Below are positions 1 through 64,000 of a stretch of 64,000 nt of DNA, piece after piece. The notes under the pieces were generated by a model. It saw only the letters and a program-made list of their open reading frames with translations, made no database searches and was not told the DNA's origin. The stretch's first letter is position 1; each line of letters begins with the position of its first letter. Both the position numbers and the translations under genes were made by a program. This DNA is from Gammaproteobacteria bacterium BRH_c0 (GTDB lineage: Bacteria; Pseudomonadota; Gammaproteobacteria; Pseudomonadales; Porticoccaceae): positions 1-64,000 of the forward strand of contig LADM01000069.1 of NCBI GenBank assembly GCA_000961645.1, in the 5' to 3' direction.

Positions 1-455
1 CGGCAAGAAGGAGAGCATCGCCGAGGTGGCGCCGAAAGCACAGGACTTTACCAATCGGAAAGGGTACAAGAATCACCCTCTGAGTGAAGTGGAAAAGAAC
101 AAGAACCGCAATAAATCCAAAGTGCGCGCCAGGGTGGAACACCCCTTTGGTATCATGAAGCGTCGCTTCGGCTTCATCAAAGTGCGCTACCGCGGATTGA
201 CGAAGAATGCTCACCACCTGTTTGTCTCCTGCGCTTTGGTCAACCTGGTGATGGCCGGGAAAGTGCTTCTCAAGAAAGCGTTGACAGGGGGCTTGCAGGC
301 AAGTTGCGTCTGAAATACGCCAATAGCGGGGGATAGCCCGCTCGAAAGAGCGAGTTCCGACCAAAATTGACGTAAAAATGATCTCGTCATCGTTTACGAC
401 CTGATTTTTCAAACATCAGCGCGGAAAATTCAGTCATTATTCAGAGGTTCCCTAA
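1..455 (+). mobile_element. IS5-family insertion sequence, right-hand part only
   Basis: The window opens inside an IS5-family element: the 3' part of the transposase gene is followed by about 140 bases of non-coding DNA before the next gene leader. The left end lies outside the window, so neither inverted repeats nor target duplication can be matched. The right boundary is a guess placed at the AT-rich stretch GGTTCCCTAAATAA near 447-460; a terminal repeat could not be proven. Confidence 0.45.
2..313 (+). CDS. IS5-family transposase, C-terminal fragment (cut by window edge)
   Basis: The reading frame is open from the first bases of the window, so this is the C-terminal part of a longer gene. 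It carries the typical end of the IS5 DDE transposase: the arginine-rich stretch RARVEHPFGIMKRRFG, which includes the region of the catalytic glutamate (VEHPFG), followed by KVRYRGL and a hydrophobic helix ending the fold. The DDE enzyme would cut and paste its own element. Whether the copy is intact cannot be judged because the first two acidic residues lie outside the window. It sits just upstream of accessory genes and may have carried or disturbed them. Confidence 0.85.
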   Translation, partial: GKKESIAEVAPKAQDFTNRKGYKNHPLSEVEKNKNRNKSKVRARVEHPFGIMKRRFGFIKVRYRGLTKNAHHLFVSCALVNLVMAGKVLLKKALTGGLQASCV

Positions 456-477
456 ATAATAACGAGGCACACATTTC

Positions 478-2256
478 ATGCTCGATTACCTGATCCGGGG
501 CGCCACCATTGTCGACGGCCTTGGCGCCACACCATTCAGCGGCGACGTTGGCATCTGCGACGGGATTATCGTCGCCATCGACTCCAGCATCAGTACTGCA
601 GCAAAAGAAACCGTAGACGCCGCAGGCTGCATCGTCACCCCCGGCTGGATCGATATTCACACCCACTACGACGGCCAGGCCACCTGGGACGATGTGCTCG
701 ACCCATCCGCCAGCCACGGTGTGACCTCCCTGGTGATGGGCAATTGCGGCGTAGGGTTTGCGCCGGTGCACCGCGGCGAAGAAAAAGACCTGATCGAGCT
801 GATGGAAGGCGTTGAAGACATTCCCGGCACCGCCCTGTACGAGGGCATGCCCTGGGGCGCCTGGGAAACCTTCCCCCAATATCTGGATTACCTCGACAAG
901 CGCCACTACGCCCTCGATATCGGCGCCATGATTGCCCATGGCCCGGTGCGGGCCTACGCCATGGGCGAGCGCGGGCGCAACAACCAGGCGCCCACGGCCA
1001 GCGACCTGGCCGCCATGGGCAACATCGTGGAAGAGGCCATTGAAGCGGGCGCATTGGGGTTTTCCACCTCCCGCACGCTGTTTCACCAGTCGCTGTCGGG
1101 GCAGCCGGTGCCCGGCACTTTTGCCGATGAAGTGGAATTGCGCACGATTCTGGCAGCCATGGCCCGCGCCGGTTCAGGCGTTTTTGAATCGGTGCCCGGC
1201 GAAGCGGTGGCGGACCTGATCGTGGATGACAGCATTCCCACCCTGGAGGCCGAAATCGACATGATGGGCAAGCTGTCCCGCGAGTCGGGCGTGCCCATCA
1301 CCTGGTCGTTTATTCAGGATCACAGCCGGCCCGACAAGTGGCAGCGCATGCTGGAGCGGGTGGGTAGCCTGAACGAGAATGGTGCCAGGCTCCATCCCCA
1401 GGTGGCATCCAAACCCACCTCAACCCTGATCAGCCTGCAAACCTACCACCCGTTTATGCGGCGCAAAACGTACCTGTCACTCCGGCATTTGCCACACGCC
1501 GAGCGCATCGCTGCCCTGCAAAAGCCAGAGGTGAAAGCCGCCATTCTTGCCGACGACGATATCCCCCATGAATCCCCAGGCTCCATGGAAAACTTCTTCC
1601 AGCTGGCTCCCATGGATTACGCCATGACCTTCAATGCCTACGACCTCGATACCGAGCCGCAGCGCGACAACGCCTTTGATCGCCTCGCGGCACGGGCGGG
1701 AATCAGCGCCGAGGAATATCTCTACGATTTTCTGCTGACAGATAACGGCAAAGCCTTTGCGGCACGGGTTTTCGTCAATATGGCGGACCACAGCTACAGC
1801 GCCATGGCGCAGATGTTCAGCAATCCCCACACGGTGATCGGCACCCACGATGCGGGCGCCCATGTCACCCTGATTTGCGATGGCGTGGCGCCCACCTACC
1901 AGCTGACCCACTGGGCGCGGGATCGCGATCCAGGCCGAGGCCCGCGCCACGATCTCGCCCAGGTGGTGGCCAAGCAGACCGCCAACAATGCGCGGCTGTA
2001 CGGACTGCATGATCGCGGCACGCTCGAAATTGGCAAGCGGGCGGATATCAATGTGATCGATCTGACCAAACTTTCACTCGGGCCACTGGAGGTAAAAAGC
2101 GACCTGCCTGCGGGTGGCAATCGCCTGCTGCGCAGCGCCAGCGGCTATGTGGCCACCTTTGTGAACGGCTGCATGACACGCCGCAATGATGAGGATACCG
2201 GCGCCCGTCCCGGACGACTGATTCGCGCTGCAAAAATGTCGACCAGGATTTGTTGA
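478..2256 (+). CDS. Amidohydrolase, N-acyl-D-amino-acid deacylase family
   Basis: A 592-residue metal-dependent amidohydrolase of the D-aminoacylase/dihydroorotase-like group. The N-terminal beta-sandwich start ([12 protein letters not shown]) leads to the metal-binding HxH at residues 61 and 63 (IDIHTHYDG); a late GTHDAGAH stretch supplies the expected metal or catalytic aspartate, and the C-terminal [11 protein letters not shown] closes the sandwich, as is usual in the superfamily. The family hydrolyses N-acyl-D-amino acids or related cyclic amides in the cytoplasm; the real substrate is unknown. Proteins of this subfamily with 550-600 residues are common beside catabolic oxygenases, and here a Rieske oxygenase follows after 32 bases, so the two are probably co-transcribed. 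Confidence 0.8.
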
Positions 2257-2288
2257 CGTACCGATAACAAGATCACGAGGACATAAAC

Positions 2289-3467
2289 ATGAGCCAACAA
2301 CGCACTCGCGCTGAGGCCGGTTCAGCCCTGTTCGACCATGTCTGCGGCAATACCACCCAGCAGACGGCATCTGTTTTGAGCATTCCAGCCGAAGAGTTTG
2401 TCGATGAAGGCCGCTGGAAACTCGAGATTGAGCGCATTTTTAAAAAACTCCCGTTGATACTCGCCTGGTCTGCCGAGTTATCCGCTCCTGGCGCTTACAA
2501 AACCCTGGAGATCATGGGGCTGCCGCTGCTTATTTCCCGTGGCGCGGATGGGCTGGTCAGGGTCTTTCTCAACAGTTGCACCCATCGCGGCGCTCAGCTG
2601 ACAGGGCAGGAGCGTGGCAACTGCAACAGGTTTACCTGTCCCTATCATGGCTGGACATACGCCACTGACGGCCGCTTGATCGGTGTTGCCGACAAAGCAG
2701 GATTCGGGGAATTCAATCACCAGGAACGCGGCCTGCGCAGCTTGCCCTGTGTTGAACGGGCAGGACTTGTTTTCGCCGTACTGACGCCGGATGCACCCCT
2801 CAATGTGGAAGAGTTTTATGGCGGCATGTTGACGGAGATAGAAAGTTTTAACTTGCAGGACTGGAGCTGGTGCGGCTCGCGGGAATTGCCCGGCCCGAAC
2901 TGGAAGATCGCCTTTGACGGCTACATCGAAAACTATCATTTCGCCACCACCCATCGCACAACTCTCGCGCCCTATTTTATTTCGGGGGTCATGACCTTCG
3001 ACACTTTTGGACCCCATGTCCGAGTTGGCGCTCCCTCCGCCTCAATCCTGGCGAGCATGGGGTCGGCGCCCCGCGAGGAGTGGCAAAATTACGAAAACAA
3101 CGGCTACGAATTTGTCCGGTCAATTTTCCCCAATGTGACTATTTCGGTGCTGCCCGAGCACGTCCATCTCACCCAGATATTTCCCGGCAATACGCCAGGG
3201 GAAAGTATTACCCTGCTGAGTTTTCTGCGCCAACGCCCGCCTCAGGATGAGGAGGAACACCGGCGTATGACAGAAATCATGGACGTCACCCTGAATATCC
3301 TGCGCACCGAAGATTACCCCACCAACTTTGGTGTTCAGAAAAGTTTGCAATCAGGTTTGCTCGACTCCGTTATATTTGGCCGCAACGAAGCAGCCAATCA
3401 ATTCTTCCATCGATGCACAGAGTATTATTTGCAGGAGCAGCCGGAGGGGCCATTGCCGGTTTTGTAG
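2289..3467 (+). CDS. Rieske [2Fe-2S] oxygenase, large (alpha) subunit
   Basis: A 392-residue Rieske non-heme iron oxygenase. The Rieske cluster ligands are C97 and H99 (CTHRG) and C117 and H120 (CPYHGW). The mononuclear iron site shows D210...H217 and H222 in DGYIENYHFATTH. Length and layout fit an alpha-only enzyme of the carnitine, demethylase or hydroxylase type rather than an alpha-beta dioxygenase, and no beta subunit gene follows. Such enzymes need an external reductase and sometimes a ferredoxin, neither of which is adjacent. It follows the amidohydrolase closely and converges on the GGDEF-EAL gene with only 30 bases between. Substrate unknown. Confidence 0.85.
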   Translation: MSQQRTRAEAGSALFDHVCGNTTQQTASVLSIPAEEFVDEGRWKLEIERIFKKLPLILAWSAELSAPGAYKTLEIMGLPLLISRGADGLVRVFLNSCTHRGAQLTGQERGNCNRFTCPYHGWTYATDGRLIGVADKAGFGEFNHQERGLRSLPCVERAGLVFAVLTPDAPLNVEEFYGGMLTEIESFNLQDWSWCGSRELPGPNWKIAFDGYIENYHFATTHRTTLAPYFISGVMTFDTFGPHVRVGAPSASILASMGSAPREEWQNYENNGYEFVRSIFPNVTISVLPEHVHLTQIFPGNTPGESITLLSFLRQRPPQDEEEHRRMTEIMDVTLNILRTEDYPTNFGVQKSLQSGLLDSVIFGRNEAANQFFHRCTEYYLQEQPEGPLPVL

Positions 3468-3497
3468 GGAAAGTCGACGTCAGCGCTGCGCTGGTTT

Positions 3498-5849
3498 TCA
3501 GGCGCCGAGATTTTCAAGTTCAACCGGACTTTCATCCAGTAACGCACCGGACTGTCTGCCCATGGCCTGGAGCCTGCGCGGGAAAGGGTTGTCCTCCAGC
3601 AGGAAGATAAATTCTTCGACCGACACCGGTTCGCTAAACAGGTAGCCCTGGATGATTTCAACCTCCTTGCTGCGCAGAAAATTCAGCTGTGCAACGCTGT
3701 CCACGCCTTCCGCCACCATGCGCAGGTTGAGGCTGCGGCCCATGGCGATAATCGCGGCCACCAGGCTCGAGTGGTTGCCCTCTTCGCCCTTGTCCAGCTC
3801 GATAATAAAGCTGCGATCAATCTTCAGTTCATCAAGGGGAAAACGGCACAGGTAGCTGAGTGACGAAAAGCCGGTGCCAAAATCATCCACCGAGAGACTC
3901 ACACCCAGGGCCTTCAGATCAAACAGGGACTGAATGGAGGCCTCTGCATTGCTCATGATCACACTCTCAGTCAGTTCCAGTTCGAGAAAGGAGGGATCAA
4001 ACCCGGTTTCTTTCAGCACCGTCTCTACCAGATTGGCAAAGGCGCCGCTGAACTGCAGGGAGGAGACATTGACGGATATTTTTGGCAGTTTAAGGCCCAT
4101 ATCAAGCATCTCCCGGCCCTGGCGGCAGGCTTCATAGAGAATCCAGGAGCCCAGCTCGACAATCAGGCCCATCTCTTCTGCCAGGGGAATGAATTCACCG
4201 GGAGAAATCAGGCCGCGCTCGGGGTGATTCCAGCGCACCAGGGCCTCAGCACCAACGATTTCGCCACTGATGATGCTGACCTGGGGCTGGTAGTAGAGCA
4301 CGATTTCTTCACGCTCCAGGGCCTTGCGCAGATCGGTTTCCATTTTCAGACGGCTGACACCCGCTGTTTTCATTGTGCTGGAGTAGAACATGTAATTGTT
4401 GCGGCCAGCGTTTTTGGCGTGATACATGGAGGTATCGGCCATTTTCAGCAGACCTTCAACGGTGTCCGCATCCTCCGGGACGATGGCAATACCGATGCTG
4501 GGGGTAACCACCAGCTCATGGCCGTCAACCACAAAGGTTTGCTGCATCGCATCGAGAATGCGACTGGCGACCTGGCTGGCGTTGTCGCGGCTTTCGATAT
4601 TGTTGAGGAGCACCGTAAATTCGTCGCCACCGAGCCGGCAAATGGCCGGATTGCTGCGGGCATTGGCATCGGTGAAGGTGGCCAACAGATCGCTGTTGCG
4701 CAGGCAATGGGACAGGCGGTCAGCCACTTCCTTCAGCAATTTGTCCCCCACCCCATGACCGAGTGAATCATTGATGCGCTTGAAATTATCGAGATCGATA
4801 AACAGCAGCGCCATGAGCTGCTCTTCCCGCACCGCCATGCGGATCAGCAGTGCCAGCTGCTCGATAAACAACTGGCGGTTGGGCAGCAGGGTGAGACCAT
4901 CGTAGTAGGCAAGCTGACGCAGGCGGCTCTCGGCCCTGGTTACCTGACTGATGGCCTTGTTGAGTTCTTCATTGCGCTTCCACAGTTGTTCGGTGCGCTC
5001 CGCCACCTTGAGGGATAGCAGCTTGTTATCCACATCGATCTTGGAGCGGTGGGTATTGAGCTCATCGAGGATAATGTTGAGCATGGTGGAGAGCTGACGC
5101 ACTTCGCCGGAGCCCTTTACCCGGAATGACCTGTCGAGCTTGCCTGCGGATACTTCACTCGCCACCCGGGCAAGTTGGGTCAGGGGTGAGGTCATAAACC
5201 AGGTAATGATCAATGTCAGGGTGCTGAAAAACAGCAGAAACACCAGCAGGTTGTAACCGATTTCCTTGCCATAGGGCATCAGTGAGTTCCTGAGTTCATC
5301 GAGGTCAACACCGAGGTGAATGTAACCCGACAGCACCTGGCTGCCGACCTGGCCCAGTTCATTGAAAGCGAGGTCGTAGTTTTTCGACTGCCTGGCAACC
5401 TTGCTGGAATTGACAAGGGCAAAGACCGGGATCGTCATATCCAGATAGCTGGGGAAACCCGGAATACCGCCGCGCTCCTGCACACTGGATTCCATGGAAC
5501 CCAAGCCCTGGCGCAGGGCGCGGAAATCAGCGGGGCTGAATTGCGACGTTGAACGCAGCTGATCGGCCAGCAGTGCGCCAGAGGAATCCCTGAAACCCCC
5601 GTAGGCGACAGGAGAGAGACTAAAGAAGGGCTCAAAGCGCGCCTGCAACAGGGGCTCATCCTGAAAATAGAGCGCCAGCTGAAGAGCGGGATCATTGTGG
5701 GCAAGCCAGCCCACCAATTCCACCAGGCGATCCTTCTCTGCCTGATATTTGTGCAGCATCAGCGCACCACTCACCACGCCACAGGCAAGCACCATGAGGC
5801 CAATGACAAGGATATTGATGTTTGCACCAATACTGAGCCTCTTGAACAT
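3498..5849 (-). CDS. Membrane GGDEF-EAL protein (cyclic-di-GMP turnover)
   Basis: A 783-residue inner-membrane protein. Order: membrane helix about 10-31, periplasmic sensor region to about 195, second membrane helix 198-220, HAMP linker to about 272, a short coiled stretch, GGDEF domain about 310-490 and EAL domain about 515-765. The signature GGDEF is at 407-411, and the EAL motif is at 535-537 with later metal-site motifs NVSSLQF, ELTES and DDFGTG. Both motifs are canonical, so both cyclase and phosphodiesterase activity are possible; which dominates cannot be told. An RxxD product-inhibition motif (R384-D387) is present, but about 14 extra residues separate it from the GGDEF motif compared with typical proteins. 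The sensed signal is unknown. Confidence 0.92.
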   Translation of the reverse strand: MFKRLSIGANINILVIGLMVLACGVVSGALMLHKYQAEKDRLVELVGWLAHNDPALQLALYFQDEPLLQARFEPFFSLSPVAYGGFRDSSGALLADQLRSTSQFSPADFRALRQGLGSMESSVQERGGIPGFPSYLDMTIPVFALVNSSKVARQSKNYDLAFNELGQVGSQVLSGYIHLGVDLDELRNSLMPYGKEIGYNLLVFLLFFSTLTLIITWFMTSPLTQLARVASEVSAGKLDRSFRVKGSGEVRQLSTMLNIILDELNTHRSKIDVDNKLLSLKVAERTEQLWKRNEELNKAISQVTRAESRLRQLAYYDGLTLLPNRQLFIEQLALLIRMAVREEQLMALLFIDLDNFKRINDSLGHGVGDKLLKEVADRLSHCLRNSDLLATFTDANARSNPAICRLGGDEFTVLLNNIESRDNASQVASRILDAMQQTFVVDGHELVVTPSIGIAIVPEDADTVEGLLKMADTSMYHAKNAGRNNYMFYSSTMKTAGVSRLKMETDLRKALEREEIVLYYQPQVSIISGEIVGAEALVRWNHPERGLISPGEFIPLAEEMGLIVELGSWILYEACRQGREMLDMGLKLPKISVNVSSLQFSGAFANLVETVLKETGFDPSFLELELTESVIMSNAEASIQSLFDLKALGVSLSVDDFGTGFSSLSYLCRFPLDELKIDRSFIIELDKGEEGNHSSLVAAIIAMGRSLNLRMVAEGVDSVAQLNFLRSKEVEIIQGYLFSEPVSVEEFIFLLEDNPFPRRLQAMGRQSGALLDESPVELENLGA

Positions 5850-6396
5850 GTAGGGTCTGAACTCCAGATTGCCAGTAAAAGGACGCTATAGGGCGCCACC
5901 TATCAGGCCGTTAATAGATTCAAGGAATGTGCCACAACCCATCATCGTGGCCAGAATACATCCTGTATAACATCAGCTAGAGGGGTGTTTAATACCCCAA
6001 ATCATCAAAATCGACATCTCAACCACAGGGCGGGGCTATTGCCTGTTCCAGCCCTGGCACAGAGCCAGGTGGTTGCCAACCAGAGTACGCGCACCTGCAT
6101 AGTGAAGCGGTTTTTTATTGCGGGTTCCCTGCGGGCTCAACTATACACGGAACAGAGCCCAAGCAAGAGTTGCAGCTGTATTAATCTGTGATTGTAAAAC
6201 GGCTGATTCTGATCAACCAGTTCCGACCAGAGCAGTGACTGCACCACAATATCCCTCTTGCATTAGCTGATCGGAGTCTTCTGCAGACTGTTTTCCTGAT
6301 AGTGGCCGCGATCACCACAGGGTGCAAAAGACCTGTATGATCCCACAGAGCGTAACAACTCTCCGTGCATATTTTATGACGACGCCAGGTGTATCC
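5850..6396. other. Gene-free stretch between a GGDEF-EAL gene and a small zinc-ribbon gene
   Basis: About 550 bases with no convincing gene on either strand. It must hold the promoters of the two diverging genes. A small hairpin GGGGT...ACCCC lies near 5978-5994. Short open frames here have no family features and no good ribosome sites. I see no tRNA-like fold. Confidence 0.5.
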
Positions 6397-6603
6397 ATGA
6401 CCTACCAATGTCTGACTTGCAGCTACAAGGGCGTCTTTTTCAAGGGCGGGGTATGCCCCGCCTGTGGTTCCGCCAATATCAAACAGCTCGCCTCATCAAC
6501 CAAACCCCCAGCACCGAAGGTGCGCAAACCCTATATGCTGCTGTTTGCCTGCGCGCTGTGGCTGTACCTGCTGGTGGAAATCGTCCGCAAATGGCCAGGC
6601 TGA
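6397..6603 (+). CDS. Small zinc-ribbon membrane protein
   Basis: A 68-residue protein with two CxxC pairs (CLTC at 5-8 and CPAC near 23-26) that form a rubredoxin-like zinc ribbon, a basic proline-rich linker, and one C-terminal membrane helix (YMLLFACALWLYLLVEIV). The start at 6397 is chosen because the ribbon begins directly after it and AGGT lies about 8 bases upstream; an upstream in-frame ATG at 6322 would add 25 residues of no character. It precedes a [2Fe-2S] ferredoxin gene by 70 bases on the same strand. Function unknown; zinc or iron binding is predicted from the cysteines only. Confidence 0.6.
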   Translation: MTYQCLTCSYKGVFFKGGVCPACGSANIKQLASSTKPPAPKVRKPYMLLFACALWLYLLVEIVRKWPG

Positions 6604-6673
6604 TGACCCCGACCCACTGCCCATCGGTTGATCCGTTCACCGCTGGCAGCCACTCTCCGGCCAGGAGCCGTTA

Positions 6674-6973
6674 ATGCCCGACACGCACCGGATCCGCCTT
6701 GATACAGGCCAGACCATCGACTGCCCTGCGCAGATCAACCTGCTGGAAGCGCTGCGCAATGCCGGGCTGAATGTGCGCAAGGCTTGCCGCAACGGTATCT
6801 GTGGCCTGTGCCGCTGCCGGGTAGTGTCGGGTGAATTTACCTACCACTGGAAAGAACCCCATGGATTGTGGCAAAAGGATATTGAGCAGGGCTTTATCCT
6901 GCCCTGCATTGCCCATGCGGTGACTGATCTGGAGCTGGATCACATTGTGCTGGTGACTGACGCCGAGGGTTGA
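6674..6973 (+). CDS. Plant-type [2Fe-2S] ferredoxin
   Basis: A 99-residue ferredoxin fold protein with the classic ligand pattern C38-x4-C43-x2-C46 (ACRNGICGLC) and the fourth ligand C78 in ILPC. It would carry single electrons in the cytoplasm to an oxygenase or other acceptor. Its partner is not evident: the nearest oxygenase in the window is the lone Rieske protein 3 kb away, transcribed separately. It converges on the pseudouridine synthase gene, with 55 bases between them. Confidence 0.85.
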   Translation: MPDTHRIRLDTGQTIDCPAQINLLEALRNAGLNVRKACRNGICGLCRCRVVSGEFTYHWKEPHGLWQKDIEQGFILPCIAHAVTDLELDHIVLVTDAEG

Positions 6974-7028
6974 AGCCAAGCCATCCTGGATTCCCTCTGC
7001 GTGGACTGAACACGGATCAACAGTGAAT

Positions 7029-7754
7029 TTACAGCTGGAAGATTGTCTGCACCTCTGCTGCTGTGAGCTCCCTGCTCTGCCCCTCTCGCAGGGCTGGATC
7101 GAGCGGCAGGTTGCCGATGGCAATGCGCTGCAGGCCAAGCACCTTGTTGCGAAAGCGGCCAAACATGCGCTTGATCTGGTGGTACCGCCCTTCGATCAGG
7201 CAAACCTCGGCAACATGGTCGGAGTGGATTCGCAACTGCGCCGCGCGGGTGGTGATATCTTCGTAGGCAAAGTACATGCCGCTGGCAAAGGCCTCGACAT
7301 AGGCCTCGATATCGTCCGGGGCGATGGGGTTTTCCAGGGTTACCCTGTAGCGCTTGGGGATTTTCTGCTCCGGGCTGGTGAGCTGGCGCGACCAGCGGCC
7401 ATCATTGGTCAGCAGCACTAACCCCGAGGAATTGAAATCCAGCCGCCCGACTATATGCAGGCTGTGGCGCTGGGGATGATCAAGCAGATCAATCACCGTG
7501 GTGTGGCGCTTATCCAGCGTGGCGCTCACCACCCCAGCGGGCTTGTTGACCATCAGGTACAGGGGCGTATGGGCCTGGACCACCCGATTATCCACCACGA
7601 CATGGGTGAACTGGTCGATCAGCTGGTTGATACGGGTGGCGACCACGCCGTCCACCACCACCCGGCCACTGGCCACGATGGGGCGCACGTCGCTGCGGCT
7701 GATACCCAGATGGTTGCCGATAAAGCGGTCCAGGCGCGCACGTCTTGATTCCAT
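7029..7754 (-). CDS. rsuA: 16S rRNA pseudouridine synthase, RsuA family
   Basis: A 241-residue enzyme with an N-terminal S4 RNA-binding domain (LDRFIGNHLGISRSDVRPIV) and the RsuA-type catalytic domain; the catalytic aspartate is in GRLDFNSSGL, and the KRYRV and EGRYHQIKRM motifs follow. RsuA makes pseudouridine 516 in 16S rRNA; the RluB/E/F relatives act on 23S rRNA or tRNA, so the exact site is inferred. The start at 7754 is preferred over a longer frame because the S4 domain begins right after it and the 40 extra residues look like non-coding sequence. Confidence 0.82.
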   Translation of the reverse strand: MESRRARLDRFIGNHLGISRSDVRPIVASGRVVVDGVVATRINQLIDQFTHVVVDNRVVQAHTPLYLMVNKPAGVVSATLDKRHTTVIDLLDHPQRHSLHIVGRLDFNSSGLVLLTNDGRWSRQLTSPEQKIPKRYRVTLENPIAPDDIEAYVEAFASGMYFAYEDITTRAAQLRIHSDHVAEVCLIEGRYHQIKRMFGRFRNKVLGLQRIAIGNLPLDPALREGQSRELTAAEVQTIFQL

Positions 7755-7889
7755 AAAGCATTGCTCAGGTGCAAAAGGGTGGCCGGTAAAATAAACCGGG
7801 CATCCACCGGGAAGTTGCCGCAGCACAACCATAAACAGGTATATTGCCCGCCCTGCGGTCCGTATTATCCACACGGTGTATTGTATTTT

Positions 7890-9236
7890 ATGGCGTCATT
7901 CAAAGCCCTGCTAACAGCCCTGGTTGATCTGGCCAAACGCTGGCCCGGCCTGATCGCACTGTTCGGCTTTGTGTCCGGCGCTGCCAGTTACCTGCTGGTT
8001 GAGCGCAGTGAATCCCTGGCCCAGGTAATCGCCATTGTGATGCTGGTGAGCTGGGTGTGGCTGGTGCTGGAGAACTGGCTGCGGGCCGGATTCCTCCAGC
8101 GCTTTGGGCTGGATATGCCCCCGGCGCTGATGCATTACGTGACCCAGATGGTGCATCAGGAAAGCCTGTTTTTTGTGTTGCCGTTTTTCCTCGCCGTCAC
8201 CAGCTGGGACCATGGCCAGGCTATTTTTACCGCGCTGCTGGTGCTGTGCGCGCTGATCTCGGTGATCGACCCGCTCTATTACAAGCAGCTCGCCCCGCGC
8301 CGCTCGCTGTTTGTTGCTTTCCATGCCCTGGCGCTGTTTGCGGTATTACTGGTGGCGCTGCCGCTGATTTTGCATCTCACTACCGCGCAAAGCCTCGCCC
8401 TGGCGTTGTTGATGTCGATGGTCTTCAGCCTGCCAAGCCTGCTTCACTTGCTCGACAATCGCCGCTGGTGGCGCTTGCCCCTGATGGCGCTGATGTTGAC
8501 GGCATTGGCCGCTGGATTGTGGCAGGCTCGAGCCTGGGTGCCACCAGCTGCCCTGCAACTGACCGGCATTTCCCTGTCACTCAAGATTGACAGGCAAATG
8601 CGCACCCCGGGGGCAAGCCTTGAGCAAATCACGGCGGCAACTCTCAAAGAAAACGGACTATTCGCCTGGACCGCAGTACGCGCGCCGCGGGGCCTGCGGG
8701 AAAAAATTCACCATGCCTGGTTTCACAACGGCAGGGAAGTGGATCGCATCACCGTGGATATTCGCGGCGGCCGCACTGAGGGCTATCGCGCCTGGACGCA
8801 TAAAAGCAACTTCCCCCGCGATCCGGCTGGCAAGTGGCAGGTGCGGGTAGTCACCGATTCCGGGCAGCTGATCGGGCTGGCCCGCTTTAGCGTTGCCGGG
8901 GAAAGTGTTGCTGGGGGCATTGTTGCCGGAGACAGTGTTACTGGAGGGAATGATACTGGGAGGAATGTTGCTGCGGAGAGTGACATTCCAGTCACTGACA
9001 CGATTGGCGATAGCAACCCTGAAAAACCGCCCGCAGAGTCCTCTGTCGTGACAGGTGATGCACCCTCCCCTGGCTCCCCTGCTGAGGAGCCAGCGGAAAT
9101 ACCGGCACAAACCAATCAGCCAGCGCCAGAACTGAAAACGGACTCCTTCCCCGCTCCAGAACGTTCACCATCAGAAGACACAGCTGAGGAAATAGAAATC
9201 CCCGACGGGCAAGCACCCGATGGCACCAGCCCTTGA
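7890..9236 (+). CDS. DUF5924/DUF2914 membrane protein
   Basis: A 448-residue protein. The first about 230 residues hold seven or more hydrophobic helices with short loops (DUF5924-like). Residues from about 235 to 330 form a soluble DUF2914-type domain (pattern W-x-A-V-x-A-P then HxWFHNGREVDRI and GYRAWTHKSNFP). The last about 115 residues are of low complexity: glycine/valine-rich repeats of the form GxSVxGG followed by a Pro/Glu/Ser-rich tail. Start at 7890 is chosen because the membrane part begins there. No function is established for the combination; a role in the envelope is inferred. Confidence 0.72.
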   Translation: MASFKALLTALVDLAKRWPGLIALFGFVSGAASYLLVERSESLAQVIAIVMLVSWVWLVLENWLRAGFLQRFGLDMPPALMHYVTQMVHQESLFFVLPFFLAVTSWDHGQAIFTALLVLCALISVIDPLYYKQLAPRRSLFVAFHALALFAVLLVALPLILHLTTAQSLALALLMSMVFSLPSLLHLLDNRRWWRLPLMALMLTALAAGLWQARAWVPPAALQLTGISLSLKIDRQMRTPGASLEQITAATLKENGLFAWTAVRAPRGLREKIHHAWFHNGREVDRITVDIRGGRTEGYRAWTHKSNFPRDPAGKWQVRVVTDSGQLIGLARFSVAGESVAGGIVAGDSVTGGNDTGRNVAAESDIPVTDTIGDSNPEKPPAESSVVTGDAPSPGSPAEEPAEIPAQTNQPAPELKTDSFPAPERSPSEDTAEEIEIPDGQAPDGTSP

Positions 9237-9252
9237 TTACTCCAGCCCCTGA

Positions 9253-10158
9253 TTACTCAACCAGTGTGCGCTGGACAAAAACCGCCGTACTGCGCGGCTG
9301 AACAACCCTACCCTTGGCCTCCAGATGCACCTTGGTGAAGGCGGCACCAAACAGCAAAATCAGCGACGAGTAATAGACCCAAAGCAAAATCAACACCACC
9401 GAGCCTGCGGCCCCGTAGGTTGAGGCGGTGGCCGTATAGGCAAGATAGGCGGCAATACCGTAGCGGCCCAGGGAAAACAGCACTGCAGTGACCAGCGCCC
9501 CAAGCAACACATCGCGCCAGCTCAGCACCACATCAGGTAATACCTTGAAAATCGTGGCAAACAGCAAACTGATCACCCCCAGCGACACCACCATCTCGGC
9601 GCTGCGCAATGCCGTCTCTACCGCTGGCAAAAACTGAGCAGTAAAGTCGAAGGTCACCCTCAGGGCGACCCCCAGCACCAGCGAAACCAGCAGTACAAAA
9701 CCGATAGCCAGCACCACCATCAGGGAAAAAAACCGCTTTTTGATAAAGATCAGCAAATTGCTGCGGCTGGGCTTGGCAGTCACTCCCCAGATCACATTGA
9801 GGGAATACTGCATCTGGGCAAAAACCGTGGTGGCACCCACTATCAATGCGCCAATGCCTATCAGGGCCGGAACCAGGCCCGAGCTGTCAATCTGCGTTTG
9901 GGTCACTGCCTTCTCCACGACCGTCGCCGCTTCCAGCCCCATCACATCCTGAAACTGGGCAACAATCTGCCCTTGTGCGGCCTCTTCACCGAGAAAGATA
10001 CCGATAACGGCAACCGCGATGATGACAGTGGGGGCGAGGGAAAAGAGAGTATAAAAAGCCAGCGAACCGGCATAACTGAAGGCGTTATATTTGAGCCAGA
10101 GGTCAACAGCATTACGACCAATTTTCAACCAGTATCTGGCTTTATCCATAAGATTCAT
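9253..10158 (-). CDS. YihY/BrkB (UPF0761) family inner-membrane protein
   Basis: A 301-residue protein with six hydrophobic helices and the conserved family start (AFSYAGSLAFYTLFSLAPTVIIAVAV) and the middle GxVxxAVLFxxGR and YGAAGSVVLILLWVYYSS motifs. The family was once called ribonuclease BN in error; its true function is not settled. It converges on the DUF5924 gene, with 16 bases between the stop codons. The short gap contains an imperfect direct repeat (CAGCCCTTGATTACTC and CAGCCCCTGATTACTC) that spans the stop codons of both genes. Confidence 0.88.
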   Translation of the reverse strand: MNLMDKARYWLKIGRNAVDLWLKYNAFSYAGSLAFYTLFSLAPTVIIAVAVIGIFLGEEAAQGQIVAQFQDVMGLEAATVVEKAVTQTQIDSSGLVPALIGIGALIVGATTVFAQMQYSLNVIWGVTAKPSRSNLLIFIKKRFFSLMVVLAIGFVLLVSLVLGVALRVTFDFTAQFLPAVETALRSAEMVVSLGVISLLFATIFKVLPDVVLSWRDVLLGALVTAVLFSLGRYGIAAYLAYTATASTYGAAGSVVLILLWVYYSSLILLFGAAFTKVHLEAKGRVVQPRSTAVFVQRTLVE

Positions 10159-10218
10159 CTGAGTACTCCGCTGTCGGCCATTGACCGGGTTCAGCCCGCC
10201 CGGGAATAACCGTACCTG

Positions 10219-10779
10219 TCAGGAACCACGTACAAAACTGATATCCATGGTGGGCGTCCAGGTTTTACCCCCATCTGTCGACATTTCGGCTTTTTCCTGC
10301 CAGCTGTCCGGCCCGTCATTAAGGATATGAAAGCGCATCTGCACTCCCCCGGCCTCAATCATCCAGCGCGCACCATCCTGATCCACATGCTCCACCACAC
10401 CGCTGGCAAAATCGCCGGAGAAATAACTGCGCAGGTCGTAACGATCCACTCGTTCATCATAGTTGATCAGGGCTGTATGTTCGCTCACAGGTGGCGCATT
10501 CGCTGTTGCCCCGGGCGCCCACTTTCTGCCGATAATCATCAACAGGGTGCCATTATTGAGGTAGCTGATCGTATCCGTACTGCGGTGATTGCTGGTCGAT
10601 CCATCGGCAAGATGCATGGTGACCTCGCCCTGCCAATGGCCTTCCAGGAACGAGAATTTTTCCATTGCCGCGATCTGGGCTGCCATATCCCTGCTGTCGT
10701 CAGCCTGGGTATTACAGCCCAGGCATAACACCAGCAGGGTAAAGAGCCACTTCTGCAGATTGCCGGTTTTTATTGTCAT
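10219..10779 (-). CDS. Secreted hypothetical protein (about 186 residues)
   Basis: The start at 10779 follows a strong ribosome site (GGAGCGGAGG). It gives a signal peptide with a basic start, a hydrophobic core (LFTLLVLCLG) and a cysteine followed by NTQADDS, which could be a lipoprotein or a type I cleavage site. The mature part has FLEGHWQGEV and GKTWTPTMDI motifs like those in DUF1579-type proteins with a lipocalin-like beta barrel. Function unknown; location in the periplasm or outer membrane is inferred from the signal. Confidence 0.65.
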   Translation of the reverse strand: MTIKTGNLQKWLFTLLVLCLGCNTQADDSRDMAAQIAAMEKFSFLEGHWQGEVTMHLADGSTSNHRSTDTISYLNNGTLLMIIGRKWAPGATANAPPVSEHTALINYDERVDRYDLRSYFSGDFASGVVEHVDQDGARWMIEAGGVQMRFHILNDGPDSWQEKAEMSTDGGKTWTPTMDISFVRGS

Positions 10780-10960
10780 CCTCCGCTCCTTCTGATCAGC
10801 GTCATGAAAGCCTCGCAATGCCGATGGCACCAAAGAGGCTTCGGTATTGCTGGCAGAAACCTAGTGTCCCCGGAGACTACCACGCTGCTGCATTGAAACG
10901 AAGCTAAGCAACGAGTCAGGGTTCCCCCCGTTTACACCCTGGCAGGTCATGATGGGACTG

Positions 10961-11497
10961 TTACATCCACTGTTGCGGGGTTATGGCCACATTGCTGTCC
11001 GTGCTGCTAACCCATACCTGCCCATCCTGAATAGTAAATTGCAGGTCCATATTGCGGGCTGCCATCGCGGCGAGGGCATCGGTGCTCTCTGTTGGCAGAT
11101 ACAGCACACAGAGTTTTTCCTGGCGCGCGAGTTTGCTCTTGTTTTTCTCCCACCACACGCTGGCGCTGTGGTAGCTGTAGCAGATCACTGTGACCTTGTC
11201 GGCACGGTTGCAGCCCTTGCGGATACGCGATTCATCCGGTACCCCCAGCTCGATCCAGTGGGTGATATGGTCGGTGAGATCCTTGTCCCACAGGTCTGGC
11301 TCGTCATCAGTGCTGATGCCTTTAGTAAAGGCGAGACTCTCACTGGCAAACATCGCAAAGGCCAGCAGGCGCACCATCAGCCGTTCTTCGGTTTCGGACG
11401 GGTGGCAGGCGATGGTGAGGTTATGGCTGGCGTAGTAGGCGCGATCCATATCCGAGATATTGAGGTTGGCCTTGTAGATAGTGGCTTTGAGCGCCAT
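10961..11497 (-). CDS. yaeQ: YaeQ family protein
   Basis: A 178-residue protein that follows the E. coli YaeQ sequence closely from its start (MALKATIYKA), with the family blocks HPSETEERLMVRLLAF, DDEPDLW, WIELGVPDE and IQDGQVW in order. The fold is nuclease-like (PD-(D/E)xK), but the biological role is not established. It lies 21 bases downstream of ung in the same direction, so the two are probably co-transcribed. Confidence 0.9.
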   Translation of the reverse strand: MALKATIYKANLNISDMDRAYYASHNLTIACHPSETEERLMVRLLAFAMFASESLAFTKGISTDDEPDLWDKDLTDHITHWIELGVPDESRIRKGCNRADKVTVICYSYHSASVWWEKNKSKLARQEKLCVLYLPTESTDALAAMAARNMDLQFTIQDGQVWVSSTDSNVAITPQQWM

Positions 11498-11518
11498 GGG
11501 GTATCCGGAGGTAGTGAA

Positions 11519-12214
11519 TCAGGGATTTTCAGGCAACGCCCAGTCGATGGGTTGCTGCCCGTTTTTTTGCAGGTAATCATTGGCTTTGGAAAAGTGCCTG
11601 CAACCGAGAAAACCCCGGTGCGCGGAGAGCGGCGATGGATGTGGGGCCTTCAGGACCAGGTGGCGCTTAGTATCGATAAAATCGCCTTTTTTCTGCGCAT
11701 AACTGCCCCACAGCATAAAGACCAGGTGTTCGCGCTGTTCATTCAAGGCGTGAATGGCCGAATCGGTAAAGGTCTCCCACCCCTTGCCCTGATGAGCTCC
11801 AGCGCGAGCCTGCTCCACCGTGAGAGTGGCGTTGAGCAACAGAACGCCCTGTTCCGCCCAGTGATTGAGGCAGCCGTGGCGCGGACGGGGGATGCCCAGG
11901 TCGGCTTCAAGCTCCTTGTAGATATTCACCAGCGACGGTGGAACCTGTACCCCCGGCAACACCGAAAAACACAGGCCGTGGGCCTGATGGGGTCCGTGGT
12001 AGGGGTCCTGCCCGAGAATCACCACCTTCACTTTTGTGAATGGCGTGGTGTTAAAGGCATTGAACCACAGGGAACCGGGCGGATAGATCACCTTGCCCTG
12101 CTGCTTTTCAGCCTGCAAAAAAGCCCGCAGCTGGGTCATGTAGGGCTTGTCGAACTGGTCGCCGAGAACGGCGAGCCAACCGGGTTCGAGTTTGATGGAT
12201 TGGTTAAGAGTCAC
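11519..12214 (-). CDS. ung: Uracil-DNA glycosylase, family 1
   Basis: A 231-residue enzyme that removes uracil from DNA to start base excision repair. The catalytic block [14 protein letters not shown] with the water-activating aspartate and the [11 protein letters not shown] minor-groove loop are intact. The start codon is GTG and overlaps the stop of the upstream ATPase gene in a GTGA junction, so translation is likely coupled. Length matches the bacterial family. Confidence 0.95.
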
Positions 12215-13428
12215 GTATATCCTCCTTGCACCGCCGCACTTACTTCATTCATCGCCTCCAGCAACGGCATGGCTTCTATACCACCACGCATGGGAAAGCG
12301 CTCCTTGCCTTTGTGGACCAGAATACGTCGCTCCGCACCCACATCGTCGGCGGCGTTGTGAAAACCCCGATCAACGGTGGGGGCGCTGCTGAGTTTGACT
12401 TCGATAGCCCAACATTTGCCGGGGGCGAACTCCAGTATCAGATCGGCTTCCGCTCCGGCGCTGGTACGGTAAAAATAGGCTCGCGCCCGGCCATTGCTAA
12501 CCGAGATAAGATTTTCGATGACGAAGCCCTCCCAGCTCTTGCCCACCACGGAATGGGAGCGAACATCGTCCATGGTTCTGAGATTGAGCAAGGCATGGAG
12601 AATACCGCTGTCGCGAATAAAAGGTCTTGGGGACTTCACCAAGCGTTTACCGGTGTTGGTGTACCAGGGCTCGAGGATGCGCACCAGCAGCAGCTTGTCG
12701 AGAATATCGAGATAGCGCTTGATGGTGTGGCCGCTGACACCCAGCGAGCGGGCGAAACGCTCGGCATTGAAGAGTTCGCCCTGATCATTCGCCAGCATCC
12801 GCCAGAAACGCGCCAGCTGCTCGGTCGCCACTTGCAGGCCAAACTGGGGCACATCCCGTTCGAGATAGGTCTGGATAAAGTCGAGACGCCATTGCAGGCT
12901 ATCGCTCGCGTTGTCGCACAGATAACTCAGTGGAAATCCACCCTGCAGCCAAAGCCTGTCGAGCGGACTGGAAACCTCGAATTTGCCGTCCTCGCCAGCC
13001 AGTACAACTTCCCGTGCACTCAAGGAGCCAAGCTCGACATAGCTGATTCGCCCGGCAAGGCTTTCCGACGTTTGCCGCAGCAGATCCATGGAGGCTGAAC
13101 CAAGAATCAGAAATTTTCCGCCCCTGTCGCCCATGCGGCGACGTTCATCAATCTGCCCCCTCAGCACCTGAAAAAGTTCGGGGACTCTCTGGATCTCATC
13201 AAGGACAATAAGCTGCCCGGCATGTGACGACAGATAGGCAACGGGATCATCGAGCAAGCGACGGTCCATGGGGTTTTCGAGGTCGAGGTATCTGGCGCCA
13301 GGTGTCCACTCGTCGGCGATTTTTCGGGCCAGGGTCGTTTTGCCCACCTGCCGGGGTCCGACAAGGGCAACGCTGTCAAATCGGGTGAGCCGGGATCTCA
13401 CCAGTTCCAGGGTTTCACGTCTGATCAT
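12211..13428 (-). CDS. AAA-type ATPase with DUF4143 domain
   Basis: A 405-residue protein. Walker A is at residues 24-32 (GPRQVGKTT) and Walker B lies in [14 protein letters not shown]. The C-terminal half has the DUF4143 features, including the [10 protein letters not shown] motif and a nuclease-like end (EADLILEF...WAIEVKLS) that resembles a PD-(D/E)xK core. Start at 13428 is chosen because the typical family opening ([13 protein letters not shown]) begins there; a longer frame to 13557 runs into the repeat region. These proteins are widespread but poorly understood, and some are proposed to belong to mobile or defence modules. It overlaps ung by 4 bases. Confidence 0.8.
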
Positions 13429-13520
13429 CCTTGCATTCTTGAACACTTTCTTCAATTTTGCAAGGTTAGAGTGGCCAGGATTAGCGGCTTTTTGGACCAG
13501 GCACGTAAACCGTTGAGCTG

Positions 13521-13635
13521 CACGTTTCACGTTGCACGTGCGTGCGGACTGGAACAATGGCGCTTTGCCAAGGTGCCGGGGCGCAGAGCGATCGGTGGCA
13601 GAAGGCTACCCACACTCTTGCGTGCAACGTGAAAC
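13521..13635. repeat. GTTTCACG-family inverted repeat, copy A
   Basis: The left arm CACGTTTCACGTTGCACGTG (13521-13540) and the right arm GCGTGCAACGTGAAAC (13620-13635) are near-perfect reverse complements separated by about 80 bases. It lies between the DUF4143 gene and lysS. Two more gaps, at 22.4 and 23.9 kb, carry the same arms. Confidence 0.7.
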
Positions 13636-13643
13636 TCAAAAGC

Positions 13644-15137
13644 TCACTCCGGTCGCATATGCGGAAACAGCAGCACATCGCGGATCGACGGTGAGTCGGT
13701 GAGCAGCATCACCAGCCGGTCGATACCGATGCCCTCTCCCGCCGTGGGCGGTAGGCCGTATTCGAGGGCGCGCACGTAGTCGGCATCGTAGTGCATGGCC
13801 TCGTCATCACCGGCGTCTTTTTCTGACACCTGCTTGCGGAAGCGCTCGGCCTGGTCCTCGGCGTCGTTAAGTTCGGAAAAGCCGTTGGCAATTTCGCGCC
13901 CGCCGACAAAAAATTCAAAGCGGTCGGTGACAAAGGGATCGTCGTCGTTGCGCCGCGCCAGGGGCGATACCTCTGTGGGATAGGCGGTGATAAAGGTGGG
14001 CTGGTCGAGGCGGTGCTCGACGGTTTTTTCGAAGATCTCGATCCACACCTTGCCCAGGCCCCAGCTGTCCTTGAGGGGAATATCCAGGTGCTCGGCAATT
14101 TCCCGCGCGCCCTGTTCATCGGCCAGCGCGGTGGCGGAAATATCCGGGTTAAAGTGCAGGATGGAATCAAATACCGACAGACGCCGGAAGGGTTTGGCGA
14201 AATCGTAGAACACTTCCTGCAGCACTTCGCCGTCAGCATTTTTCACGGTATTGCGCACATTGGTGGTGCCCAGCACATCGAGAGCCAGGGTGCGCAGCAT
14301 GTCTTCGGTCAGGTCCATCAGGTCGTTGTAGTCTGCGTAGGCCTGGTAGAACTCCAGCATGGTGAATTCGGGATTGTGGCGAGTGGACAACCCCTCATTG
14401 CGGAAATTGCGGTTGATCTCGTACACCCGCTCAAAACCACCGACTACAAGCCGCTTGAGATACAGCTCCGGCGCCACCCGCAGATACATGCCGATATCCA
14501 GGGCATTGTGGTGGGTGACAAAGGGCTTGGCAGTGGCGCCGCCGGGAATCACCTGTAGCATCGGGGTTTCGACTTCGAGGTAATCGCGGCCATTGAGGTA
14601 CTGGCGGATAAACTCCACCACCCGCGAGCGGATACGGAACGTGGTGCGCACTTCGGGATTGGCAATCAGATCGACATAGCGCTGGCGATAGCGCATTTCC
14701 TGATCGGCGAGGCCGTGGAATTTGTCGGGTAGCGGGCGCAGGGATTTGGTCAGCAGCTGGTATTCGTCGAGCTGGACATAGAGATCGCCCTTGCCGGATT
14801 TGTGCAACGCGCCCTTGACGCCGACGATATCACCCAGGTCGAGGGACTTGGCAAAGTCGCGGGCTTCTTTGGTGACATACAACTGAATGCGACCGGCGCC
14901 ATCGAGAATTTCCATAAAGGCGCCGCGGTTGCGGATGAGGCGGCCGGCCACGCTGACCACCAGGCCCAGCTGTTCCAGCTCCTCCTTGCTGCTTTCTCCA
15001 TAGGCCGCTTGCAGATCAGCCGTTTTGCTGTCGGGGCGGAAGCTGTTGGGGAAGGTAGTGCCGGGTTGCGCGCGCAGCTCAGAGAGCCTGGCGCGGCGCT
15101 CGGCGATCAGTCGGTTTTCGTCGCTATCTGTGGTCAT
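13644..15137 (-). CDS. lysS: Lysyl-tRNA synthetase, class II
   Basis: A 497-residue enzyme that charges tRNA-Lys. The N-terminal OB-fold anticodon domain ([12 protein letters not shown]...) is followed by the class II core with motif 2 ([21 protein letters not shown]) split here as FRNEG and [10 protein letters not shown], and motif 3 [14 protein letters not shown]. It lies 103 bases downstream of prfB, the conserved gammaproteobacterial arrangement. Confidence 0.97.
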
Positions 15138-15240
15138 TGTCTTTCCATTTCCGGGGCCGGAGGATGCTCAGGCCGGGTTTGTGGGCAATGCTGTCACCGG
15201 GTTGTCACTGTTGTGCTGTGAACCCGAAAGTCAGGCCGGT

Positions 15241-16336
15241 TTACAAACCGGCCTTGAGGGAGGCTTCGATAAACTTGTCGAGATCGCCATCCAGCACCGC
15301 CTGGGTATTGTGGGTTTCCACCCCGGTGCGCAGGTCCTTGATGCGGGAGTCGTCCAGCACATAGGAACGGATCTGGCTGCCCCAGCCGATATCCGACTTA
15401 CTGTCCTCCAGGGCCTGGGCCGCCTCGTTGCGCTTGAGCATTTCCATCTCGTAGAGCTTGGCCTTGAGCATTTTCCAGGCGGTATCGCGGTTGGAGTGCT
15501 GTGAGCGCTGGTTCTGGCACTGCACCACAATCCCCGACGGCAAGTGAGTGAGGCGCACCGCAGAGTCGGTCTTGTTGACGTGCTGACCACCGGCGCCGGA
15601 GGCGCGGTAGGTATCTTCGCGAACATCGGATTTGTTTACTTCGATCTCGATATCGTCATCCACTTCCGGGGAGACAAACACGGCAGAAAAGGATGTGTGG
15701 CGGCGGTTGCCGGAATCGAACGGCGACTTGCGCACCAGACGGTGGACACCGATCTCGGTGCGCAGCCAGCCGAAGGCATAGTCGCCCTGCACATGGACAG
15801 TGGCGCTTTTGATACCCGCCACTTCGCCGCCGGAGCATTCGATCAGTTCAGCCTTGAAGCCCTTGTCGTCGGCCCAGCGCAGGTACATGCGCAGCAGGAT
15901 CTCGGCCCAGTCCTGCGCCTCGGTGCCGCCGGAACCGGCCTGGATGTCGAGGAAGGCGTTGCTGGCGTCCATTTCGCCGGAAAACATGCGGCGGAATTCC
16001 ATCTCGCCGAGGCGGGATTCAAGGCGCTCCACTTCGGACTGGATCTCGGCAACGGTGTCGGCGTCCTCTTCGTCCGCGGCCATTTGCAACAGATCGCGGG
16101 CGTCGGCGATACAGACATCCAGCTCCTCAATGGTGCCGACGATGGCTTCCAGGGATGCGCGCTCGCGGCCCAGGGCCTGGGCCCGTTCGGGCTTGTTCCA
16201 GACATCCGGATCACCCAGCTCCAGCTCGACCTCGGTCAGGCGTTCCTTTTTGGTAGCGTAGTCAAAGGTACCCCCTCAGCACGTCGGTGCGCGCCTTGAG
16301 GTCCTGAAGTGCATTGACGATTGGATTGATTTCCAA
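15241..16336 (-). CDS. prfB: Peptide chain release factor 2 (programmed +1 frameshift)
   Basis: RF2 recognises UAA and UGA stops. Two frames are joined: a 24-codon leader that reads [12 protein letters not shown]...RGYL and stops at TGA (16264-16262), and a 340-codon body that begins DYATKKERL. Together they give 364 residues, the family length. The body has the stop-recognition SPF motif ([15 protein letters not shown]) and the catalytic GGQ ([10 protein letters not shown]). No ATG fits the leader frame; TTG at 16336 gives the start (M)EINP, as in Pseudomonas RF2, so a TTG start is proposed. An upstream ATG lies out of frame. Confidence 0.95.
16261..16276 (-). promoter_or_regulatory. prfB frameshift signal
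   Basis: On the minus strand the site reads AGGGGGTACCTTTGAC: an internal Shine-Dalgarno-like AGGGGG, a three-base spacer, the slippery CTT codon and the in-frame TGA followed by C. This is the classical autoregulatory site: low RF2 slows reading of UGA and lets the ribosome slip by +1 into the body frame. Confidence 0.95.
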
Positions 16337-16464
16337 GGGAAAAGCCCATCTGGTTGGAGGTTGGCAAGGGGCGGGATTCTAACGGATTAGCGCTGCCGGG
16401 ACTACCTGTAACCTCAACCAGCAACCGTAACCCGGCCAGAGCAAATCGGGACAGGTCGGCTTGC

Positions 16465-18819
16465 TCAACCGTGAATATTGACGGCAGGGATCAGCATGGC
16501 GTTTTTGCGCCCCTGCCGGGCCATGCCCAGCAGGCCGCGATAGGACGCCACCAGCATCAGCGCAATCACCCCAACCCAGATTGCCGTGGCAAGGGGATGG
16601 CGACTAAAGGTACCAATCTGGTAGCACAGCACGGCGGCGCCATAGGCGATGACGGTATTCCAGGACGCAGAGAAAAACGCCCAGAACGCCCCCGCCTCCT
16701 TGTAAATGGCCGCCAGGGTGGCAATACAGGGCATATAGAGCAGCACAAACAGGATATAGGAAAAGGCCGCCAGGGGGCCGTCGAACAACCCGGCCATCAC
16801 CGACAGCGTGGTAACCTCCACCGCCTGTTGATCGGCCGCCTCCTGCTGGTTTTGCAGGTTGCCAACGCCAAGTCCCAGGGGATCCGTCAGCACATCCTTG
16901 AGCCCCGCCAGGTTTGCAGGAATGGTTTCCAGCCCGGCGACAATCATCTCGGTAACCCCGGGTTTGTCGACAGCATCACCCTGCTCCGCAGCGAGGGAGG
17001 AATAGAGGGCATCAAGGGTACCCACCACCACTTCCTTGGCAAAGATACCGCTGAAAATGCCCACGGTGGCGGGCCAGTTTTCTTCCTTCACACCCATGGG
17101 TTCAAACAGGGGTGTGATGGCCATGCCGATGCGGGAGAGCACCGACTTGTCACTGTTCTCGTTGCCAAAAGTGCCATCCACGCCGATGGAATTGACAAAA
17201 CTCAGAACGATCACCACCAGCACGATGGCTTTACCGGCGCGCATCACAAAGCCGTGCAACCGGTGCCAGGTACTGAGCAAAATGCCGCGCAGGGTGGGAA
17301 TGTGATAGTTGGGCAGCTCCATGATAAAGGGCGTCATGTCACGGCTCATCAAATGCCGTTTGACCAGAAAACCGGTGGCGACTGCCATCCCCATGCCGAG
17401 CAAATAAAGGGCAAATACCACATTCTGTCCCTGCACCGGGAAAAATACCGTGGCAAAGAGGATATAGACCGTCAGCCGCGCACCGCAGGACATAAACGGC
17501 GCCATCAGGGTAGTGAGCAGGCGATCGTTATGGCTGTCGAGGGTACGCGCCGACATCACCGCCGGCACATTGCAGCCAAAACCCACTACCAGCGGCACAA
17601 AGGATTTGCCCGGCAAGCCGACAGCGCGCATCAGGCGGTCCATGATAAAGGCTGCCCGCGCCATATAGCCGGAACCTTCAAGAAATGACTGGAACAGGAA
17701 CAGGGTGCCAATCACCGGGATAAAGCTGGCGACCAGTTGCACACCCGCGCCCACCCCATCCGCCAACAGGGTGACCAGCCAGGCAGGAAAGTGCGCAGCG
17801 GTCATCAACTGGCGTGGCAATTCCACAAACAGCGCCGCTGCGATGGTATCAAAGGCATCAATAAAGGCGCCGCCAAAATTGATGGTAAACATGAACATCA
17901 GGTACATCACCGCCAGGAACAGCGGAAAGGCCAGCACCCGGTTGAGGAGCACACTGTCAAGCCGGTCCGTGAGGGTGCGCTTGTGTCCCGCATCGCGGTG
18001 CAGGACATTTTCCGTGGCGGCCCCGATCCAGCGATAGCGGGCTTCAATCAGCAGATCGGTGGCATTGGTGCCAGAACCCTGCTCCAGCTGTTCGACGATA
18101 GCCAGCAGCCGGGTCTGCACATCAGGTGAAAATCGGGCCAGTACCGAGCCGTCGCGTTCCAGAATAGCGGCGGCCTGCAAGCGGTCCGGGGCGCTGCCCT
18201 GTTCTGCCATGATGGCGGTGACGCTCAGAATTGCCTGCTCGATACTCGCACCCAGCGGCACAGGAGCCATATCCGTCCCGCCAACCTCTTGCTGCACAGC
18301 TTTATTGGGCGGCGTCAGGCGATTGACGACGACATCCAGCAGGGAGCCAATCCCCTCGCGCCGACTGGCCACAATAGGTACCACTGGCACGCCAATGCGG
18401 GCGGATAATTGCCAGGGATCGATATGGACGCCCTGCTGGTGGGCAACATCCATCATGTTGAGGGCGATGACGGTGGGAATACCGGCATCCAGCAGCTGGG
18501 TGGTGAGGTAGAGGCCCCTCTCCAGGCTGGAGGCATCGATAATATTGACCAGCATGTCGACATGGTCGCCAAGAATAAACTGCTGGGCAATCTGCTGATC
18601 GATGGAGTCATCGCCGTGACTGACATGCAGGCCGTAGGTGCCGGGCAAATCCACCACCTCAAAGCGGGTTTCGCCGTGGTGGCAATGGCCGGTTTTTTTC
18701 TCGACGGTCACACCGGGCCAGTTACCCACTTTCTGGCGGGCGCCTGTCAGGGCATTAAAGAGGGTGGATTTACCGCTGTTGGGGTTGCCGATCAGGGCGA
18801 TGGTGAAGGGTTGGTTCAC
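16465..18819 (-). CDS. feoB: Ferrous iron transporter FeoB
   Basis: A 784-residue inner-membrane iron(II) permease. The N-terminal G domain has G1 at 11-18 (GNPNSGKS), G3 DLPGTYGL and G4 NMMD; the following membrane part holds the Gate motifs with GCNVPA and CGARL. A long C-terminal region with further helices (GVIALMLVASYRG) completes the family length. The stop-start overlap with feoA (ATGA) shows coupled translation. No feoC follows. Confidence 0.97.
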   Translation of the reverse strand: MNQPFTIALIGNPNSGKSTLFNALTGARQKVGNWPGVTVEKKTGHCHHGETRFEVVDLPGTYGLHVSHGDDSIDQQIAQQFILGDHVDMLVNIIDASSLERGLYLTTQLLDAGIPTVIALNMMDVAHQQGVHIDPWQLSARIGVPVVPIVASRREGIGSLLDVVVNRLTPPNKAVQQEVGGTDMAPVPLGASIEQAILSVTAIMAEQGSAPDRLQAAAILERDGSVLARFSPDVQTRLLAIVEQLEQGSGTNATDLLIEARYRWIGAATENVLHRDAGHKRTLTDRLDSVLLNRVLAFPLFLAVMYLMFMFTINFGGAFIDAFDTIAAALFVELPRQLMTAAHFPAWLVTLLADGVGAGVQLVASFIPVIGTLFLFQSFLEGSGYMARAAFIMDRLMRAVGLPGKSFVPLVVGFGCNVPAVMSARTLDSHNDRLLTTLMAPFMSCGARLTVYILFATVFFPVQGQNVVFALYLLGMGMAVATGFLVKRHLMSRDMTPFIMELPNYHIPTLRGILLSTWHRLHGFVMRAGKAIVLVVIVLSFVNSIGVDGTFGNENSDKSVLSRIGMAITPLFEPMGVKEENWPATVGIFSGIFAKEVVVGTLDALYSSLAAEQGDAVDKPGVTEMIVAGLETIPANLAGLKDVLTDPLGLGVGNLQNQQEAADQQAVEVTTLSVMAGLFDGPLAAFSYILFVLLYMPCIATLAAIYKEAGAFWAFFSASWNTVIAYGAAVLCYQIGTFSRHPLATAIWVGVIALMLVASYRGLLGMARQGRKNAMLIPAVNIHG

Positions 18820-19058
18820 AGCAGCTCAACCTCCATCACACCCGCCTCCTGACGGCGCAGGCTGAGGTGAAAGCCGCGCACGCGGATTTCCACCGGGTCT
18901 CCCAGCGGCGCGACATGCTGGACTTCAAATTCCGTTCCCGGTGTCAGCCCCAGACTCATCAACCGGTTGCGGTAGAGGCTATCCAGGGCCTGATAGCGCA
19001 ACACCCTGGCGCGGGCGCCAACAGCCAGATCTTGAAAACGCAGTACATCTGCGGACAT
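18816..19058 (-). CDS. feoA: Ferrous iron transport accessory protein FeoA
   Basis: An 80-residue SH3-like protein with the family pattern RNRLMSLGLTPGTEFEV and a final block IRVRGFHLSLRRQEA. It binds FeoB and supports iron(II) uptake. It overlaps feoB by four bases and is preceded by AGGAG at a good distance and by a Fur-box-like sequence. Confidence 0.93.
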   Translation of the reverse strand: MSADVLRFQDLAVGARARVLRYQALDSLYRNRLMSLGLTPGTEFEVQHVAPLGDPVEIRVRGFHLSLRRQEAGVMEVELL

Positions 19059-19081
19059 ATTGGCTCCAGCAGGAGATTAAT

Positions 19082-19100
19082 AATAACGATTATCATTTTA
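19082..19100 (-). promoter_or_regulatory. Fur box candidate upstream of feoA
   Basis: The minus strand reads TAAAATGATAATCGTTATT, which matches 15 of 19 positions of the Fur consensus GATAATGATAATCATTATC. It lies 24 bases upstream of the feoA start, overlapping the expected promoter, so iron-dependent repression of feoAB is inferred. Confidence 0.75.
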
Positions 19101-19187
19101 ATTGGGTTACAGGTATCAGGGAAGCAGCTTCCCTTTTCTGTCCGCCAAAAAGTGAGCTGACTTTCAGCCAAGCCAATAGTGTCAAGC

Positions 19188-20915
19188 TCAACCCAGAAAA
19201 AGAATGCGCTCGATCAAGAGTTGCGGCGTTTCCCGACCCCGCCAGGCATTCACATCGAGGCGGTAGAGGACTTCAACTCGTTGCGGGGATGCGACCGACC
19301 ACTTGTCCGCCACATTGAAGGCTATCCCGTCCACCTCCAGATCGTTGTGGTGATCGCTGCCGAGGGTAAATTTGAGGTGCTTGCCACCCAGAACCCGCTG
19401 CTCCAGCACGATAAATTCACCACGAAACAGCGGCTCCGGAAACTGCTGACCCCAGGGACCGGCTTCGCGCAAGCAGTGGGCGTTGTCGAGACAGATATCA
19501 GTATGGGGCAGTACGCCGTCAATGAGGATTTCCTCCTCCAGCGCTTCCGGGCTCAGTTGTCGTCGCACTTCTTCCTCAAAGGCGGCGGCAAAGTCAGCGT
19601 AGCTTTCGCGTGGCAAACTGAGCCCCGCAGCCATGGCATGGCCACCGAACTTGCTAACCAAACCCGGATGGCGGGCGGCGATGGCATCAAGGGTATCGCG
19701 GATATGCAGGCCGGGGATGGAGCGGGCCGAGCCCTTGAGGTTGCCATTGCCATCCTGGCCGAAAGCGATGACCGGACGATGGAACCTGTCCTTGATACGG
19801 GACGCCAACAAACCCACTACGCCCTGGTGCCAGTCGGCGTCATACAGGCACAGCCCCCAAGGCAGTGCCTGCTGGTCGAGATTGAGGCGCTCGACGATGG
19901 TCAGCGCCTCGCGCTGCATATCGGCCTCGATAACCCGGCGGTCCATATTGAGCTGATCAAGTTCGGTCGCCAGTTGCCTGGCAATCTGCGGATCATCCTC
20001 CAACAGGCAGAGAATGCCGTGGGTCATATCATCCAGACGCCCTGCCGCGTTGAGGCGCGGGCCGACGGCAAAGCCCAGATCGGAGGCCACCAGCCGGGTG
20101 TGGTCGCGGCCCGCCAGATCGAGCAACGCCTGAATACCGGGGCGACATACCCCGGCCCGCAAGCGCTGAAGACCCTGATGCACCAGTACCCGGTTGATGC
20201 GGTCGAGTGGTACCACATCGGCCACGGTGCCCAGCGCCACCAGATCCAGCCAGGTGGCCATATTGGGTTCGGCCCGACCGCTGCTGGCAAACCAGCCCAG
20301 CTCGCGCAGGTGACTGCGCAGTGCTGTGAGCAGAAAAAAGATCACCCCTACCCCGGCCAGGTTTTTTGACGGGAATGTGCAACCGGGCTGGTTGGGGTTG
20401 ACGATGGCGTCAGCAGCGGGAAGCTGGCTGCCCGGCAGATGGTGGTCAGTGACAATGACCTTCATGCCTGCGGCCCTGGCTGCCGCCACGCCGTCGATGC
20501 TCGAGATACCGTTATCCACGGTGATCAGCAGGTCGGGATTGCGGGTTAATGCCAGCTCGACAATTTCCGGGGTCAGCCCATAGCCGTACTCGAAGCGATT
20601 GGGCACCAGGAAGTCCACCGACTGGAAACCCATGGCTTGCAGCGCCAGTACTCCCAGTACGGTACTGGTGGCGCCATCAGCATCAAAATCGCCGACTATC
20701 AATATCTTATGTTGCTTTTTTATGGCGATTTCAAGCAGAGACAGGGCGCTGTCCATGCCCTTAAGCAGGGAGGGAGAAGGTAATTCCGCCAGCTGGCGGC
20801 CCAACTGTTGCTGGCTCTGCACCCCGCGCGCGCCGTAGATGCGCTGCAGCAGCGGCGGCAGAGTGTCGTCAAAGTGGCTCTCGCCGGGGGATGCAACACG
20901 CTCACGGATATTCAC
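19188..20915 (-). CDS. recJ: Single-stranded-DNA-specific exonuclease RecJ
   Basis: A 575-residue 5'-3' exonuclease of the DHH family used in recombination and mismatch repair. The DHH motifs are intact: VGDFDADGATST (motif I), the VDNGISS block and VTDHHLPG (motif III). The DHHA1 region carries KGSARSIPGLHI and KFGGHAMAAGLSL. Length matches the family. It lies 57 bases downstream of thrC. Confidence 0.95.
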   Translation of the reverse strand: MNIRERVASPGESHFDDTLPPLLQRIYGARGVQSQQQLGRQLAELPSPSLLKGMDSALSLLEIAIKKQHKILIVGDFDADGATSTVLGVLALQAMGFQSVDFLVPNRFEYGYGLTPEIVELALTRNPDLLITVDNGISSIDGVAAARAAGMKVIVTDHHLPGSQLPAADAIVNPNQPGCTFPSKNLAGVGVIFFLLTALRSHLRELGWFASSGRAEPNMATWLDLVALGTVADVVPLDRINRVLVHQGLQRLRAGVCRPGIQALLDLAGRDHTRLVASDLGFAVGPRLNAAGRLDDMTHGILCLLEDDPQIARQLATELDQLNMDRRVIEADMQREALTIVERLNLDQQALPWGLCLYDADWHQGVVGLLASRIKDRFHRPVIAFGQDGNGNLKGSARSIPGLHIRDTLDAIAARHPGLVSKFGGHAMAAGLSLPRESYADFAAAFEEEVRRQLSPEALEEEILIDGVLPHTDICLDNAHCLREAGPWGQQFPEPLFRGEFIVLEQRVLGGKHLKFTLGSDHHNDLEVDGIAFNVADKWSVASPQRVEVLYRLDVNAWRGRETPQLLIERILFLG

Positions 20916-20972
20916 TTGCGCATCCTCCAGCCTTGATCGGAATCGACGTCATCTGAATGCGCCAACGCCTTG

Positions 20973-22373
20973 TTATTCCGAGAGATGAGTGGCCATAAAA
21001 TTCTGCACAGCCGCCCTGTCGTTGGCGATGACCTCGAAGCGCTCGGTGCGTTCGAACAGATCGGCCATATGGTGTGGCAGCGGGGGATCCTGGGGGTAAC
21101 CCGCTTTTTTTACCGCGTCGGGAAACTTGGCGGGGTGAGCAGTGGCAAGGGCAATCATGGGCACGGCGGGATCGCGGCGGCAGTGGCGACCGGCAGCCAC
21201 ACCGATGGCGGTGTGGGGGTCGAGCAGGTAGCCGCTGGTATCGTATTCCTCGCGAATCACGGCCAGGGTGCCCTCATCGTCGAGGCGGTGACTGGCAAAC
21301 AGGCCCTGGGCACGGCCCAGTTCTTCCCTGTCCAGCACCAGGTTGCCACTGTGTTTGAACTCATCCATCAGGCTGGCAATGGCGGCACCGTCGCGGTTGT
21401 AAAGATCGAACAACAGGCGCTCAAAATTGCTCGACACCATGATATCCATCGACGGCGAGAGGCTGTGAATGAGTTGGTGTCTGCTGTGATCGTTGGCGCT
21501 GAGACAGCGGTGCAGGATATCGTTGGCATTCGTGCCAATCACCAGCTGGTCCACCGGCAGGCCCATTTTATGGGCCAGGTAGCCGGCGAAGATATCGCCG
21601 AAATTACCGGTGGGGACGGCGAAGGACACCTTGCGCAGCGGGCCACCCAATGACAGCGACGCCCAGAAATAGTAGACGATCTGCGCCATGATACGCGCCC
21701 AGTTGATGGAGTTGACGGCCACCAGCTTGCGGTCTTGCGGCAAAAAGGTCTGATCGGAAAAACTGCCTTTCACCAGGTTCTGGCAGTCATCAAAATTCCC
21801 CTCAAGGGCAATATTGTGGATATTGCTGCCCGCCACGGTCGTCATCTGGCGGCGCTGCACAGCGGATACCCGATTGTGGGGATGCAGAATAAAGATATCG
21901 ATATTGCGACAGCGACGGCAGCCCTCGATAGCGGCAGAGCCGGTATCGCCGGAGGTGGCGCCCATGATCACCGCTTTTTCGCCGCGCTTTTCCAGCAGGT
22001 TGTCGAGCAGGTGGCCGAGAAACTGCAGGGCAAAATCCTTGAACGCCAGGGTCGGACCATGGAACAGCTCCAGCACCCAGTCGTTGTGGCCGGTCTGTAC
22101 CAGGGGGGCGATGGCGCGGTGCCGGAACGTACTGTAGGACAGGTCGATAATACGCTTGAGCTCATTGTCGGAAACCGCCCCTGCCACAAAGGGCGACATC
22201 ACCTTGAACGCCAGATCGGTGTAGGACAGTCCGGCCCAGCTGGCAATTTCGTCCTGGCTGAAGGTGGGGATGGTTTCCGGCACAAACAGGCCGCCATCCG
22301 GCGCAAGGCCGGCAAGGACCACCTGCTCAAAGGACTGGGGGGCGACGCCACCGCGGGTGCTGATGTATTTCAT
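20973..22373 (-). CDS. thrC: Threonine synthase
   Basis: A 466-residue PLP enzyme converting O-phosphohomoserine to threonine. The PLP lysine is K112 in GPTLAFKDF, and GATSGDTGSAA forms the phosphate loop. Start at 22373 begins the typical MKYISTRGG opening; the frame extends 8 codons upstream only into the repeat tract. It forms the threonine branch with hom directly upstream, separated by a repeat-filled gap of 113 bases. Confidence 0.95.
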   Translation of the reverse strand: MKYISTRGGVAPQSFEQVVLAGLAPDGGLFVPETIPTFSQDEIASWAGLSYTDLAFKVMSPFVAGAVSDNELKRIIDLSYSTFRHRAIAPLVQTGHNDWVLELFHGPTLAFKDFALQFLGHLLDNLLEKRGEKAVIMGATSGDTGSAAIEGCRRCRNIDIFILHPHNRVSAVQRRQMTTVAGSNIHNIALEGNFDDCQNLVKGSFSDQTFLPQDRKLVAVNSINWARIMAQIVYYFWASLSLGGPLRKVSFAVPTGNFGDIFAGYLAHKMGLPVDQLVIGTNANDILHRCLSANDHSRHQLIHSLSPSMDIMVSSNFERLLFDLYNRDGAAIASLMDEFKHSGNLVLDREELGRAQGLFASHRLDDEGTLAVIREEYDTSGYLLDPHTAIGVAAGRHCRRDPAVPMIALATAHPAKFPDAVKKAGYPQDPPLPHHMADLFERTERFEVIANDRAAVQNFMATHLSE

Positions 22374-22382
22374 GCTTAATAC

Positions 22383-22483
22383 CGTTTCACGTTTCACGTT
22401 TCACGTTTCACGCAACATCGTTCACATGCCGTCGCAGAGATCTCAGGCCCTTACGTGCAACGTGAAACGTGTTACGTGAAACG
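22383..22483. repeat. GTTTCACG-family inverted repeat, copy B
   Basis: The left arm is four tandem copies of CGTTTCA (22383-22412). The right arm (22453-22483) contains ACGTGCAACGTGAAACGTG and a second TTACGTGAAACG. The arms are inverted relative to each other, with about 40 bases between. It fills the gap between hom and thrC. Confidence 0.75.
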
Positions 22484-22486
22484 GCT

Positions 22487-23800
22487 TTATTTATCCAGCG
22501 CTTCCACCCGGATATGAACCACTGAACCCACAATGCCATCGAGATCCTCCACCGCACTGACTGCGGCCATCAGATCCCTTTCCACCGCCGTGTTGGTGAG
22601 CATGATCAGGGGCACATGGTTTTCCCCCGCCTTGGGCCGCTTCTGGATAATGGCTTCGATACTGATGCCGCGATCACTCATGATGCTCGCCACCTGGGAC
22701 AGCACACCGGGCTTGTCGAGCGCTGTCATGCGCAGGTAGTAGGCTGTTTCAACCTCTTCGATGGGGATGATGGGTGTGGCATTGAAACTGGCGTTACTGA
22801 AGGCAAGGTAAGGCACCCGCGCTTCCGCTGCCGAGTTGAGGGCCCTTGCTACGTCTATCACATCGGCCACCACTGCCGAAGCCGTCGGCTCGGCACCGGC
22901 GCCCGCACCGTAGAACAGGGTGGGACCGACAGCATCGCCTTTGACCATCACGGCATTCATCACACCGTCCACTTCGGCGACCAGGGAGTTATTGGGTATC
23001 AGAGTGGGATGGACTCGCACCTCCACGCCCTTGTCGGTCTGACGGGCAATACCCAGATGTTTGATGCGATAGCCCAGCTCGCGGGCATAGGCAATGTCCT
23101 GCAGATCGAGGCTGCGGATGCCCTGGGTGTAGACCTTGTCGAACTGCAGCGGGATACCAAACGCCAGGGAGGCGAGAATCACCAGCTTGTGGGCCGCGTC
23201 GATCCCTTCAACATCAAAAGTGGGATCGGCCTCGGCGTAACCCAGGGCCTGGGCTTCCGCCAGGGCATCGTCAAAGGCGCGACCCTGCTCTTCCATGGCG
23301 GTGAGAATAAAGTTGCTGGTGCCATTGATGATACCGGCGAGCCATTCGATGCGGTTGGCGCCGAGGCCCTCACGCAGCGTTTTGATGATGGGGATACCAC
23401 CGGCGACGGCCGCTTCAAAGGCAACCATCACCGACTTTTGCCGGGCGGCCTCGAAAATCTCGTTGCCGTGGAGGGCGATCAGTGCCTTGTTGGCGGTGAC
23501 CACATGCTTGCCGTTGTGGATGGCTTCGAGCACCAGCTCCCTGGCTACGGTGGTGCCGCCGATCAACTCAACCACTACATCCACGGCCGGATTGCGGGCC
23601 ACCGCGAAAATATCCTCAGTGACATTGACGTTGCCGGTATCACAAACCGGGTTAATCCGCCGTGCCGCCACCTGGACAATCTGGATATTGGCCCCGGAGC
23701 GTGCATTAATAAGAGCGGTGTTGCGGGTCAGCACATTAAAAGTACCACCACCCACGGTGCCGAGACCGCAGATACCAATATTTACCGTTTTCAAGCACAT
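22487..23800 (-). CDS. hom: Homoserine dehydrogenase
   Basis: A 437-residue enzyme reducing aspartate semialdehyde to homoserine. The Rossmann motif GICGLGTVGGG opens the protein, the core has VEGIDAAHKL and the C-terminus an ACT domain (DKPGVLSQVASIMSDRGISI) for threonine feedback control. ATG at 23800 or the adjacent GTG at 23803 are equally possible, and a TTG at 23794 would give the most typical opening LKTVNIGICG. It is not fused to aspartate kinase. Confidence 0.95.
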   Translation of the reverse strand: MCLKTVNIGICGLGTVGGGTFNVLTRNTALINARSGANIQIVQVAARRINPVCDTGNVNVTEDIFAVARNPAVDVVVELIGGTTVARELVLEAIHNGKHVVTANKALIALHGNEIFEAARQKSVMVAFEAAVAGGIPIIKTLREGLGANRIEWLAGIINGTSNFILTAMEEQGRAFDDALAEAQALGYAEADPTFDVEGIDAAHKLVILASLAFGIPLQFDKVYTQGIRSLDLQDIAYARELGYRIKHLGIARQTDKGVEVRVHPTLIPNNSLVAEVDGVMNAVMVKGDAVGPTLFYGAGAGAEPTASAVVADVIDVARALNSAAEARVPYLAFSNASFNATPIIPIEEVETAYYLRMTALDKPGVLSQVASIMSDRGISIEAIIQKRPKAGENHVPLIMLTNTAVERDLMAAVSAVEDLDGIVGSVVHIRVEALDK

Positions 23801-23866
23801 CACCCGGGGTTAAAAATAAAAGACGGCAACCTTAATGGCGGCCTCTGTTGGTGTCAATGGAGTGGG

Positions 23867-23940
23867 GCGTTGCACGCTTTACGCTAGCCGCCACACCCGG
23901 CAAACTGTTTTTTTGGGTGTAACGTGACGCGTATAAAGTG
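23867..23940. repeat. GTTTCACG-family inverted repeat, copy C (degenerate)
   Basis: The left arm GCGTTGCACGCTTTACGC (23867-23884) and a right arm GTAACGTGACGCGTATAAAG (23919-23938) are weaker relatives of copies A and B. Between them lies a second stem, ACACCC...GGGTGT (23893-23898 and 23914-23919). It lies between dsbC and hom. Confidence 0.5.
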
Positions 23941-23944
23941 CAGC

Positions 23945-24682
23945 TTAAATCCCCAGAATCTCCAGCATATCTTTCACTGGCCGGTAACCACCCAGCAGGG
24001 TGCCATCCATCAATATGGTGCTGGGTGTGCCGGTCACATCGAATGCCTGGCCGAGCTTGAACTGGGCAGCAACCGGGTTGTCCTGGCAGGCGCGGCTCTT
24101 GACGATCTTGCCGTCCTTCAAATCGGTCAGCGCCTGTCCCTTATCTGCCGCACACCATGCCTGCACCATTTTGTTATAGGTGGGGGAACCAACACCGGCG
24201 CGGGGGAAGGCCAGGTAGCGCACCTCAACACCGTGCTTGTTGAGCTCGGGAACATCCTCGTGCAGTTTGCGACAGTAACCACAATCAACATCGGTGAAGA
24301 CGTTAATAATGGCTTTGGTTGTGCCTTTGGCCGGGAAGATGATCATGTCCTTTTTGGCCAGTTTCGCCAGTTCATCACGGCGGAAATTGACCCGGTCTGC
24401 CTCGACAAGGTTGACGAACTGACCGGGCAGCACGCGGTACATCTCACCCACCACAATATGCGCGACTTCAGCGTCAGTGTAGAGCAGTGGGCCGCCGAGG
24501 ATCTGCACCTGATAGATACCGGGCATGGCAGTATCTTTCACCGCGCCGTATTCGAAATCAGGTCTGGCAGTTTGCAGGCGCTCAATAATGACTTGATGAA
24601 CAGCTTCGTTGCCGCCCTTTTCGGCAGCAGCCAGCGGCAGACTAAAAGCGAAAAGGGCACACAGTACAGTCAGAATTCTCAC
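23945..24682 (-). CDS. dsbC: Thiol:disulfide interchange protein DsbC
   Basis: A 245-residue periplasmic disulfide isomerase. A GTG start at 24682 is chosen: AAGGA lies 8 bases upstream and the signal peptide (VRILTVLCALFAFSLPLAAA) begins there. The N-terminal dimerisation domain is followed by the thioredoxin-like domain with the active site CGYC and the cis-proline TGTPSTILMDG. It needs DsbD for reduction, not seen here. It lies in the conserved order xerD-dsbC. Confidence 0.93.
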   Translation of the reverse strand: MRILTVLCALFAFSLPLAAAEKGGNEAVHQVIIERLQTARPDFEYGAVKDTAMPGIYQVQILGGPLLYTDAEVAHIVVGEMYRVLPGQFVNLVEADRVNFRRDELAKLAKKDMIIFPAKGTTKAIINVFTDVDCGYCRKLHEDVPELNKHGVEVRYLAFPRAGVGSPTYNKMVQAWCAADKGQALTDLKDGKIVKSRACQDNPVAAQFKLGQAFDVTGTPSTILMDGTLLGGYRPVKDMLEILGI

Positions 24683-24757
24683 AGGGTTTCCTTGCGTTCT
24701 GAGGGTTAAGGTAGCCAGAGTCTCATGATGGACCCTGTAAAAGGGTGCCATTCTACC

Positions 24758-25684
24758 CTATCCGCGCGGATGGTGCCGGGCGTGAAGATCTTTCATGCGG
24801 GCCTGGGCGATATGGGTGTAAATCTGGGTGGTAGACAGGTCGCTGTGACCCAGCAGCAGCTGCACAACCCGCAAGTCAGCCCCGTGATTCAGCAGGTGGG
24901 TGGCGAAGGCGTGGCGCAGGGTGTGGGGTGAGAGTGGCTTGTCGATCCCGGCCACCAGGGTCCAGTGCTTGATGCGGTGCCAGAAGGTCTGGCGGGTCAT
25001 CTGGCGACCGCGCTCACTGGGAAACAGCACATCGCTCTGCCCCGCTGTCAGTAGTGCAGGCCGACCCTTGCGGACAAAGTTTTCGAGGTGATCCAGCGCT
25101 TCATCACCCAGCGGCACCAAACGCTCCTTGCCACCTTTACCGGTCACCCGCACTACTCCCTGGCGGGTATTGATCTGCATAACGGAAAGGGATACCAACT
25201 CGGTGACCCGCAAGCCTGTGGCGTACAGCAACTCCAGCATCGCCTTATCACGCAATGCCAGGGGGCTGTCGCCGGCTGGCGCACTGAGCAGCCGGTCGAC
25301 GTCACTCTCGCTCAGGCTCTTGGGCAGCGGGCGACCCAGCTTGGGATTTTCGAGCAGAGCGGTAGGGTCACTGGCAATCCGGTTGTCGCGGATCAGATAC
25401 TGGTAAAAGCCCCGCAAACAGGACAGGGCACGGCTGGTGGAGCGGGCACTGATCTTGCTGGCCATACGCAGGGCCAGGTATTCCTGCAGAGTGATTCCAT
25501 CGGCTTTATCGATGTCCAACCCCTGCTTCTCAAGCCACTGGGACAGCGCCTCAAGATCGCGGCGATAAGCCGCAAGGGTGTTGTCACTGAGTCCCTTTTC
25601 CATCCACAGCACATCGAGATAGCGCTCGATGAGGGGCCGGGCTTTGAGGTCAGCATCAGACTGTGCGGGTGAGGATTTTTCCAT
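24758..25684 (-). CDS. xerD: Tyrosine recombinase XerD
   Basis: A 308-residue site-specific recombinase that resolves chromosome dimers at dif with XerC. The catalytic residues appear in order: R in ATGLRVTEL, K in VTGKGGKERLVP, HxxR in HTLRHAFATHLL, H in LLGHSDLS and the tyrosine in TTQIYTHI. The N-terminal SAM-like domain is complete. The neighbour dsbC supports XerD rather than XerC. Confidence 0.94.
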   Translation of the reverse strand: MEKSSPAQSDADLKARPLIERYLDVLWMEKGLSDNTLAAYRRDLEALSQWLEKQGLDIDKADGITLQEYLALRMASKISARSTSRALSCLRGFYQYLIRDNRIASDPTALLENPKLGRPLPKSLSESDVDRLLSAPAGDSPLALRDKAMLELLYATGLRVTELVSLSVMQINTRQGVVRVTGKGGKERLVPLGDEALDHLENFVRKGRPALLTAGQSDVLFPSERGRQMTRQTFWHRIKHWTLVAGIDKPLSPHTLRHAFATHLLNHGADLRVVQLLLGHSDLSTTQIYTHIAQARMKDLHARHHPRG

Positions 25685-25756
25685 AGCGGGAGTTTATCAG
25701 GCTGGCGCATGAATCTCGCCGCTGGTTAAACACAGAGTTTGCATTATTGCGCCCAC

Positions 25757-25785
25757 AAAAAAGGGCGACCTCAGGCCGCCCTTTC
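25757..25785 (-). terminator. Rho-independent terminator after rplS
   Basis: On the minus strand, AAAGGGCGGCC pairs with GGTCGCCCTTT around a TGA loop, followed by TTTT. It closes the rpsP-rimM-trmD-rplS operon. Confidence 0.85.
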
Positions 25786-25808
25786 GACTAAAGCTGCTGC
25801 CGAAGCAA

Positions 25809-26165
25809 TCAGCCCAGTTTTTCCTTGATACGTGCCTTGCGGCCGGACAGGTTGCGCAGGTAGTACAGTTTGGCCTGACGCACATCGCCGCGACGCTTGA
25901 TTGAAATGCTGTCAATCAAGGGGCTGTAGGTCTGGAAAGTACGCTCTACACCAACACCGTTGGATTGCTTGCGCACGGTAAAGGAGGAGTTGAGACCGCG
26001 GTTTTTCCTGGCGATGACCACGCCTTCATAGGCCTGGAGACGCTCGCGGTTACCTTCCTTTACTTTTACCTGTACCACCACGGTGTCGCCAGGGGCGAAT
26101 CCGGGGATTTCCTTTTGCATCTGCTCTTTTTCAATCGCAGCGATAATCGGGTTTTTGTTGCTCAT
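25809..26165 (-). CDS. rplS: 50S ribosomal protein L19
   Basis: A 118-residue ribosomal protein. The start at 26165 gives the usual opening ([16 protein letters not shown]) and a clear ribosome site GGAG; a longer frame is spurious. The family blocks [16 protein letters not shown] and [19 protein letters not shown] are intact. It is the last gene of the rpsP operon. Confidence 0.97.
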
Positions 26166-26238
26166 GGTTTGCTCCTCATATGTCGGTTTTGGTGGCATGC
26201 CACCTTGTCGAGTAGCGCTGCACAGAGAGGACAAGGCC

Positions 26239-27027
26239 TCACTCGCCCCTGTCATCTGCCAGCTTGCGGTTGGTGGTGAGGGTATCCTCATCCACCTGCT
26301 CCGCCAGTAATGCCTGCTGCTCCTCGCTGAGCATCAGGCGGTTAAAAATATCCGGTCGCCGTGCCCGGGTCCTGGCCAGCGACTGCGCCAGTCGCCAGCG
26401 GCGTATACGCTCATGGTTGCCGGACAGCAGTACTTCCGGAACCCTCCTGCCCTGGTAATCCTCCGGGCGGGTAAAGTGCGGGCAATCCAGCAGGCCTTCA
26501 GCAAACGAATCCTGCTGGGCAGAATCGCCGTGGCCGAGAGCTCCCGGTATTTGTCGCACCAGGGCATCGATCAGCACCATGGCGGGCAGTTCGCCGCCGC
26601 TGAGGACATAGTCACCGATGGACCACTCCTCATCAATCTCCAGCTCAATCAGGCGCTCATCAATACCTTCGTAGCGCCCGGCTACCAGCACCAGATTGGG
26701 CGAGGTATCCAGCTGGCGTACACCTGTCTGGTCCAGCACCCTGCCCTGCGGTGACAGGTAGACAACTGTGACATCGCCTCCCTCTTCACCCGCCCAGTAC
26801 CGGGCATCAGCAATGGCACTACGCAGTGGCTCGATCATCATCACCATCCCCGGGCCACCGCCATAGGGGCGGTCATCCACGGTGCGGTGACGATCCGCGG
26901 TGTAATCACGCGGGTTAAAACTACGGGTAGCCCACAGACCCTGCTGCAACGCCCTGGCGGTTATGCCGTACTGCGTCACCGCAGCAAACATCTCCGGGAA
27001 CAGGGTGACAGTGGCAATACGTTTCAT
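26239..27027 (-). CDS. trmD: tRNA (guanine-N1-)-methyltransferase TrmD
   Basis: A 262-residue SPOUT enzyme that makes m1G37 in tRNAs and so prevents frameshifting. The trefoil-knot motifs [12 protein letters not shown] and [15 protein letters not shown] (SAM binding) and the catalytic aspartate region [17 protein letters not shown] are present. Part of the rpsP-rimM-trmD-rplS operon. Confidence 0.97.
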
Positions 27028-27114
27028 GGTTGTCAGCTCCGGGCCTGATTTGCAGCGGCGGGCTGGCTACTCCATTTCAAACTGATCCGGGCCGAACTGT
27101 TGCAGTTCAAAAAG

Positions 27115-27687
27115 CTATTCCAGCTCGAACGTCGGATCCCAGTCCACGCGGATAATACCGGCGGCGAGATCCACTTCTTCGATGTAGAGATCAACATAAG
27201 GGATAAGCCGCTCGATCCTGTCGAGGCTCTGCTCATCACCCTTGACCACCATCACGTCGTTGGCGCCGGTCTCCAGAAAATCAGTGACCGCCCCCAGAAC
27301 CACATCCTGGCCAGCAACACTGGTGATCACCCGCAGGCCCATCAGCTGGTGCCAGTAGAACTCATCCGGCGCTGCCGCCGGAAAGCTAGAAACCGACACC
27401 TGGATATCGCGCTGGCAAAAAAGCCGGGCCCGATCGCGGTCATCCAGACCCACAATATGGGCCAGAAAACCCTTGGGCGTGGCGCGAAACTGGTCAACCT
27501 CAACCAACTCAGCCCCGCCGCCGACTCTCGCCAGCCACCAGGGCTTGTAGTCAAAAATATTGCCTTCCGGCTCGGTGAAAGAATGGACTTTCACCCAACC
27601 CTGCACACCGTGGACCGTGGTGATACGGCCGACAACAACCAGATCATCGGGCGCATCAACAGCCGTTTGCGATTTGGCTGAGGTCAC
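27115..27687 (-). CDS. rimM: Ribosome maturation factor RimM
   Basis: A 190-residue protein needed for 30S head assembly, binding S19. The N-terminal domain has VVVGRITTVHGVQGWVKVHS; the C-terminal PRC-barrel has EFYWHQLMGLRV and LGAVTDFLETGANDVMVV. The start codon is GTG. The end (RVDWDPTFELE) is typical. It lies between rpsP and trmD. Confidence 0.95.
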   Translation of the reverse strand: MTSAKSQTAVDAPDDLVVVGRITTVHGVQGWVKVHSFTEPEGNIFDYKPWWLARVGGGAELVEVDQFRATPKGFLAHIVGLDDRDRARLFCQRDIQVSVSSFPAAAPDEFYWHQLMGLRVITSVAGQDVVLGAVTDFLETGANDVMVVKGDEQSLDRIERLIPYVDLYIEEVDLAAGIIRVDWDPTFELE

Positions 27688-27739
27688 TTGGACACTGGCA
27701 CTTGCAGGGCCACTTTGCGGCTATTCGCAGCTGTGGCGA

Positions 27740-27991
27740 TCAAGCCTGCTGACGTGCAGCCTCTTGAACCAGCTGGGCAACGCGCTCGGAAGTCTGGGCG
27801 CCCTGGGTCAGCCAGTAAGTGACGCGATCCATATCGATGCGCAGACGCTCTTCATTGCCGCGGGCAACGGGGTTGAAAAACCCGACGCGCTCGATAAAAC
27901 GACCGTCGCGAGCCCTGCGGCTGTCGCTCACTGTCAGTTGGTAGAAAGGACGCTTTTTGGAACCGCCACGCGCTAAACGAATTGTTACCAT
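27740..27991 (-). CDS. rpsP: 30S ribosomal protein S16
   Basis: An 83-residue ribosomal protein with the standard opening [18 protein letters not shown] and the block [12 protein letters not shown]. First gene of the operon; the 142 bases up to ffh must hold the promoter. Confidence 0.97.
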
Positions 27992-28133
27992 GGACTATCT
28001 CTTCTTGAATGAACTGCCGATTAATTTTGCAAAGGCCGGGCACCCTCACAACAAAGGGCACCCCTGAAAGGCGCGCTATTCTACGGGAAAGATCGGGCAA
28101 AGGAAACCACTGCCAGCCAATATAAACCCGGGC

Positions 28134-29525
28134 TCAGAACTTGAAGCCGCCGGGGGGCATTCCGCCTCCGGGGAAACCGCCCTGGGGCATGTTGGCATTG
28201 AGGCCGCGCATCATGTTGGCCATGCCCTTGCCCTTCATTTTCTTCATCACTTTCGCCATTTGCTTGTGCTGCTTGAGCAGGCGGTTGAGGTCCTGAATAT
28301 TGGTGCCCGACCCCTGGGTGATGCGGCGCTTGCGGGAGCCGTTGAGGATATCCGGGTTCTTGCGTTCCTTGGGTGTCATGGAGTTGATAATGGCTTCCAT
28401 GCGCCCGAACTGGGACGTCACATTCGATTGTTCTGCCATTTGGGCCATATTGCCCATACCCGGCAGCTTTTCCAGCATGGAGCCGAGACCGCCGATATTT
28501 TTCATCTGTTGCAGCTGATCGCGCAGGTCTTCGAGGTCGAAATTCTTGCCGGTCTTGACCTTGTTGGCGAGCTTGTCGGCCTTTTCCTTGTCGACCTTGC
28601 GCTCCATGTCCTCGATCAGGGAGAGCATATCCCCCATACCGAGGATGCGGGAGGCGATGCGCTCCGGGTGGAAAGGCTCAAGGGCATCGGTCTTTTCGCC
28701 AATACCCAGGAATTTGATGGGCTTGCCGGTGACATGGCGCACTGACAGGGCGGCACCGCCGCGGGCATCGCCGTCTGCCTTGGTGAGAATGATACCGGTG
28801 AGGGGCAGAGTGTCATTGAAGACTCGGGCCGTGTTGACCGCATCCTGGCCGATCATGGCGTCCACCACGAACAGGGTTTCCACCGGCTTCAGGGCGCCGT
28901 GCAGGGCCTTGATCTCCTCCATCAGCTCGCCATCGATATGCAGGCGACCGGCGGTATCGACAATCAACACATCGGCAAAGGCCTTGCGAGCGGCAGCCAC
29001 AGCGTTGGCGGCAATATCGAGGGGCTTTTGCTCGGCGCTACTGGGGAAAAAATGGGCGCCAACATCAGCGGCCAGTGTCTCCAGCTGCTTGATGGCGGCA
29101 GGCCGGTAGACATCCGCACTCACCACCATGACCTTTTTCTTGTGGCGCTCCTTCAGGTAGCGAGCCAGCTTGGCAACCGAGGTGGTCTTACCGGCACCCT
29201 GCAGACCTGCCATCAAAATGACGGCAGGCGGCGCTACGGCGAGGTTGAGCTCCTCGTTGCCGGAGCCCATCACCGCTTCCAGCTCCTGCTGGACGATCTT
29301 CAGGAATTGCTGCCCGGGATTGAGGCTGCGCTTGATCTCGACACCCACGGCGCGGTTGCGCACATGGTCGATAAAGTCCTTGACGACCGGCAGGGCAACG
29401 TCAGCTTCCAGCAGGGCCATGCGCACTTCGCGCAGGGATTCCTGGATATTGTCTTCGGAGAGATGAGCCTTGCCGCTAACTTTTCGCAGGCTGAGGGAAA
29501 GTCGGTCGCTGAGGGATTCAAACAT
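28134..29525 (-). CDS. ffh: Signal recognition particle GTPase Ffh
   Basis: A 463-residue protein that, with 4.5S RNA, targets membrane proteins to FtsY and the translocon. N domain, G domain (GLQGAGKTTS for G1, DTAGRLHID for G3, TKADGDARGG for G4) and a methionine-rich M domain are in order, with a Gly/Pro/Met tail at the end. The start MFESLSDRL at 29525 is the family norm; an ATG two codons upstream (29531) is possible. It diverges from the CcsA-like gene. Confidence 0.96.
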   Translation of the reverse strand: MFESLSDRLSLSLRKVSGKAHLSEDNIQESLREVRMALLEADVALPVVKDFIDHVRNRAVGVEIKRSLNPGQQFLKIVQQELEAVMGSGNEELNLAVAPPAVILMAGLQGAGKTTSVAKLARYLKERHKKKVMVVSADVYRPAAIKQLETLAADVGAHFFPSSAEQKPLDIAANAVAAARKAFADVLIVDTAGRLHIDGELMEEIKALHGALKPVETLFVVDAMIGQDAVNTARVFNDTLPLTGIILTKADGDARGGAALSVRHVTGKPIKFLGIGEKTDALEPFHPERIASRILGMGDMLSLIEDMERKVDKEKADKLANKVKTGKNFDLEDLRDQLQQMKNIGGLGSMLEKLPGMGNMAQMAEQSNVTSQFGRMEAIINSMTPKERKNPDILNGSRKRRITQGSGTNIQDLNRLLKQHKQMAKVMKKMKGKGMANMMRGLNANMPQGGFPGGGMPPGGFKF

Positions 29526-29661
29526 GGCCATGGTAGGGAATTTTCCAGGATCTCGGTCTGTCAGTCGGGGCGGCAGTATACCTCAACACCCGTCGCTTTG
29601 CCGTCATACATTTCTGTGACAAACTTCGTGCTGTTGCACAGCCACCGGGCCTTTTATCAAC

Positions 29662-30477
29662 ATGGTTATTCTCGCGTCGACCATCGCTGCCATCGCGCTT
29701 TACCTCAGCGCTACCCTTTGGCATGTTCGGCTGCGACTGAAAACACCCGCAGCAGAGACAGCACGCCCGACATGGCTACTGCTGACGGGAAGCCTGGGCT
29801 TGCTGTGCCATGGCCTGGTGGCCTACAAACTGGTCTTTAGCGGCGCGGGCATCAACCTGTCCCTGTGGCCGGTGAGCGTGTTGATCCTGTTCGTGGTCAA
29901 CCTGATCGTGCTGGCCAGCAGTGTCAGAAAACCCGTTCACAGCTTGCTGGTCCTGCTGTTTCCAGCAGCGGCACTGGGACTGTTGCTGGCCCTGCTGTTC
30001 AATCCGGCCATACCCCACAGCGAACACCTTGCCCCCGGGATCGGCATCCATGTGCTGTTCTCGCTGCTGTCCTACAGCCTGTTTACCATCGCGGCAGTGC
30101 AGTCGCTGCTGCTGGCCTACCAGCACTACCAGCTCAAGCACCACCATCCGGGAGGGCTGCTCTACGGCTTGCCTCCCCTGCAAACCATGGAGGCCCTGCT
30201 GTTTGAGGTGATCTGGAGTGGCTTTATTCTCCTCACCCTGGGCCTGGTCAGCGGCTTTGTGTTTGTCGAGAATTTCTGGGCCCAGCACCTGGCCCATAAG
30301 ACTTTCTTTTCGCTCATTGCCTGGCTGTTGTTTGCCATCCTGCTGTGGGGGCGACACCGCCTCGGCTGGCGCGGCAATATTGCCATGCGCTGGACGCTCG
30401 GTGGCTTTGCCAGCCTGGCCCTGGCCTACTGGGGCAGCAAGTTCGTTCTCGAGGTGATTCTCGGGCTCGGCACCTGA
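29662..30477 (+). CDS. CcsA/YpjD-like cytochrome c assembly family membrane protein
   Basis: A 271-residue inner-membrane protein with eight hydrophobic helices. The family features are the GIGIHVLFSLLSYSLFTIAA segment (split here as GIGIHVLFSL and SYSLFTIAA) and the late EVIWSGFILLTLGLVSG and HKTFFSLIAWLLFA segments with conserved histidines. Relatives beside ffh in gammaproteobacteria (YpjD) have no proven function; heme handling is inferred from homology to CcsA. It is followed by the CorC-type gene. Confidence 0.85.
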   Translation: MVILASTIAAIALYLSATLWHVRLRLKTPAAETARPTWLLLTGSLGLLCHGLVAYKLVFSGAGINLSLWPVSVLILFVVNLIVLASSVRKPVHSLLVLLFPAAALGLLLALLFNPAIPHSEHLAPGIGIHVLFSLLSYSLFTIAAVQSLLLAYQHYQLKHHHPGGLLYGLPPLQTMEALLFEVIWSGFILLTLGLVSGFVFVENFWAQHLAHKTFFSLIAWLLFAILLWGRHRLGWRGNIAMRWTLGGFASLALAYWGSKFVLEVILGLGT

Positions 30478-30562
30478 GCCAGGCGCTGAAAATCCCGCTG
30501 TTGCCATCACTGCAAAACTTCTTCACCATAGCCTGCCCCATGGCGACGAAGGCCTCGCTGTT

Positions 30563-31852
30563 TTGAACGACACCCCGATCTGGCTACTCTCCGGTTTGCT
30601 GGTCATGCTGTTGTGTATTTCGGCATTCTTCTCCGGCACTGAAACCGGCATGATGTCGATCAACCGCTATCGCCTCAAGCACCTGGCCAAGAAGCATCGC
30701 AGCGCCCGCCGGGTTCACCGCCTGCTGAAACGCCCTGATCGCCTGATCGGTGTCATTCTGATCGGCAACAACCTCGCCAACAATTTCGCCGCTATCGTTG
30801 CCGCCATTATCGCTGTCCACCTGTTCGGGGAAGGTTCGGAGTTTTTGGCCGGTGCCCTGCTGACCATTGTCATGCTGATTTTTGCAGAAGTGACCCCAAA
30901 GACCATTGCCGCACTCAATCCCGAGCGCATTGCCTTTCCCGCCAGTTACCTCCTCAAACCACTGCTCAAACTGCTGTACCCGGTGGTGTGGCTGGTCAAC
31001 CACTTTTCCAACGGTTTGTTGCGCTTGCTGGGCTTCAATCCCGACAACGTCCGCGATGACGTGCTCAGCAAGGAAGAGTTGCGTACTGTCGTAGACGAAT
31101 CGCGGGAGGACATCCACTCCGACCACCAGGGTATGTTGATCAATATCCTCGATCTCGAAAAAGTCACCGTCAATGACATCATGGTGCCGCGCAGCGAGAT
31201 CCTCGGCCTCAACCTCGACGATGACATTGAATCCCTGGTCGACCAGATCGTGGCCACAGAACACACCCGCCTGCCCATCTTTCAGGGCGACATCAATAAT
31301 GTGCTGGGTATTCTCCATATGCGGCGGGTCAACCGCCTGTTGCGCCGCGGCGAAAGCGAGCTGACCAAGGAAGCCATCAAGCGCTTTGCCCGCGAACCCT
31401 ATTTTGTGCCGGAGAGCACCCCTCTCCATGTGCAACTGGTGAATTTCCAGAAGAACAAGCGCCGCATCGGCCTGGTGGTGGACGAGTACGGTGAAGTTCA
31501 GGGGCTGGTGACACTGGAAGATATTCTTGAAGAGATTGTCGGCGAATTTACCACCAATTTTGCCGAAGAAGATCAGGACATCACCGCCAATCCTGACCGC
31601 ACCTTCAGTATTGATGCCAGCGTCAACATAAGGGACATCAACAAGGTAACTGGCTGGAACCTGCCCACCGATGGCCCCAAAACCCTCAACGGCCTGTTGC
31701 TGGAGCAACTTGAACATATCCCCGAGGGCAATCTGTGCCTGGAGTTTGACGGTTACCGGTTCGAAACCCTGTCCCTGAGCGACAAGATGATCGACAGGGT
31801 GAGAGCACGACACTTGCATCCGGCAAAGAATAAGGACACTGAAGACGACTGA
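30563..31852 (+). CDS. CNNM/CorC-type (HlyC/CorC) membrane protein
   Basis: A 429-residue protein: DUF21 membrane domain (residues 1 to about 190, FFSGTETGMMSINRYRLKHL split as FFSGTETGMMS and NRYRLKHL), a CBS pair (about 205-325, with MVPRSEI and LVVDEYGEVQGLVTLEDI), and a CorC/HlyC domain at the C-terminus. Relatives act in magnesium or cobalt export or in regulating transport. The start codon appears to be TTG at 30563, since no in-frame ATG precedes the membrane domain. It matches E. coli YfjD, which also lies near ffh and ypjD. Confidence 0.9.
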   Translation: MNDTPIWLLSGLLVMLLCISAFFSGTETGMMSINRYRLKHLAKKHRSARRVHRLLKRPDRLIGVILIGNNLANNFAAIVAAIIAVHLFGEGSEFLAGALLTIVMLIFAEVTPKTIAALNPERIAFPASYLLKPLLKLLYPVVWLVNHFSNGLLRLLGFNPDNVRDDVLSKEELRTVVDESREDIHSDHQGMLINILDLEKVTVNDIMVPRSEILGLNLDDDIESLVDQIVATEHTRLPIFQGDINNVLGILHMRRVNRLLRRGESELTKEAIKRFAREPYFVPESTPLHVQLVNFQKNKRRIGLVVDEYGEVQGLVTLEDILEEIVGEFTTNFAEEDQDITANPDRTFSIDASVNIRDINKVTGWNLPTDGPKTLNGLLLEQLEHIPEGNLCLEFDGYRFETLSLSDKMIDRVRARHLHPAKNKDTEDD

Positions 31853-31878
31853 TTCATCGCCTGGCGATGAATCAGTTT
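31849..31878 (+). terminator. Terminator hairpin at the end of the CorC-type gene
   Basis: A perfect 11-bp stem (CTGATTCATCG with CGATGAATCAG) with a five-base loop and a short TTT. The stem starts inside the stop codon. The T-run is weak, so it may work on both strands between the converging genes. Confidence 0.65.
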
Positions 31879-31896
31879 CGGACCAGACCGACTACC

Positions 31897-32085
31897 CTAG
31901 GCAAAGGGTTTGTAGCTGCGACTGCGCTGTTCCGCGCGAATTAATACTTCCCGGCGCTCACCATCGTCCATTTGCCGCCAGCGAATAATTTCATCGACAC
32001 TGCGGTGGCAACCCACGCAAATATCCCCTTCATCCAGCGTGCAGAGTGAAACACAGGGCGACTCTACGCCTGCAGTAGTGCTCAT
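31897..32085 (-). CDS. DUF1289 family protein
   Basis: A 62-residue cysteine-containing protein with the family pattern SPCVSLCTLDEGDICVGCHRS followed by EIIRWRQMDDGERREVL; the four cysteines suggest metal or Fe-S binding. Function unknown. Its start overlaps the stop of the Nudix gene upstream (ATGA), so the two are translated together. Confidence 0.88.
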   Translation of the reverse strand: MSTTAGVESPCVSLCTLDEGDICVGCHRSVDEIIRWRQMDDGERREVLIRAEQRSRSYKPFA

Positions 32086-32693
32086 GATTTCCTGCCCGCC
32101 AGATCCACCGGCCGGTACTCCAGGGGCAAGTTCAGCCCCAGCGTTTGTGACAGCATATCCACCAGCAAATGCAGGGTAAAACCCCAGATACAGTAACCCT
32201 GGTAAAAATAACAGGGCACTTCATAGCGACCGTCATGGAGGCTGAACTCCGTTGTCGCTGCGTTGCCTGCCTCCAGTAAAAAGGACAGCGGCACCTGGAA
32301 GATTGAATCCAGCTCACTCTCCTCGGGAATGAATTGCAACCCTTCGGGAATAAAGCCCACATAGGGAGAGACACGCACATTGAAGCGAGTGGCCTGCACC
32401 GGCAGCGAGGCAATCAGTTCAACCTGCTGGGGAGGCAGTGCGATTTCTTCCTGGCTTTCGCGCAAAGCGGTATGCAGCAGGCTCTCATCACCCGGCTCCC
32501 ACATACCTCCCGGAAAGGCGACCTGACCGCTGTGACTGCTCACATGTTCTGCGCGCTTGATCAACACCACGGAGGGGTCGGCAGCGCGGGTAAGTGCGAT
32601 CAACACCGCAGCTTCCCGTATCAGGCCGTCGGTGAGTGGCTGACGCGGTTCGGGGGACAAGTGGCTGAGGCCGCTACGGATCAGTTCAAGCAT
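32082..32693 (-). CDS. Nudix hydrolase, CoA pyrophosphatase (NudL-like)
   Basis: A 203-residue Nudix enzyme. The CoA-pyrophosphatase signature appears as VLIKRAEHVSSHSGQVAFPG (family UPF0035 block) directly before the Nudix box, which ends ALRESQEEI. It would split CoA or acyl-CoA to phosphopantetheine and 3',5'-ADP. Start at 32693 is chosen by the family length and opening. It overlaps the DUF1289 gene. Confidence 0.88.
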   Translation of the reverse strand: MLELIRSGLSHLSPEPRQPLTDGLIREAAVLIALTRAADPSVVLIKRAEHVSSHSGQVAFPGGMWEPGDESLLHTALRESQEEIALPPQQVELIASLPVQATRFNVRVSPYVGFIPEGLQFIPEESELDSIFQVPLSFLLEAGNAATTEFSLHDGRYEVPCYFYQGYCIWGFTLHLLVDMLSQTLGLNLPLEYRPVDLAGRKS

Positions 32694-32956
32694 TGTGTTC
32701 TCTGTGTATTTCGGACCCAGGGTGAGACCATCAAGTTGTGAAAAATTCAATCCTGGTGAGAATGGCTTTGACGCCGCCGGAAAGAGCGGGAGGGCAACAC
32801 CGGCCAGCGCCTGAGTAGCACCTCATTCTGCGATTATAGCCCCGCAATGTGGCCTACTCGAAACCGTCAATCATTATGCGCCCATCTGCATGATGGCCTG
32901 TAATCTGCCCAGCGCAGTTGCTATCCTTGCCCTGAATCCTGACAAGCGCAATAACA

Positions 32957-34477
32957 ATGGCATCACACAGTCTGTCCCAGCGCACCCTGAACCGTATCGA
33001 AGCCATTGGCAACAAGCTCCCCCACCCCACACTGCTGTTTGTCTGGCTGTGCGGAATTGTACTGGTACTGTCGCTGCTGACCTCACTGCTGGGTCTGCAG
33101 GCAACCCACCCCGTTTCCGGGGAAGTGATCCGCGCTGTCAACCTGATCAGCACCGAGGGTTTGCGGCTGATCCTGGAAAGAACGGTAACCAACTTCACCC
33201 AATTCGCCCCGGTCGGCACGGTGCTGGTGGCGATTATGGGCATTGGTATCGCTGAACACAGCGGGCTGATCGGCGCCCTGTTGCGGGTGTCCATTCTCAA
33301 GGCACCGGAAAAAATTCTTACCTTCCTGGTGGTGTTGGCGGGGGTGTTGTCGAGTATCGCCGCCGATAGCGGGTATGTGGTGCTGATCCCCCTTGCTGCG
33401 ATGATTTTCCAGGCCGCCGGGCGCAGCCCCATCGCCGGTATAGCCGCCGCCTTTGCCGGGGTGTCGGGCGGGTTCAGTGCCAACCTGTTAATCGGCCCGC
33501 TGGATGCCATCCTCGCCGGGCTGTCCACCGAAGCTGCGGCGCTTGTCGATAATGCCTATCTGGTGAGTCCGGCTGCCAATTACTATTTCATGGTGGTATC
33601 CACTCTGCTGGTGGCAGTGGTGGGCACGGTAGTCACTGAAAAGATCATTACTCCGCGTTTTCCCCATACACCCCACACCCGGGAAATCGCAGCACCTGTC
33701 TCGCTTGATGAACGCCGGGGCCTGAAGGGTGTGGGCCTGTTTACCCTGGTGTTTGTCGGCCTGCTGCTGTGGGGGCTGGTTCCCGAGCAGGGGGTTCTGC
33801 GCAGCCCCGGCCTGGATGGCGCCGCTGGCAGCATACTCCACTCACCGTTTATCGGTGGCATTGTCACCATCATCGCTGTCTATGCAGGTATTGCCGGCTG
33901 GCTGTATGGGGCACTCAGTCGCCGCTTCGCCTCCAGCTCCGATGCCATTACCGGCATGGAGTCGAGCATGGCAACCATGGCGAGCTACCTGGTGCTGATG
34001 TTCTTTGCCGCCCAGTTCGTCAACTATTTTGCCTGGAGCCAGCTGGGCATTATCAGTGCCATCAAGGGCGCCGCTTTGTTGCAGGCGCTCGACCCCAATA
34101 TCGCCGTGCTGCTGGTGTGCTTTGTGGTCTTTGCGGCATTGATCAATCTGCTGGTTGGCAGCGCATCGGCCAAATGGGCGCTGCTGGCACCGGTATTTGT
34201 ACCCATGCTGATGCTCGCCGGCATCTCACCGGAGGCCACTCAGGTTGCCTATCGGATCGGCGACAGCAGCACCAACATCATCACCCCCCTGATGCCCTAC
34301 TTTGGCGTGGTACTGGCCTTTGCCCAGAAGTACGACAGGAACATCGGCATCGGCACCATTATCGCCACCATGCTGCCCTACAGCCTGTGGCTGCTGATCG
34401 CCTGGTCGGTCATGCTGGCGGGGTGGATTCTGCTCGGCCTGCCACTGGGCCCCGGGGCCAACATCTTTATGGGTTGA
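32957..34477 (+). CDS. AbgT family transporter
   Basis: A 506-residue inner-membrane protein with about a dozen hydrophobic helices and the AbgT features: GIGIAEHSGLI, AGVLSSIAADSGYVVLIPL (the two halves of the conserved core), GGFSANLLIGPLDAILAGLS and the late VGSASAKWALLAPVFVPM plus GDSSTNIITPLMPYFG. The family takes up p-aminobenzoyl-glutamate or exports sulfonamides. Expressed from the gap it shares with the Nudix gene. Confidence 0.93.
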   Translation: MASHSLSQRTLNRIEAIGNKLPHPTLLFVWLCGIVLVLSLLTSLLGLQATHPVSGEVIRAVNLISTEGLRLILERTVTNFTQFAPVGTVLVAIMGIGIAEHSGLIGALLRVSILKAPEKILTFLVVLAGVLSSIAADSGYVVLIPLAAMIFQAAGRSPIAGIAAAFAGVSGGFSANLLIGPLDAILAGLSTEAAALVDNAYLVSPAANYYFMVVSTLLVAVVGTVVTEKIITPRFPHTPHTREIAAPVSLDERRGLKGVGLFTLVFVGLLLWGLVPEQGVLRSPGLDGAAGSILHSPFIGGIVTIIAVYAGIAGWLYGALSRRFASSSDAITGMESSMATMASYLVLMFFAAQFVNYFAWSQLGIISAIKGAALLQALDPNIAVLLVCFVVFAALINLLVGSASAKWALLAPVFVPMLMLAGISPEATQVAYRIGDSSTNIITPLMPYFGVVLAFAQKYDRNIGIGTIIATMLPYSLWLLIAWSVMLAGWILLGLPLGPGANIFMG

Positions 34478-34590
34478 ATGATGGCGGCCGGAGGGTAGAT
34501 TGGCTCGCTCAATAGGGTGATAACACTGGCCGTGCTACAATCCCTGTCCTGCACGCCCAACTACCCCGCATCCAGCGCATCAAGAGTCCC

Positions 34591-36828
34591 ATGACCCAGG
34601 CCGCCCACCAGCAAACCAGCCCGCAACCTACCCCCCTCTACGGCTACCGCAAGTACTGGGCGGAATGCTATGGCACTGCGACTTTCCTGCCCACCACCCG
34701 GGCGGAAATGGATGCTCTGGGCTGGGACAGCTGCGACATTATCGTCGTCACCGGCGACGCCTATGTGGACCATCCCAGTTTTGGCATGGCAGTGATTGGT
34801 CGGGTACTGGAAGCCCAGGGTTTCCGGGTTGGCATCATTGCCCAGCCGGACTGGACCAGCAAAAGCGACTTCCAGCGGCTCGGTCAGCCGAATCTGTTTT
34901 TCGGCGTGGCGGCGGGCAATATGGACTCGATGATCAACCGCTATACCGCCGACCTCAAGGTGCGCAAAGACGACGCCTACACCCCCGGCAACGTCGGCGG
35001 CAAACGCCCGGACCGGGCTGTCACCGTCTATTCCCAGCGCTGCCGCGAAGCCTTCAAGGGTGTGCCCATTGTGGTCGGCAGCATTGAGGCGAGCCTGCGC
35101 CGTATCGCCCATTACGACTACTGGAGCAACACCGTCAAGCGCTCCATCCTGCTCGATGCCAAGGCCGATATTCTGCTTTACGGTAACGCCGAGCGGGCCA
35201 TCGTCGAACTGGCCCACCGCCTCTCCCGGGGTGAAAAAATTGCCGATATCCGCGACATTCGCGGCACCGCCTTTGTACGCAAGGCCATGCCCGAAGGCTG
35301 GCTTGAAATCGATTCCACAGAAGTAGACGAACCCGGCGTAGTGGACAAGCTCCACAGCCCCTACCAGGAAATAACTGACCTGCGCGACAGCAAGGGCGAC
35401 AAGCCGCCCTGTGGTACGCAGTCTGCCAACGCTGACGCCGCATCAGAGGTACAGGTGGTGCAGGTGCTCGATCTGCGCGACACCAACCGCCAGCTCAAGC
35501 GCTCCTTCAAGGGCCGCAGCTATATCCGCCTGCCCGCCTATGAAGCGGTCAAAAATGATCCGGTGCTGTACGCCCACGCCTCGCGCATCCTGCATCTGGA
35601 GACCAATCCGGGCAACGCCAAACCGCTGGTACAGCGCCACGGCAACCAGGAGGTCTGGCTCAACCCGCCGCCGATTCCTTTAACCACCGAGGAGCTGGAC
35701 TGGGTATTTGAGCAGCCTTATGCGCGCGCACCTCACCCCACCTATGGCGAGGAGAAGATACCCGCTTGGGACATGATCCGCTTTTCGATCAATATCATGC
35801 GCGGCTGTTTTGGCGGCTGCACCTTTTGCTCCATCACCGAGCACGAGGGCAGGATTATCCAGAGCCGCTCAGAGGACTCCATCATCCGCGAAGTGGAAGC
35901 CATCCGCGACAAGACCGGTGGTTTTACCGGAGTGATCTCTGACCTCGGCGGCCCCACCGCCAATATGTGGCGCCTGAACTGCAAGAGCAAGGAAATCGAG
36001 GAGAGCTGCAAGCGCCTGTCCTGCGTCCACCCCGGCATCTGCAAGAACCTGGACACCGACCAGACGCCGCTGATCCAGCTCTACCGCCGCGCCCGCACAT
36101 TACCCGGCATCAAGAAAGTGCTGATCGCCTCCGGCCTGCGCTATGACCTGGCGGTGGAAACCCCGGAATACGTCAAGGAGCTGGTCACTCACCATGTGGG
36201 CGGTTACCTGAAGATTGCCCCGGAGCACACCGAGGAAGGCCCGCTATCAAAGATGATGAAGCCGGGCATGGGCACCTATGATCGCTTCAAAGTGATGTTT
36301 GAAAAGTTTTCCAAGGAGGCCAACAAGAAGCAGTACCTGATTCCCTACTTTATCGCCGCCCACCCCGGCACCAGCGAAGAAGACATGATGAATCTGGCCC
36401 TGTGGCTCAAGGAAAACGGTTTTCGCGCCGATCAGGTGCAAACCTTTTACCCCTCCCCTATGGCCATGGCCACCGCCATGTACCACAGCGGCAATAACCC
36501 GCTGCGACGGCTTTCCCGCAAGCGCGGCGATGCGGTAGCCTCTGCCAAGGGCCAGAATGCACGGCGACTGCACAAGGCGTTTTTGCGCTACCACGACCCG
36601 GATAACTGGCCGTTACTGCGGGATGCGTTGAAGCAGATGGGCCGCAGCGATCTGATCGGCAGCGGCAAGCACCAGCTGATACCGCGCCTGCAACCCCAGG
36701 ACTGGCTCGAAAAGCAGCGGGCGAATGCCATCAAACCCGGGAAGAAAATCCTCACCCAGCACACGGGACTTCCACCCAGGGATAACGGCGCTCGTCGCAC
36801 CGCAAAGCCGAAGAGAACTTCACGCTAG
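34591..36828 (+). CDS. YgiQ family radical SAM protein
   Basis: A 745-residue protein with N-terminal cobalamin-binding-like region and a radical SAM core. The cluster motif CxxxCxxC is in [18 protein letters not shown] near residues 405-415. The characteristic blocks [10 protein letters not shown]-like ([18 protein letters not shown]) and [14 protein letters not shown] are intact, and the tail is basic. The biochemical role is not known. Length is usual for the family. Confidence 0.93.
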
Positions 36829-36935
36829 CCAGCCCAGCCTGAATCACAAGAATCCAGTAGCCGGGCTTTAAACCACAACCTCATCAGCGTTGCTGCACAA
36901 CAGCGGTGATTACAGCCTGGCCACTGGCAAGCCGT

Positions 36936-37511
36936 TTATGTCACTCCAGGATTGGACTTCCGCTTTGCCCGTACTGTTTTTGCTCTCGCTGGCGCCGATA
37001 TTTCGGCGCCACTAGCCACCGTACCCACTGACGGACCGCCCCCGCGATCCAGTTCACCAATATCCAGCAGTGGCGAAGCATCGATACCCTCAGCGTCCAC
37101 CAGTGTCGCCAGGCGTTGCAGCGATGACAGAATCATCGCTTGCTCCCAATCTTCCAGAAACTGGAATTTATCGATCAGGCGCGTGTGCAGGGCCGTGGGG
37201 GCATTGTCGAGGATACGACGCCCCTCCTCTGTAAGGCTGACATACACCTTGCGTTTGTCCTGCTGTGACCGCTGCCGTTTCAGAAGCGCGCGTGCCTCAA
37301 GCCTGTCAACAATAGTGGTGACCGTCGCCTGGCTCAGGGACATACTCCTGGCAATATCGCCAATCGGTACCTCTACCTCACGCCTGACAGTCTGTAGCAG
37401 CAATAGCTGGGGCGCAGTCAGCCCGACTGTTTTGCTCAAATGCCTCGAATGCAAATCCGTGGCTCGAATCAGCCTCCGTAATGCCACCAGCACTTCATCA
37501 ATGATCTCCAT
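36936..37511 (-). CDS. MarR-family regulator of the ectoine operon (EctR-like)
   Basis: A 191-residue winged-helix protein. The MarR core has LTAPQLLLLQTV, the recognition region MSLSQATVTTIVDRLEARALLKR and the wing RSQQDKRKVYVSLTEEG. It is divergent from ectA, as is EctR1 in methylotrophic halophiles, where it represses the ectoine operon; that role here is inferred from position. The last about 40 residues (PARAKTVRAKRKSN) are a basic extension beyond the usual MarR length. Its leader contains the 14-bp tandem repeat. Confidence 0.85.
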   Translation of the reverse strand: MEIIDEVLVALRRLIRATDLHSRHLSKTVGLTAPQLLLLQTVRREVEVPIGDIARSMSLSQATVTTIVDRLEARALLKRQRSQQDKRKVYVSLTEEGRRILDNAPTALHTRLIDKFQFLEDWEQAMILSSLQRLATLVDAEGIDASPLLDIGELDRGGGPSVGTVASGAEISAPARAKTVRAKRKSNPGVT

Positions 37512-37570
37512 ACAGGGTGTCTCTTTAATCAGCCAGTTATCTTTGCAGGATTAAACGTTATTGCCAGGTT

Positions 37571-37640
37571 CTTTCGCCATAGCCCTTTCGCCATAGCCCT
37601 TTCTCCATAGCCCTTTCTCCATAGCCCTTTCGCCACAGTC
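37571..37640. repeat. Five tandem 14-bp repeats in the leader of the MarR gene
   Basis: Units read CTTTCGCCATAGCC twice, CTTTCTCCATAGCC twice and a degenerate fifth CTTTCGCCACAGTC. The array is not a multiple of three and lies 60-130 bases upstream of the MarR start, in its probable untranslated leader. Confidence 0.9.
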
Positions 37641-37672
37641 CATGGCCTCATCAGCACGCAAGCGGCATCGGT

Positions 37673-37700
37673 TTGAACAAAATATATGTTTAGTGTACAA
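37673..37700. promoter_or_regulatory. 28-bp palindrome in the ectR-ectA intergenic region
   Basis: TTGAACAA, a 12-base spacer and GTGTACAA. The same half-site, orientation and spacer length occur in three promoter regions of the catabolic island. It also fits a sigma-70 register (TTGAAC, 17 bases, TACAAT), so it may be a promoter as well as or instead of an operator. Confidence 0.5.
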
Positions 37701-37835
37701 TGGATTTCTCAATTGACAACGGAATGTCACATAACAGATAGCGAACAGCAATTATACTTAACCGGGTAATTAATCAGCTTTTCACAGTAGTTTTTGAATA
37801 AAAACTGACTTTGGATAATCTGACCTACCCTATAT

Positions 37836-37853
37836 TAAGTAGAAATTTACTTA
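37836..37853. promoter_or_regulatory. MarR-type operator candidate at ectA
   Basis: An 18-bp perfect inverted repeat TAAGTA-GAAATT-TACTTA, 13 bases upstream of the ectA start and overlapping a possible -10 element TATATT (37831-37836). Size and symmetry suit a MarR dimer, and the likely binder is the divergent regulator. Confidence 0.6.
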
Positions 37854-37866
37854 TGGATGTATATAT

Positions 37867-38466
37867 ATGAATGCCGACAGCGAGTCAGCGCACAGTACCA
37901 GCCAAAAGCCCCGCACTGGCAGCGAACAAGCCACCGGGCAACATATCCGATTCTCTATCCCCACCAAAAACGACGGTAAGGCTGTCTTTGACCTGGTCAA
38001 GCGGTGCCCACCACTGGACACCAATTCAGTCTACTGCAATCTGCTGCAGTGCCATCATTTTGCTGCTACTTCCGTCAAGGTTGAGTCAGCGGCCAGCGCA
38101 GGGGCGGGCACCGGGTTGCTGGGTTTTGTCTCCGGCTATAGACCTCCACAGCAGGAAAACACCCTGTTTGTCTGGCAGGTTGCTGTCGCCGACCAGGCCC
38201 GCGGCATGAACCTGGGGGTCAGAATGATTTGCAGCATCCTCGCTCGCGAGGAAAACGCAGCAGTCACCCAGGTGCATACCACCATCACCCCGGACAACGA
38301 TGCCTCTTGGGGATTGTTTAAAAAACTGGCCCGCAACCTGGACTGCGAGATCGACAGCGAGGTCCTGTTTTCCGGTGAGGAGCATTTCGGCGGAGATCAC
38401 AAGGATGAGGTACTGGTATCCATCGGGCCATTCTCGCACCAGCAAGTGCTGTCAACTGCGGACTAG
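37867..38466 (+). CDS. ectA: L-2,4-diaminobutyrate acetyltransferase
   Basis: A 199-residue GNAT enzyme that acetylates diaminobutyrate in ectoine synthesis. After a variable 30-residue N-terminus come the EctA blocks FSIPTKNDGKAVFDLVKRCPPLDTNSVY (split as IRFSIPTKNDGKAVFDLV and CPPLDTNSVYCNLL), VWQVAVADQARGMNLGVRM with the acetyl-CoA loop, and TTITPDNDASWGLFKKLA. First gene of the operon. Confidence 0.95.
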   Translation: MNADSESAHSTSQKPRTGSEQATGQHIRFSIPTKNDGKAVFDLVKRCPPLDTNSVYCNLLQCHHFAATSVKVESAASAGAGTGLLGFVSGYRPPQQENTLFVWQVAVADQARGMNLGVRMICSILAREENAAVTQVHTTITPDNDASWGLFKKLARNLDCEIDSEVLFSGEEHFGGDHKDEVLVSIGPFSHQQVLSTAD

Positions 38467-38488
38467 TCAGATAGCGGACAAAACGCTT

Positions 38489-39913
<1,425 letters not shown>

Positions 39914-39937
39914 TAACGCCGTAACCAGGAGCCGAAC

Positions 39938-40336
39938 ATGATAGTCAGAAAATTGCAGGAAGCCGAAAAATCCGGCAGAAAAATTAACAGCAATGGCTGG
40001 GACAGCACCCGCCTGTTGCTGAAGAACGACGGCATGGGATTCTCATTCCATATCACCACCATCTACAAGGGCGCGGAGTTACACCTCCACTACCAGAACC
40101 ACCTCGAATCGGTCTATTGCATTTCGGGTAAAGGCAGCATCGAGGATCTGGCCACTGGTGAGATCCATGCCATCAGCCCCGGAGTGATGTACGCCCTCAA
40201 CCTCCATGACAAGCACATCCTGCGTGCCGAGGAGGAAATGAAAATGGCCTGTGTATTCAATCCGCCACTGCATGGCAAGGAGGTTCACAACGACAGTGGC
40301 GCCTACGAGCTGGATGCCGAATCAGTTTCCGACTGA
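39938..40336 (+). CDS. ectC: L-ectoine synthase
   Basis: A 132-residue cupin that cyclises N-acetyl-diaminobutyrate to ectoine. It has [16 protein letters not shown] at the start, the metal-binding region [18 protein letters not shown] and the late [19 protein letters not shown]. It follows ectB after 24 bases with an AGGAG ribosome site. Confidence 0.97.
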
Positions 40337-40425
40337 GTACTTCTGCCTTTTACGCATGCGATTAAAGCATCACGCTGGATTCTTTGGAGCCTAATACTCA
40401 CTCATTTATATTTGGGATATCAGTA

Positions 40426-41862
40426 ATGAAACAGCACACCGTAGAAAAAATCGGTGGAACCTCCATGAGCAATTACCAGGCCGTGCGCGACAATATTATT
40501 CGCAGGGGCTGCAATTCACCGGACATCTACCAGCGCATTTTTGTGGTGTCCGCCTATGGTGGTATCACCAACTTACTCCTCGAGCACAAAAAAACCGGGC
40601 AACCCGGCGTTTATGGTCTGTTCGCCAACGTCAATGACGACAACTGGGAACTGGCACTGGACAAGCTCGGTGAGCAACTGCGCACCATCAACGCCGAACT
40701 GTTTACCGACCCGGCCATGTGCGAGCACGCCAATCAATTTATTGATGAGCGTCTTCAGGAAACCCGTTCATGCCTGACAGATTTAAAGCGGGTTTGCCAG
40801 CATGGACACTTTGCCCTGGAGACACACCTCAAGACTGTGCGCGAAATGCTGGCCAGTATCGGCGAGACCCACAGTGCCTGGAACCTGGCCCAGCTATTGA
40901 AGCGGGACGGGGTAAATGCCCGCTATGTGGATCTGACCGGCTGGAGTGATAACAAGCATCTATCGCTGGACGAACGAATTCTTGAATCCTTTGAGGGGAT
41001 CGACTTGGCGTCCGAATTGCCCATCGTGACCGGTTACGCCCACAGCAAGGAGGGCTTGATGTCTACCTTTGAACGCGGCTACAGCGAAATGACATTCAGC
41101 CGCATCGCTGTTCTTACCGCAGCCAGGGAGGCCATCATTCACAAGGAATACCATCTCAGCAGTGCCGACCCCCTGGTGGTAGGCGCCGACAATGCCGTGC
41201 CCATTGGTCGCACCAATTACGATGTGGCGGACCAGCTTGCCAATCTCGGGATGGAAGCCATCCACCCCAAGGCCGCAAAGGGATTGCGCCAGCAGGATAT
41301 CCACCTGCGCATTATGAATACCTTTGAGCCGGAACATTCCGGCACTTTGGTCACCCGGGATTACGTCAGCAGCAAACCCCGTGTCGAGATTATTGCCGGG
41401 GCGCGCAACATCTATGCTATTGAGTGTTTTGAACAGAATATGGCTGGTGAGATTGATCAGTTTGACCGCGACATTCTCGCCATCATCTCGCGCTTCAAGG
41501 GCCATATTGTCAGCAAGGACATCACCGCCAACAGCATTACCCACTATCTGGCCACCAACCTGAAAACAGCAAAACGCATTCGCCGCGAGATTGAAAATCT
41601 CCATACCGAGAGTCACATTCAGGTGCGCAAGGTGGCAATCCTGTCCGCCATCGGTAGTGACATGAAGGTGCCAGGGATTCTCTCCAAGGCCGTGAGCGCA
41701 CTGGCAGCTGAAAACATATCGGTACTGGCCATACACCAGTCCCTGCGCCAGGTCGACATGCAGTTTGTCATTGATGAAGGCGATTATGACCAGGCAGCAC
41801 GCAGCCTGCATCGTGCCCTGATTGAAATTCACGATCATGGTGAAGCCATTTGTGCCGCCTGA
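40426..41862 (+). CDS. ask: Aspartate kinase of the ectoine operon (Ask_Ect)
   Basis: A 478-residue aspartokinase. It opens with HTVEKIGGTSMSNY, has FVVSAYGGITNLLL and GRTNYDVADQLANLGMEAIHPKA in the kinase core, and two ACT domains at the end (AILSAIGSDMKVPGI...ISVLAIHQSLRQVDMQF in part). The operon-linked form is known to keep the aspartate semialdehyde supply to ectoine going when the general kinase is feedback-inhibited. Start at 40426 begins the family opening; an upstream in-frame start is less likely. Confidence 0.94.
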   Translation: MKQHTVEKIGGTSMSNYQAVRDNIIRRGCNSPDIYQRIFVVSAYGGITNLLLEHKKTGQPGVYGLFANVNDDNWELALDKLGEQLRTINAELFTDPAMCEHANQFIDERLQETRSCLTDLKRVCQHGHFALETHLKTVREMLASIGETHSAWNLAQLLKRDGVNARYVDLTGWSDNKHLSLDERILESFEGIDLASELPIVTGYAHSKEGLMSTFERGYSEMTFSRIAVLTAAREAIIHKEYHLSSADPLVVGADNAVPIGRTNYDVADQLANLGMEAIHPKAAKGLRQQDIHLRIMNTFEPEHSGTLVTRDYVSSKPRVEIIAGARNIYAIECFEQNMAGEIDQFDRDILAIISRFKGHIVSKDITANSITHYLATNLKTAKRIRREIENLHTESHIQVRKVAILSAIGSDMKVPGILSKAVSALAAENISVLAIHQSLRQVDMQFVIDEGDYDQAARSLHRALIEIHDHGEAICAA

Positions 41863-41894
41863 CACCCTGATCCGCGATCACTGAAGGCCCCCCG

Positions 41895-43343
41895 ATGCTG
41901 ATAAGTTTTTTGCTGTTTGTTGCGATTTTTACTGGTATCGGGCTGGCCTCAGTGTGGCAAAGCCGGGGAACGAAAAGCGATTATTACCTGGCCAGCAATT
42001 CCATCTCCCCCTGGCTGGTGGGCCTGTCTGCGGTAGCCACCAATAACAGCGGTTACATGTTTATCGGTGTAATCGGTTACACCTATGTCACCGGACTTGC
42101 TTCCATCTGGCTGATGCTTGGCTGGATAACAGGCGATCTTATCGGCTCACTGCTTGTTCATCGCAAACTGCGCGAACGCGCGGGCGACAGTGGCGAAGCG
42201 AGTTTTGCCGGTGCTATCAGAGCCTGGTCGGGAACTACCAGCAAGAAGTGGCAGCTACTGGTGGCGGTGATCTCTTTTGCCTTCCTGCTGACCTACGCTG
42301 GCGCCCAACTGGTGGCCGGCAGCAAGGCGTTGCATGTGCTGCTGGACTGGCCTATCTGGGCAGGTTCGCTGATTGGCGCGGTGATGGTTGCCCTGTACTG
42401 CATGGCGGGAGGCATCCGCGCCTCTATCTGGACTGATGCGGCGCAATCCGTAGTGATGATACTGGCCATGGGGCTACTGCTGTTTTTCTCGGTGCAGAGC
42501 ATGGGTGGCTACACTGCTGTGGTGGCAGAAATGGGCACTGTAGAAGGCTTTCTTGACCTGTTTCCCCGCGACCTGGTAGTGCCAGGTGTAGCGGGTGGCG
42601 TTATTTTCGCCCTCGGCTGGCTGTTTGCCGGTTTGTCAGTGATCGGCCAACCTCACATTATGGTGCGCTTCATGTCCCTCAGCGGGGCAGAGAAAATGGT
42701 GCAGGCGCGCCTCTGGTACTACCTGTGGTTTACCGCCTTTTACCTGATGGCTACCGGCGTTGGCATGATGTCCCGTATCTTCCTCGCCGACCCCGGCAGT
42801 TTTGATGCGGAACTGGCCTTACCCATGATGGCCATCGAACTGTTCCCTCCCGCAGTCGTAGGACTTGTGCTGGCGGGTATTTTTGCCGCCACCATGTCGA
42901 CGGCAGATTCCCTGCTGTTGAGCAGCTCATCGACCATGACCCACGACATCCTGCCCCAGCGCATTGAAAAGCCGCTGGTGCTGAAAATCACCACAGTGGT
43001 ACTGACCGCAATCGCCCTGCTGCTGGCGCTGTTCAATCAGCAAAGTGTCTTTGCCCTGGTCATCATGGCCTGGTCGGGCCTTGCGGTGATTTTCGGTCCA
43101 ATCCTGCTGGTGCTGGCCTTTGGTGGGCGGCCCTCAACGGCAACAATGATTGCCATGTCGGTGGCGGGCCTTGGGGTGGCAGTACTGTGGCGCTGGCTGG
43201 GTTGGCACAACAGTGTTTATGAAGGGATGCCGGGCATGCTGGCCGGGTTGCTGGTGTATGGAATATGCTGCGGTTTGGCAGCTGTTTATTCCAGGACAGG
43301 CCTGCCAACCGAACCAGGTGAGTTGCGGCAGCCCGACCTCTAG
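41895..43343 (+). CDS. Sodium:solute symporter (SSS family, PutP-like)
   Basis: A 482-residue transporter with about 13 membrane helices. The SSS marks are DYYLASNSISPWLVGLSAVAT in part, NNSGYMFIGVIGYTY, the GxxFxxAGLSVIGQPHIMVRFM region and ATMSTADSLLLSSSS. It is separated from ask by only 32 bases, so it is probably the last gene of the ectoine transcript. The family moves proline, pantothenate or other solutes with sodium; uptake of a compatible solute is inferred from context. Confidence 0.88.
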   Translation: MLISFLLFVAIFTGIGLASVWQSRGTKSDYYLASNSISPWLVGLSAVATNNSGYMFIGVIGYTYVTGLASIWLMLGWITGDLIGSLLVHRKLRERAGDSGEASFAGAIRAWSGTTSKKWQLLVAVISFAFLLTYAGAQLVAGSKALHVLLDWPIWAGSLIGAVMVALYCMAGGIRASIWTDAAQSVVMILAMGLLLFFSVQSMGGYTAVVAEMGTVEGFLDLFPRDLVVPGVAGGVIFALGWLFAGLSVIGQPHIMVRFMSLSGAEKMVQARLWYYLWFTAFYLMATGVGMMSRIFLADPGSFDAELALPMMAIELFPPAVVGLVLAGIFAATMSTADSLLLSSSSTMTHDILPQRIEKPLVLKITTVVLTAIALLLALFNQQSVFALVIMAWSGLAVIFGPILLVLAFGGRPSTATMIAMSVAGLGVAVLWRWLGWHNSVYEGMPGMLAGLLVYGICCGLAAVYSRTGLPTEPGELRQPDL

Positions 43344-43411
43344 GTATTCACTGTGGTTGAATTCAAACACTGATCCGCCACTAACGACATTCTCCACTGA
43401 AGCAATATTCC

Positions 43412-43447
43412 AAAAAAAACGCGCGGTGTTAGCCGCGCGTTTTTTTG
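43412..43447. terminator. Bidirectional terminator between the ectoine operon and the catabolic island
   Basis: An 8-bp GC stem (ACGCGCGG with CCGCGCGT) flanked by a run of A on one side and a run of T on the other, so it can terminate both the symporter transcript and the converging NTF2-fold gene. Confidence 0.92.
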
Positions 43448-43467
43448 TTCGCCGAAGCGTCAACCCA

Positions 43468-44013
43468 TTACTTCTCGTAGGGGTCGACCGGCTGGGGTGC
43501 ATCAATGATGCCGATATCCATAAACATGGTCAGCACATCGGAGATGGAGTAGATGTGAATCAGCTTGTCGCCGTCAAACTTGAGCCAGGAGAACCAGGTA
43601 ACGTTGATTTCCTGCCCCTTGGCGGGCACGCCCATGTAGGCTTTCTCTTGCTTGCCGTAGTGGTGGCAGAGTACGCAGACTTCGTCGTCGCCATTACCCC
43701 AGGCTTTCAGGGTGCGGTATACGCAAGGCGGGAAAGTATTGTAAAGACCTTCGGGGGAAGTGGACCACTCTTCGAAAGAGCCGAGATCGGGACGGTTGGG
43801 GTTGTCGTAGGTGAACTTGGAGGTGTCGCAGTATTCGCGCAGCGCCTGGAAGTTGCCTTTGTTGAGCTCGTCGTGGATGTTCATCCACTGGTTTACCATG
43901 AAGGTCTGACGCTCGGTCAGGCCTTTGCAGATCTCTGCACGCTTTTCAGCGGAGAGATTGAAATCTTCCATAGTGTATTCTTGCTGGCCAGCTGGCAGGT
44001 TCTTGCTATGCAT
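43468..44013 (-). CDS. NTF2-fold (SnoaL-like) protein
   Basis: A 181-residue protein. The N-terminal helix region (LTERQTFMVNQWMNIHDELNKGNFQALREYCD) and the later WFSWLKFDGDKLIHIYSISD strand pattern are those of the SnoaL/NTF2 fold, used for isomerase, cyclase or dehydratase chemistry or for binding hydrophobic molecules. The start could be 44013 or the internal methionine 14 residues later (MEDFNLSAEKR). It is the first gene on the left of the catabolic island; its substrate is not known. Confidence 0.6.
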   Translation of the reverse strand: MHSKNLPAGQQEYTMEDFNLSAEKRAEICKGLTERQTFMVNQWMNIHDELNKGNFQALREYCDTSKFTYDNPNRPDLGSFEEWSTSPEGLYNTFPPCVYRTLKAWGNGDDEVCVLCHHYGKQEKAYMGVPAKGQEINVTWFSWLKFDGDKLIHIYSISDVLTMFMDIGIIDAPQPVDPYEK

Positions 44014-44363
44014 AGTTATTCCTCATAATTTACAGTGAATCATGCTTTGTAGGGCATGGTAATGACAGCCGACCCACGAAGGCGATGCGGGGTGCGACCT
44101 GTTTGGCTCCTGCACACAAAAGCGATTATTGATATTGCTAATGACGCTCTTTGACAGAATCAGTGAAGACACTATTTCCAAACTGCGGGAAAAGATACTA
44201 CATTTCACTTACTAACTAGTCAACCAGCTTTTACTTTGCGGCAAAAAGCAGCCTGCAAAGAATACCTGTACACAATCCCTACTGCACCTATCTTCGGATA
44301 ACTGCCCTTTGATCCAGGCCAATAGCTTTAACTGAAAAACTGGACCGGCCTATCGGGCCAACA
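44014..44363. other. Intergenic region left of the catabolic island
   Basis: Contains the promoter of the NTF2-fold gene. A hairpin GGCC-TATCG-GGCC near 44347-44359 sits at the end of the LLM gene. A palindromic ACTAGT lies near 44215-44220. I see no gene. Confidence 0.4.
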
Positions 44364-45347
44364 TCAAAGCCCCGGCATGACATCCGCCAGCAATTGGTAG
44401 GAGCGTTTGCGGTCGGCAAAATCATAGGTGATTGTCACCGTCATGATTTCGTCAGCATCAAAGAGCTTTACCAACTGACCAATCCTGGCTGCCACCTGGT
44501 CAGGCGTTCCCACACAGTCGTGGCGGGATTGCTGCTGCATATAGAACGATTCCTGCGGACTGTAGGAATACTGCTGTGCTTCCTCAATCGAACCGATACC
44601 ACTAAAACCCTGGCGGGTGACCACCTTCAGCATCGACAGATGGCGGGCGCGAGCCAGTTGCGCGGCTTTTTCTTCGGTGTCGGCACAATAGACATTGATG
44701 GTGAGGCCCGCCAATGGCTTGTCGAGCAGCGCCGAGGGCTGAAAATGCTCTTTATAGATACGCAGGATATCCGTATCAGCATCGGCATTGATAAAGAGGG
44801 CGAAGTTGTACGGTAAACCCATACGCCCGGCCAGTACCGCGCTGTCCGCACTGGTTCCCAGCATCCAGACCACCGGGTTTTCCACGGGTCGCGGTGTAAG
44901 CTTGGGGCGATAGCGAAGATTGCCCAGTTTGTGGATCAACTCCTCGGTCTGTTGCTGGAAAAGATGAAAGCGCGGGGTACCGCCGTGGGCCAGCTCCCGC
45001 GCCGTATCCATATCAGCACCCGGTGCCCGACCCACCCCCAGATCCACGCGGCCCGGGAACAGCGTGGCCAGTACCGATCCCACCTCCGCCACCTTGAAGG
45101 GGCTGTAATGGGGCAGCATGATACCGCCGGTGCCGAGGCGGATACGCTGAGTCTGTGCGCCAATGGCTGCCAGCAACACTTCCGGTGCACTGCCGGCATA
45201 GGCCGCTGTGCTGTGGTGTTCCGACACCCAGAAACGGTGGTAACCCAGGCTGTCGCACAGCCGCGCCAGCTCGAGGGTTTCCGCCAGGGCCAGTTCGGCA
45301 CTGCCACCCTGCTTGACTGGCGACTGATCAAGAATGGAGATATTCAT
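44364..45347 (-). CDS. Luciferase-like (LLM class) flavin-dependent oxidoreductase
   Basis: A 327-residue TIM-barrel flavoprotein of the bacterial-luciferase superfamily. It has the alkanal-monooxygenase-like opening MNISILDQSPVKQG, the HHS region (WVSEHHSTAAYAGSAPEV in part), IRLGTGGIMLPHYSPFKVAE and VDLGVGRAPGAD. The enzymes oxidise with reduced FMN or F420; the cofactor here is not clear. The start at 45347 fits the family opening. Confidence 0.85.
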   Translation of the reverse strand: MNISILDQSPVKQGGSAELALAETLELARLCDSLGYHRFWVSEHHSTAAYAGSAPEVLLAAIGAQTQRIRLGTGGIMLPHYSPFKVAEVGSVLATLFPGRVDLGVGRAPGADMDTARELAHGGTPRFHLFQQQTEELIHKLGNLRYRPKLTPRPVENPVVWMLGTSADSAVLAGRMGLPYNFALFINADADTDILRIYKEHFQPSALLDKPLAGLTINVYCADTEEKAAQLARARHLSMLKVVTRQGFSGIGSIEEAQQYSYSPQESFYMQQQSRHDCVGTPDQVAARIGQLVKLFDADEIMTVTITYDFADRKRSYQLLADVMPGL

Positions 45348-45404
45348 CGCTGACTCACTTGTTCTACCCGGTGTGCCGGGCAATCACAGACCGGCACAGA
45401 CTAC

Positions 45405-45437
45405 AAAAAACATCCCGACCAGGTTTCTGGCCGGGAT
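45405..45437 (-). terminator. Terminator after the second LLM oxidoreductase gene
   Basis: On the minus strand, ATCCCGGCC pairs with GGTCGGGAT (one G-T pair) around a short loop, followed by GTTTTTT. It lies between the two LLM genes, so they are likely transcribed separately. Confidence 0.8.
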
Positions 45438-45485
45438 TACGGCTGCACAATCGTGCAGTGGTATCGCTAACCCTGGGGTGGACGA

Positions 45486-46373
45486 TTATCTGAGCACTTC
45501 GCTGGCCAGAGTCTCGATGGCGGCACGGGCCTCATCCACCGACTTGATTTCCGGCAGGCTGAAGGCCAGGCGATCGGCTCCCACGTCACGGTAGGGTTCA
45601 ATACACTCCACCGAACAGCCCGGGCTGACAATCACAGACACCTCAAAGTGCTCATCACCGCGGCCAGCCTGCTCGGCATATTCGCGGATTTTGGCCTTGC
45701 CGCGCTTGACGTGCTCGGGGCCACTCAGGTCGATCCCCAGAAATGGCATGACCTTCAGGCCATCATGAGCCGGCAACCAGCCGTTGCAGTGTTCACCGAT
45801 ACGCTTCAGAACCGTGTCGGTATAGCCACCGAGCCAGATCGGCGTGTGGGGCTTGCGGGCGGGGCGCGGGCCGAGCAGTGTCGGCGGGATATCAAAAAAT
45901 TCACCCTTGAACTCAAAGCGGTCATCGGTCCACAGACCTTTCATGACCTGGATGCTCTCCATGGTGTAGGCCCAGCGACGATCAAAACTGCCGCCGGTGA
46001 TTTCGATCTCAAGCTGGCTGGCGCCGCCAGTACCCAGCCCCAGGGAAAAGCGCCCGCCACTATAACAATCAAGGGTAGCCACCTGCTTGGCGACATTGAC
46101 AGGATGCTGCATCGGCATGATCAGCACGCCAGTCGACACTTCGATTGTTTTGGTCAGTGCCAGAGCACGGGCAGCGCCAATCAACGGGTCCTGATAGAGT
46201 GGGACACCAAAATGGGGCGGTTTCACCGGCTCGTCCAGGGGGCGCACCGTATGGTGCCCGTAGGACACCCACTCAAACCCGCACTCTTCCGCTATCTGAC
46301 ACACTGCGCCCATGTCCACATCGGGGATAGGGTGACCCGGATCGCCAAAGGGTCTGCTGAGACCAATTTTCAT
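45486..46373 (-). CDS. LLM class flavin-dependent oxidoreductase (TIGR03619-like)
   Basis: A 295-residue luciferase-superfamily protein. It has the opening MKIGLSRPFGDPGHPI, WVSYGHHTVRP, VSTGVLIMPMQHPVNVAKQVATLD (in part), FSLGLGTGGAS and PIWLGGYTDTVLKRIGEHCNGW. This style resembles the probable F420- or FMN-dependent oxidoreductases found in steroid and terpenoid gene clusters. Substrate unknown. Start at 46373 is chosen by this opening; upstream sequence in frame lacks homology. Confidence 0.82.
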   Translation of the reverse strand: MKIGLSRPFGDPGHPIPDVDMGAVCQIAEECGFEWVSYGHHTVRPLDEPVKPPHFGVPLYQDPLIGAARALALTKTIEVSTGVLIMPMQHPVNVAKQVATLDCYSGGRFSLGLGTGGASQLEIEITGGSFDRRWAYTMESIQVMKGLWTDDRFEFKGEFFDIPPTLLGPRPARKPHTPIWLGGYTDTVLKRIGEHCNGWLPAHDGLKVMPFLGIDLSGPEHVKRGKAKIREYAEQAGRGDEHFEVSVIVSPGCSVECIEPYRDVGADRLAFSLPEIKSVDEARAAIETLASEVLR

Positions 46374-46754
46374 CGTTTGATTTCCTCTAGTATGCAACGG
46401 CGCAGGCCCGGGGCCATGGGGCAGCTTGCCCGTCCAGAAGGCAACCCGCCTGCTCGCCATGTTGTTATGGTTTGATCGACATGATTTTCCCCTGCCTTGA
46501 TCCGGTTGTCCGTGTTAAACAGCCGGACCCATGACAGAGGCCTGCAAAACGCTCACCAGCATCATACCTGAAGTGACAGCCAAACTTGCCAGCCAAAAGA
46601 TAGGTGAAAACATAACCACAGAGCGGCAAAGTCCGTGATCGACCATCACTGTGTCTGTCGCAAGCAGTTTGCTTGCAGCCTCGCAGACCTGAAAATCAAA
46701 GCCCGACACTGACGGGCGCCATCACCATCAAAACCAATACCAGGGGAACAACCT
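46374..46754. promoter_or_regulatory. Divergent promoter region of the LLM and hydratase genes
   Basis: About 380 bases between divergent genes. It contains the inverted repeat GCAAGCA-GTT-TGCTTGC (46660-46676), a plausible operator. It has no TTGAACA-type 28-bp palindrome. Confidence 0.45.
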
Positions 46755-47198
46755 ATGGATTTACCTGCCCCGCCGGATGTGGTCGGCACCTCGCTATCCG
46801 GTAGCGAGCCCTACATCATCAGCGCTGAAGAAAACCGTGCCCTGTGCAAATCCATCAACGCCGAACCGGCCACTGATGGCAGCGCGCACCCGGTCTACTA
46901 CTATATCGCCACCCAGGTGGGCATGGGCCAGACTGTTGCAGGCCTGTGTGAAGTGTGTGATTTTGACGTCGAAGTCGGCCCCATGATGGCGGGCAGCAAG
47001 GTCACCTTCTCAAGCCCGCTGATGACCGACCAGCCCTATCGGGTGGAAGGCGAAATCACCAGTATCGTGCGCAAGCAAAGCCGCAAACTGGGTGTTATGG
47101 ACTTGATGTCCTATGAGCTGCGCCTCACCCTGCCCGATGGCACACCGGTGCTGACCACTGTCAATTCCTGGGTACTGCCAAGGAGGGAGCTCGCATGA
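46755..47198 (+). CDS. MaoC-like hotdog protein, N-terminal-half type
   Basis: A 147-residue hotdog-fold protein resembling the MaoC_dehydratas_N (FAS1-like dehydratase) half: VVGTSLSGSEPYIISAEEN, an HPVYYYIATQVGMGQT stretch and the strand-rich FDVEVGPMMAGSKVTFSSP and YELRLTLPDGTPVLT. It lacks the hydratase motif DxNPIH, which its neighbour carries. The ribosome site AGGGGA is good. It overlaps the next gene by four bases (ATGA), so the two products likely form one heteromeric enoyl-CoA hydratase. Confidence 0.7.
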   Translation: MDLPAPPDVVGTSLSGSEPYIISAEENRALCKSINAEPATDGSAHPVYYYIATQVGMGQTVAGLCEVCDFDVEVGPMMAGSKVTFSSPLMTDQPYRVEGEITSIVRKQSRKLGVMDLMSYELRLTLPDGTPVLTTVNSWVLPRRELA

Positions 47199-47602
47199 AG
47201 CCACAAGCAGGCGATCAGCTGAAACCGTTTATTGTTGAATCCGTCAGCCGCCAATCCATGAAGGATTGGGCTGTTTTTCTTCACGACCCCAACCCCATCC
47301 ACCTGGATGCCGAAATGGTCAAGGCCAAGGGCCTGGGAGACAAGGAAATCAACCAGGGGCCGATGAACGTGGCCTTGATCATCAACATGTTGCACAACAA
47401 CTTCCCGGGCGCCACGCTTGAGTCCCTCGACTCGCGTTTTCTCGACAATGTCTACGCCGACGATACCGCCGAAGCCTACGGCGCCGTTACCGAGGTTGTG
47501 GCAGAAGGTTCGGAAATTCGGGTAACATGCGACATCGGCCTGCGGGTAGCCGCCCGGGGCGATGTGATCAGCGGCACAGCCACGGTCAAAATCGCCCAGT
47601 AA
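47195..47602 (+). CDS. MaoC-family enoyl-CoA hydratase, catalytic half
   Basis: A 135-residue hotdog protein with the R-hydratase motif DPNPIHLD, whose Asp and His hydrate trans-2-enoyl-CoA, followed by INQGPMNVALI. Split MaoC pairs of this kind (for example ChsH1/ChsH2 in cholesterol side-chain breakdown) act on large acyl-CoA substrates. It overlaps the upstream N-half gene. Confidence 0.8.
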   Translation: MKPQAGDQLKPFIVESVSRQSMKDWAVFLHDPNPIHLDAEMVKAKGLGDKEINQGPMNVALIINMLHNNFPGATLESLDSRFLDNVYADDTAEAYGAVTEVVAEGSEIRVTCDIGLRVAARGDVISGTATVKIAQ

Positions 47603-47671
47603 TATCCATCGGGAATACCACAGCTGTTAACGGTATCCCACCATGAACACTGACAATCAGGAGTAAATATT

Positions 47672-48163
47672 ATGCCTAGCGGTCCATTTGCACACGTATG
47701 TATGGTGGTTAAAGATCTCGAAGTAGCCATCGAAGACTGGACAAAAATTCTCGGTGTACTCGATCCGGGCCAGCTCAAGGACCCCATCGTAAAATACGAC
47801 GAGTTCTCCAGCGGTGATGATGCCGGCATGAAATGGGCGACTTTTGTGTCCCACCACGGCACCGAAATCCAGTTTATCGAGCCTTCCCCCGGCACCCCTA
47901 TGGGCGACCGTCTGGAGCAGGTTGGCGAACACGTCCACCACCTGTGCTTCACCACCCCTGATGTTCCCGGCGCACTGGCCACCCTGTCTGCACAGGGCAT
48001 CAAACTGGCTGGCGGCGGCAAAACCTACAATGATCCCGACATGACCTGGCAGAAGTGGGGCTGGATTTCCCACAAGAGCACCCATGGTTGCCTGATCGAA
48101 GTGGCCTCTCCCTACGAGAGCCACAAGGACGGTAAATGGCACCCCGTTGAGGCCGAAGGCTAA
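47672..48163 (+). CDS. VOC-fold protein (glyoxalase/epimerase-like)
   Basis: A 163-residue vicinal-oxygen-chelate protein. Repeated beta-alpha-beta-beta-beta motifs start AHVCMVVKDLEVAIEDWTKILG and VHHLCFTTPDVPGALATLSAQGIKL (each split above 20 residues in the protein). Metal-site candidates are H in the first motif, E in TEIQFIEPSP, H in EHVHHLCF and E in GCLIEVASP; the pattern suggests a methylmalonyl-CoA-epimerase-like mononuclear metal enzyme. Substrate unknown. Confidence 0.75.
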   Translation: MPSGPFAHVCMVVKDLEVAIEDWTKILGVLDPGQLKDPIVKYDEFSSGDDAGMKWATFVSHHGTEIQFIEPSPGTPMGDRLEQVGEHVHHLCFTTPDVPGALATLSAQGIKLAGGGKTYNDPDMTWQKWGWISHKSTHGCLIEVASPYESHKDGKWHPVEAEG

Positions 48164-48217
48164 GCAAGTCTGGCCTCAACACTGACCGGTGATCTGCATG
48201 TACCGGGCGTTTACACT

Positions 48218-48250
48218 AAACCCCGCCTGGATCTCCAGGCGGGGTTTTTT
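48218..48250 (+). terminator. Terminator after the VOC gene
   Basis: A 13-bp stem AAACCCCGCCTGG with CCAGGCGGGGTTT, loop ATCT, followed by a T-run. It separates the hydratase/VOC transcript from the dienelactone-hydrolase-like gene. Confidence 0.92.
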
Positions 48251-48285
48251 AATCCTTCATAATACTGACCCGCAAGGACAGACTT

Positions 48286-49002
48286 ATGATCATCACAGAG
48301 CAGTATAACTACCAGGATGACAAAACCAATCTGATCGGCTATCTGGCCTATGACGACAGCCACGAGGCAAAGCGCCCCGCCGTCCTGATCGCACCGGAAG
48401 CACCGGGTATTGGCGAGCACGTCAAAAAGCGCGCCGCGATGTTTGCCAAAGCGGGGTTTATCGCTCTGGTGGCTGATATTTACGCTAACGGCAAATACTT
48501 TTCCGACATGGGTGACATGATGGCCCAGGTGGAAAAAACCCGCGGCAACCTGCAGGCCTGGCGCCAGCGCACAGGTGCGGCACTGGGGGCGCTGAAAGCG
48601 CATCCCATGACCGATGCAGACAGGGTATGCGCGGTGGGCTACTGCTTTGGTGGCTCGGGGGTGCTCGAACTGGCGCGCAGCGGCGCTGCCTTGCGTGGCA
48701 CAGTGTGCTTCCACGGCGAACTGACCCCTTCTGACCATGATCCGAGGGGAATTGGCAGCAAAATCCTGGTCCTCACCGGCGCGGCAGATCCGTTTATCCC
48801 TTTGCAGCAGCGCAATGACTTTGAAGCAGAAATGCAGGCTGCTGGCGCCCAATGGGAAATGATCGTCTACGGCAGCATCAAGCACGGTTTCACCAACCCC
48901 GAAGCGGACCTGTCTGGCATGCCCGCGATGGCTTACGATGCAGCAGTTGACCGGCGCTCCTGGCAGAGCATGATGAACTGGCTGGGGTATGTGCTGGCGT
49001 GA
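48286..49002 (+). CDS. Dienelactone hydrolase family protein
   Basis: A 238-residue alpha/beta hydrolase. The Cys nucleophile of the DLH type is in CAVGYCFGGSG, the Asp in VLTGAADPFIP and the His in IKHGFTNPEA, so the triad is complete. Dienelactone hydrolases open lactones from ring cleavage, but many relatives hydrolyse other esters. It is preceded by an AGGA ribosome site. Confidence 0.85.
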   Translation: MIITEQYNYQDDKTNLIGYLAYDDSHEAKRPAVLIAPEAPGIGEHVKKRAAMFAKAGFIALVADIYANGKYFSDMGDMMAQVEKTRGNLQAWRQRTGAALGALKAHPMTDADRVCAVGYCFGGSGVLELARSGAALRGTVCFHGELTPSDHDPRGIGSKILVLTGAADPFIPLQQRNDFEAEMQAAGAQWEMIVYGSIKHGFTNPEADLSGMPAMAYDAAVDRRSWQSMMNWLGYVLA

Positions 49003-49148
49003 CGGGTACTTATTGTGACCCTGGCTGCAGCTCTCCCGACATCATCACCCGACTTGGCGCCGACAACACATGCCTTGGGGACTTACGGCAATCATAATGG
49101 TTGCCCGTTCCCGACAGCACTTCCACTCTTAAACGGATCATTATTACT

Positions 49149-49637
49149 ATGTTTCCCAGGCTTTTTGGCAATTTTTTCCAGCATGGCTACGTCACCAGCG
49201 ATATGGCCGAAGCGAAGGCTGTCTTTGAAAAACAGTACGGCGTCAGCCAGTATCTCGATATCGACAATGCCCTGGAGGTTCACACACCTGCAGGCCTGCA
49301 GACCCTCGATCTGAAAATATCCCTGGCCTATGTGGACAACCTGCAGGTGGAGCTGATCCAGCCCGTCGGCGGTTCTGCAGCCGATCTCTACAGGCAGGTA
49401 TTGCCAGCAACAGGCTTTGCCATTGCCATCCACCACATGGGTTTCCTGATTGAAGGCCCTGAGGAAAACTGGCATGCGTTCCGCAGCCATATCGGTAACG
49501 AAAGCTACCCCATCGCCATCGAAGCCGAGGTCGGGCCGGTCAGGTTCGCCTACATAGATACACGCAAGACGACCGGACATTATTCCGAATACCTGTGGAT
49601 GTCCCAGGACGTCAACGCCATGGTGCCGCGCAACTGA
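49149..49637 (+). CDS. VOC-fold protein (second, glyoxalase_4-like)
   Basis: A 162-residue VOC-like protein: HGYVTSDMAEAKAVFEKQYG with its first-half metal His, LQVELIQPVGG with Glu, and a later block FAIAIHHMGFLIE with a candidate His, ending EYLWMSQDVNAM. Start at 49149 is taken because the domain begins there; an upstream frame lacks homology. Substrate unknown. Confidence 0.65.
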   Translation: MFPRLFGNFFQHGYVTSDMAEAKAVFEKQYGVSQYLDIDNALEVHTPAGLQTLDLKISLAYVDNLQVELIQPVGGSAADLYRQVLPATGFAIAIHHMGFLIEGPEENWHAFRSHIGNESYPIAIEAEVGPVRFAYIDTRKTTGHYSEYLWMSQDVNAMVPRN

Positions 49638-49710
49638 CCAACACGGCCAGCACGGACTGTCCAAGGCAAACTGTCCAGTCAAAATAACCAGACACAACAA
49701 GGTTACAGTG

Positions 49711-50163
49711 ATGAACGATAGTGAACTGCTGATTCGCATCAGGATTGAAGAGCTCAAGGCGCGCTATTGCCGCCTGATGGATACCAAGCAATGGGATGCC
49801 TGGGGGCAGCTGTTTAGCGAAGATTTGGTGATGGATGTCAGCGATGATGTTCCTGCCGATATCGGCACGCCAATCCAGCGGGGACGGGATGTTGTGGTGG
49901 CCCAGGTCCGCGGCTTTGTCGGCCAGGCGATCACCGTGCACCAGGTTCACTCCCCGGAAATTGAGGTGTTATCCACCACCAGTGCCAGTGGCATCTGGGC
50001 CATGTCCGATGTGGTGATCTGGCCTGAATGTGTTACCCCGCCGATTCCAGGCAAAGGCACTCTTTACGGTTACGGCCACTACCATGAAACCTACGCCTTG
50101 CAGGATGGCGCATGGCGCATCACTTCCCTCAAGCTGACGCGACTGCACAAGCACTTTGCCTGA
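49711..50163 (+). CDS. SnoaL/NTF2-like protein (SnoaL_4 type)
   Basis: A 150-residue protein with the NTF2-like opening IRIEELKARYCRLMDTKQWDAW, in part, and the late block ATYHETYALQDGAWRITSLKLTR, in part (GHYHETYALQDGAWRIT). Members of this group act as dehydratases or isomerases in polyketide, bile acid and terpenoid breakdown; others bind without chemistry. ATG at 49711 or GTG at 49708. It is the last plus-strand gene before the flavin monooxygenase. Confidence 0.7.
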   Translation: MNDSELLIRIRIEELKARYCRLMDTKQWDAWGQLFSEDLVMDVSDDVPADIGTPIQRGRDVVVAQVRGFVGQAITVHQVHSPEIEVLSTTSASGIWAMSDVVIWPECVTPPIPGKGTLYGYGHYHETYALQDGAWRITSLKLTRLHKHFA

Positions 50164-50173
50164 ACCTGTAGAC

Positions 50174-50197
50174 AAAAAAACGCCCCTTGCCGGGGCG
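50174..50197 (-). terminator. Terminator after the flavin monooxygenase gene
   Basis: On the minus strand, CGCCCC pairs with GGGGCG around a small loop, followed by seven T. It ends the transcript of the divergent monooxygenase gene. Confidence 0.85.
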
Positions 50198-50240
50198 CGC
50201 AGTGTCAGCCTTAATGGCCAAGCCAAATAACCAGATCGCC

Positions 50241-51443
50241 TCAGATAAAGTCAGGGGCGGAAATATTGGGTTCAACGCCCAGCAGCGACTTGCCAAAAAT
50301 TTCGTAGCCCACATAGGGCAGGTTGGCCGTGTGCCGGGCACCCACATTGAGATCTCGCCAGATACGGGAAACTGCCTTTTCATCGGAGAAAGCACCCGAG
50401 CCGGCAAGAAACATCAGATCGTGCCCGGCTTTGGCCAGCAGGTCGATGGTGAATGAACCCTCTCCCTTGCTCATTGCCCGCTCCTGAGGAGTCATCGGCA
50501 CCCGGGTAGCGCCGGACACATCAATCAGACCGCAGGATTTTTCCACCAGCAACCGCGCCGCCTCAACACTGGCGGCAATGCGGCCAAACTCCGCCTGTAC
50601 CACGGCTGATTCCGATTGCTTGGCATAGGTGGTATAGACGATGGGCCGGTTGTGGCTTGCCCTGGTAACCTCCTCGAACAGCGCCTGGGCAGCACCAATC
50701 ACCATGCCGTGGGCAGTGGCCCGCAGGAAAGGCATAAAGGGCCAGTAATCGGAGGGCTCACCCACATATTTTTTGCCGTCCGGGTGGTTGCCGATACCCT
50801 TGGTAAAATCCATAAAGCGGTTTTTCGGTACAAACACATCCTTCACCACGCAGGTTTCCGAGCCGGTACCTTTCATGCCCACCATGAACCAGGTGTCTTC
50901 GATCGCCATGTCGGCCATGGGGATGTAGATGTTGCCAAAGCCCACCTGCTCGTCCTTGTCGTTGAGCACCTTGACGGCAAAGCCACCCCATTCCGCATGA
51001 CGTGAACCGGAGCAGTAGGCCCACCTGCCATTGACGATATAACCACCTTCTACCAGCCTCGCAGTGCCTGGAGGCGTGGCGGCACCGCAGATTGTGGGGT
51101 GATGGCCATTGGCGAAAATCTCTTCCTGCAGTTCATCCGGGCCAAGGCTGGCAATCCAGGTGGTGCCGTGCAGCACGGTATACACCCAGCCTACCGAGGC
51201 ATCACCCTTGCCCAGTTCGGCACCCACCCGCGCCATGGCGCTGGCAGATGTGCCATAGCCGTCCCAGCGTCGGGGTGATGCCATTTTCCAGAACCCGGCA
51301 TCCGTCAGCTCGCGGAAGACATCAGCGCTGATGCGACGATTGGCATCGAACTCAGGCCCCTTGCTGCGCAGCAACGGCTGCAATTCACGGGCGCGACCAA
51401 TCAGCTCCTTTTCAGCGGCTAGGTTGTAATCAGTAAATTTCAT
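50241..51443 (-). CDS. Acyl-CoA-dehydrogenase-fold flavin monooxygenase (HsaA-like)
   Basis: A 400-residue flavoprotein of the group D (p-hydroxyphenylacetate 3-hydroxylase C2/HsaA) type: AAEKELIGRARELQPLLR, FRELTDAGFWKMASPRRWDGYG, SVGWVYTVLHGTTWIASLG (in part) and a C-terminal helical bundle. Such enzymes hydroxylate a phenol next to an existing hydroxyl, using reduced flavin from a separate reductase, and so make a catechol for ring cleavage. No reductase gene is seen in the window. Start at 51443 follows GGAG. Confidence 0.8.
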   Translation of the reverse strand: MKFTDYNLAAEKELIGRARELQPLLRSKGPEFDANRRISADVFRELTDAGFWKMASPRRWDGYGTSASAMARVGAELGKGDASVGWVYTVLHGTTWIASLGPDELQEEIFANGHHPTICGAATPPGTARLVEGGYIVNGRWAYCSGSRHAEWGGFAVKVLNDKDEQVGFGNIYIPMADMAIEDTWFMVGMKGTGSETCVVKDVFVPKNRFMDFTKGIGNHPDGKKYVGEPSDYWPFMPFLRATAHGMVIGAAQALFEEVTRASHNRPIVYTTYAKQSESAVVQAEFGRIAASVEAARLLVEKSCGLIDVSGATRVPMTPQERAMSKGEGSFTIDLLAKAGHDLMFLAGSGAFSDEKAVSRIWRDLNVGARHTANLPYVGYEIFGKSLLGVEPNISAPDFI

Positions 51444-51574
51444 TCCTATCTCCTGCACATTCCGGTCAATTCATGTATTGGTTCCGGCTAACGTTGGCAC
51501 TGTTGAGGACTGCCTGGCTTTGCTCTGCCATCCGCGCTGACCGGTACAACTGCAAACTAGCACCATAAAACATA

Positions 51575-51602
51575 TTGAACAACTATTGTTTATTTTGTTC
51601 AA
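51575..51602. promoter_or_regulatory. 28-bp palindrome, site 1
   Basis: TTGAACAA, a 12-base AT-rich spacer and TTGTTCAA. The two arms are exact reverse complements. It lies 132 bases upstream of the monooxygenase start. Confidence 0.65.
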
Positions 51603-51857
51603 TACAGTTTTTTGATCTATATCAGTTGAAATGTCGTGCAGCTGGCAACGCAACCATCCATCAATTCTGAACCCCAGACTTAATAACCAATAATTTCAAT
51701 ATCTTAAGGTTAAGCATCCTGAATCCTGGCTACTGTACTGAGGTCTGTGACAGCCTCTATTCCAAGAGCCGCCCATCCTCCACCAGTCGATACTTTCCTT
51801 TATTGATCTGGATCAAGGAAGGAAGGCCGCCAGGAGAATAGATTGGCGGCATGTAGA

Positions 51858-51885
51858 TTGAACATATTGAACACATAATGTTCAA
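51858..51885. promoter_or_regulatory. 28-bp palindrome, site 2
   Basis: TTGAACAT, a 12-base spacer and ATGTTCAA, exact reverse complements; a third half-site TTGAACA lies inside the spacer (51867-51873) and makes a shorter TTGAACA-CATAA-TGTTCAA palindrome. It lies 122 bases upstream of the dioxygenase alpha start. Confidence 0.65.
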
Positions 51886-52006
51886 CGAGCATAAACAGGG
51901 CAGAAAACACTTGCCAGTCAGGCGAGACAAGCCAAAGGGATCCAGCAAGGCACGTCAGCAGACGTCACCCGGCACGCTTGTTCAGGCAGCAATCGAGGAA
52001 TCAGAC

Positions 52007-53398
52007 ATGTTAAATAAATCTACCCCGACCCTCCGGGACGGTACCCGAATCGAAGACCTCTTCAATCTGGAAACCCGCGAGGTTTCCCTCTCCACCATGT
52101 ACGATCCGGAAATCCACCAGATCGAGATGGAAAAGATCTTTACCAAGGTCTGGCTGCTGCTTGGCCATGCGTCAGAAATCCCCAAATCCGGTGACTACGT
52201 TGTGCGTTATATGGGCCAGGACGAGGTTATCGTTTCGCGGGATCGCAAAGACGAAATCCATGTCAGCCTCAACGTCTGCCCCCACCGCGGCATGCATGTC
52301 TGCACCGCCGAGTCCGGCAACGCCCAGGTACACAAATGTATCTATCACGGCTGGGCATTTCGCCCCGATGGCAGCTTTGTCGGCGCGCCGCTGGAAAAGG
52401 AAAAAATGCATGGCGAAATCTACCCCAAGGAAAAACTCGGTCTTAAAAAGGCCCGGGTACAGCTTTTCCACGGTCTGATTTTTGCCACCTGGAACCAGGA
52501 AGCTGCACCCCTGGAAGATCAGCTCGGCGACATGAAGTTCTACTACGACATCATGTTTGGCAAAACCCATGGCGGCATGGAAGTGCTCGGTGCCCCCCAG
52601 CGCCTGACCATTCCCGCCAACTGGAAAACAGCCGGTGAACAGGCCGCCTGCGATGGTTTCCATACCCTCACCCTGCACCGCTCGCAGTTTGATATTGGCA
52701 ACTTCGGCAATATCAGCGACACCATGGATGAGTTCATTCCCATCATGCAGGGCGTCAACGTGGCACAAAAAGGCAATGCCCTGCGCTGTATCTCTGCCGC
52801 TACCACCTTCACGTCACTGATCGGTTCCGGCGAGGATTTCAGCAAGCTGTCTGACCTGGAAAAGATTACCAAGCTGCCACCGCCCGGCATCGTCACCGAG
52901 CAGTTGCTGGCGGAAATGAAAGAGCGGCTCAGCCCTGAACAAATCCACGTCTGCTCCGTAGCGCCGCCCCAGGTCGGCAATATGTTCCCCAATGTGAATC
53001 TGCTGTTTATCTATGCACCGCTGCCGGATGGCACCCTTGGCTCGGGCTATGTAATCCACACCATCAACCCCATGGGGGCCGACAAATTCCAGTGGATCAC
53101 CTGGTTCCTGTGTGAAAAGGATACCCCTGAGGAGATCAAGGACATTATCCGCGCCGTGGCGGTACAGACCGGCGGCACGTCGGGACTGATCGAACAGGAC
53201 GACTCCGATACCTGGCCTCACATGACCATTGCCGCCAAGGGCGCCTGGGGGCGCACCGAAACCCTCAAATACCAGGCTATTGGCGGCGAGAACCGCCCTG
53301 AGGGCTGGCCCGACAAGGCCCACGTTTATGCAGGCCTGTCGAAGGACGATGCCCAGTGGCACTGGTGGCTGCAATACCACGAGCTGATGACCCAGTAA
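52007..53398 (+). CDS. Aromatic-ring-hydroxylating dioxygenase, alpha subunit
   Basis: A 463-residue Rieske oxygenase large subunit. Rieske ligands are C91 and H93 (CPHRG) and C111 and H114 (CIYHGW); the mononuclear iron ligands are H219 and H224 in CDGFHTLTLH. The length and a following beta subunit gene mark the alpha3beta3 dioxygenase type, which makes cis-dihydrodiols from aromatic rings. Start at 52007 follows GAGGAATCAG; a longer frame upstream crosses the palindrome region and is not used. Confidence 0.92.
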   Translation: MLNKSTPTLRDGTRIEDLFNLETREVSLSTMYDPEIHQIEMEKIFTKVWLLLGHASEIPKSGDYVVRYMGQDEVIVSRDRKDEIHVSLNVCPHRGMHVCTAESGNAQVHKCIYHGWAFRPDGSFVGAPLEKEKMHGEIYPKEKLGLKKARVQLFHGLIFATWNQEAAPLEDQLGDMKFYYDIMFGKTHGGMEVLGAPQRLTIPANWKTAGEQAACDGFHTLTLHRSQFDIGNFGNISDTMDEFIPIMQGVNVAQKGNALRCISAATTFTSLIGSGEDFSKLSDLEKITKLPPPGIVTEQLLAEMKERLSPEQIHVCSVAPPQVGNMFPNVNLLFIYAPLPDGTLGSGYVIHTINPMGADKFQWITWFLCEKDTPEEIKDIIRAVAVQTGGTSGLIEQDDSDTWPHMTIAAKGAWGRTETLKYQAIGGENRPEGWPDKAHVYAGLSKDDAQWHWWLQYHELMTQ

Positions 53399-53444
53399 TT
53401 GCCAGTCAATACCAGGATTTCACACCATTTTTGAGGTACGAAAC

Positions 53445-54014
53445 ATGAACAATACCGCCGAAAAAGTCGCACCGTTCGAGATTCCGCCCATCAACCTGCC
53501 CAAACCGACGGACTCGATTACCCACTACCAGATCCAGCAGTTCCTGCACCTGGATGCCTATCTGCTGGATCACAACATGCTGGCGGAGTGGCTGAATATC
53601 CTCGCCCCGGACCTGCGCTACTTTGTCCCCATTCGTCAGACACGGGAACGCAAGGACCGCGACAAGGAATTTTCCACCAAGCTCGGCCATATGGACGATA
53701 ACTTCCAGTCCATCGCCATGCGGGTTCACCGCCTGGTGAACACTGGTACCGCCTGGTCCGAAGATCCGGCGTCGCGGGTGCGCCGCTTTGTCACCAATGT
53801 GTCGGTATGGGAAACCGATGTACTGGGTGAATACGATGTCACCAGCTACCTGTTGCTAACACGCAACCGTTTTTACCAGGACGATTATCACCTGCTCAGC
53901 GCCGAACGGATCGACCGGATCCGTCGCAAAGGGGAAAGTTTCGAACTGGTAAGCCGCGAGGTGAGGATGGACCAGAGTGTACTGGGAATGCCCAATCTGG
54001 CGATCTTCCTGTAA
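53445..54014 (+). CDS. Aromatic-ring-hydroxylating dioxygenase, beta subunit
   Basis: A 189-residue NTF2-fold small subunit with the family pattern: FLHLDAYLLDHNMLAEWLNI, LRYFVPIRQTRERKD, then VRRFVTNVSVWET and YLLLTRNRFYQDD. It completes the dioxygenase with the alpha gene 47 bases upstream. No ferredoxin or reductase follows; the ferredoxin at 60.2 kb is a candidate partner. Confidence 0.9.
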   Translation: MNNTAEKVAPFEIPPINLPKPTDSITHYQIQQFLHLDAYLLDHNMLAEWLNILAPDLRYFVPIRQTRERKDRDKEFSTKLGHMDDNFQSIAMRVHRLVNTGTAWSEDPASRVRRFVTNVSVWETDVLGEYDVTSYLLLTRNRFYQDDYHLLSAERIDRIRRKGESFELVSREVRMDQSVLGMPNLAIFL

Positions 54015-54020
54015 CAGCAC

Positions 54021-54056
54021 GCACGGCTGCCGATCTTCCGAGATCGGCAGCCGTGC
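54021..54056 (+). other. Perfect 16-bp intercistronic hairpin
   Basis: GCACGGCTGCCGATCT pairs exactly with AGATCGGCAGCCGTGC around a TCCG loop. There is no T-run, and the P450 gene begins 27 bases later, so it is not a simple terminator. It may set mRNA stability or dosage between the dioxygenase and P450 genes. Confidence 0.85.
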
Positions 54057-54082
54057 AGTGATCATTCACTGAGGAATATAAA

Positions 54083-55306
54083 ATGACCGTACATAACAGC
54101 CAACCCGGCAAGATTCCCGATCACATCCCCAAGCACCTTATTCAGGATTTTCCGCTGAAAATGGGCGTTTATGCCGATGAAAACCCGTTTGATCGCATAG
54201 TCCCCGAGGTGTGTGAAGGGCCGGATGTGATCTATGCCCTCGATGTTTTGCCCGGCGGTCGCGGTGACGCGTGGATTTTCCGCCGCCAGGAGGATAACCG
54301 CGAGATTTACAACGATACCGAACATTTTTCCAACAAGGGCTTCAGCGGTTTTGCCGAGCTGATCGGCGAGCACTGGTCAACCATTCCTGCCGAAACCGAC
54401 GCACCGGAGCACACCTATTTTCGCACCCTGCTCAACCCGGTGTTTGCACCCGGCTCCATGGCGAAAATGGAAGGCACAGTACGCGATGCAGCACTGCGGA
54501 CCCTGAAGCGGCTTGAGGGCAAAAAAGAATGTGACTTCATGGATGATTTCGCCTTTCCCTTTCCTGTCGGTGTAGTCCTCGATCTGATGGGGCTGCCCCA
54601 TGAACGGATGGACGAGTTTTTAACCTGGGAGCGGATGCTGCTGCACTCCGGCAAGGCCGAGGTAATGGCCGACGGTGTGCGCAAGGTCACCGGCTACCTG
54701 CGCGAAGTGATCGCCGAGCGCAAGCAAAATCCCGGTGACGACCTGATCAGCTTTGCCATCAAGTCTGATGTCAACGGCCGCAAAATGACCGATGACGAAC
54801 TGCTGGGTTACGCTTTTAATTTTTATATTGGCGGGCTGGATACTGTGTCTGCCAATCTTGGCAATTTTTTCCTGCACCTGGCCACCAACCTCGATCACCA
54901 GCGGGAGCTGCGGCAGCACCCGGAAAAAATCCGCGAAGCCATTGAGGAATTCCTGCGGGTCTTTGCTGCAGTCAGTACCACCCGCATCTGCATCAAGGAA
55001 AAAACCATCCGCGGCATTACCGTCAAGCCCGGCGACAAGGTGCAGATGAACACCACTGTGGCGAATCGGGACAAGCACGTCTACGAAAACCCCCATGAGG
55101 TGATCCTTGACCGCAATCCGTCCCATGTCACCTTTGCCACAGGCCCTCACCACTGCCTGGGCGTACATCTGGCGCGTCGCGAACTGCGCATCGCCATGGA
55201 AGAGTTCTTCAAGGCCATCCCGGAGTTCCGGCTCAAACCCGGCGCCAAGGTCAGCTGCCAGATCGGTGGCATTATCCAGCCGCGCACTCTGCCTATCGTC
55301 TGGTAA
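54083..55306 (+). CDS. Cytochrome P450 (bacterial, ferredoxin-dependent type)
   Basis: A 407-residue heme monooxygenase. The I-helix oxygen-binding block is GGLDTVSANLG, the ExxR motif lies in EEFLRVF, and the heme cysteine is C358 in FATGPHHCLGVHLARREL. No reductase domain is fused, so it takes electrons from a ferredoxin and ferredoxin reductase; the [3Fe-4S]-type ferredoxin at 60.2 kb is the best local candidate. It shares a transcript direction with the dioxygenase genes. Confidence 0.94.
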   Translation: MTVHNSQPGKIPDHIPKHLIQDFPLKMGVYADENPFDRIVPEVCEGPDVIYALDVLPGGRGDAWIFRRQEDNREIYNDTEHFSNKGFSGFAELIGEHWSTIPAETDAPEHTYFRTLLNPVFAPGSMAKMEGTVRDAALRTLKRLEGKKECDFMDDFAFPFPVGVVLDLMGLPHERMDEFLTWERMLLHSGKAEVMADGVRKVTGYLREVIAERKQNPGDDLISFAIKSDVNGRKMTDDELLGYAFNFYIGGLDTVSANLGNFFLHLATNLDHQRELRQHPEKIREAIEEFLRVFAAVSTTRICIKEKTIRGITVKPGDKVQMNTTVANRDKHVYENPHEVILDRNPSHVTFATGPHHCLGVHLARRELRIAMEEFFKAIPEFRLKPGAKVSCQIGGIIQPRTLPIVW

Positions 55307-55334
55307 CTAGCTTGGTAACTGCAGTCTGGTAACT
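55301..55334. repeat. Three direct copies of TGGTAACT
   Basis: The octamer occurs at 55301-55308, 55313-55320 and 55327-55334. The first copy includes the P450 stop codon TAA, and the others lie just downstream, as if short duplications had copied the gene end. Confidence 0.7.
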
Positions 55335-55397
55335 GCTCCCGGCCACACTGCTTGCAGCGGCGTGGCCGGGACTATGGGCATCACCCGGGACAGCAAG

Positions 55398-55814
55398 ATG
55401 ATTGATAAAGCGCTGATAGAAAATTCATTCGAGCAGGCTGCCGAAACACTGGGCGATATCACGCCACTGGTGTACGAGCAGTTTTTTGCGCAATTCCCCG
55501 AAGCTGAAGAACTGTTCAATATCAAGGGGCCCCAGTTCAACGCTGACCTGAAAAACAAGATGGTGAGCGACGCGCTCTATACTTTCATGGAATATCTCGA
55601 CACACCGGAGGAGGTGGAAATTGTTTTCAAGTACACCATTCCCCAGCATGTGGACCTGAATATTCCCATGAAGTATTTCACCGGGTTGCTCAGTGCTGTT
55701 GCGCAGGTAGTTTGCGATACGACTCCCGATCAGGACAAAGCCGCCACCAGTGCAAGCTGGAGCGCACTGCTGGCGAAGTTTGATGCACTGGTGGTGAAAT
55801 ACTCAACTGAATGA
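55398..55814 (+). CDS. Single-domain globin
   Basis: A 138-residue protein with the bacterial globin order: ENSFEQAAETLGDITPLVYEQFF and FPEAEELFN for helices A-C, then a proximal-histidine block IPQHVDLNIPMKYFTGLLSAVAQVV, in part, and SWSALLAKFDALV for helix H. The histidine-to-tyrosine spacing (9) resembles that of Vitreoscilla-type globins (10). A start at 55398 is used; an in-frame ATG at 55374 would add eight residues. It lies directly after the P450 and could supply or sense oxygen for the oxygenases. Not confirmed by alignment. Confidence 0.72.
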   Translation: MIDKALIENSFEQAAETLGDITPLVYEQFFAQFPEAEELFNIKGPQFNADLKNKMVSDALYTFMEYLDTPEEVEIVFKYTIPQHVDLNIPMKYFTGLLSAVAQVVCDTTPDQDKAATSASWSALLAKFDALVVKYSTE

Positions 55815-55890
55815 GCCGTTGTTGAAAAACGGGCAGATCGGCTCAGTTGATGAACTGACATGATGGATTGAAAAGATTTTTTCTCGCTGT

Positions 55891-55953
55891 GTGGACTCCT
55901 ATACGTTTGTGGGTAGCAACTTCAACGGACCTCCCAAGGGAGGAGAAGTCCAC
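55891..55953. other. Structured element between converging genes
   Basis: Outer arms GTGGACT (55891-55897) and AGTCCAC (55947-55953) enclose an inner hairpin CCTCCC-AA-GGGAGG (55930-55943). A perfect palindrome TTGTTTAAACAA lies at 55976-55987. This could be a bidirectional terminator, a small RNA or the trace of a mobile element; I cannot identify it. Confidence 0.5.
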
Positions 55954-55997
55954 TCATCGAGAGATAAAAAGGCCTTGTTGTTTAAACAAAACCCCGA

Positions 55998-56762
55998 TTA
56001 AAGCGTCATCCCACCATCCAGCGGGATAACAGCCCCGGTGATAAAACTCCCAGCCCGGGAAGCAAGGTGAATCACCGAACCGACAATATCGTCCTCCTTA
56101 CCCAGGCGTCGCCGCGGCACCAGCTGCAAAATGGCTGGCAGCTGTTCGTCGGGGATCTGCGTTAACCTGGAAGGAAAAAATCCGGGCGCAATGGCGTTGA
56201 CCGTAATATTTTCGCCGCCCAACCGCTTGCCCAGTGAACCAGTCAAGTGATGCAAACCTGCCTTTGCCGCCTGGTAGGAGTAATTCTCCTTGGGACCGAC
56301 CCGGGTGCCACCCATGGAGCCAATATTCACAACGGCAGAAGGGTAGTCCGCAGTGGCACCGGCCCGCAGCAAGGGCAGCAGTGACTGGGTCAGAAAAAAG
56401 ACCGACTTCAGATTCAGGTCAACCACATCATCCCAGCCCTGCTCGGTGAACTCCCCCAGTGGCGCGTCATACATGGCGCCGGCGTTGTTGACCAGGATAT
56501 GCAGCATGCTCTCACGCTCACCCAGGGCTGAAGCCACAGCCTCCACACCCGGCATGGAGGAGAGATCTCCTGCCAAGGGCAAGCACTGGCCAAATGCCGA
56601 CAGTTCCGTCGCGATAGCGCTACAGGTATCAGGGTTACGCCCGACGATATAGGTTTTGGCCCCGTGTTCCACCAGGCCCTTGGCAATCATGTAACCGATA
56701 CCGCTGGTGCCGCCGGTCACCAGGGCGACACGGCCCCGCACTGAAAAAAGTTCACTCACCAT
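55998..56762 (-). CDS. Short-chain dehydrogenase/reductase (1)
   Basis: A 254-residue SDR. The cofactor motif is TGGTSGIGY near the start; NNAGAM is present, the catalytic Ser is in VNIGSMGG, and the pair Tyr-Lys is in SYQAAKAGLHH. Substrate unknown; oxidation of a dihydrodiol or a hydroxyacyl group fits the island. It is separated from the next SDR by a terminator. Confidence 0.92.
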   Translation of the reverse strand: MVSELFSVRGRVALVTGGTSGIGYMIAKGLVEHGAKTYIVGRNPDTCSAIATELSAFGQCLPLAGDLSSMPGVEAVASALGERESMLHILVNNAGAMYDAPLGEFTEQGWDDVVDLNLKSVFFLTQSLLPLLRAGATADYPSAVVNIGSMGGTRVGPKENYSYQAAKAGLHHLTGSLGKRLGGENITVNAIAPGFFPSRLTQIPDEQLPAILQLVPRRRLGKEDDIVGSVIHLASRAGSFITGAVIPLDGGMTL

Positions 56763-56796
56763 GGTTTCCTCTTATGGTTATGGCTTTTGCCGCTAC

Positions 56797-56827
56797 AAAA
56801 AAGCCAGCCGGAGAACATCGGGCTGGC
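56797..56827 (-). terminator. Terminator between the two SDR genes
   Basis: On the minus strand, GCCAGCC pairs with GGCTGGC around an 11-base loop, followed by TTTTTT. SDR 1 therefore needs its own promoter. Confidence 0.82.
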
Positions 56828-56853
56828 CGTGGAATTACAGTCATTCAATGGTG

Positions 56854-57639
56854 TCAGTGACAGCCAAACATGCCGCCATCAATGATGTGCTCGCCACCGG
56901 TGATATAGGCGCCTGCACGGGAGCTGAGGAAGATGCACAGGCCGACAATATCCTCAGCAGTGCCATAACGGGCCAGCGGTACACGGGCGAGGAATTCCTG
57001 GGAGGTGTCTTCCTCCTTGCGGATATGGGCGGTCATCTTGGTGGGGAAATAACCCGGCACCACCGCATTAACGGTGATATTGTCCGGCGCCAGCTCCGCC
57101 GCCAGCACCCGTGACAGATGGTGAATGGCCGCCTTGCTGGCCACATAGGAATAGGCTGGCAGCGGCTCCACAGCCTTGCCCGCCAGGGAGCCGATATTGA
57201 TCACCCGTGCAGGGTTGTCGCTGTTATCGGCTCCGGAATTTTTCAGCAGGGGGAGCAACTCTCGGATCAGGGTAAATGGCCCCTGCACATTCACCGCCAT
57301 CACCGGCGCCCAGGCCTTGTCGGGGAACGATTCAAGCGGCGCACCCCAGGTGCGCCCGGCGTTGTTGATGAGGATGTCGAGCTTATCCTCCAGCGCCTTG
57401 ATTTTATTGGCCAGCTCCACCACCGCTTCGGGCGGATCGAGATCCGCTGCAATGCCGATACAGGTACCAATCCTGCTCATCTCGGCGGCGGCGGCTTCAC
57501 AATCCGCAGGCTTGCGCGAAGTGATATAGACTTTCGCCCCTGCCTGCAGCAATCCTTCGGCGATCATGCGGCCCATGCCGGATGCGCCACCGGTAACCAG
57601 CGCCACTTTACCGCTGATATCAAATAATCCCGTGCTCAT
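56854..57639 (-). CDS. Short-chain dehydrogenase/reductase (2)
   Basis: A 261-residue SDR with TGGASGMGR, NNAGRTWGAP, INIGSLAG and SYVASKAAIHHLSR. It resembles SDR 1 in layout but is not a tandem copy. A strong GAGGAG ribosome site precedes its start, and the ADH gene lies 23 bases upstream, so it is co-transcribed with that gene. Confidence 0.92.
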   Translation of the reverse strand: MSTGLFDISGKVALVTGGASGMGRMIAEGLLQAGAKVYITSRKPADCEAAAAEMSRIGTCIGIAADLDPPEAVVELANKIKALEDKLDILINNAGRTWGAPLESFPDKAWAPVMAVNVQGPFTLIRELLPLLKNSGADNSDNPARVINIGSLAGKAVEPLPAYSYVASKAAIHHLSRVLAAELAPDNITVNAVVPGYFPTKMTAHIRKEEDTSQEFLARVPLARYGTAEDIVGLCIFLSSRAGAYITGGEHIIDGGMFGCH

Positions 57640-57661
57640 GATGTCTCCTCGAATCCACTAC

Positions 57662-58663
57662 TCAAATATTAACAACGATCTTGCCCATACCGTGGTCATT
57701 CTGCAAATACAGCAGGGCGTCCACGGCCTGGTCGAGATTGAACTGGCTGTCGATCACCGGCTTGATATTGCGCTCCGCCACAAAGGCCATCATGGCGCGG
57801 AAATCGTCCAGCGTGCCCATGGCGGAGCCGTGGATGGTGGCGTGGCGGAAGAACAGCTCCGGAGCCACCACCTGGAACTTGGCGCCACCGGTGGGGCCGT
57901 AGATAACCACCCGGGCACCCATATTCAAACAGCGGCTGTATTCGGCAAAGGATACGGCGGGCGCCCCATCAATCACCACATCGACGCTGCCAGCAAGCGC
58001 CGCGAGGGACTTGCCCCACTTCTCCTGCTTGTATACCACGCCGCCCTTCGCACCCAGAGCCACAGCCTGGTCAATTTTGTCCTGCGCGCCACTGGTGACG
58101 TAGACCTCAGCGCCCATGGCGACGGCAAAGATCAGGGCCTGGATAGCAACGCCACCACCGATGCCGGTGATCAGCACCTTCTCTCCGGCCTTGAGATTAC
58201 CCTTGGTGGTCAGGCAGCGCCAGGCAGTCAGGCCTGCCAGGGGAATCGCAGCTGCCTCTGCAAAGGTCAGCCCGGCGGGTTTTGCCACCACCGCATCGGC
58301 AGGCACGCAAATATATTCCGCCAGGGTGCCGGGATAGGGCATCCCCAGACAGCCAAATTCCGGGCTTGGGTAGTCGGGATTGTCACCCCAGTTGGCGGCG
58401 GGATAAAGCACAACCTCCCGACCAACCATGTCGGCATCAACGCCCTCGCCCACCGCATCCACCACACCGGCACCATCAGCCCCAAGAATGGCAGGCAACT
58501 GCATGCCGGGGTACTGCCCCAGGCTGACCCACAGCTCGCGGTGGTTGAGTGCCGCCGCCTTGAGCGCGACGCGCACCTCCCCTGCGGCCGGGACAGGGGT
58601 ATCCCTCTCTGTCACCGTGGCGCTTTGTGGCCCTTGCGGGGCGGTCAGAACCAGTGCTTTCAT
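57662..58663 (-). CDS. Medium-chain zinc-type alcohol dehydrogenase / quinone oxidoreductase
   Basis: A 333-residue MDR-family protein. The GroES-like N-domain has VALKAAALNHRELWVSLGQYPGMQLPAILGADGAGVV (seen as AALNHRELW and ILGADGAGVV). The cofactor loop is ITGIGGGVAIQAL. The zinc-ligand pattern of true ADHs (GHE) is not obvious, so it may be a zinc-free quinone-oxidoreductase type. Start at 58663 follows TGAGG. Confidence 0.85.
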   Translation of the reverse strand: MKALVLTAPQGPQSATVTERDTPVPAAGEVRVALKAAALNHRELWVSLGQYPGMQLPAILGADGAGVVDAVGEGVDADMVGREVVLYPAANWGDNPDYPSPEFGCLGMPYPGTLAEYICVPADAVVAKPAGLTFAEAAAIPLAGLTAWRCLTTKGNLKAGEKVLITGIGGGVAIQALIFAVAMGAEVYVTSGAQDKIDQAVALGAKGGVVYKQEKWGKSLAALAGSVDVVIDGAPAVSFAEYSRCLNMGARVVIYGPTGGAKFQVVAPELFFRHATIHGSAMGTLDDFRAMMAFVAERNIKPVIDSQFNLDQAVDALLYLQNDHGMGKIVVNI

Positions 58664-58706
58664 CCACTACCTCAGTTGTCTCTGTCATGTCGAAAAGGCA
58701 GACATA

Positions 58707-58741
58707 AAACAGCGGGGCTTGTTGCCAAACCCCGCTGTTTG
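58707..58741 (-). terminator. Terminator after the acyl-CoA dehydrogenase gene
   Basis: A perfect 11-bp stem AAACAGCGGGG with CCCCGCTGTTT around a 12-base loop, followed by a short T-run on the minus strand. The gene upstream is therefore probably monocistronic. Confidence 0.85.
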
Positions 58742-58769
58742 AACCGCCAGCTGGCCGATCAGATCAGGA

Positions 58770-59933
58770 TCAGAAAGAACGCGGCATACCCAGCATCTCA
58801 GCAATGGCGTTGCGGCACATTTCGTTGGTGATCGGCCCTATGCGCCACAGGCGGCTGTCGCGCCAGTAACGCTGCATATCGGTTTCTGCCGAGTAACCCA
58901 TCCCGCCCAGAATCTGTATGCCGAGATCGGCAGCCCTGTTGGCGTATTCGGAGGCCTGCAACTTTAACATAGTCGACTCCATATGGCAGGGCTTGCCGCT
59001 AGTCATCAACCAGGCGCAGTGGTTCATCATCAGCTCGATGGAATAACGCCAGGAGGCAATATCCGCCAGGTAATGCTGGAGAGCCTGGAAATGGCCGATG
59101 GTTTTACCAAAGGCCTTGCGCTGGTTCATATACTCGATGGCGTCCTCCTGAATACCATCCATCACCCCGAGGCAGAAAGCTGCCACCATCAGGCGCTCGT
59201 TATTGAGGGTCGGCAACAGGGTGTACCAGGCATTGTGAGGCTCGGCAAGCACCTGTTCATCGGTGACCAGGACATTCTCAAAATGCACCGTGCAGGAACC
59301 CATGGAACGCATACCCAGCTTGGGCAGCGGGGTGATGGTGATGCCGGGCTGTTTGGCCGGCACCCAGAACAGACTGACCCCTTGATGACGCTTTTCCACA
59401 TCCTTCTTAGTACGGGCCAGCACCAGCAGGTAATCCGCCACATGGGCAGAAGAACTCCAGATCTTCTCGCCATTGAGAATCCAGCCGCCATCGCCACGTA
59501 CACCCTCAGTGCGCAGGGCACCGAGCACATCGGTACCGCCATCCGGCTCGGTAAAGGCAATCGCTGCCCGCAGCTGGCCCGTGGCAATCTTCGGCAGGAA
59601 TTCTTTCTTTTGCGCATCCGTACCATAGACGCCAATGGATTTTGACCCGGCAAAGGAGGTAATACCCCAGATCCAGGCAAGACCGCCCAGAGGCCGGGCG
59701 AGTTCACGGGCAAGAATCATCTGGGTGATAACGTCGCCACCCTGACCGTCATAGTCTTCAGAAATGCCGATACCGTGAAATCCTGCCTCTGTGAACTTGT
59801 CCCATAGCTCGAAAGGATAATCGTGTTCTTTCGCCTCCAGTTCGCGGGCCCAGCTTTTGGGAAGCTCCTTGCTCACCCATTTACGGGTGAAGTCCTGAAA
59901 CGCGACATATTCTTCCTGCATTTGAAAATCCAT
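58770..59933 (-). CDS. Acyl-CoA dehydrogenase
   Basis: A 387-residue flavoprotein with the family blocks AFTEPDGGTDVLGALRTEGV and WSSSAHVADYLLVLARTKK and, near the end, QILGGMGYSAETDMQRYWRDSRLWRIG. A glutamate base is expected in the loop before the C-terminal helices but is not clear by eye. It oxidises an acyl-CoA to the 2-enoyl-CoA, which the MaoC pair could hydrate. It has a good ribosome site (GGAGAG). Confidence 0.9.
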   Translation of the reverse strand: MDFQMQEEYVAFQDFTRKWVSKELPKSWARELEAKEHDYPFELWDKFTEAGFHGIGISEDYDGQGGDVITQMILARELARPLGGLAWIWGITSFAGSKSIGVYGTDAQKKEFLPKIATGQLRAAIAFTEPDGGTDVLGALRTEGVRGDGGWILNGEKIWSSSAHVADYLLVLARTKKDVEKRHQGVSLFWVPAKQPGITITPLPKLGMRSMGSCTVHFENVLVTDEQVLAEPHNAWYTLLPTLNNERLMVAAFCLGVMDGIQEDAIEYMNQRKAFGKTIGHFQALQHYLADIASWRYSIELMMNHCAWLMTSGKPCHMESTMLKLQASEYANRAADLGIQILGGMGYSAETDMQRYWRDSRLWRIGPITNEMCRNAIAEMLGMPRSF

Positions 59934-60246
59934 TGCTCTCTCCGGTTGGGTTTGCCAGTATGCCTGTGGGCTGGCTGATAAATGCTGAAGCCATTCCGTG
60001 TTGCGGAATTCTCTGCTCTCGCCCCAATCCCAACACCTATCTTTTTATAGATCAACTTGCGGGACAGACTGGCTCGGCAGGATTGAACATTTATACTCAA
60101 TTATGTACAATCGTTTCTGCTTACAGAACGGTGATAATGCAGGCCATGCTGGGTATACCCGCCCTTCCTGTGTGATAATCGCTCCTGAATCATCAAGCCC
60201 ATCGCCCCCAGCGATATCAAAACCCAGACATGATTAGAGGTGTAAA
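59934..60246. promoter_or_regulatory. Divergent promoter region of acyl-CoA dehydrogenase and ferredoxin genes
   Basis: About 310 bases between divergent genes. It holds the 28-bp palindrome at 60083-60110 and a separate inverted repeat ATTCCG-TGTTG-CGGAAT (59993-60009). Confidence 0.65.
60083..60110. promoter_or_regulatory. 28-bp palindrome, site 3
   Basis: TTGAACAT, a 12-base spacer and ATGTACAA: same half-sites and spacing as sites 1 and 2. It is preceded by GGCAGGATT, also seen at site 4. It also reads TTGAAC, 17 bases, TACAAT, a plausible sigma-70 promoter toward the ferredoxin gene. Confidence 0.65.
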
Positions 60247-60465
60247 GTGAACGACGCGACCAGAATCAAAGTGAAAGTGATCAAAAGCGCCTGCTGCGCC
60301 TATGGTCTGTGTGCAGAAATCTGCCCTGATATCTACAAGTTGGACGAAAACGGTATCGCCTACGTGGAAGACGAACTGGTTCCCGAAGGCATGGAAGAAC
60401 TGGCCCGTGAAGGCGCCGCCGCCTGCCCCCAGCTTGCCATCACCGTAACCGAAGTGACCGATTAA
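60247..60465 (+). CDS. Single-cluster ferredoxin, [3Fe-4S] type
   Basis: A 72-residue ferredoxin with cysteines C16, C22, C26 and C60 in the pattern C-x5-C-x3-CP...CP; the position of a fourth cluster ligand is Y19. This is the [3Fe-4S] layout common in ferredoxins of bacterial P450 systems; C17 beside C16 could be an alternative ligand. It lies apart from the P450 gene but is divergent from the acyl-CoA dehydrogenase in the same island. Electron delivery to the P450 or dioxygenase is inferred. Confidence 0.88.
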   Translation: MNDATRIKVKVIKSACCAYGLCAEICPDIYKLDENGIAYVEDELVPEGMEELAREGAAACPQLAITVTEVTD

Positions 60466-60490
60466 GCTTTGTCAGGCTACCCCGATCACA

Positions 60491-60524
60491 CCAAAACGCC
60501 CCGCTGACCAGCGGGGCGTTTTGG
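60491..60524. terminator. Bidirectional terminator between ferredoxin and MFS genes
   Basis: A perfect 15-bp stem CCAAAACGCCCCGCT with AGCGGGGCGTTTTGG around a GACC loop, with T-rich arms on each strand. It serves both converging genes. Confidence 0.9.
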
Positions 60525-60547
60525 TTTGGGGCTACCAGGGCGAGTAC

Positions 60548-61696
60548 TTACAGCCCCCGTCGCTCCCTGACCTGCGCGGCCAACTGCCAGGCAAAGACCA
60601 TCAGCGCAGCCAACGCAATGGCGATACTCATGCACAGAAACACAAAGCGCGGCGATGAATCGCCAAGCCCGTGGGCTATGCCGTCGAGCAATAGCGGGGT
60701 GGCAAACTGGCCAAGAGAGGCCGCTGTCGCCACCACCCCCATGGCCCCGATCACACTGCCACCCTTCACCACTGTGGTGGCGGAGAAAAACAGGTAGGGC
60801 ATCAGAAAGCCATTGCCAAAGCCGATGGCCAGCAACGCCACGATGGTGGCAGGCAGGGTGTGGGCGCTGGTCAGCAGCCAGTAACCAACCGCACCCATCA
60901 CCAGTGTCGCGAAGATAAAGTAGCGCCCCAGCAGACTCCTGACCCGCACTCCGAGAAAGCCGGTCACAAAGCTTGCCGCCGTGAGACAGGAAATGGCTAT
61001 GCCCGTCTCGCGGGAGCCGCCAATGGCGTTTTCTGAAATAAACAAGGCAATATTGACCGGCACAGCGTAGATGGCCAGCAACTGCACAAACACCGCCACT
61101 GCCCACCAGTAGACCTGAATCGGCAGTCTGGCTGGGATAGCCAGGGTCTGCGCAGCGGCTGGTGCCGCGTGAATATTGGCCAAAGACAGGGCTATCACCA
61201 CCAGTCCTGTGGCATACACAGCAAAACCGTAGCGCCAGCTGTAAACCGTCAGGTAGCCCACGGCGATATTGGCGCAGATGCCAAAAAAGCTGGTCACTGA
61301 AGACGACCAGCCCATCATCCGCAGGCGCTCACGCCCGGAAAAGTACTCGGCAATCAGTCCGGACGACATGGGCATCAGCACGCCAATCCCCACCCCCAGC
61401 ATCAGGCGCATGAAAAACAGCAGCTCAAAACTGTTGGCAAGACCGCCACCCAGACCACCAGCCACATAAAAGCACAGGCCGCCAATCAGCAGGCGTCGTG
61501 TACCAAGCCGATGGCTGAGCCAGCCCGCCAGCGGTGCGATAAACATCATGGTCAAGGCGGGCGCCGTCAGCAGGGCCTTGATCTGGGTCGGATGAATATG
61601 GGGGAAGGCGGCGGCAATCTCCGACAGCGCCGGGGCAATGGCGGCACTGGCAAATACGGTCAATAGCGAAATCGACAGTATCGTCACTCTCAGCAT
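60548..61696 (-). CDS. MFS transporter
   Basis: A 382-residue inner-membrane protein with about 12 hydrophobic helices and the MFS loop GWLSHRLGTRRLLIGG between helices 2 and 3. It may import or export a substrate or product of the island; dit clusters also contain an MFS permease. It has its own promoter region (220 bases to the next gene). Confidence 0.88.
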   Translation of the reverse strand: MLRVTILSISLLTVFASAAIAPALSEIAAAFPHIHPTQIKALLTAPALTMMFIAPLAGWLSHRLGTRRLLIGGLCFYVAGGLGGGLANSFELLFFMRLMLGVGIGVLMPMSSGLIAEYFSGRERLRMMGWSSSVTSFFGICANIAVGYLTVYSWRYGFAVYATGLVVIALSLANIHAAPAAAQTLAIPARLPIQVYWWAVAVFVQLLAIYAVPVNIALFISENAIGGSRETGIAISCLTAASFVTGFLGVRVRSLLGRYFIFATLVMGAVGYWLLTSAHTLPATIVALLAIGFGNGFLMPYLFFSATTVVKGGSVIGAMGVVATAASLGQFATPLLLDGIAHGLGDSSPRFVFLCMSIAIALAALMVFAWQLAAQVRERRGL

Positions 61697-61748
61697 GGTG
61701 AATTCCCTGAAAAGGCACAGAAAGGTGGGCTACTACAGGCGCTACAAT

Positions 61749-61783
61749 CTGCTCCTGGTCATCACCTGCTCCTGGCCATCATT
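61749..61783. repeat. Imperfect direct repeat upstream of the MFS gene
   Basis: CTGCTCCTGGTCATCA and CTGCTCCTGGCCATCA, 19 bases apart, differ at one position. No role can be assigned. Confidence 0.55.
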
Positions 61784-61841
61784 AGTGGCTTGCCCTAGCA
61801 TTGGCAATAATGGCCAGACCAATTGCACCAAACGCTGGCGG

Positions 61842-61877
61842 AAAAAATCAGGGGGAGTCCATGGACTCCCCCTGATT
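61842..61877 (-). terminator. Terminator after the extradiol dioxygenase gene
   Basis: A perfect 14-bp stem (AATCAGGGGGAGTC with GACTCCCCCTGATT) around CATG, followed by TTTTT on the minus strand. Confidence 0.92.
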
Positions 61878-61916
61878 GCCTGGCTTTAGCTTGAAACCAA
61901 CCTGTCAGTGCTGATC

Positions 61917-62855
61917 TCAGGCCTGCTCAAGGTTATCGGTAAACCCGGCGGGGACATCCGGGCCCCACAGGTAGAAGGAGTCTTCCGGGCCAAGATCGGA
62001 ATCTTTCCAGTCGACATTGGCAGGAATGTAGTCCATACCGGCAGAATACTCAGTCCAGCTACCCCAGGGATCGCGCACATAGTGGAAGTAGTTGGAACCC
62101 AGTACATGACGCCCCAGACCCCAGCTGTAGTCAAAGCCATTGAGCGCCATGTGGTTGGCGCCAACGCCCACTTCATTGACGGAGCTCACTTCCCAGCTGG
62201 TGTGGTGCAGACCGGGCCCAGTGCCACCCAACAGGGCGATGGTGTGGTGATCACTGCCATGGGGCGCATGCATGAAGGCAACGATATGCAATGAACGGTC
62301 CGACAGGCGCAGGCCGAGCACATCCCGGTAGAAGTTGATGCCGTCATCAAGATCGCCGGTAAACATTGCCAGGTGGGACAACCTGCGAGGACGGGTTCGC
62401 TCGCACTCACTGCGCAAGGGGGCAGCGCGTTTGTCGCTGGAGCCACCATTGGCATCGAACGGCGCCAGTTCATTGTTGGCGGTACGGGCGGCGATGCGAA
62501 TTTCCAGAGGCAGGCCCATGGGGTCGGCAAAACGCACTGACTGGTCATCGCCTTCGAAGCTCACACCCTGCTTGTCGAGATGCTCCTTGAAACGCGGGAG
62601 GTCGTCCGCAAAGCAGCCAAAGCACAGGCCGGCGAGCTTTTTCGGTGTGCCCTGCCTGATAATTCCCCAGCGCTGGGAGCCGCCGTAGCAATACAGTCCC
62701 AGGGTTGCACCTTCTTCCTTAACCTCGAGACCGAACAGGTCGAAGTACTTTTTGGCTTCGGCCAGATCCGGGACATCCATCACGAAATGATCCAGTGAAT
62801 GAACGCCCAGAACGCCCTGACGGCGGATTTCCTGCTGGTTACTTGCTTGGGTCAT
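61917..62855 (-). CDS. Extradiol ring-cleavage dioxygenase (two-domain VOC type)
   Basis: A 312-residue enzyme with duplicated VOC modules, as in BphC/HsaC. Predicted iron(II) ligands are H161 (LSHLAMF), H217 (or H218, LHHTSWEV) and E269 (WTEYSAG). The C-terminal signature FHYVRDPWGSWTEY is present. It cleaves a catechol next to the hydroxyls; the N-terminal module lacks the ligand set, as expected. It lies 58 bases downstream of the fumarylacetoacetase-family gene and shares its transcript. Confidence 0.85.
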   Translation of the reverse strand: MTQASNQQEIRRQGVLGVHSLDHFVMDVPDLAEAKKYFDLFGLEVKEEGATLGLYCYGGSQRWGIIRQGTPKKLAGLCFGCFADDLPRFKEHLDKQGVSFEGDDQSVRFADPMGLPLEIRIAARTANNELAPFDANGGSSDKRAAPLRSECERTRPRRLSHLAMFTGDLDDGINFYRDVLGLRLSDRSLHIVAFMHAPHGSDHHTIALLGGTGPGLHHTSWEVSSVNEVGVGANHMALNGFDYSWGLGRHVLGSNYFHYVRDPWGSWTEYSAGMDYIPANVDWKDSDLGPEDSFYLWGPDVPAGFTDNLEQA

Positions 62856-62912
62856 AGCTGACTCCTCCCGATGTATTGGTTATGTTCGTGCAATCCTGAG
62901 GCTGCGGAGTGC

Positions 62913-63773
62913 TTACTCCTCGTCTTCAATACCGTTGCTGAGCAAGCCGAGGCCTTCGATCTCAACTTCACAGATATCGCCCGGCTTCATGTACAGCGGC
63001 GGCTTGTGGAAGTGGCCGACGCCGGATGGAGTACCCATCACCAGCACATCACCGGCTTCGAGGGTAATGGCCTGGCTCATCAGGTGAATCACGTTGGCAA
63101 CGTCAAAAATCAGCTGGTCGGTATTGGAGGACTGCACTACCTGACCGTTGAGGCGGGTCTCAATTTTGAGGCCGCTGGCGCCCGGTGGCACTTCGTCCGG
63201 GGTGACCAGCTCGGGGCCGAAGGCACCGGTGCCGTCAAAGGTCTTGCCCACTGTCCACTGGCTGGTGCGAATCTGGTAGTCGCGCACGGAGCCATCGTTA
63301 AACACGGAATAGCCAGCAACATAATCCAGCGCATCGGCGAGGGGAATATGGCGGCCACCCTTGCCCAGCACAGCAACCAACTCACCTTCGTAATCGAGCT
63401 GATGAGAGATGCGGGGGCGAACGATATTGGCCTTGTGGCCGATCAGGCTGGTGTTGAAGCGGGTGAAGATGGTTGGGTAGTCAGGCAGGTCGAGCCCGGC
63501 TTCCTTGGCGTGGTCCTTGTAGTTCAGGCCCAGGCAGAAGATTTTGGTGGGGTTGCTCAGGGGTGGCAGCACCTCAACCTGGTCGATATCGACGGCATTG
63601 CCCTTGGCCAGGATGTCGCCCGCTTTGGCCAGAGCCGCTGAACCCTGGCGCACCAGGCTGTCGAGGCTGCCGGGGTAGCCGGCATCGGTTTCGACCAGTC
63701 CAGCAAAGGTGCCATTTTGGCCCTTGACCGCCAAACCCTGTTTACCGTCTTTTTTGAATGATAGAAAACGCAT
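62913..63773 (-). CDS. Fumarylacetoacetate hydrolase family protein
   Basis: A 286-residue FAH-superfamily protein with IFCLGLNYKDHAKEAG, the acidic metal ligands in DYEGELVAVLGKGG and a late VMGTPSGVGHFHKPP loop. Relatives hydrolyse or decarboxylate acylpyruvate-like products of meta-cleavage (for example 2-hydroxyhepta-2,4-dienedioate isomerase/decarboxylase). Being upstream of the extradiol gene, it probably works on the ring-cleavage product. Its leader carries a long hairpin. Confidence 0.88.
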   Translation of the reverse strand: MRFLSFKKDGKQGLAVKGQNGTFAGLVETDAGYPGSLDSLVRQGSAALAKAGDILAKGNAVDIDQVEVLPPLSNPTKIFCLGLNYKDHAKEAGLDLPDYPTIFTRFNTSLIGHKANIVRPRISHQLDYEGELVAVLGKGGRHIPLADALDYVAGYSVFNDGSVRDYQIRTSQWTVGKTFDGTGAFGPELVTPDEVPPGASGLKIETRLNGQVVQSSNTDQLIFDVANVIHLMSQAITLEAGDVLVMGTPSGVGHFHKPPLYMKPGDICEVEIEGLGLLSNGIEDEE

Positions 63774-63807
63774 GAGTCAATTCTTCCCGATAGTGGATCA
63801 CAATCCG

Positions 63808-63846
63808 CAGGCTGGGCCAGGCTTCACACAATCCTGGCCCAGCCTG
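63808..63846 (-). other. Leader hairpin of the FAH-family gene
   Basis: A perfect 14-bp GC-rich stem (CAGGCTGGGCCAGG with CCTGGCCCAGCCTG) around an 11-base loop, 35-73 bases upstream of the gene start. No T-run, so termination is not obvious. Confidence 0.8.
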
Positions 63847-63952
63847 CAATGAAATGGTGCCTGGGATCCATTAGGAACCGCCAGGACGACCGGTAGTCAA
63901 CCTGCCCAACCGCGCAAACTGTCGCTAACTGCACTGGTTGGAAGAGGCAGGA

Positions 63953-63980
63953 TTATACACTTACTCGCCATGTTGTACAT
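63953..63980 (-). promoter_or_regulatory. 28-bp palindrome, site 4 (degenerate), promoter of the FAH/extradiol operon
   Basis: TTATACAC, a 12-base spacer and TTGTACAT. The left arm is the weakest match, but spacing and the TGTACA half-site agree with site 3, and both are preceded by GGCAGGATT. Read on the minus strand it gives ATGTAC, 17 bases, TATAAT, with a perfect -10, pointing at the FAH-family gene. Confidence 0.55.
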
Positions 63981-64000
63981 TTATAGCATCCGGGCCATTC

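Follow-up and report, generated by a model that had tools for sequence, protein, structure and literature searches.

The closest described counterparts of the locus analysed here are regulators of catabolic gene clusters. KstR, a TetR-family protein, represses a regulon for ring degradation in cholesterol catabolism and recognises the motif TNNAACNNGTTNNA. In Pseudomonas, the TetR repressors AtuR and RdmA, which govern acyclic terpene and DSF catabolism, use 13-bp inverted repeats adjacent to the -10 region and are released when a pathway compound is present (PMC9973270). PheR, a repressor of the IclR family, controls the phenanthrene operon of Sphingobium SHPJ-2 through a 44-bp footprint that covers the transcription start (PMC13273656).

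The window, a 64-kb stretch of DNA analysed as a whole, comes from a gammaproteobacterium of the Porticoccaceae. An initial annotation had reported four inverted repeats in it as a single motif, suited to a dimeric repressor whose half-sites are two helical turns apart. All four repeats lie where they were reported, but they are two different kinds of element. Sites 1 and 2 belong together and are, as claimed, exact 8-N12-8 inverted repeats with perfect 8-bp arms, whereas sites 3 and 4 have scores close to background; the arms of site 3 (60083-60110) are complementary at 7 of 8 positions, and those of site 4 (63953-63980) at 5 of 8. A repressor operator is the best reading for sites 1 and 2, but these are parts of a longer, 39-bp predicted operator with four interleaved half-sites, and not one pair two turns apart.

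51575-51602: site 1 of the initial annotation, TTGAACAA-N12-TTGTTCAA, with perfect 8-bp arms
51858-51885: site 2 of the initial annotation, TTGAACAT-N12-ATGTTCAA, with perfect 8-bp arms
51565-51603, no strand assigned: operator 1, ATAAAACA T ATTGAACA ACTAT TGTTTATT T TGTTCAAT, which contains site 1 and lies upstream of the minus-strand HsaA-like gene
51857-51895, no strand assigned: operator 2, ATTGAACA T ATTGAACA CATAA TGTTCAAC G AGCATAAA, which contains site 2 and lies upstream of the Rieske alpha gene
50241-51458, minus strand: HsaA-like flavin-dependent oxygenase / acyl-CoA dehydrogenase-fold protein (PF08028, PF02771), the predicted target of operator 1
52007-53398, plus strand: alpha subunit of a Rieske ring-hydroxylating oxygenase (PF00355, PF00848), the predicted target of operator 2
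53445-54014, plus strand: ring-hydroxylating oxygenase beta subunit (PF00866), in the gene run of the Rieske alpha gene 52007-53398
54083-55306, plus strand: cytochrome P450 (PF00067), in the same gene run

The operator is laid out as ATTGTACA-N-ATTGAACA-N5-TGTTCAAT-N-TGTACAAT, with the palindromic core TACA-N-ATTGAACA-N5-TGTTCAAT-N-TGTA. A single register of ATTGAACA-like half-sites, L1-N-L2-N5-R1-N-R2, fits both sites; the N12 palindrome that was first noticed pairs half-sites 2 and 4 at site 1 and half-sites 1 and 3 at site 2. Conservation is strongest at ACA in the outer half-sites and TTGAA in the inner ones. Operator 1 matches at 28 of 32 half-site positions, with a leave-one-out score of 41.5 bits and a model E of about 2e-5; operator 2 matches at 26 of 32, scores 40.7 bits and is almost identical in the congener G001. 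Because the half-site pair on a given side could alternatively form one imperfect 15-bp palindrome (TGTACATATTGAACA), the placement of dimers is not decided by sequence alone.

The likeness to AtuR and RdmA would lie in a TetR repressor that controls a catabolic cluster through inverted repeats, the candidate here being a protein encoded on contig C129. The AtuR arms (AGCAAGCGCTTGG and its inverse) are 40 bp apart, whereas here 17-bp arms of unrelated sequence are 5 bp apart, and the Pseudomonas regulator gene adjoins its target, which the C129 gene in its own genome does not. KstR, as a repressor of a ring-degradation regulon, would be similar in role, and its profile (NF033703) has a weak similarity to the C129 protein, 44.5 bits against a cut-off of 280; its motif, however, is unlike the 39-bp operator. 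IclR operators resemble the present one in half-site sequence, in their repeated boxes and in their connection with aromatic catabolism, but they have N1-2 spacing or three alternating boxes, and no IclR gene accompanies the 39-bp operator. Neither of the IclR arrangements GKTYCRY-W3-4-RYGRAMC and TGRAACA-N1-2-TGTTYCA (PMC8222616) is found here, the inner half-sites being N5 apart. PheR also acts as a repressor at the promoter of a ring-hydroxylating dioxygenase operon, but it is of the IclR family and its core, GCAACG, has no sequence relation to the 39-bp operator (PMC13273656). Our literature search found no description of this operator.

In the assembly of the organism's own genome (3.53 Mb in 140 contigs, 94% complete), TTGAACA-N14-TGTTCAA occurs exactly at two places only, sites 1 and 2, and its reversed control at none. 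With up to three mismatches there are 23 matches, the majority weak, against 1 for the control. Relaxed pattern searches gave additional matches at C29:5879, C29:3336 and 37672, the last lying in front of ectABC and matching at 14 of 16 positions. The initial annotation had missed this match, as it had the genuine further sites on contigs C29 and C88. The simple N14 palindrome was rejected as the motif: it also catches ectABC and coding matches, and the half-sites that it pairs at site 1 are not those that it pairs at site 2. A model of the full operator built from sequence alone, with 150 of the 522 first-look candidates scored, returned six operators from the own genome and no other match up to E = 5; the four beyond the window (C29:5870, C29:3327, C88:20761 and C88:23963) share the four-half-site register, as do sites in related genomes. 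The first ten operators had leave-one-out scores of 24-43 bits, where shuffled windows reached about 10 at most; for 15 operators the scores were 22-46 bits. Across 637 kb of loci, only two coding matches picked by the model exceeded 14 bits beyond these 15 sites.

All six operators adjoin genes for a Rieske dioxygenase, an HsaA-like oxygenase, a ferredoxin reductase or neighbouring catabolic functions, and the distance from an operator to the start codon downstream is roughly 90-130 bp. Those on C29 are in front of or between genes for a CoA-transferase with a second Rieske alpha subunit and a ferredoxin reductase; those on C88 are in front of or between genes for an HsaA-like oxygenase and a phosphatase-family protein with a third Rieske alpha subunit. 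The genome-wide scan proposed in the initial annotation thus yields a short list confined to catabolic promoters, which favours a regulon. A small ferredoxin next to the gene set recalls, we presume, diterpenoid (resin acid) dioxygenase systems.

Convincing operators were found in three of 112 genomes of the family, namely the own genome (G000), G001 (record NAT127) and G014 (UBA4495). G001 has four, two of which (C88) were outside the training set. Weak matches in G099 and G119 fall within coding sequence and were taken as false positives. Beyond the family, two sphingomonad plasmids (Croceicoccus, Novosphingobium) also have an operator in front of the dioxygenase homologue. A candidate site of 25.6 bits in Sphingobium (L022:7764) overlaps the start of an apparent extradiol dioxygenase gene.

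The promoter of the Rieske dioxygenase carries further elements upstream of operator 2, and one related element lies near operator 1.

51803-51816, no strand assigned: FNR-type box TTGATCTGGATCAA, centred 66.5 bp upstream of the midpoint of operator 2
51839-51844, plus strand: putative -10 element TAGATT, conserved in G001, at a distance that fits a class II FNR promoter
51612-51625, no strand assigned: FNR-like box TTGATCTATATCAG, matching at 9 of 10 positions, 34.5 bp away from the midpoint of operator 1, not conserved in G001 and uncertain

The box at 51803-51816 has the form TTGAT-N4-ATCAA and is the only FNR-type match at 10 of 10 positions in the window. G001 and G014 each have one perfect box at the matching place, and over the three genomes its distance to the operator centre is 65.5-66.5 bp. 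Between the own genome and G001, conservation extends from the FNR-type box through the operator but not into the downstream leader. An Fnr protein is encoded in the genome at C129:23976-24692, where the NF008365 profile scores 286 bits (cut-off 228). In a class II FNR promoter the box is centred at -41.5 from the transcription start, and TAGATT as the -10 element would place operator 2 at about +6 to +45. Transcription starts are predicted close to 51851 and close to 51577. Taken together, the FNR-type box, TAGATT and the position of the operator suggest Fnr-type activation with roadblock repression by a TetR protein. The C29 and C88 operators showed no FNR-type box.

From sequence comparison, the best candidate for the regulator is the TetR-family protein encoded at C129:36821-37534. 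Regulators of the TetR and IclR families were listed, every TetR gene in G000, G001 and G014 was compared, and comparisons of the C129 protein covered these three genomes and plasmids. It has an N-terminal TetR_N helix-turn-helix (PF00440 at 61.5 bits, cut-off 24), and homologues are present in all three operator-bearing genomes (on C99 in G001 and C58 in G014), with the recognition-helix stretch VARGTLYRYF identical in each. This identity is weak evidence, RGTLYRYF being widespread among TetR helices. Its G014 homologue immediately precedes the counterpart of window gene 50241-51458; an operator-like site of 26 bits separates the two, and the locus also has an FNR-like box matching at 9 of 10 positions. 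No operator adjoins the C129 gene in the own genome or its homologue in G001, and the island genes scanned in the window showed no regulator gene.

The best plasmid matches to the C129 protein, in Croceicoccus marinus, Novosphingobium resinovorum, Caulobacter FWC26 and Massilia putida, are on the records that also match the Rieske protein best. On the Croceicoccus and Novosphingobium plasmids, the TetR gene lies within the Rieske gene run that starts at the operator; the N. resinovorum homologue is WP_069709814. The operators there, immediately upstream of the Rieske gene, score 44.9 bits (Croceicoccus) and 37.4 bits (Novosphingobium), and neither plasmid contributed to matrix training. The Caulobacter and Massilia plasmids have the TetR homologue; no recognisable four-half-site operator was found on the former, and only N13 variants, again with no four-half-site operator, on the latter. 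A palindromic operator at the promoter with the gene near its targets, as for a TetR regulator, is present in G014 and on two plasmids. It is the presence in three genomes, the location in G014 and the co-location with the operator on plasmids that make the C129 protein the best candidate.

If the operator is real, it could still be read by a different protein. Another TetR regulator, encoded at C7:75061-75765 on the window's own contig, was an early first choice: across 112 family and 369 class genomes its close homologues were found only in G000 and G014, both of which bear operators, and in G014 the homologue lies on an operator-bearing contig amid catabolic genes. Its absence from G001 is explained by contig ends that hide the expected place. 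However, its recognition helix differs (VSRQMIHNRF), the Croceicoccus and Novosphingobium operator plasmids are not among the plasmid matches listed for it, and no operator was found in its own intergenic region; the plasmid comparison and the different helix led us to downgrade it, and we now consider it improbable as the regulator. A regulator from another family (IclR, MarR, LysR, a sigma-54 activator or other), possibly an activator, also seems unlikely. The distance from operator to start codon would suit an activator as well, the families listed were TetR and IclR, and IclR sites can show three boxes and a TGRAACA half-site, but half-sites of IclR group 2 are N1-2 apart, compared with N5 in the 39-bp operator (PMC8222616). 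Moreover, the single IclR protein of the own genome is encoded on C95, a contig that has no operator, on which ground IclR was rejected. A sigma-54 activator is opposed by the promoters, as no sigma-54-like site near the operators exceeds 9 of 12 positions and none is convincing, and the regulator gene common to both operator-bearing plasmid clusters is a TetR gene.

A further alternative is that there is no operator at all, and that the repeats are chance similarities or mere -35/-10 hexamers with 17-bp spacing, an ambiguity which the initial annotation had itself raised. Sites 3 and 4 resolve towards promoters.

60082-60111, no strand assigned: promoter-like site 3, TTGAAC-N17-TACAAT on the plus strand and TGTACA-N16-TTCAAT on the minus strand, not a four-half-site operator
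63952-63981, minus strand: promoter-like site 4, TGTACA-N16-TATAAT towards 62913-63773, not an operator

Under the operator model, sites 3 and 4 and the match at 37672 reach leave-one-out scores of 9.6, 1.6 and 13.5 bits at best. Sites 3 and 4 have hexamers at 16-18 bp spacing ahead of a gene and are most likely ordinary sigma-70 promoters, to judge from these hexamers. A good sigma-70 promoter, TTGAAC-N17-TACAAT, accounts for site 3, where it reads towards the small ferredoxin gene 60247-60465, and for the ectABC match, which has the same pattern and is better read as a sigma-70 promoter; the minus-strand TGTACA-N16-TATAAT accounts for site 4. In the G001 counterpart of site 3, the promoter-like hexamers are kept and the inverted repeat is lost. 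The flank GGCAGGATT that had been noticed at sites 3 and 4 is indeed common to both, since each reads TGTACA-N16-TWYAATCCTGCC on the minus strand. Sites 1 and 2, in contrast, read as operators: their 39-bp scores are far above background, the sites are exclusively catabolic (n=6) and conserved, the operator was recovered independently on sphingomonad plasmids, and a fixed register of four half-sites is not explicable by two hexamers. For these two sites, the chance or hexamer reading is already refuted, and as a whole it is very improbable.

We therefore return to the TetR operator, and propose, with a probability of roughly 0.7, that a small catabolic regulon is controlled through operators at sites 1 and 2, to which the C129 TetR protein most likely binds, with Fnr-type activation, and that sites 3 and 4 are promoters. 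The C129 protein would occupy the 39-bp operator, which overlaps the promoter or follows it closely, and more than one dimer would probably be involved. On the main dioxygenase promoter, activation would come from Fnr or a relative on the upstream box, and the TetR protein would obstruct RNA polymerase until displaced by a substrate or pathway intermediate. What the sequences show directly is the operator, its confinement to catabolic promoters, its conservation, the distance of the FNR-type box from it and its co-location with the TetR gene; that the protein binds and represses, how many dimers do so, the effector and the start of transcription are predictions. More tentatively, an uncharacterised TetR subfamily may read the 39-bp operator, probably as two dimers, and may be linked to a Rieske dioxygenase/P450 set in marine Gammaproteobacteria and on sphingomonad plasmids, with an Fnr-type oxygen switch added at the gammaproteobacterial dioxygenase promoter.

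That the promoter of an oxygenase apparently pairs an activator that senses oxygen with a repressor that senses substrate is directly testable, and the operator-regulator pair could become a biosensor part, given an effector. For an uncharacterised pathway of ring oxidation in marine Porticoccaceae, this analysis defines an operator, names a candidate regulator and offers a compact list of targets, and it ties genes on several contigs into one regulon.

On the minus strand, the repeats at sites 3 and 4 have TGTACA-N16-TWYAATCCTGCC in common (window 60082-60117 and 63946-63981), a shared pattern suggesting that they are possibly related promoters. The genes downstream of them are:

58770-59933, gene downstream of site 3
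62913-63773, gene downstream of site 4

The ectABC promoter (window 37672-37701), which a MarR-family gene (36936-37511) adjoins, reads TTGAAC-N17-TACAAT and resembles the 28-bp inverted repeat of the initial annotation; it scores low as an operator.

Inverted repeats of the ATTGAACA-N13-TGTTCAAT type lie upstream of catabolic genes, including a Rieske gene, on a Massilia putida plasmid:

L202:13867, N13 inverted repeat
L203:7942, N13 inverted repeat

This variant has just two clear half-sites and is one base shorter.

A TetR gene lies elsewhere on the window's contig, in head-to-head orientation to a tannase-like neighbour:

L019:11061-11765 (C7:75061-75765), TetR gene, TetR_C_7

A search of family and class genomes found close homologues of it only in this genome and UBA4495 (G014).

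The 12-kb contig C29 of the same genome carries a Rieske alpha/beta gene pair in two near-identical copies (L018:1-1498, truncated by the contig end, and 5998-7993), reflecting either a recent duplication or an assembly effect. C29 also carries a flavin reductase gene (L018:3461-4438) whose product is similar to the p-hydroxyphenylacetate hydroxylase reductase (NF045919 match below cut-off) and, much as in the Acinetobacter enzyme, is extended by a long stretch at its C-terminus.

In the window, the dioxygenase and P450 genes are followed by:

55362-55814, globin-family gene

Similar small proteins are encoded at the matching place in the congener NAT127 (L060:14900-15325) and, in Novosphingobium lentum, close to a P450 gene (L023:14916-15386).

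In three loci, the main Rieske promoter has a perfect FNR-type box, and no other perfect one occurs in that locus:

window 51803-51816, FNR-type box
L060:12529-12542, FNR-type box (NAT127)
L021:6779-6792, FNR-type box

The distance from the operator centre to this box, 65.5-66.5 bp, is kept in the three genomes. Judged from sequence, such a box on an oxygenase promoter looks like an oxygen signal.

Follow-up and report, generated by a model that had tools for sequence, protein, structure and literature searches.

Globins have not, to our knowledge, been established as natural suppliers of O2 to oxygenases, and a search of the open-licence literature by titles and the beginnings of abstracts gave no description of a P450 or Rieske operon with a native globin. 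The nearest precedent is an engineered one: Vitreoscilla hemoglobin (VHb), a single globin domain like the protein described here, has been paired by engineering with DNT dioxygenase, an enzyme of aromatic breakdown to which it is proposed to supply O2, and in vitro the activity of that dioxygenase rose 2.7-fold with the purified hemoglobin (PMC3962134, in the portion of the article available to us). In the window, by which we mean the whole stretch of 64,000 nucleotides analysed, a single-domain globin gene lies natively beside oxygenase genes, whereas VHb was brought to DNT dioxygenase by engineering. The two proteins also differ at position E7, which is Gln in VHb (same portion of PMC3962134) and Lys52 in the window globin. 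Regarding direct similarity, VHb was absent from the 14 sequence matches of the window globin up to an E value of 10, as well as from the best 50 fold matches of its model, the latter absence excluding nothing. It appeared only among the fold matches of the model of a related group (clade C, see below), with a TM of 0.57.

Three other described systems are relevant. The globin domain of flavohemoglobin (3ozu/1cqx) aligns with the window globin at the proximal His, the B10 Tyr, the CD1 Phe and the G5 Tyr; in contrast to it, the window globin has no FAD/NAD reductase domain, carries Lys instead of Gln at E7 and belongs to a catabolic oxygenase cluster. PA3967 of Pseudomonas aeruginosa (1tu9) is likewise a bacterial, single-domain globin of similar length (VIA Z 12.7, rmsd 2.7, 129 residues aligned), yet shares only 15% identity with the window protein. 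Finally, the window P450 is closest in the PDB to P450cam (CYP101); unlike in P450cam systems, its gene is followed by a globin gene, and the only PF00111 2Fe-2S ferredoxin match of the contig (6701-6919), a possible redox partner, lies about 47 kb away.

The gene cluster around the globin

The initial annotation had placed a globin directly after a P450 and a ring-hydroxylating dioxygenase. The order is indeed dioxygenase alpha, dioxygenase beta, P450 and globin, all on the + strand and separated by 46, 68 and 91 bp, and the gene downstream of the globin is convergent. The features of the region are as follows.

47672..50163, +, upstream cluster genes (Pfam), order kept in the related genome G069, comprising the next four entries
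47672-48163, +, VOC protein (Pfam)
48286-49002, +, dienelactone-hydrolase family protein (Pfam)
49101-49637, +, VOC-like protein (under the Pfam cut-off)
49708-50163, +, SnoaL-like protein (Pfam)
50241..51443, -, HsaA-like flavin monooxygenase oxygenase component (NF045629, 197.5 bits, below the 450 cut-off), in divergent orientation to the dioxygenase pair
52007..53398, +, Rieske ring-hydroxylating dioxygenase alpha (PF00355, 57.9 bits; PF00848, 32.3 bits; probable start at ATG 52007)
53445..54014, +, ring-hydroxylating dioxygenase beta (PF00866, 104.6 bits; NF007479, 159.2 bits, cut-off 145)
54021..54056, +, hairpin in the beta-P450 gap (stem of 16 bp, not followed by a T run)
54083..55306, +, cytochrome P450, P450cam (CYP101)-like, 407 aa (PF00067, 90.2 bits)
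55337..55371, +, hairpin in the P450-globin gap (stem of 10 bp with a further 5 bp inside, no T run; weaker evidence)
55398..55814, +, single-domain globin, 138 aa, ATG to TGA, exact ORF
55998..59933, -, two SDRs, a zinc-type dehydrogenase/reductase and an acyl-CoA dehydrogenase (Pfam), downstream and convergent
61917..63773, -, extradiol-type dioxygenase and FAA hydrolase (PF00903, PF01557), as in meta-cleavage pathways

The alpha subunit is of the naphthalene/biphenyl dioxygenase type and matches the large subunit of naphthalene dioxygenase in the PDB (E 2.5e-73), while the best PDB matches of the P450 are camphor 5-monooxygenase/P450cam (E 1.6e-62). In an NCBIfam scan of the cluster proteins, the beta subunit alone reached a curated cut-off, that of a subfamily model; the extradiol-type dioxygenase (HpaD-like) and the FAA hydrolase (HpaG-like) were both under theirs. 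Two luciferase-like monooxygenase genes are also present in the cluster, and the first SDR, the second SDR and the zinc-type gene are kept in order in G069. Judged from these predicted functions, the cluster probably encodes the breakdown of an aromatic or other ring compound.

Both hairpins lie at the borders of the P450 gene. The fold of 54015-54090 reaches -38.9 kcal/mol, with a z of -7.0 and none of 200 shuffles reaching it; that of 55300-55412 has a z of -1.83, and 10 of 200 shuffles do as well. They may separate transcripts. Since hairpins occur at both P450 borders and neither has a T run, a single transcript spanning the two dioxygenase genes, the P450 and the globin is possible. It is also observed that the gene bracketed by the two hairpins is the one missing from the G069 locus.

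Identity and heme pocket of the globin

The 138-aa protein matches the Pfam Globin profile (PF00042) at 29.7 bits, above the cut-off of 22 (E 9.6e-7), and a profile built from 18 relatives retrieves flavohemoglobin globin domains from the PDB with an E of 1.6e-10, 3ozu/1cqx being the best sequence relative. The AlphaFold (AF2) model built with those relatives has seven helices, a pLDDT of 94.9 and a pTM of 0.89, and presents a globin fold over its full length, as expected from the initial annotation, which had proposed structure prediction as a check. Its best Foldseek match in the PDB has an E of 6.8e-3 and a probability of 1.00, and structure comparison with VIA gives full-length globin matches with Z up to 14.2 (rmsd 2.7, 135 residues aligned). 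Nearly all PDB fold matches are globins; phycobilisome proteins, which have a globin-like fold, are also present. With a best Foldseek E of only 6.8e-3 and phycobilisome proteins among the matches, the fold alone is therefore insufficient proof of heme binding.

The residues of the pocket add to this picture. The apparent proximal histidine noted in the initial annotation corresponds to His84 (F8), which is invariant in all 18 rows of alignment A2 (the relatives described below) and aligns with His85 of the solved flavohemoglobin; Asp20, Pro34 and Met55 are also invariant in these 18 rows. Phe40 at CD1 is invariant in the five rows of alignment A1, but not across all 18 rows of A2. Tyr26 (B10) and Tyr93 (G5) align with Tyr29 and Tyr95 of flavohemoglobin, and both tyrosines occur in the three oxygenase-linked orthologues (3/3) and are absent from the two paralogues. 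At E7, in a part of the mapping that passes near an alignment gap, Lys is found in the window (Lys52) and in G069 and Glu in G005, not Gln. The residues are named here by the helix positions B10, CD1, E7, F8 and G5 that we take them to occupy. This naming is partly backed by the available portion of PMC3962134.

The gene comprises one globin domain and no reductase domain, as the stop codon closes the 138-aa ORF and the next gene is on the opposite strand. An alternative in-frame GTG start at 55362 would lengthen the ORF; the ATG, which fits the orthologue alignment, is favoured. Between the window and G069, dN is 0.30 against a saturated dS (>2), which indicates purifying selection on the gene. 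Profile, fold, orthologues and dN/dS together rule out a chance reading frame. That the protein is a globin is thus close to certain, and profile, fold and conserved residues make it kin to the flavohemoglobin globin domain, as a single-domain globin that probably binds heme. Two further properties deserve mention: its GC content is 0.494 versus 0.56 for the neighbouring genes, and the sensor-type domain RsbR-N gives a weak match (E 0.095, 13.3 bits, far under the 27-bit cut-off).

Conservation of the neighbourhood in relatives

Among 112 genomes of the Porticoccaceae, globin orthologues (E <= 1e-10) occur in three, namely the window genome, G069 from the same genus and G005 from another, in line with the earlier suggestion that it would be uncommon for such an operon to include a native globin; the other 109 gave no globin match (70 of the 112 are >=90% complete). 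Comparison of the gene order in these relatives, a check named in the initial annotation, lends further support: each of the three orthologues adjoins an oxygenase gene, in two arrangements: the P450 at 91 bp in the window, the dioxygenase beta gene at 122 bp in G069 and a P450 at about 760 bp in G005. In G069 the globin follows dioxygenase alpha and beta directly, the P450 being absent at the locus, and of 19 window genes compared, 14 have counterparts in the same order. Among the five without one, the P450 and the acyl-CoA dehydrogenase leave gaps within an otherwise conserved order, a luciferase-like gene is lacking at the far end, and the remaining two fall beyond the G069 stretch compared, which ends with its contig. 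Between the window and G069, the globins are 63.7% identical and the dioxygenase subunits 82 and 88%. In G005 the order is P450-P450-TetR-globin, and the dioxygenase orthologue (78%) is on a different contig, without a globin.

The P450 of the window falls together with both G005 P450s in one supported subclade of six P450s (99/99), the other three of which have no globin alongside in the flanks seen. The globin carriers are the three genomes of the family with 10 to 12 close P450 homologues; elsewhere in the family, at the threshold used, four genomes have one each and the rest none. Two histories fit these data: a single ancestral unit with later loss of the P450 in G069 and a split in G005, or repeated joining.

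How far chance could produce this linkage depends on the density of oxygenase genes. The globin-carrying genomes have from at least 21 to 25 P450 matches and 14 to 23 Rieske matches each, and the chance that a random point lies <=1.5 kb from one of these genes is at most 0.043-0.059 per genome. Of the three orthologue arrangements two are independent, which gives about 0.003, for a neighbourhood that had been spotted before being counted. The figure is suggestive rather than overwhelming; with only two independent arrangements and genomes so dense in oxygenases, chance linkage is not remote. For its 3.5 Mb, the window genome itself (G000) seems rich in both, with at least 21 P450 matches and 18 Rieske matches. 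The idea that the globin is part of P450 systems generally was rejected: of the two globin-homologue loci in this genome, with its ~21 P450 matches, only one adjoins a P450.

Farther afield, a search with the single protein in 369 genomes of the class matched only the window genome, and profile searches, window genome included, found matches in 13/390 genomes of the order, 4/369 of the class and 19/398 of the phylum. The order search returned 16 matches, one of which, L054 (G666), is a full flavohemoglobin and was left out of A2, whose 18 rows are the 15 other order matches plus three sequences from relatives (two from G069, one from G005). L052 (G565), on a long branch, is in A2 but outside all clades and is excluded from clade counts. 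With Pfam Globin at E 0.1, eight of the 18 rows match and 10 do not. The tree resolves clade A, the three orthologues (91/94), clade B, with the paralogues (87/90), and clade C (97/98).

In clade B, two of six globins are beside an oxygenase and four are not, among the matches listed and by ORF comparison: G643 has a Rieske alpha gene directly upstream of the globin with a flavin monooxygenase-like gene next, and G702 has the order P450-VOC-globin. These oxygenase-linked loci are L059:333-4128 and L060:7384-12578. Clade C (L047-L051, L053, L056, L057) consists of eight proteins of the same order with a GDPT...HHxxIGVP-like pattern, and the model of this clade (pLDDT 92.5) has globin fold matches. 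In the stretches seen, none of the eight has a P450 or Rieske gene as neighbour, the lack of a nearby P450 here and for the paralogues being judged from the P450 matches listed and ORF comparisons; three contigs (G643:C41, G643:C19, G806:C89) end 1-3 kb from the globin. Neighbours in clade C are an acyl-CoA ligase and an FAD flavoprotein for L048, an SDR and an FAD flavoprotein for L049, and, by eye, ligase-like genes for L047 and L056; some genes of the clade are near acyl-CoA ligase and KstD-like flavoprotein genes. Phylum-wide, 14 of the 18 matches outside the window genome were read with 1.5-kb flanks and showed no neighbour like the window P450 or Rieske proteins. For L076, L079, L080, L082, L084, L085 and L089, greedy gene picking gave no globin ORF and the contexts are rough. 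At class level, the matches L072-L074 are parts of long ORFs, and two of these adjoin chemotaxis-like genes by eye. With two of six in clade B, none of eight in clade C and none in the phylum loci read, the oxygenase link therefore characterises clade A, and clade B contributes two outliers. The single-domain globin is new, and its setting is unusual and partly conserved.

Possible roles of the globin

The leading proposal, which we would place somewhat short of probable, is that the globin acts as a local O2 supply or buffer for the oxygenases of the cluster. It would be made together with the P450cam-like P450 and the Rieske dioxygenase, would bind heme and O2 in the cytosol and would hold or pass O2 near these enzymes; oxygenation could thereby continue at low cellular O2 or under simultaneous demand from several oxygenases. 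The observations underneath are the globin fold, the conserved proximal His, the recurrent gene neighbourhood and purifying selection, and the O2-supply reading itself is drawn from this neighbourhood and from the engineered pairing of VHb with DNT dioxygenase. Conservation of the neighbourhood suggests that the globin serves these O2-consuming enzymes: it stays at the G069 locus without the P450, it stays with P450s in G005, and the cluster also has the extradiol-type dioxygenase, two luciferase-like monooxygenases and the HsaA-like oxygenase. Against O2 supply, one of at least 21 P450 loci in the genome has such a globin, the paralogues and related clades are mostly away from P450 and Rieske genes among the matches listed, and the globin diverges faster than the dioxygenase, has a lower GC content and may be in a separate transcript, given the hairpins at the P450 borders. 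The initial annotation had invoked Vitreoscilla-type globins feeding O2 to oxygenases, which is plausible; the "Vitreoscilla-type" label fits only loosely, the tyrosines at B10 and G5 agreeing with it and Lys at E7, not Gln, departing from it.

The main rival to O2 supply is protection, in which the globin, served by a cellular reductase, would clear NO or peroxide harmful to the iron of the Rieske and P450 enzymes, or peroxide released by uncoupled oxygenases. The closest kinship of the protein is with flavohemoglobin globin domains, and the tyrosines at B10 and G5, which all three oxygenase-linked orthologues keep and both paralogues lack, point the same way. There is also precedent for single-domain globins that can remove NO with separate reductases (PMC3820574, in the portion available). 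Such a function nevertheless has to reckon with the missing reductase domain, with annotated neighbours among which neither a flavin-NAD reductase nor an NO-response regulator was recognised, and with the replacement of the E7 Gln by Lys or Glu; it also leaves the oxygenase link without a specific explanation. We regard protection as rather unlikely.

The globin could otherwise be of a widespread single-domain type with a general role, present here by chance in an oxygenase-dense genome. The chance of about 5% per locus within 1.5 kb, the faster divergence and lower GC content relative to the neighbours, and the phylum relatives (19/398 genomes), without P450- or Rieske-like neighbours in the 14 loci read, are what such a bystander would show. 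It is harder to reconcile with three of three orthologues standing beside oxygenases in two arrangements, with a cluster position kept in G069 despite the absence of the P450, and with the lack of a match in the 109 other family genomes (70 of the 112 being >=90% complete). This explanation is, in our judgement, unlikely. The least likely of the readings, and an improbable one, is that the globin regulates the cluster by sensing O2 or redox state, or stores heme for the P450: the TetR-type gene between P450 and globin in G005 and the weak RsbR-N match (E 0.095) speak for it, while the protein has no output domain, the G069 locus has no P450 to receive heme and the RsbR-N score is 13.3 bits against a 27-bit cut-off.

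Returning to O2 supply, the stronger form of this reading, a native module in which a dedicated globin is genetically coupled to P450 and Rieske oxygenases in this Porticoccaceae lineage and kept through rearrangement of the cluster, appears doubtful. If it were true, the module would do naturally what engineers achieve by adding Vitreoscilla hemoglobin. A native globin retained beside oxygenases despite rearrangement is also a small testable system, with one globin, one P450 and one dioxygenase, and if O2 supply works, such globins could be paired as matched partners with oxygenase biocatalysts where O2 is low.

Finally, a CRISPR-like array with a 67-base period is present on the same contig outside the window (L011:17878-18571), and two of its adjacent spacers resemble, by eye, mutual reverse complements over ~31 bases.
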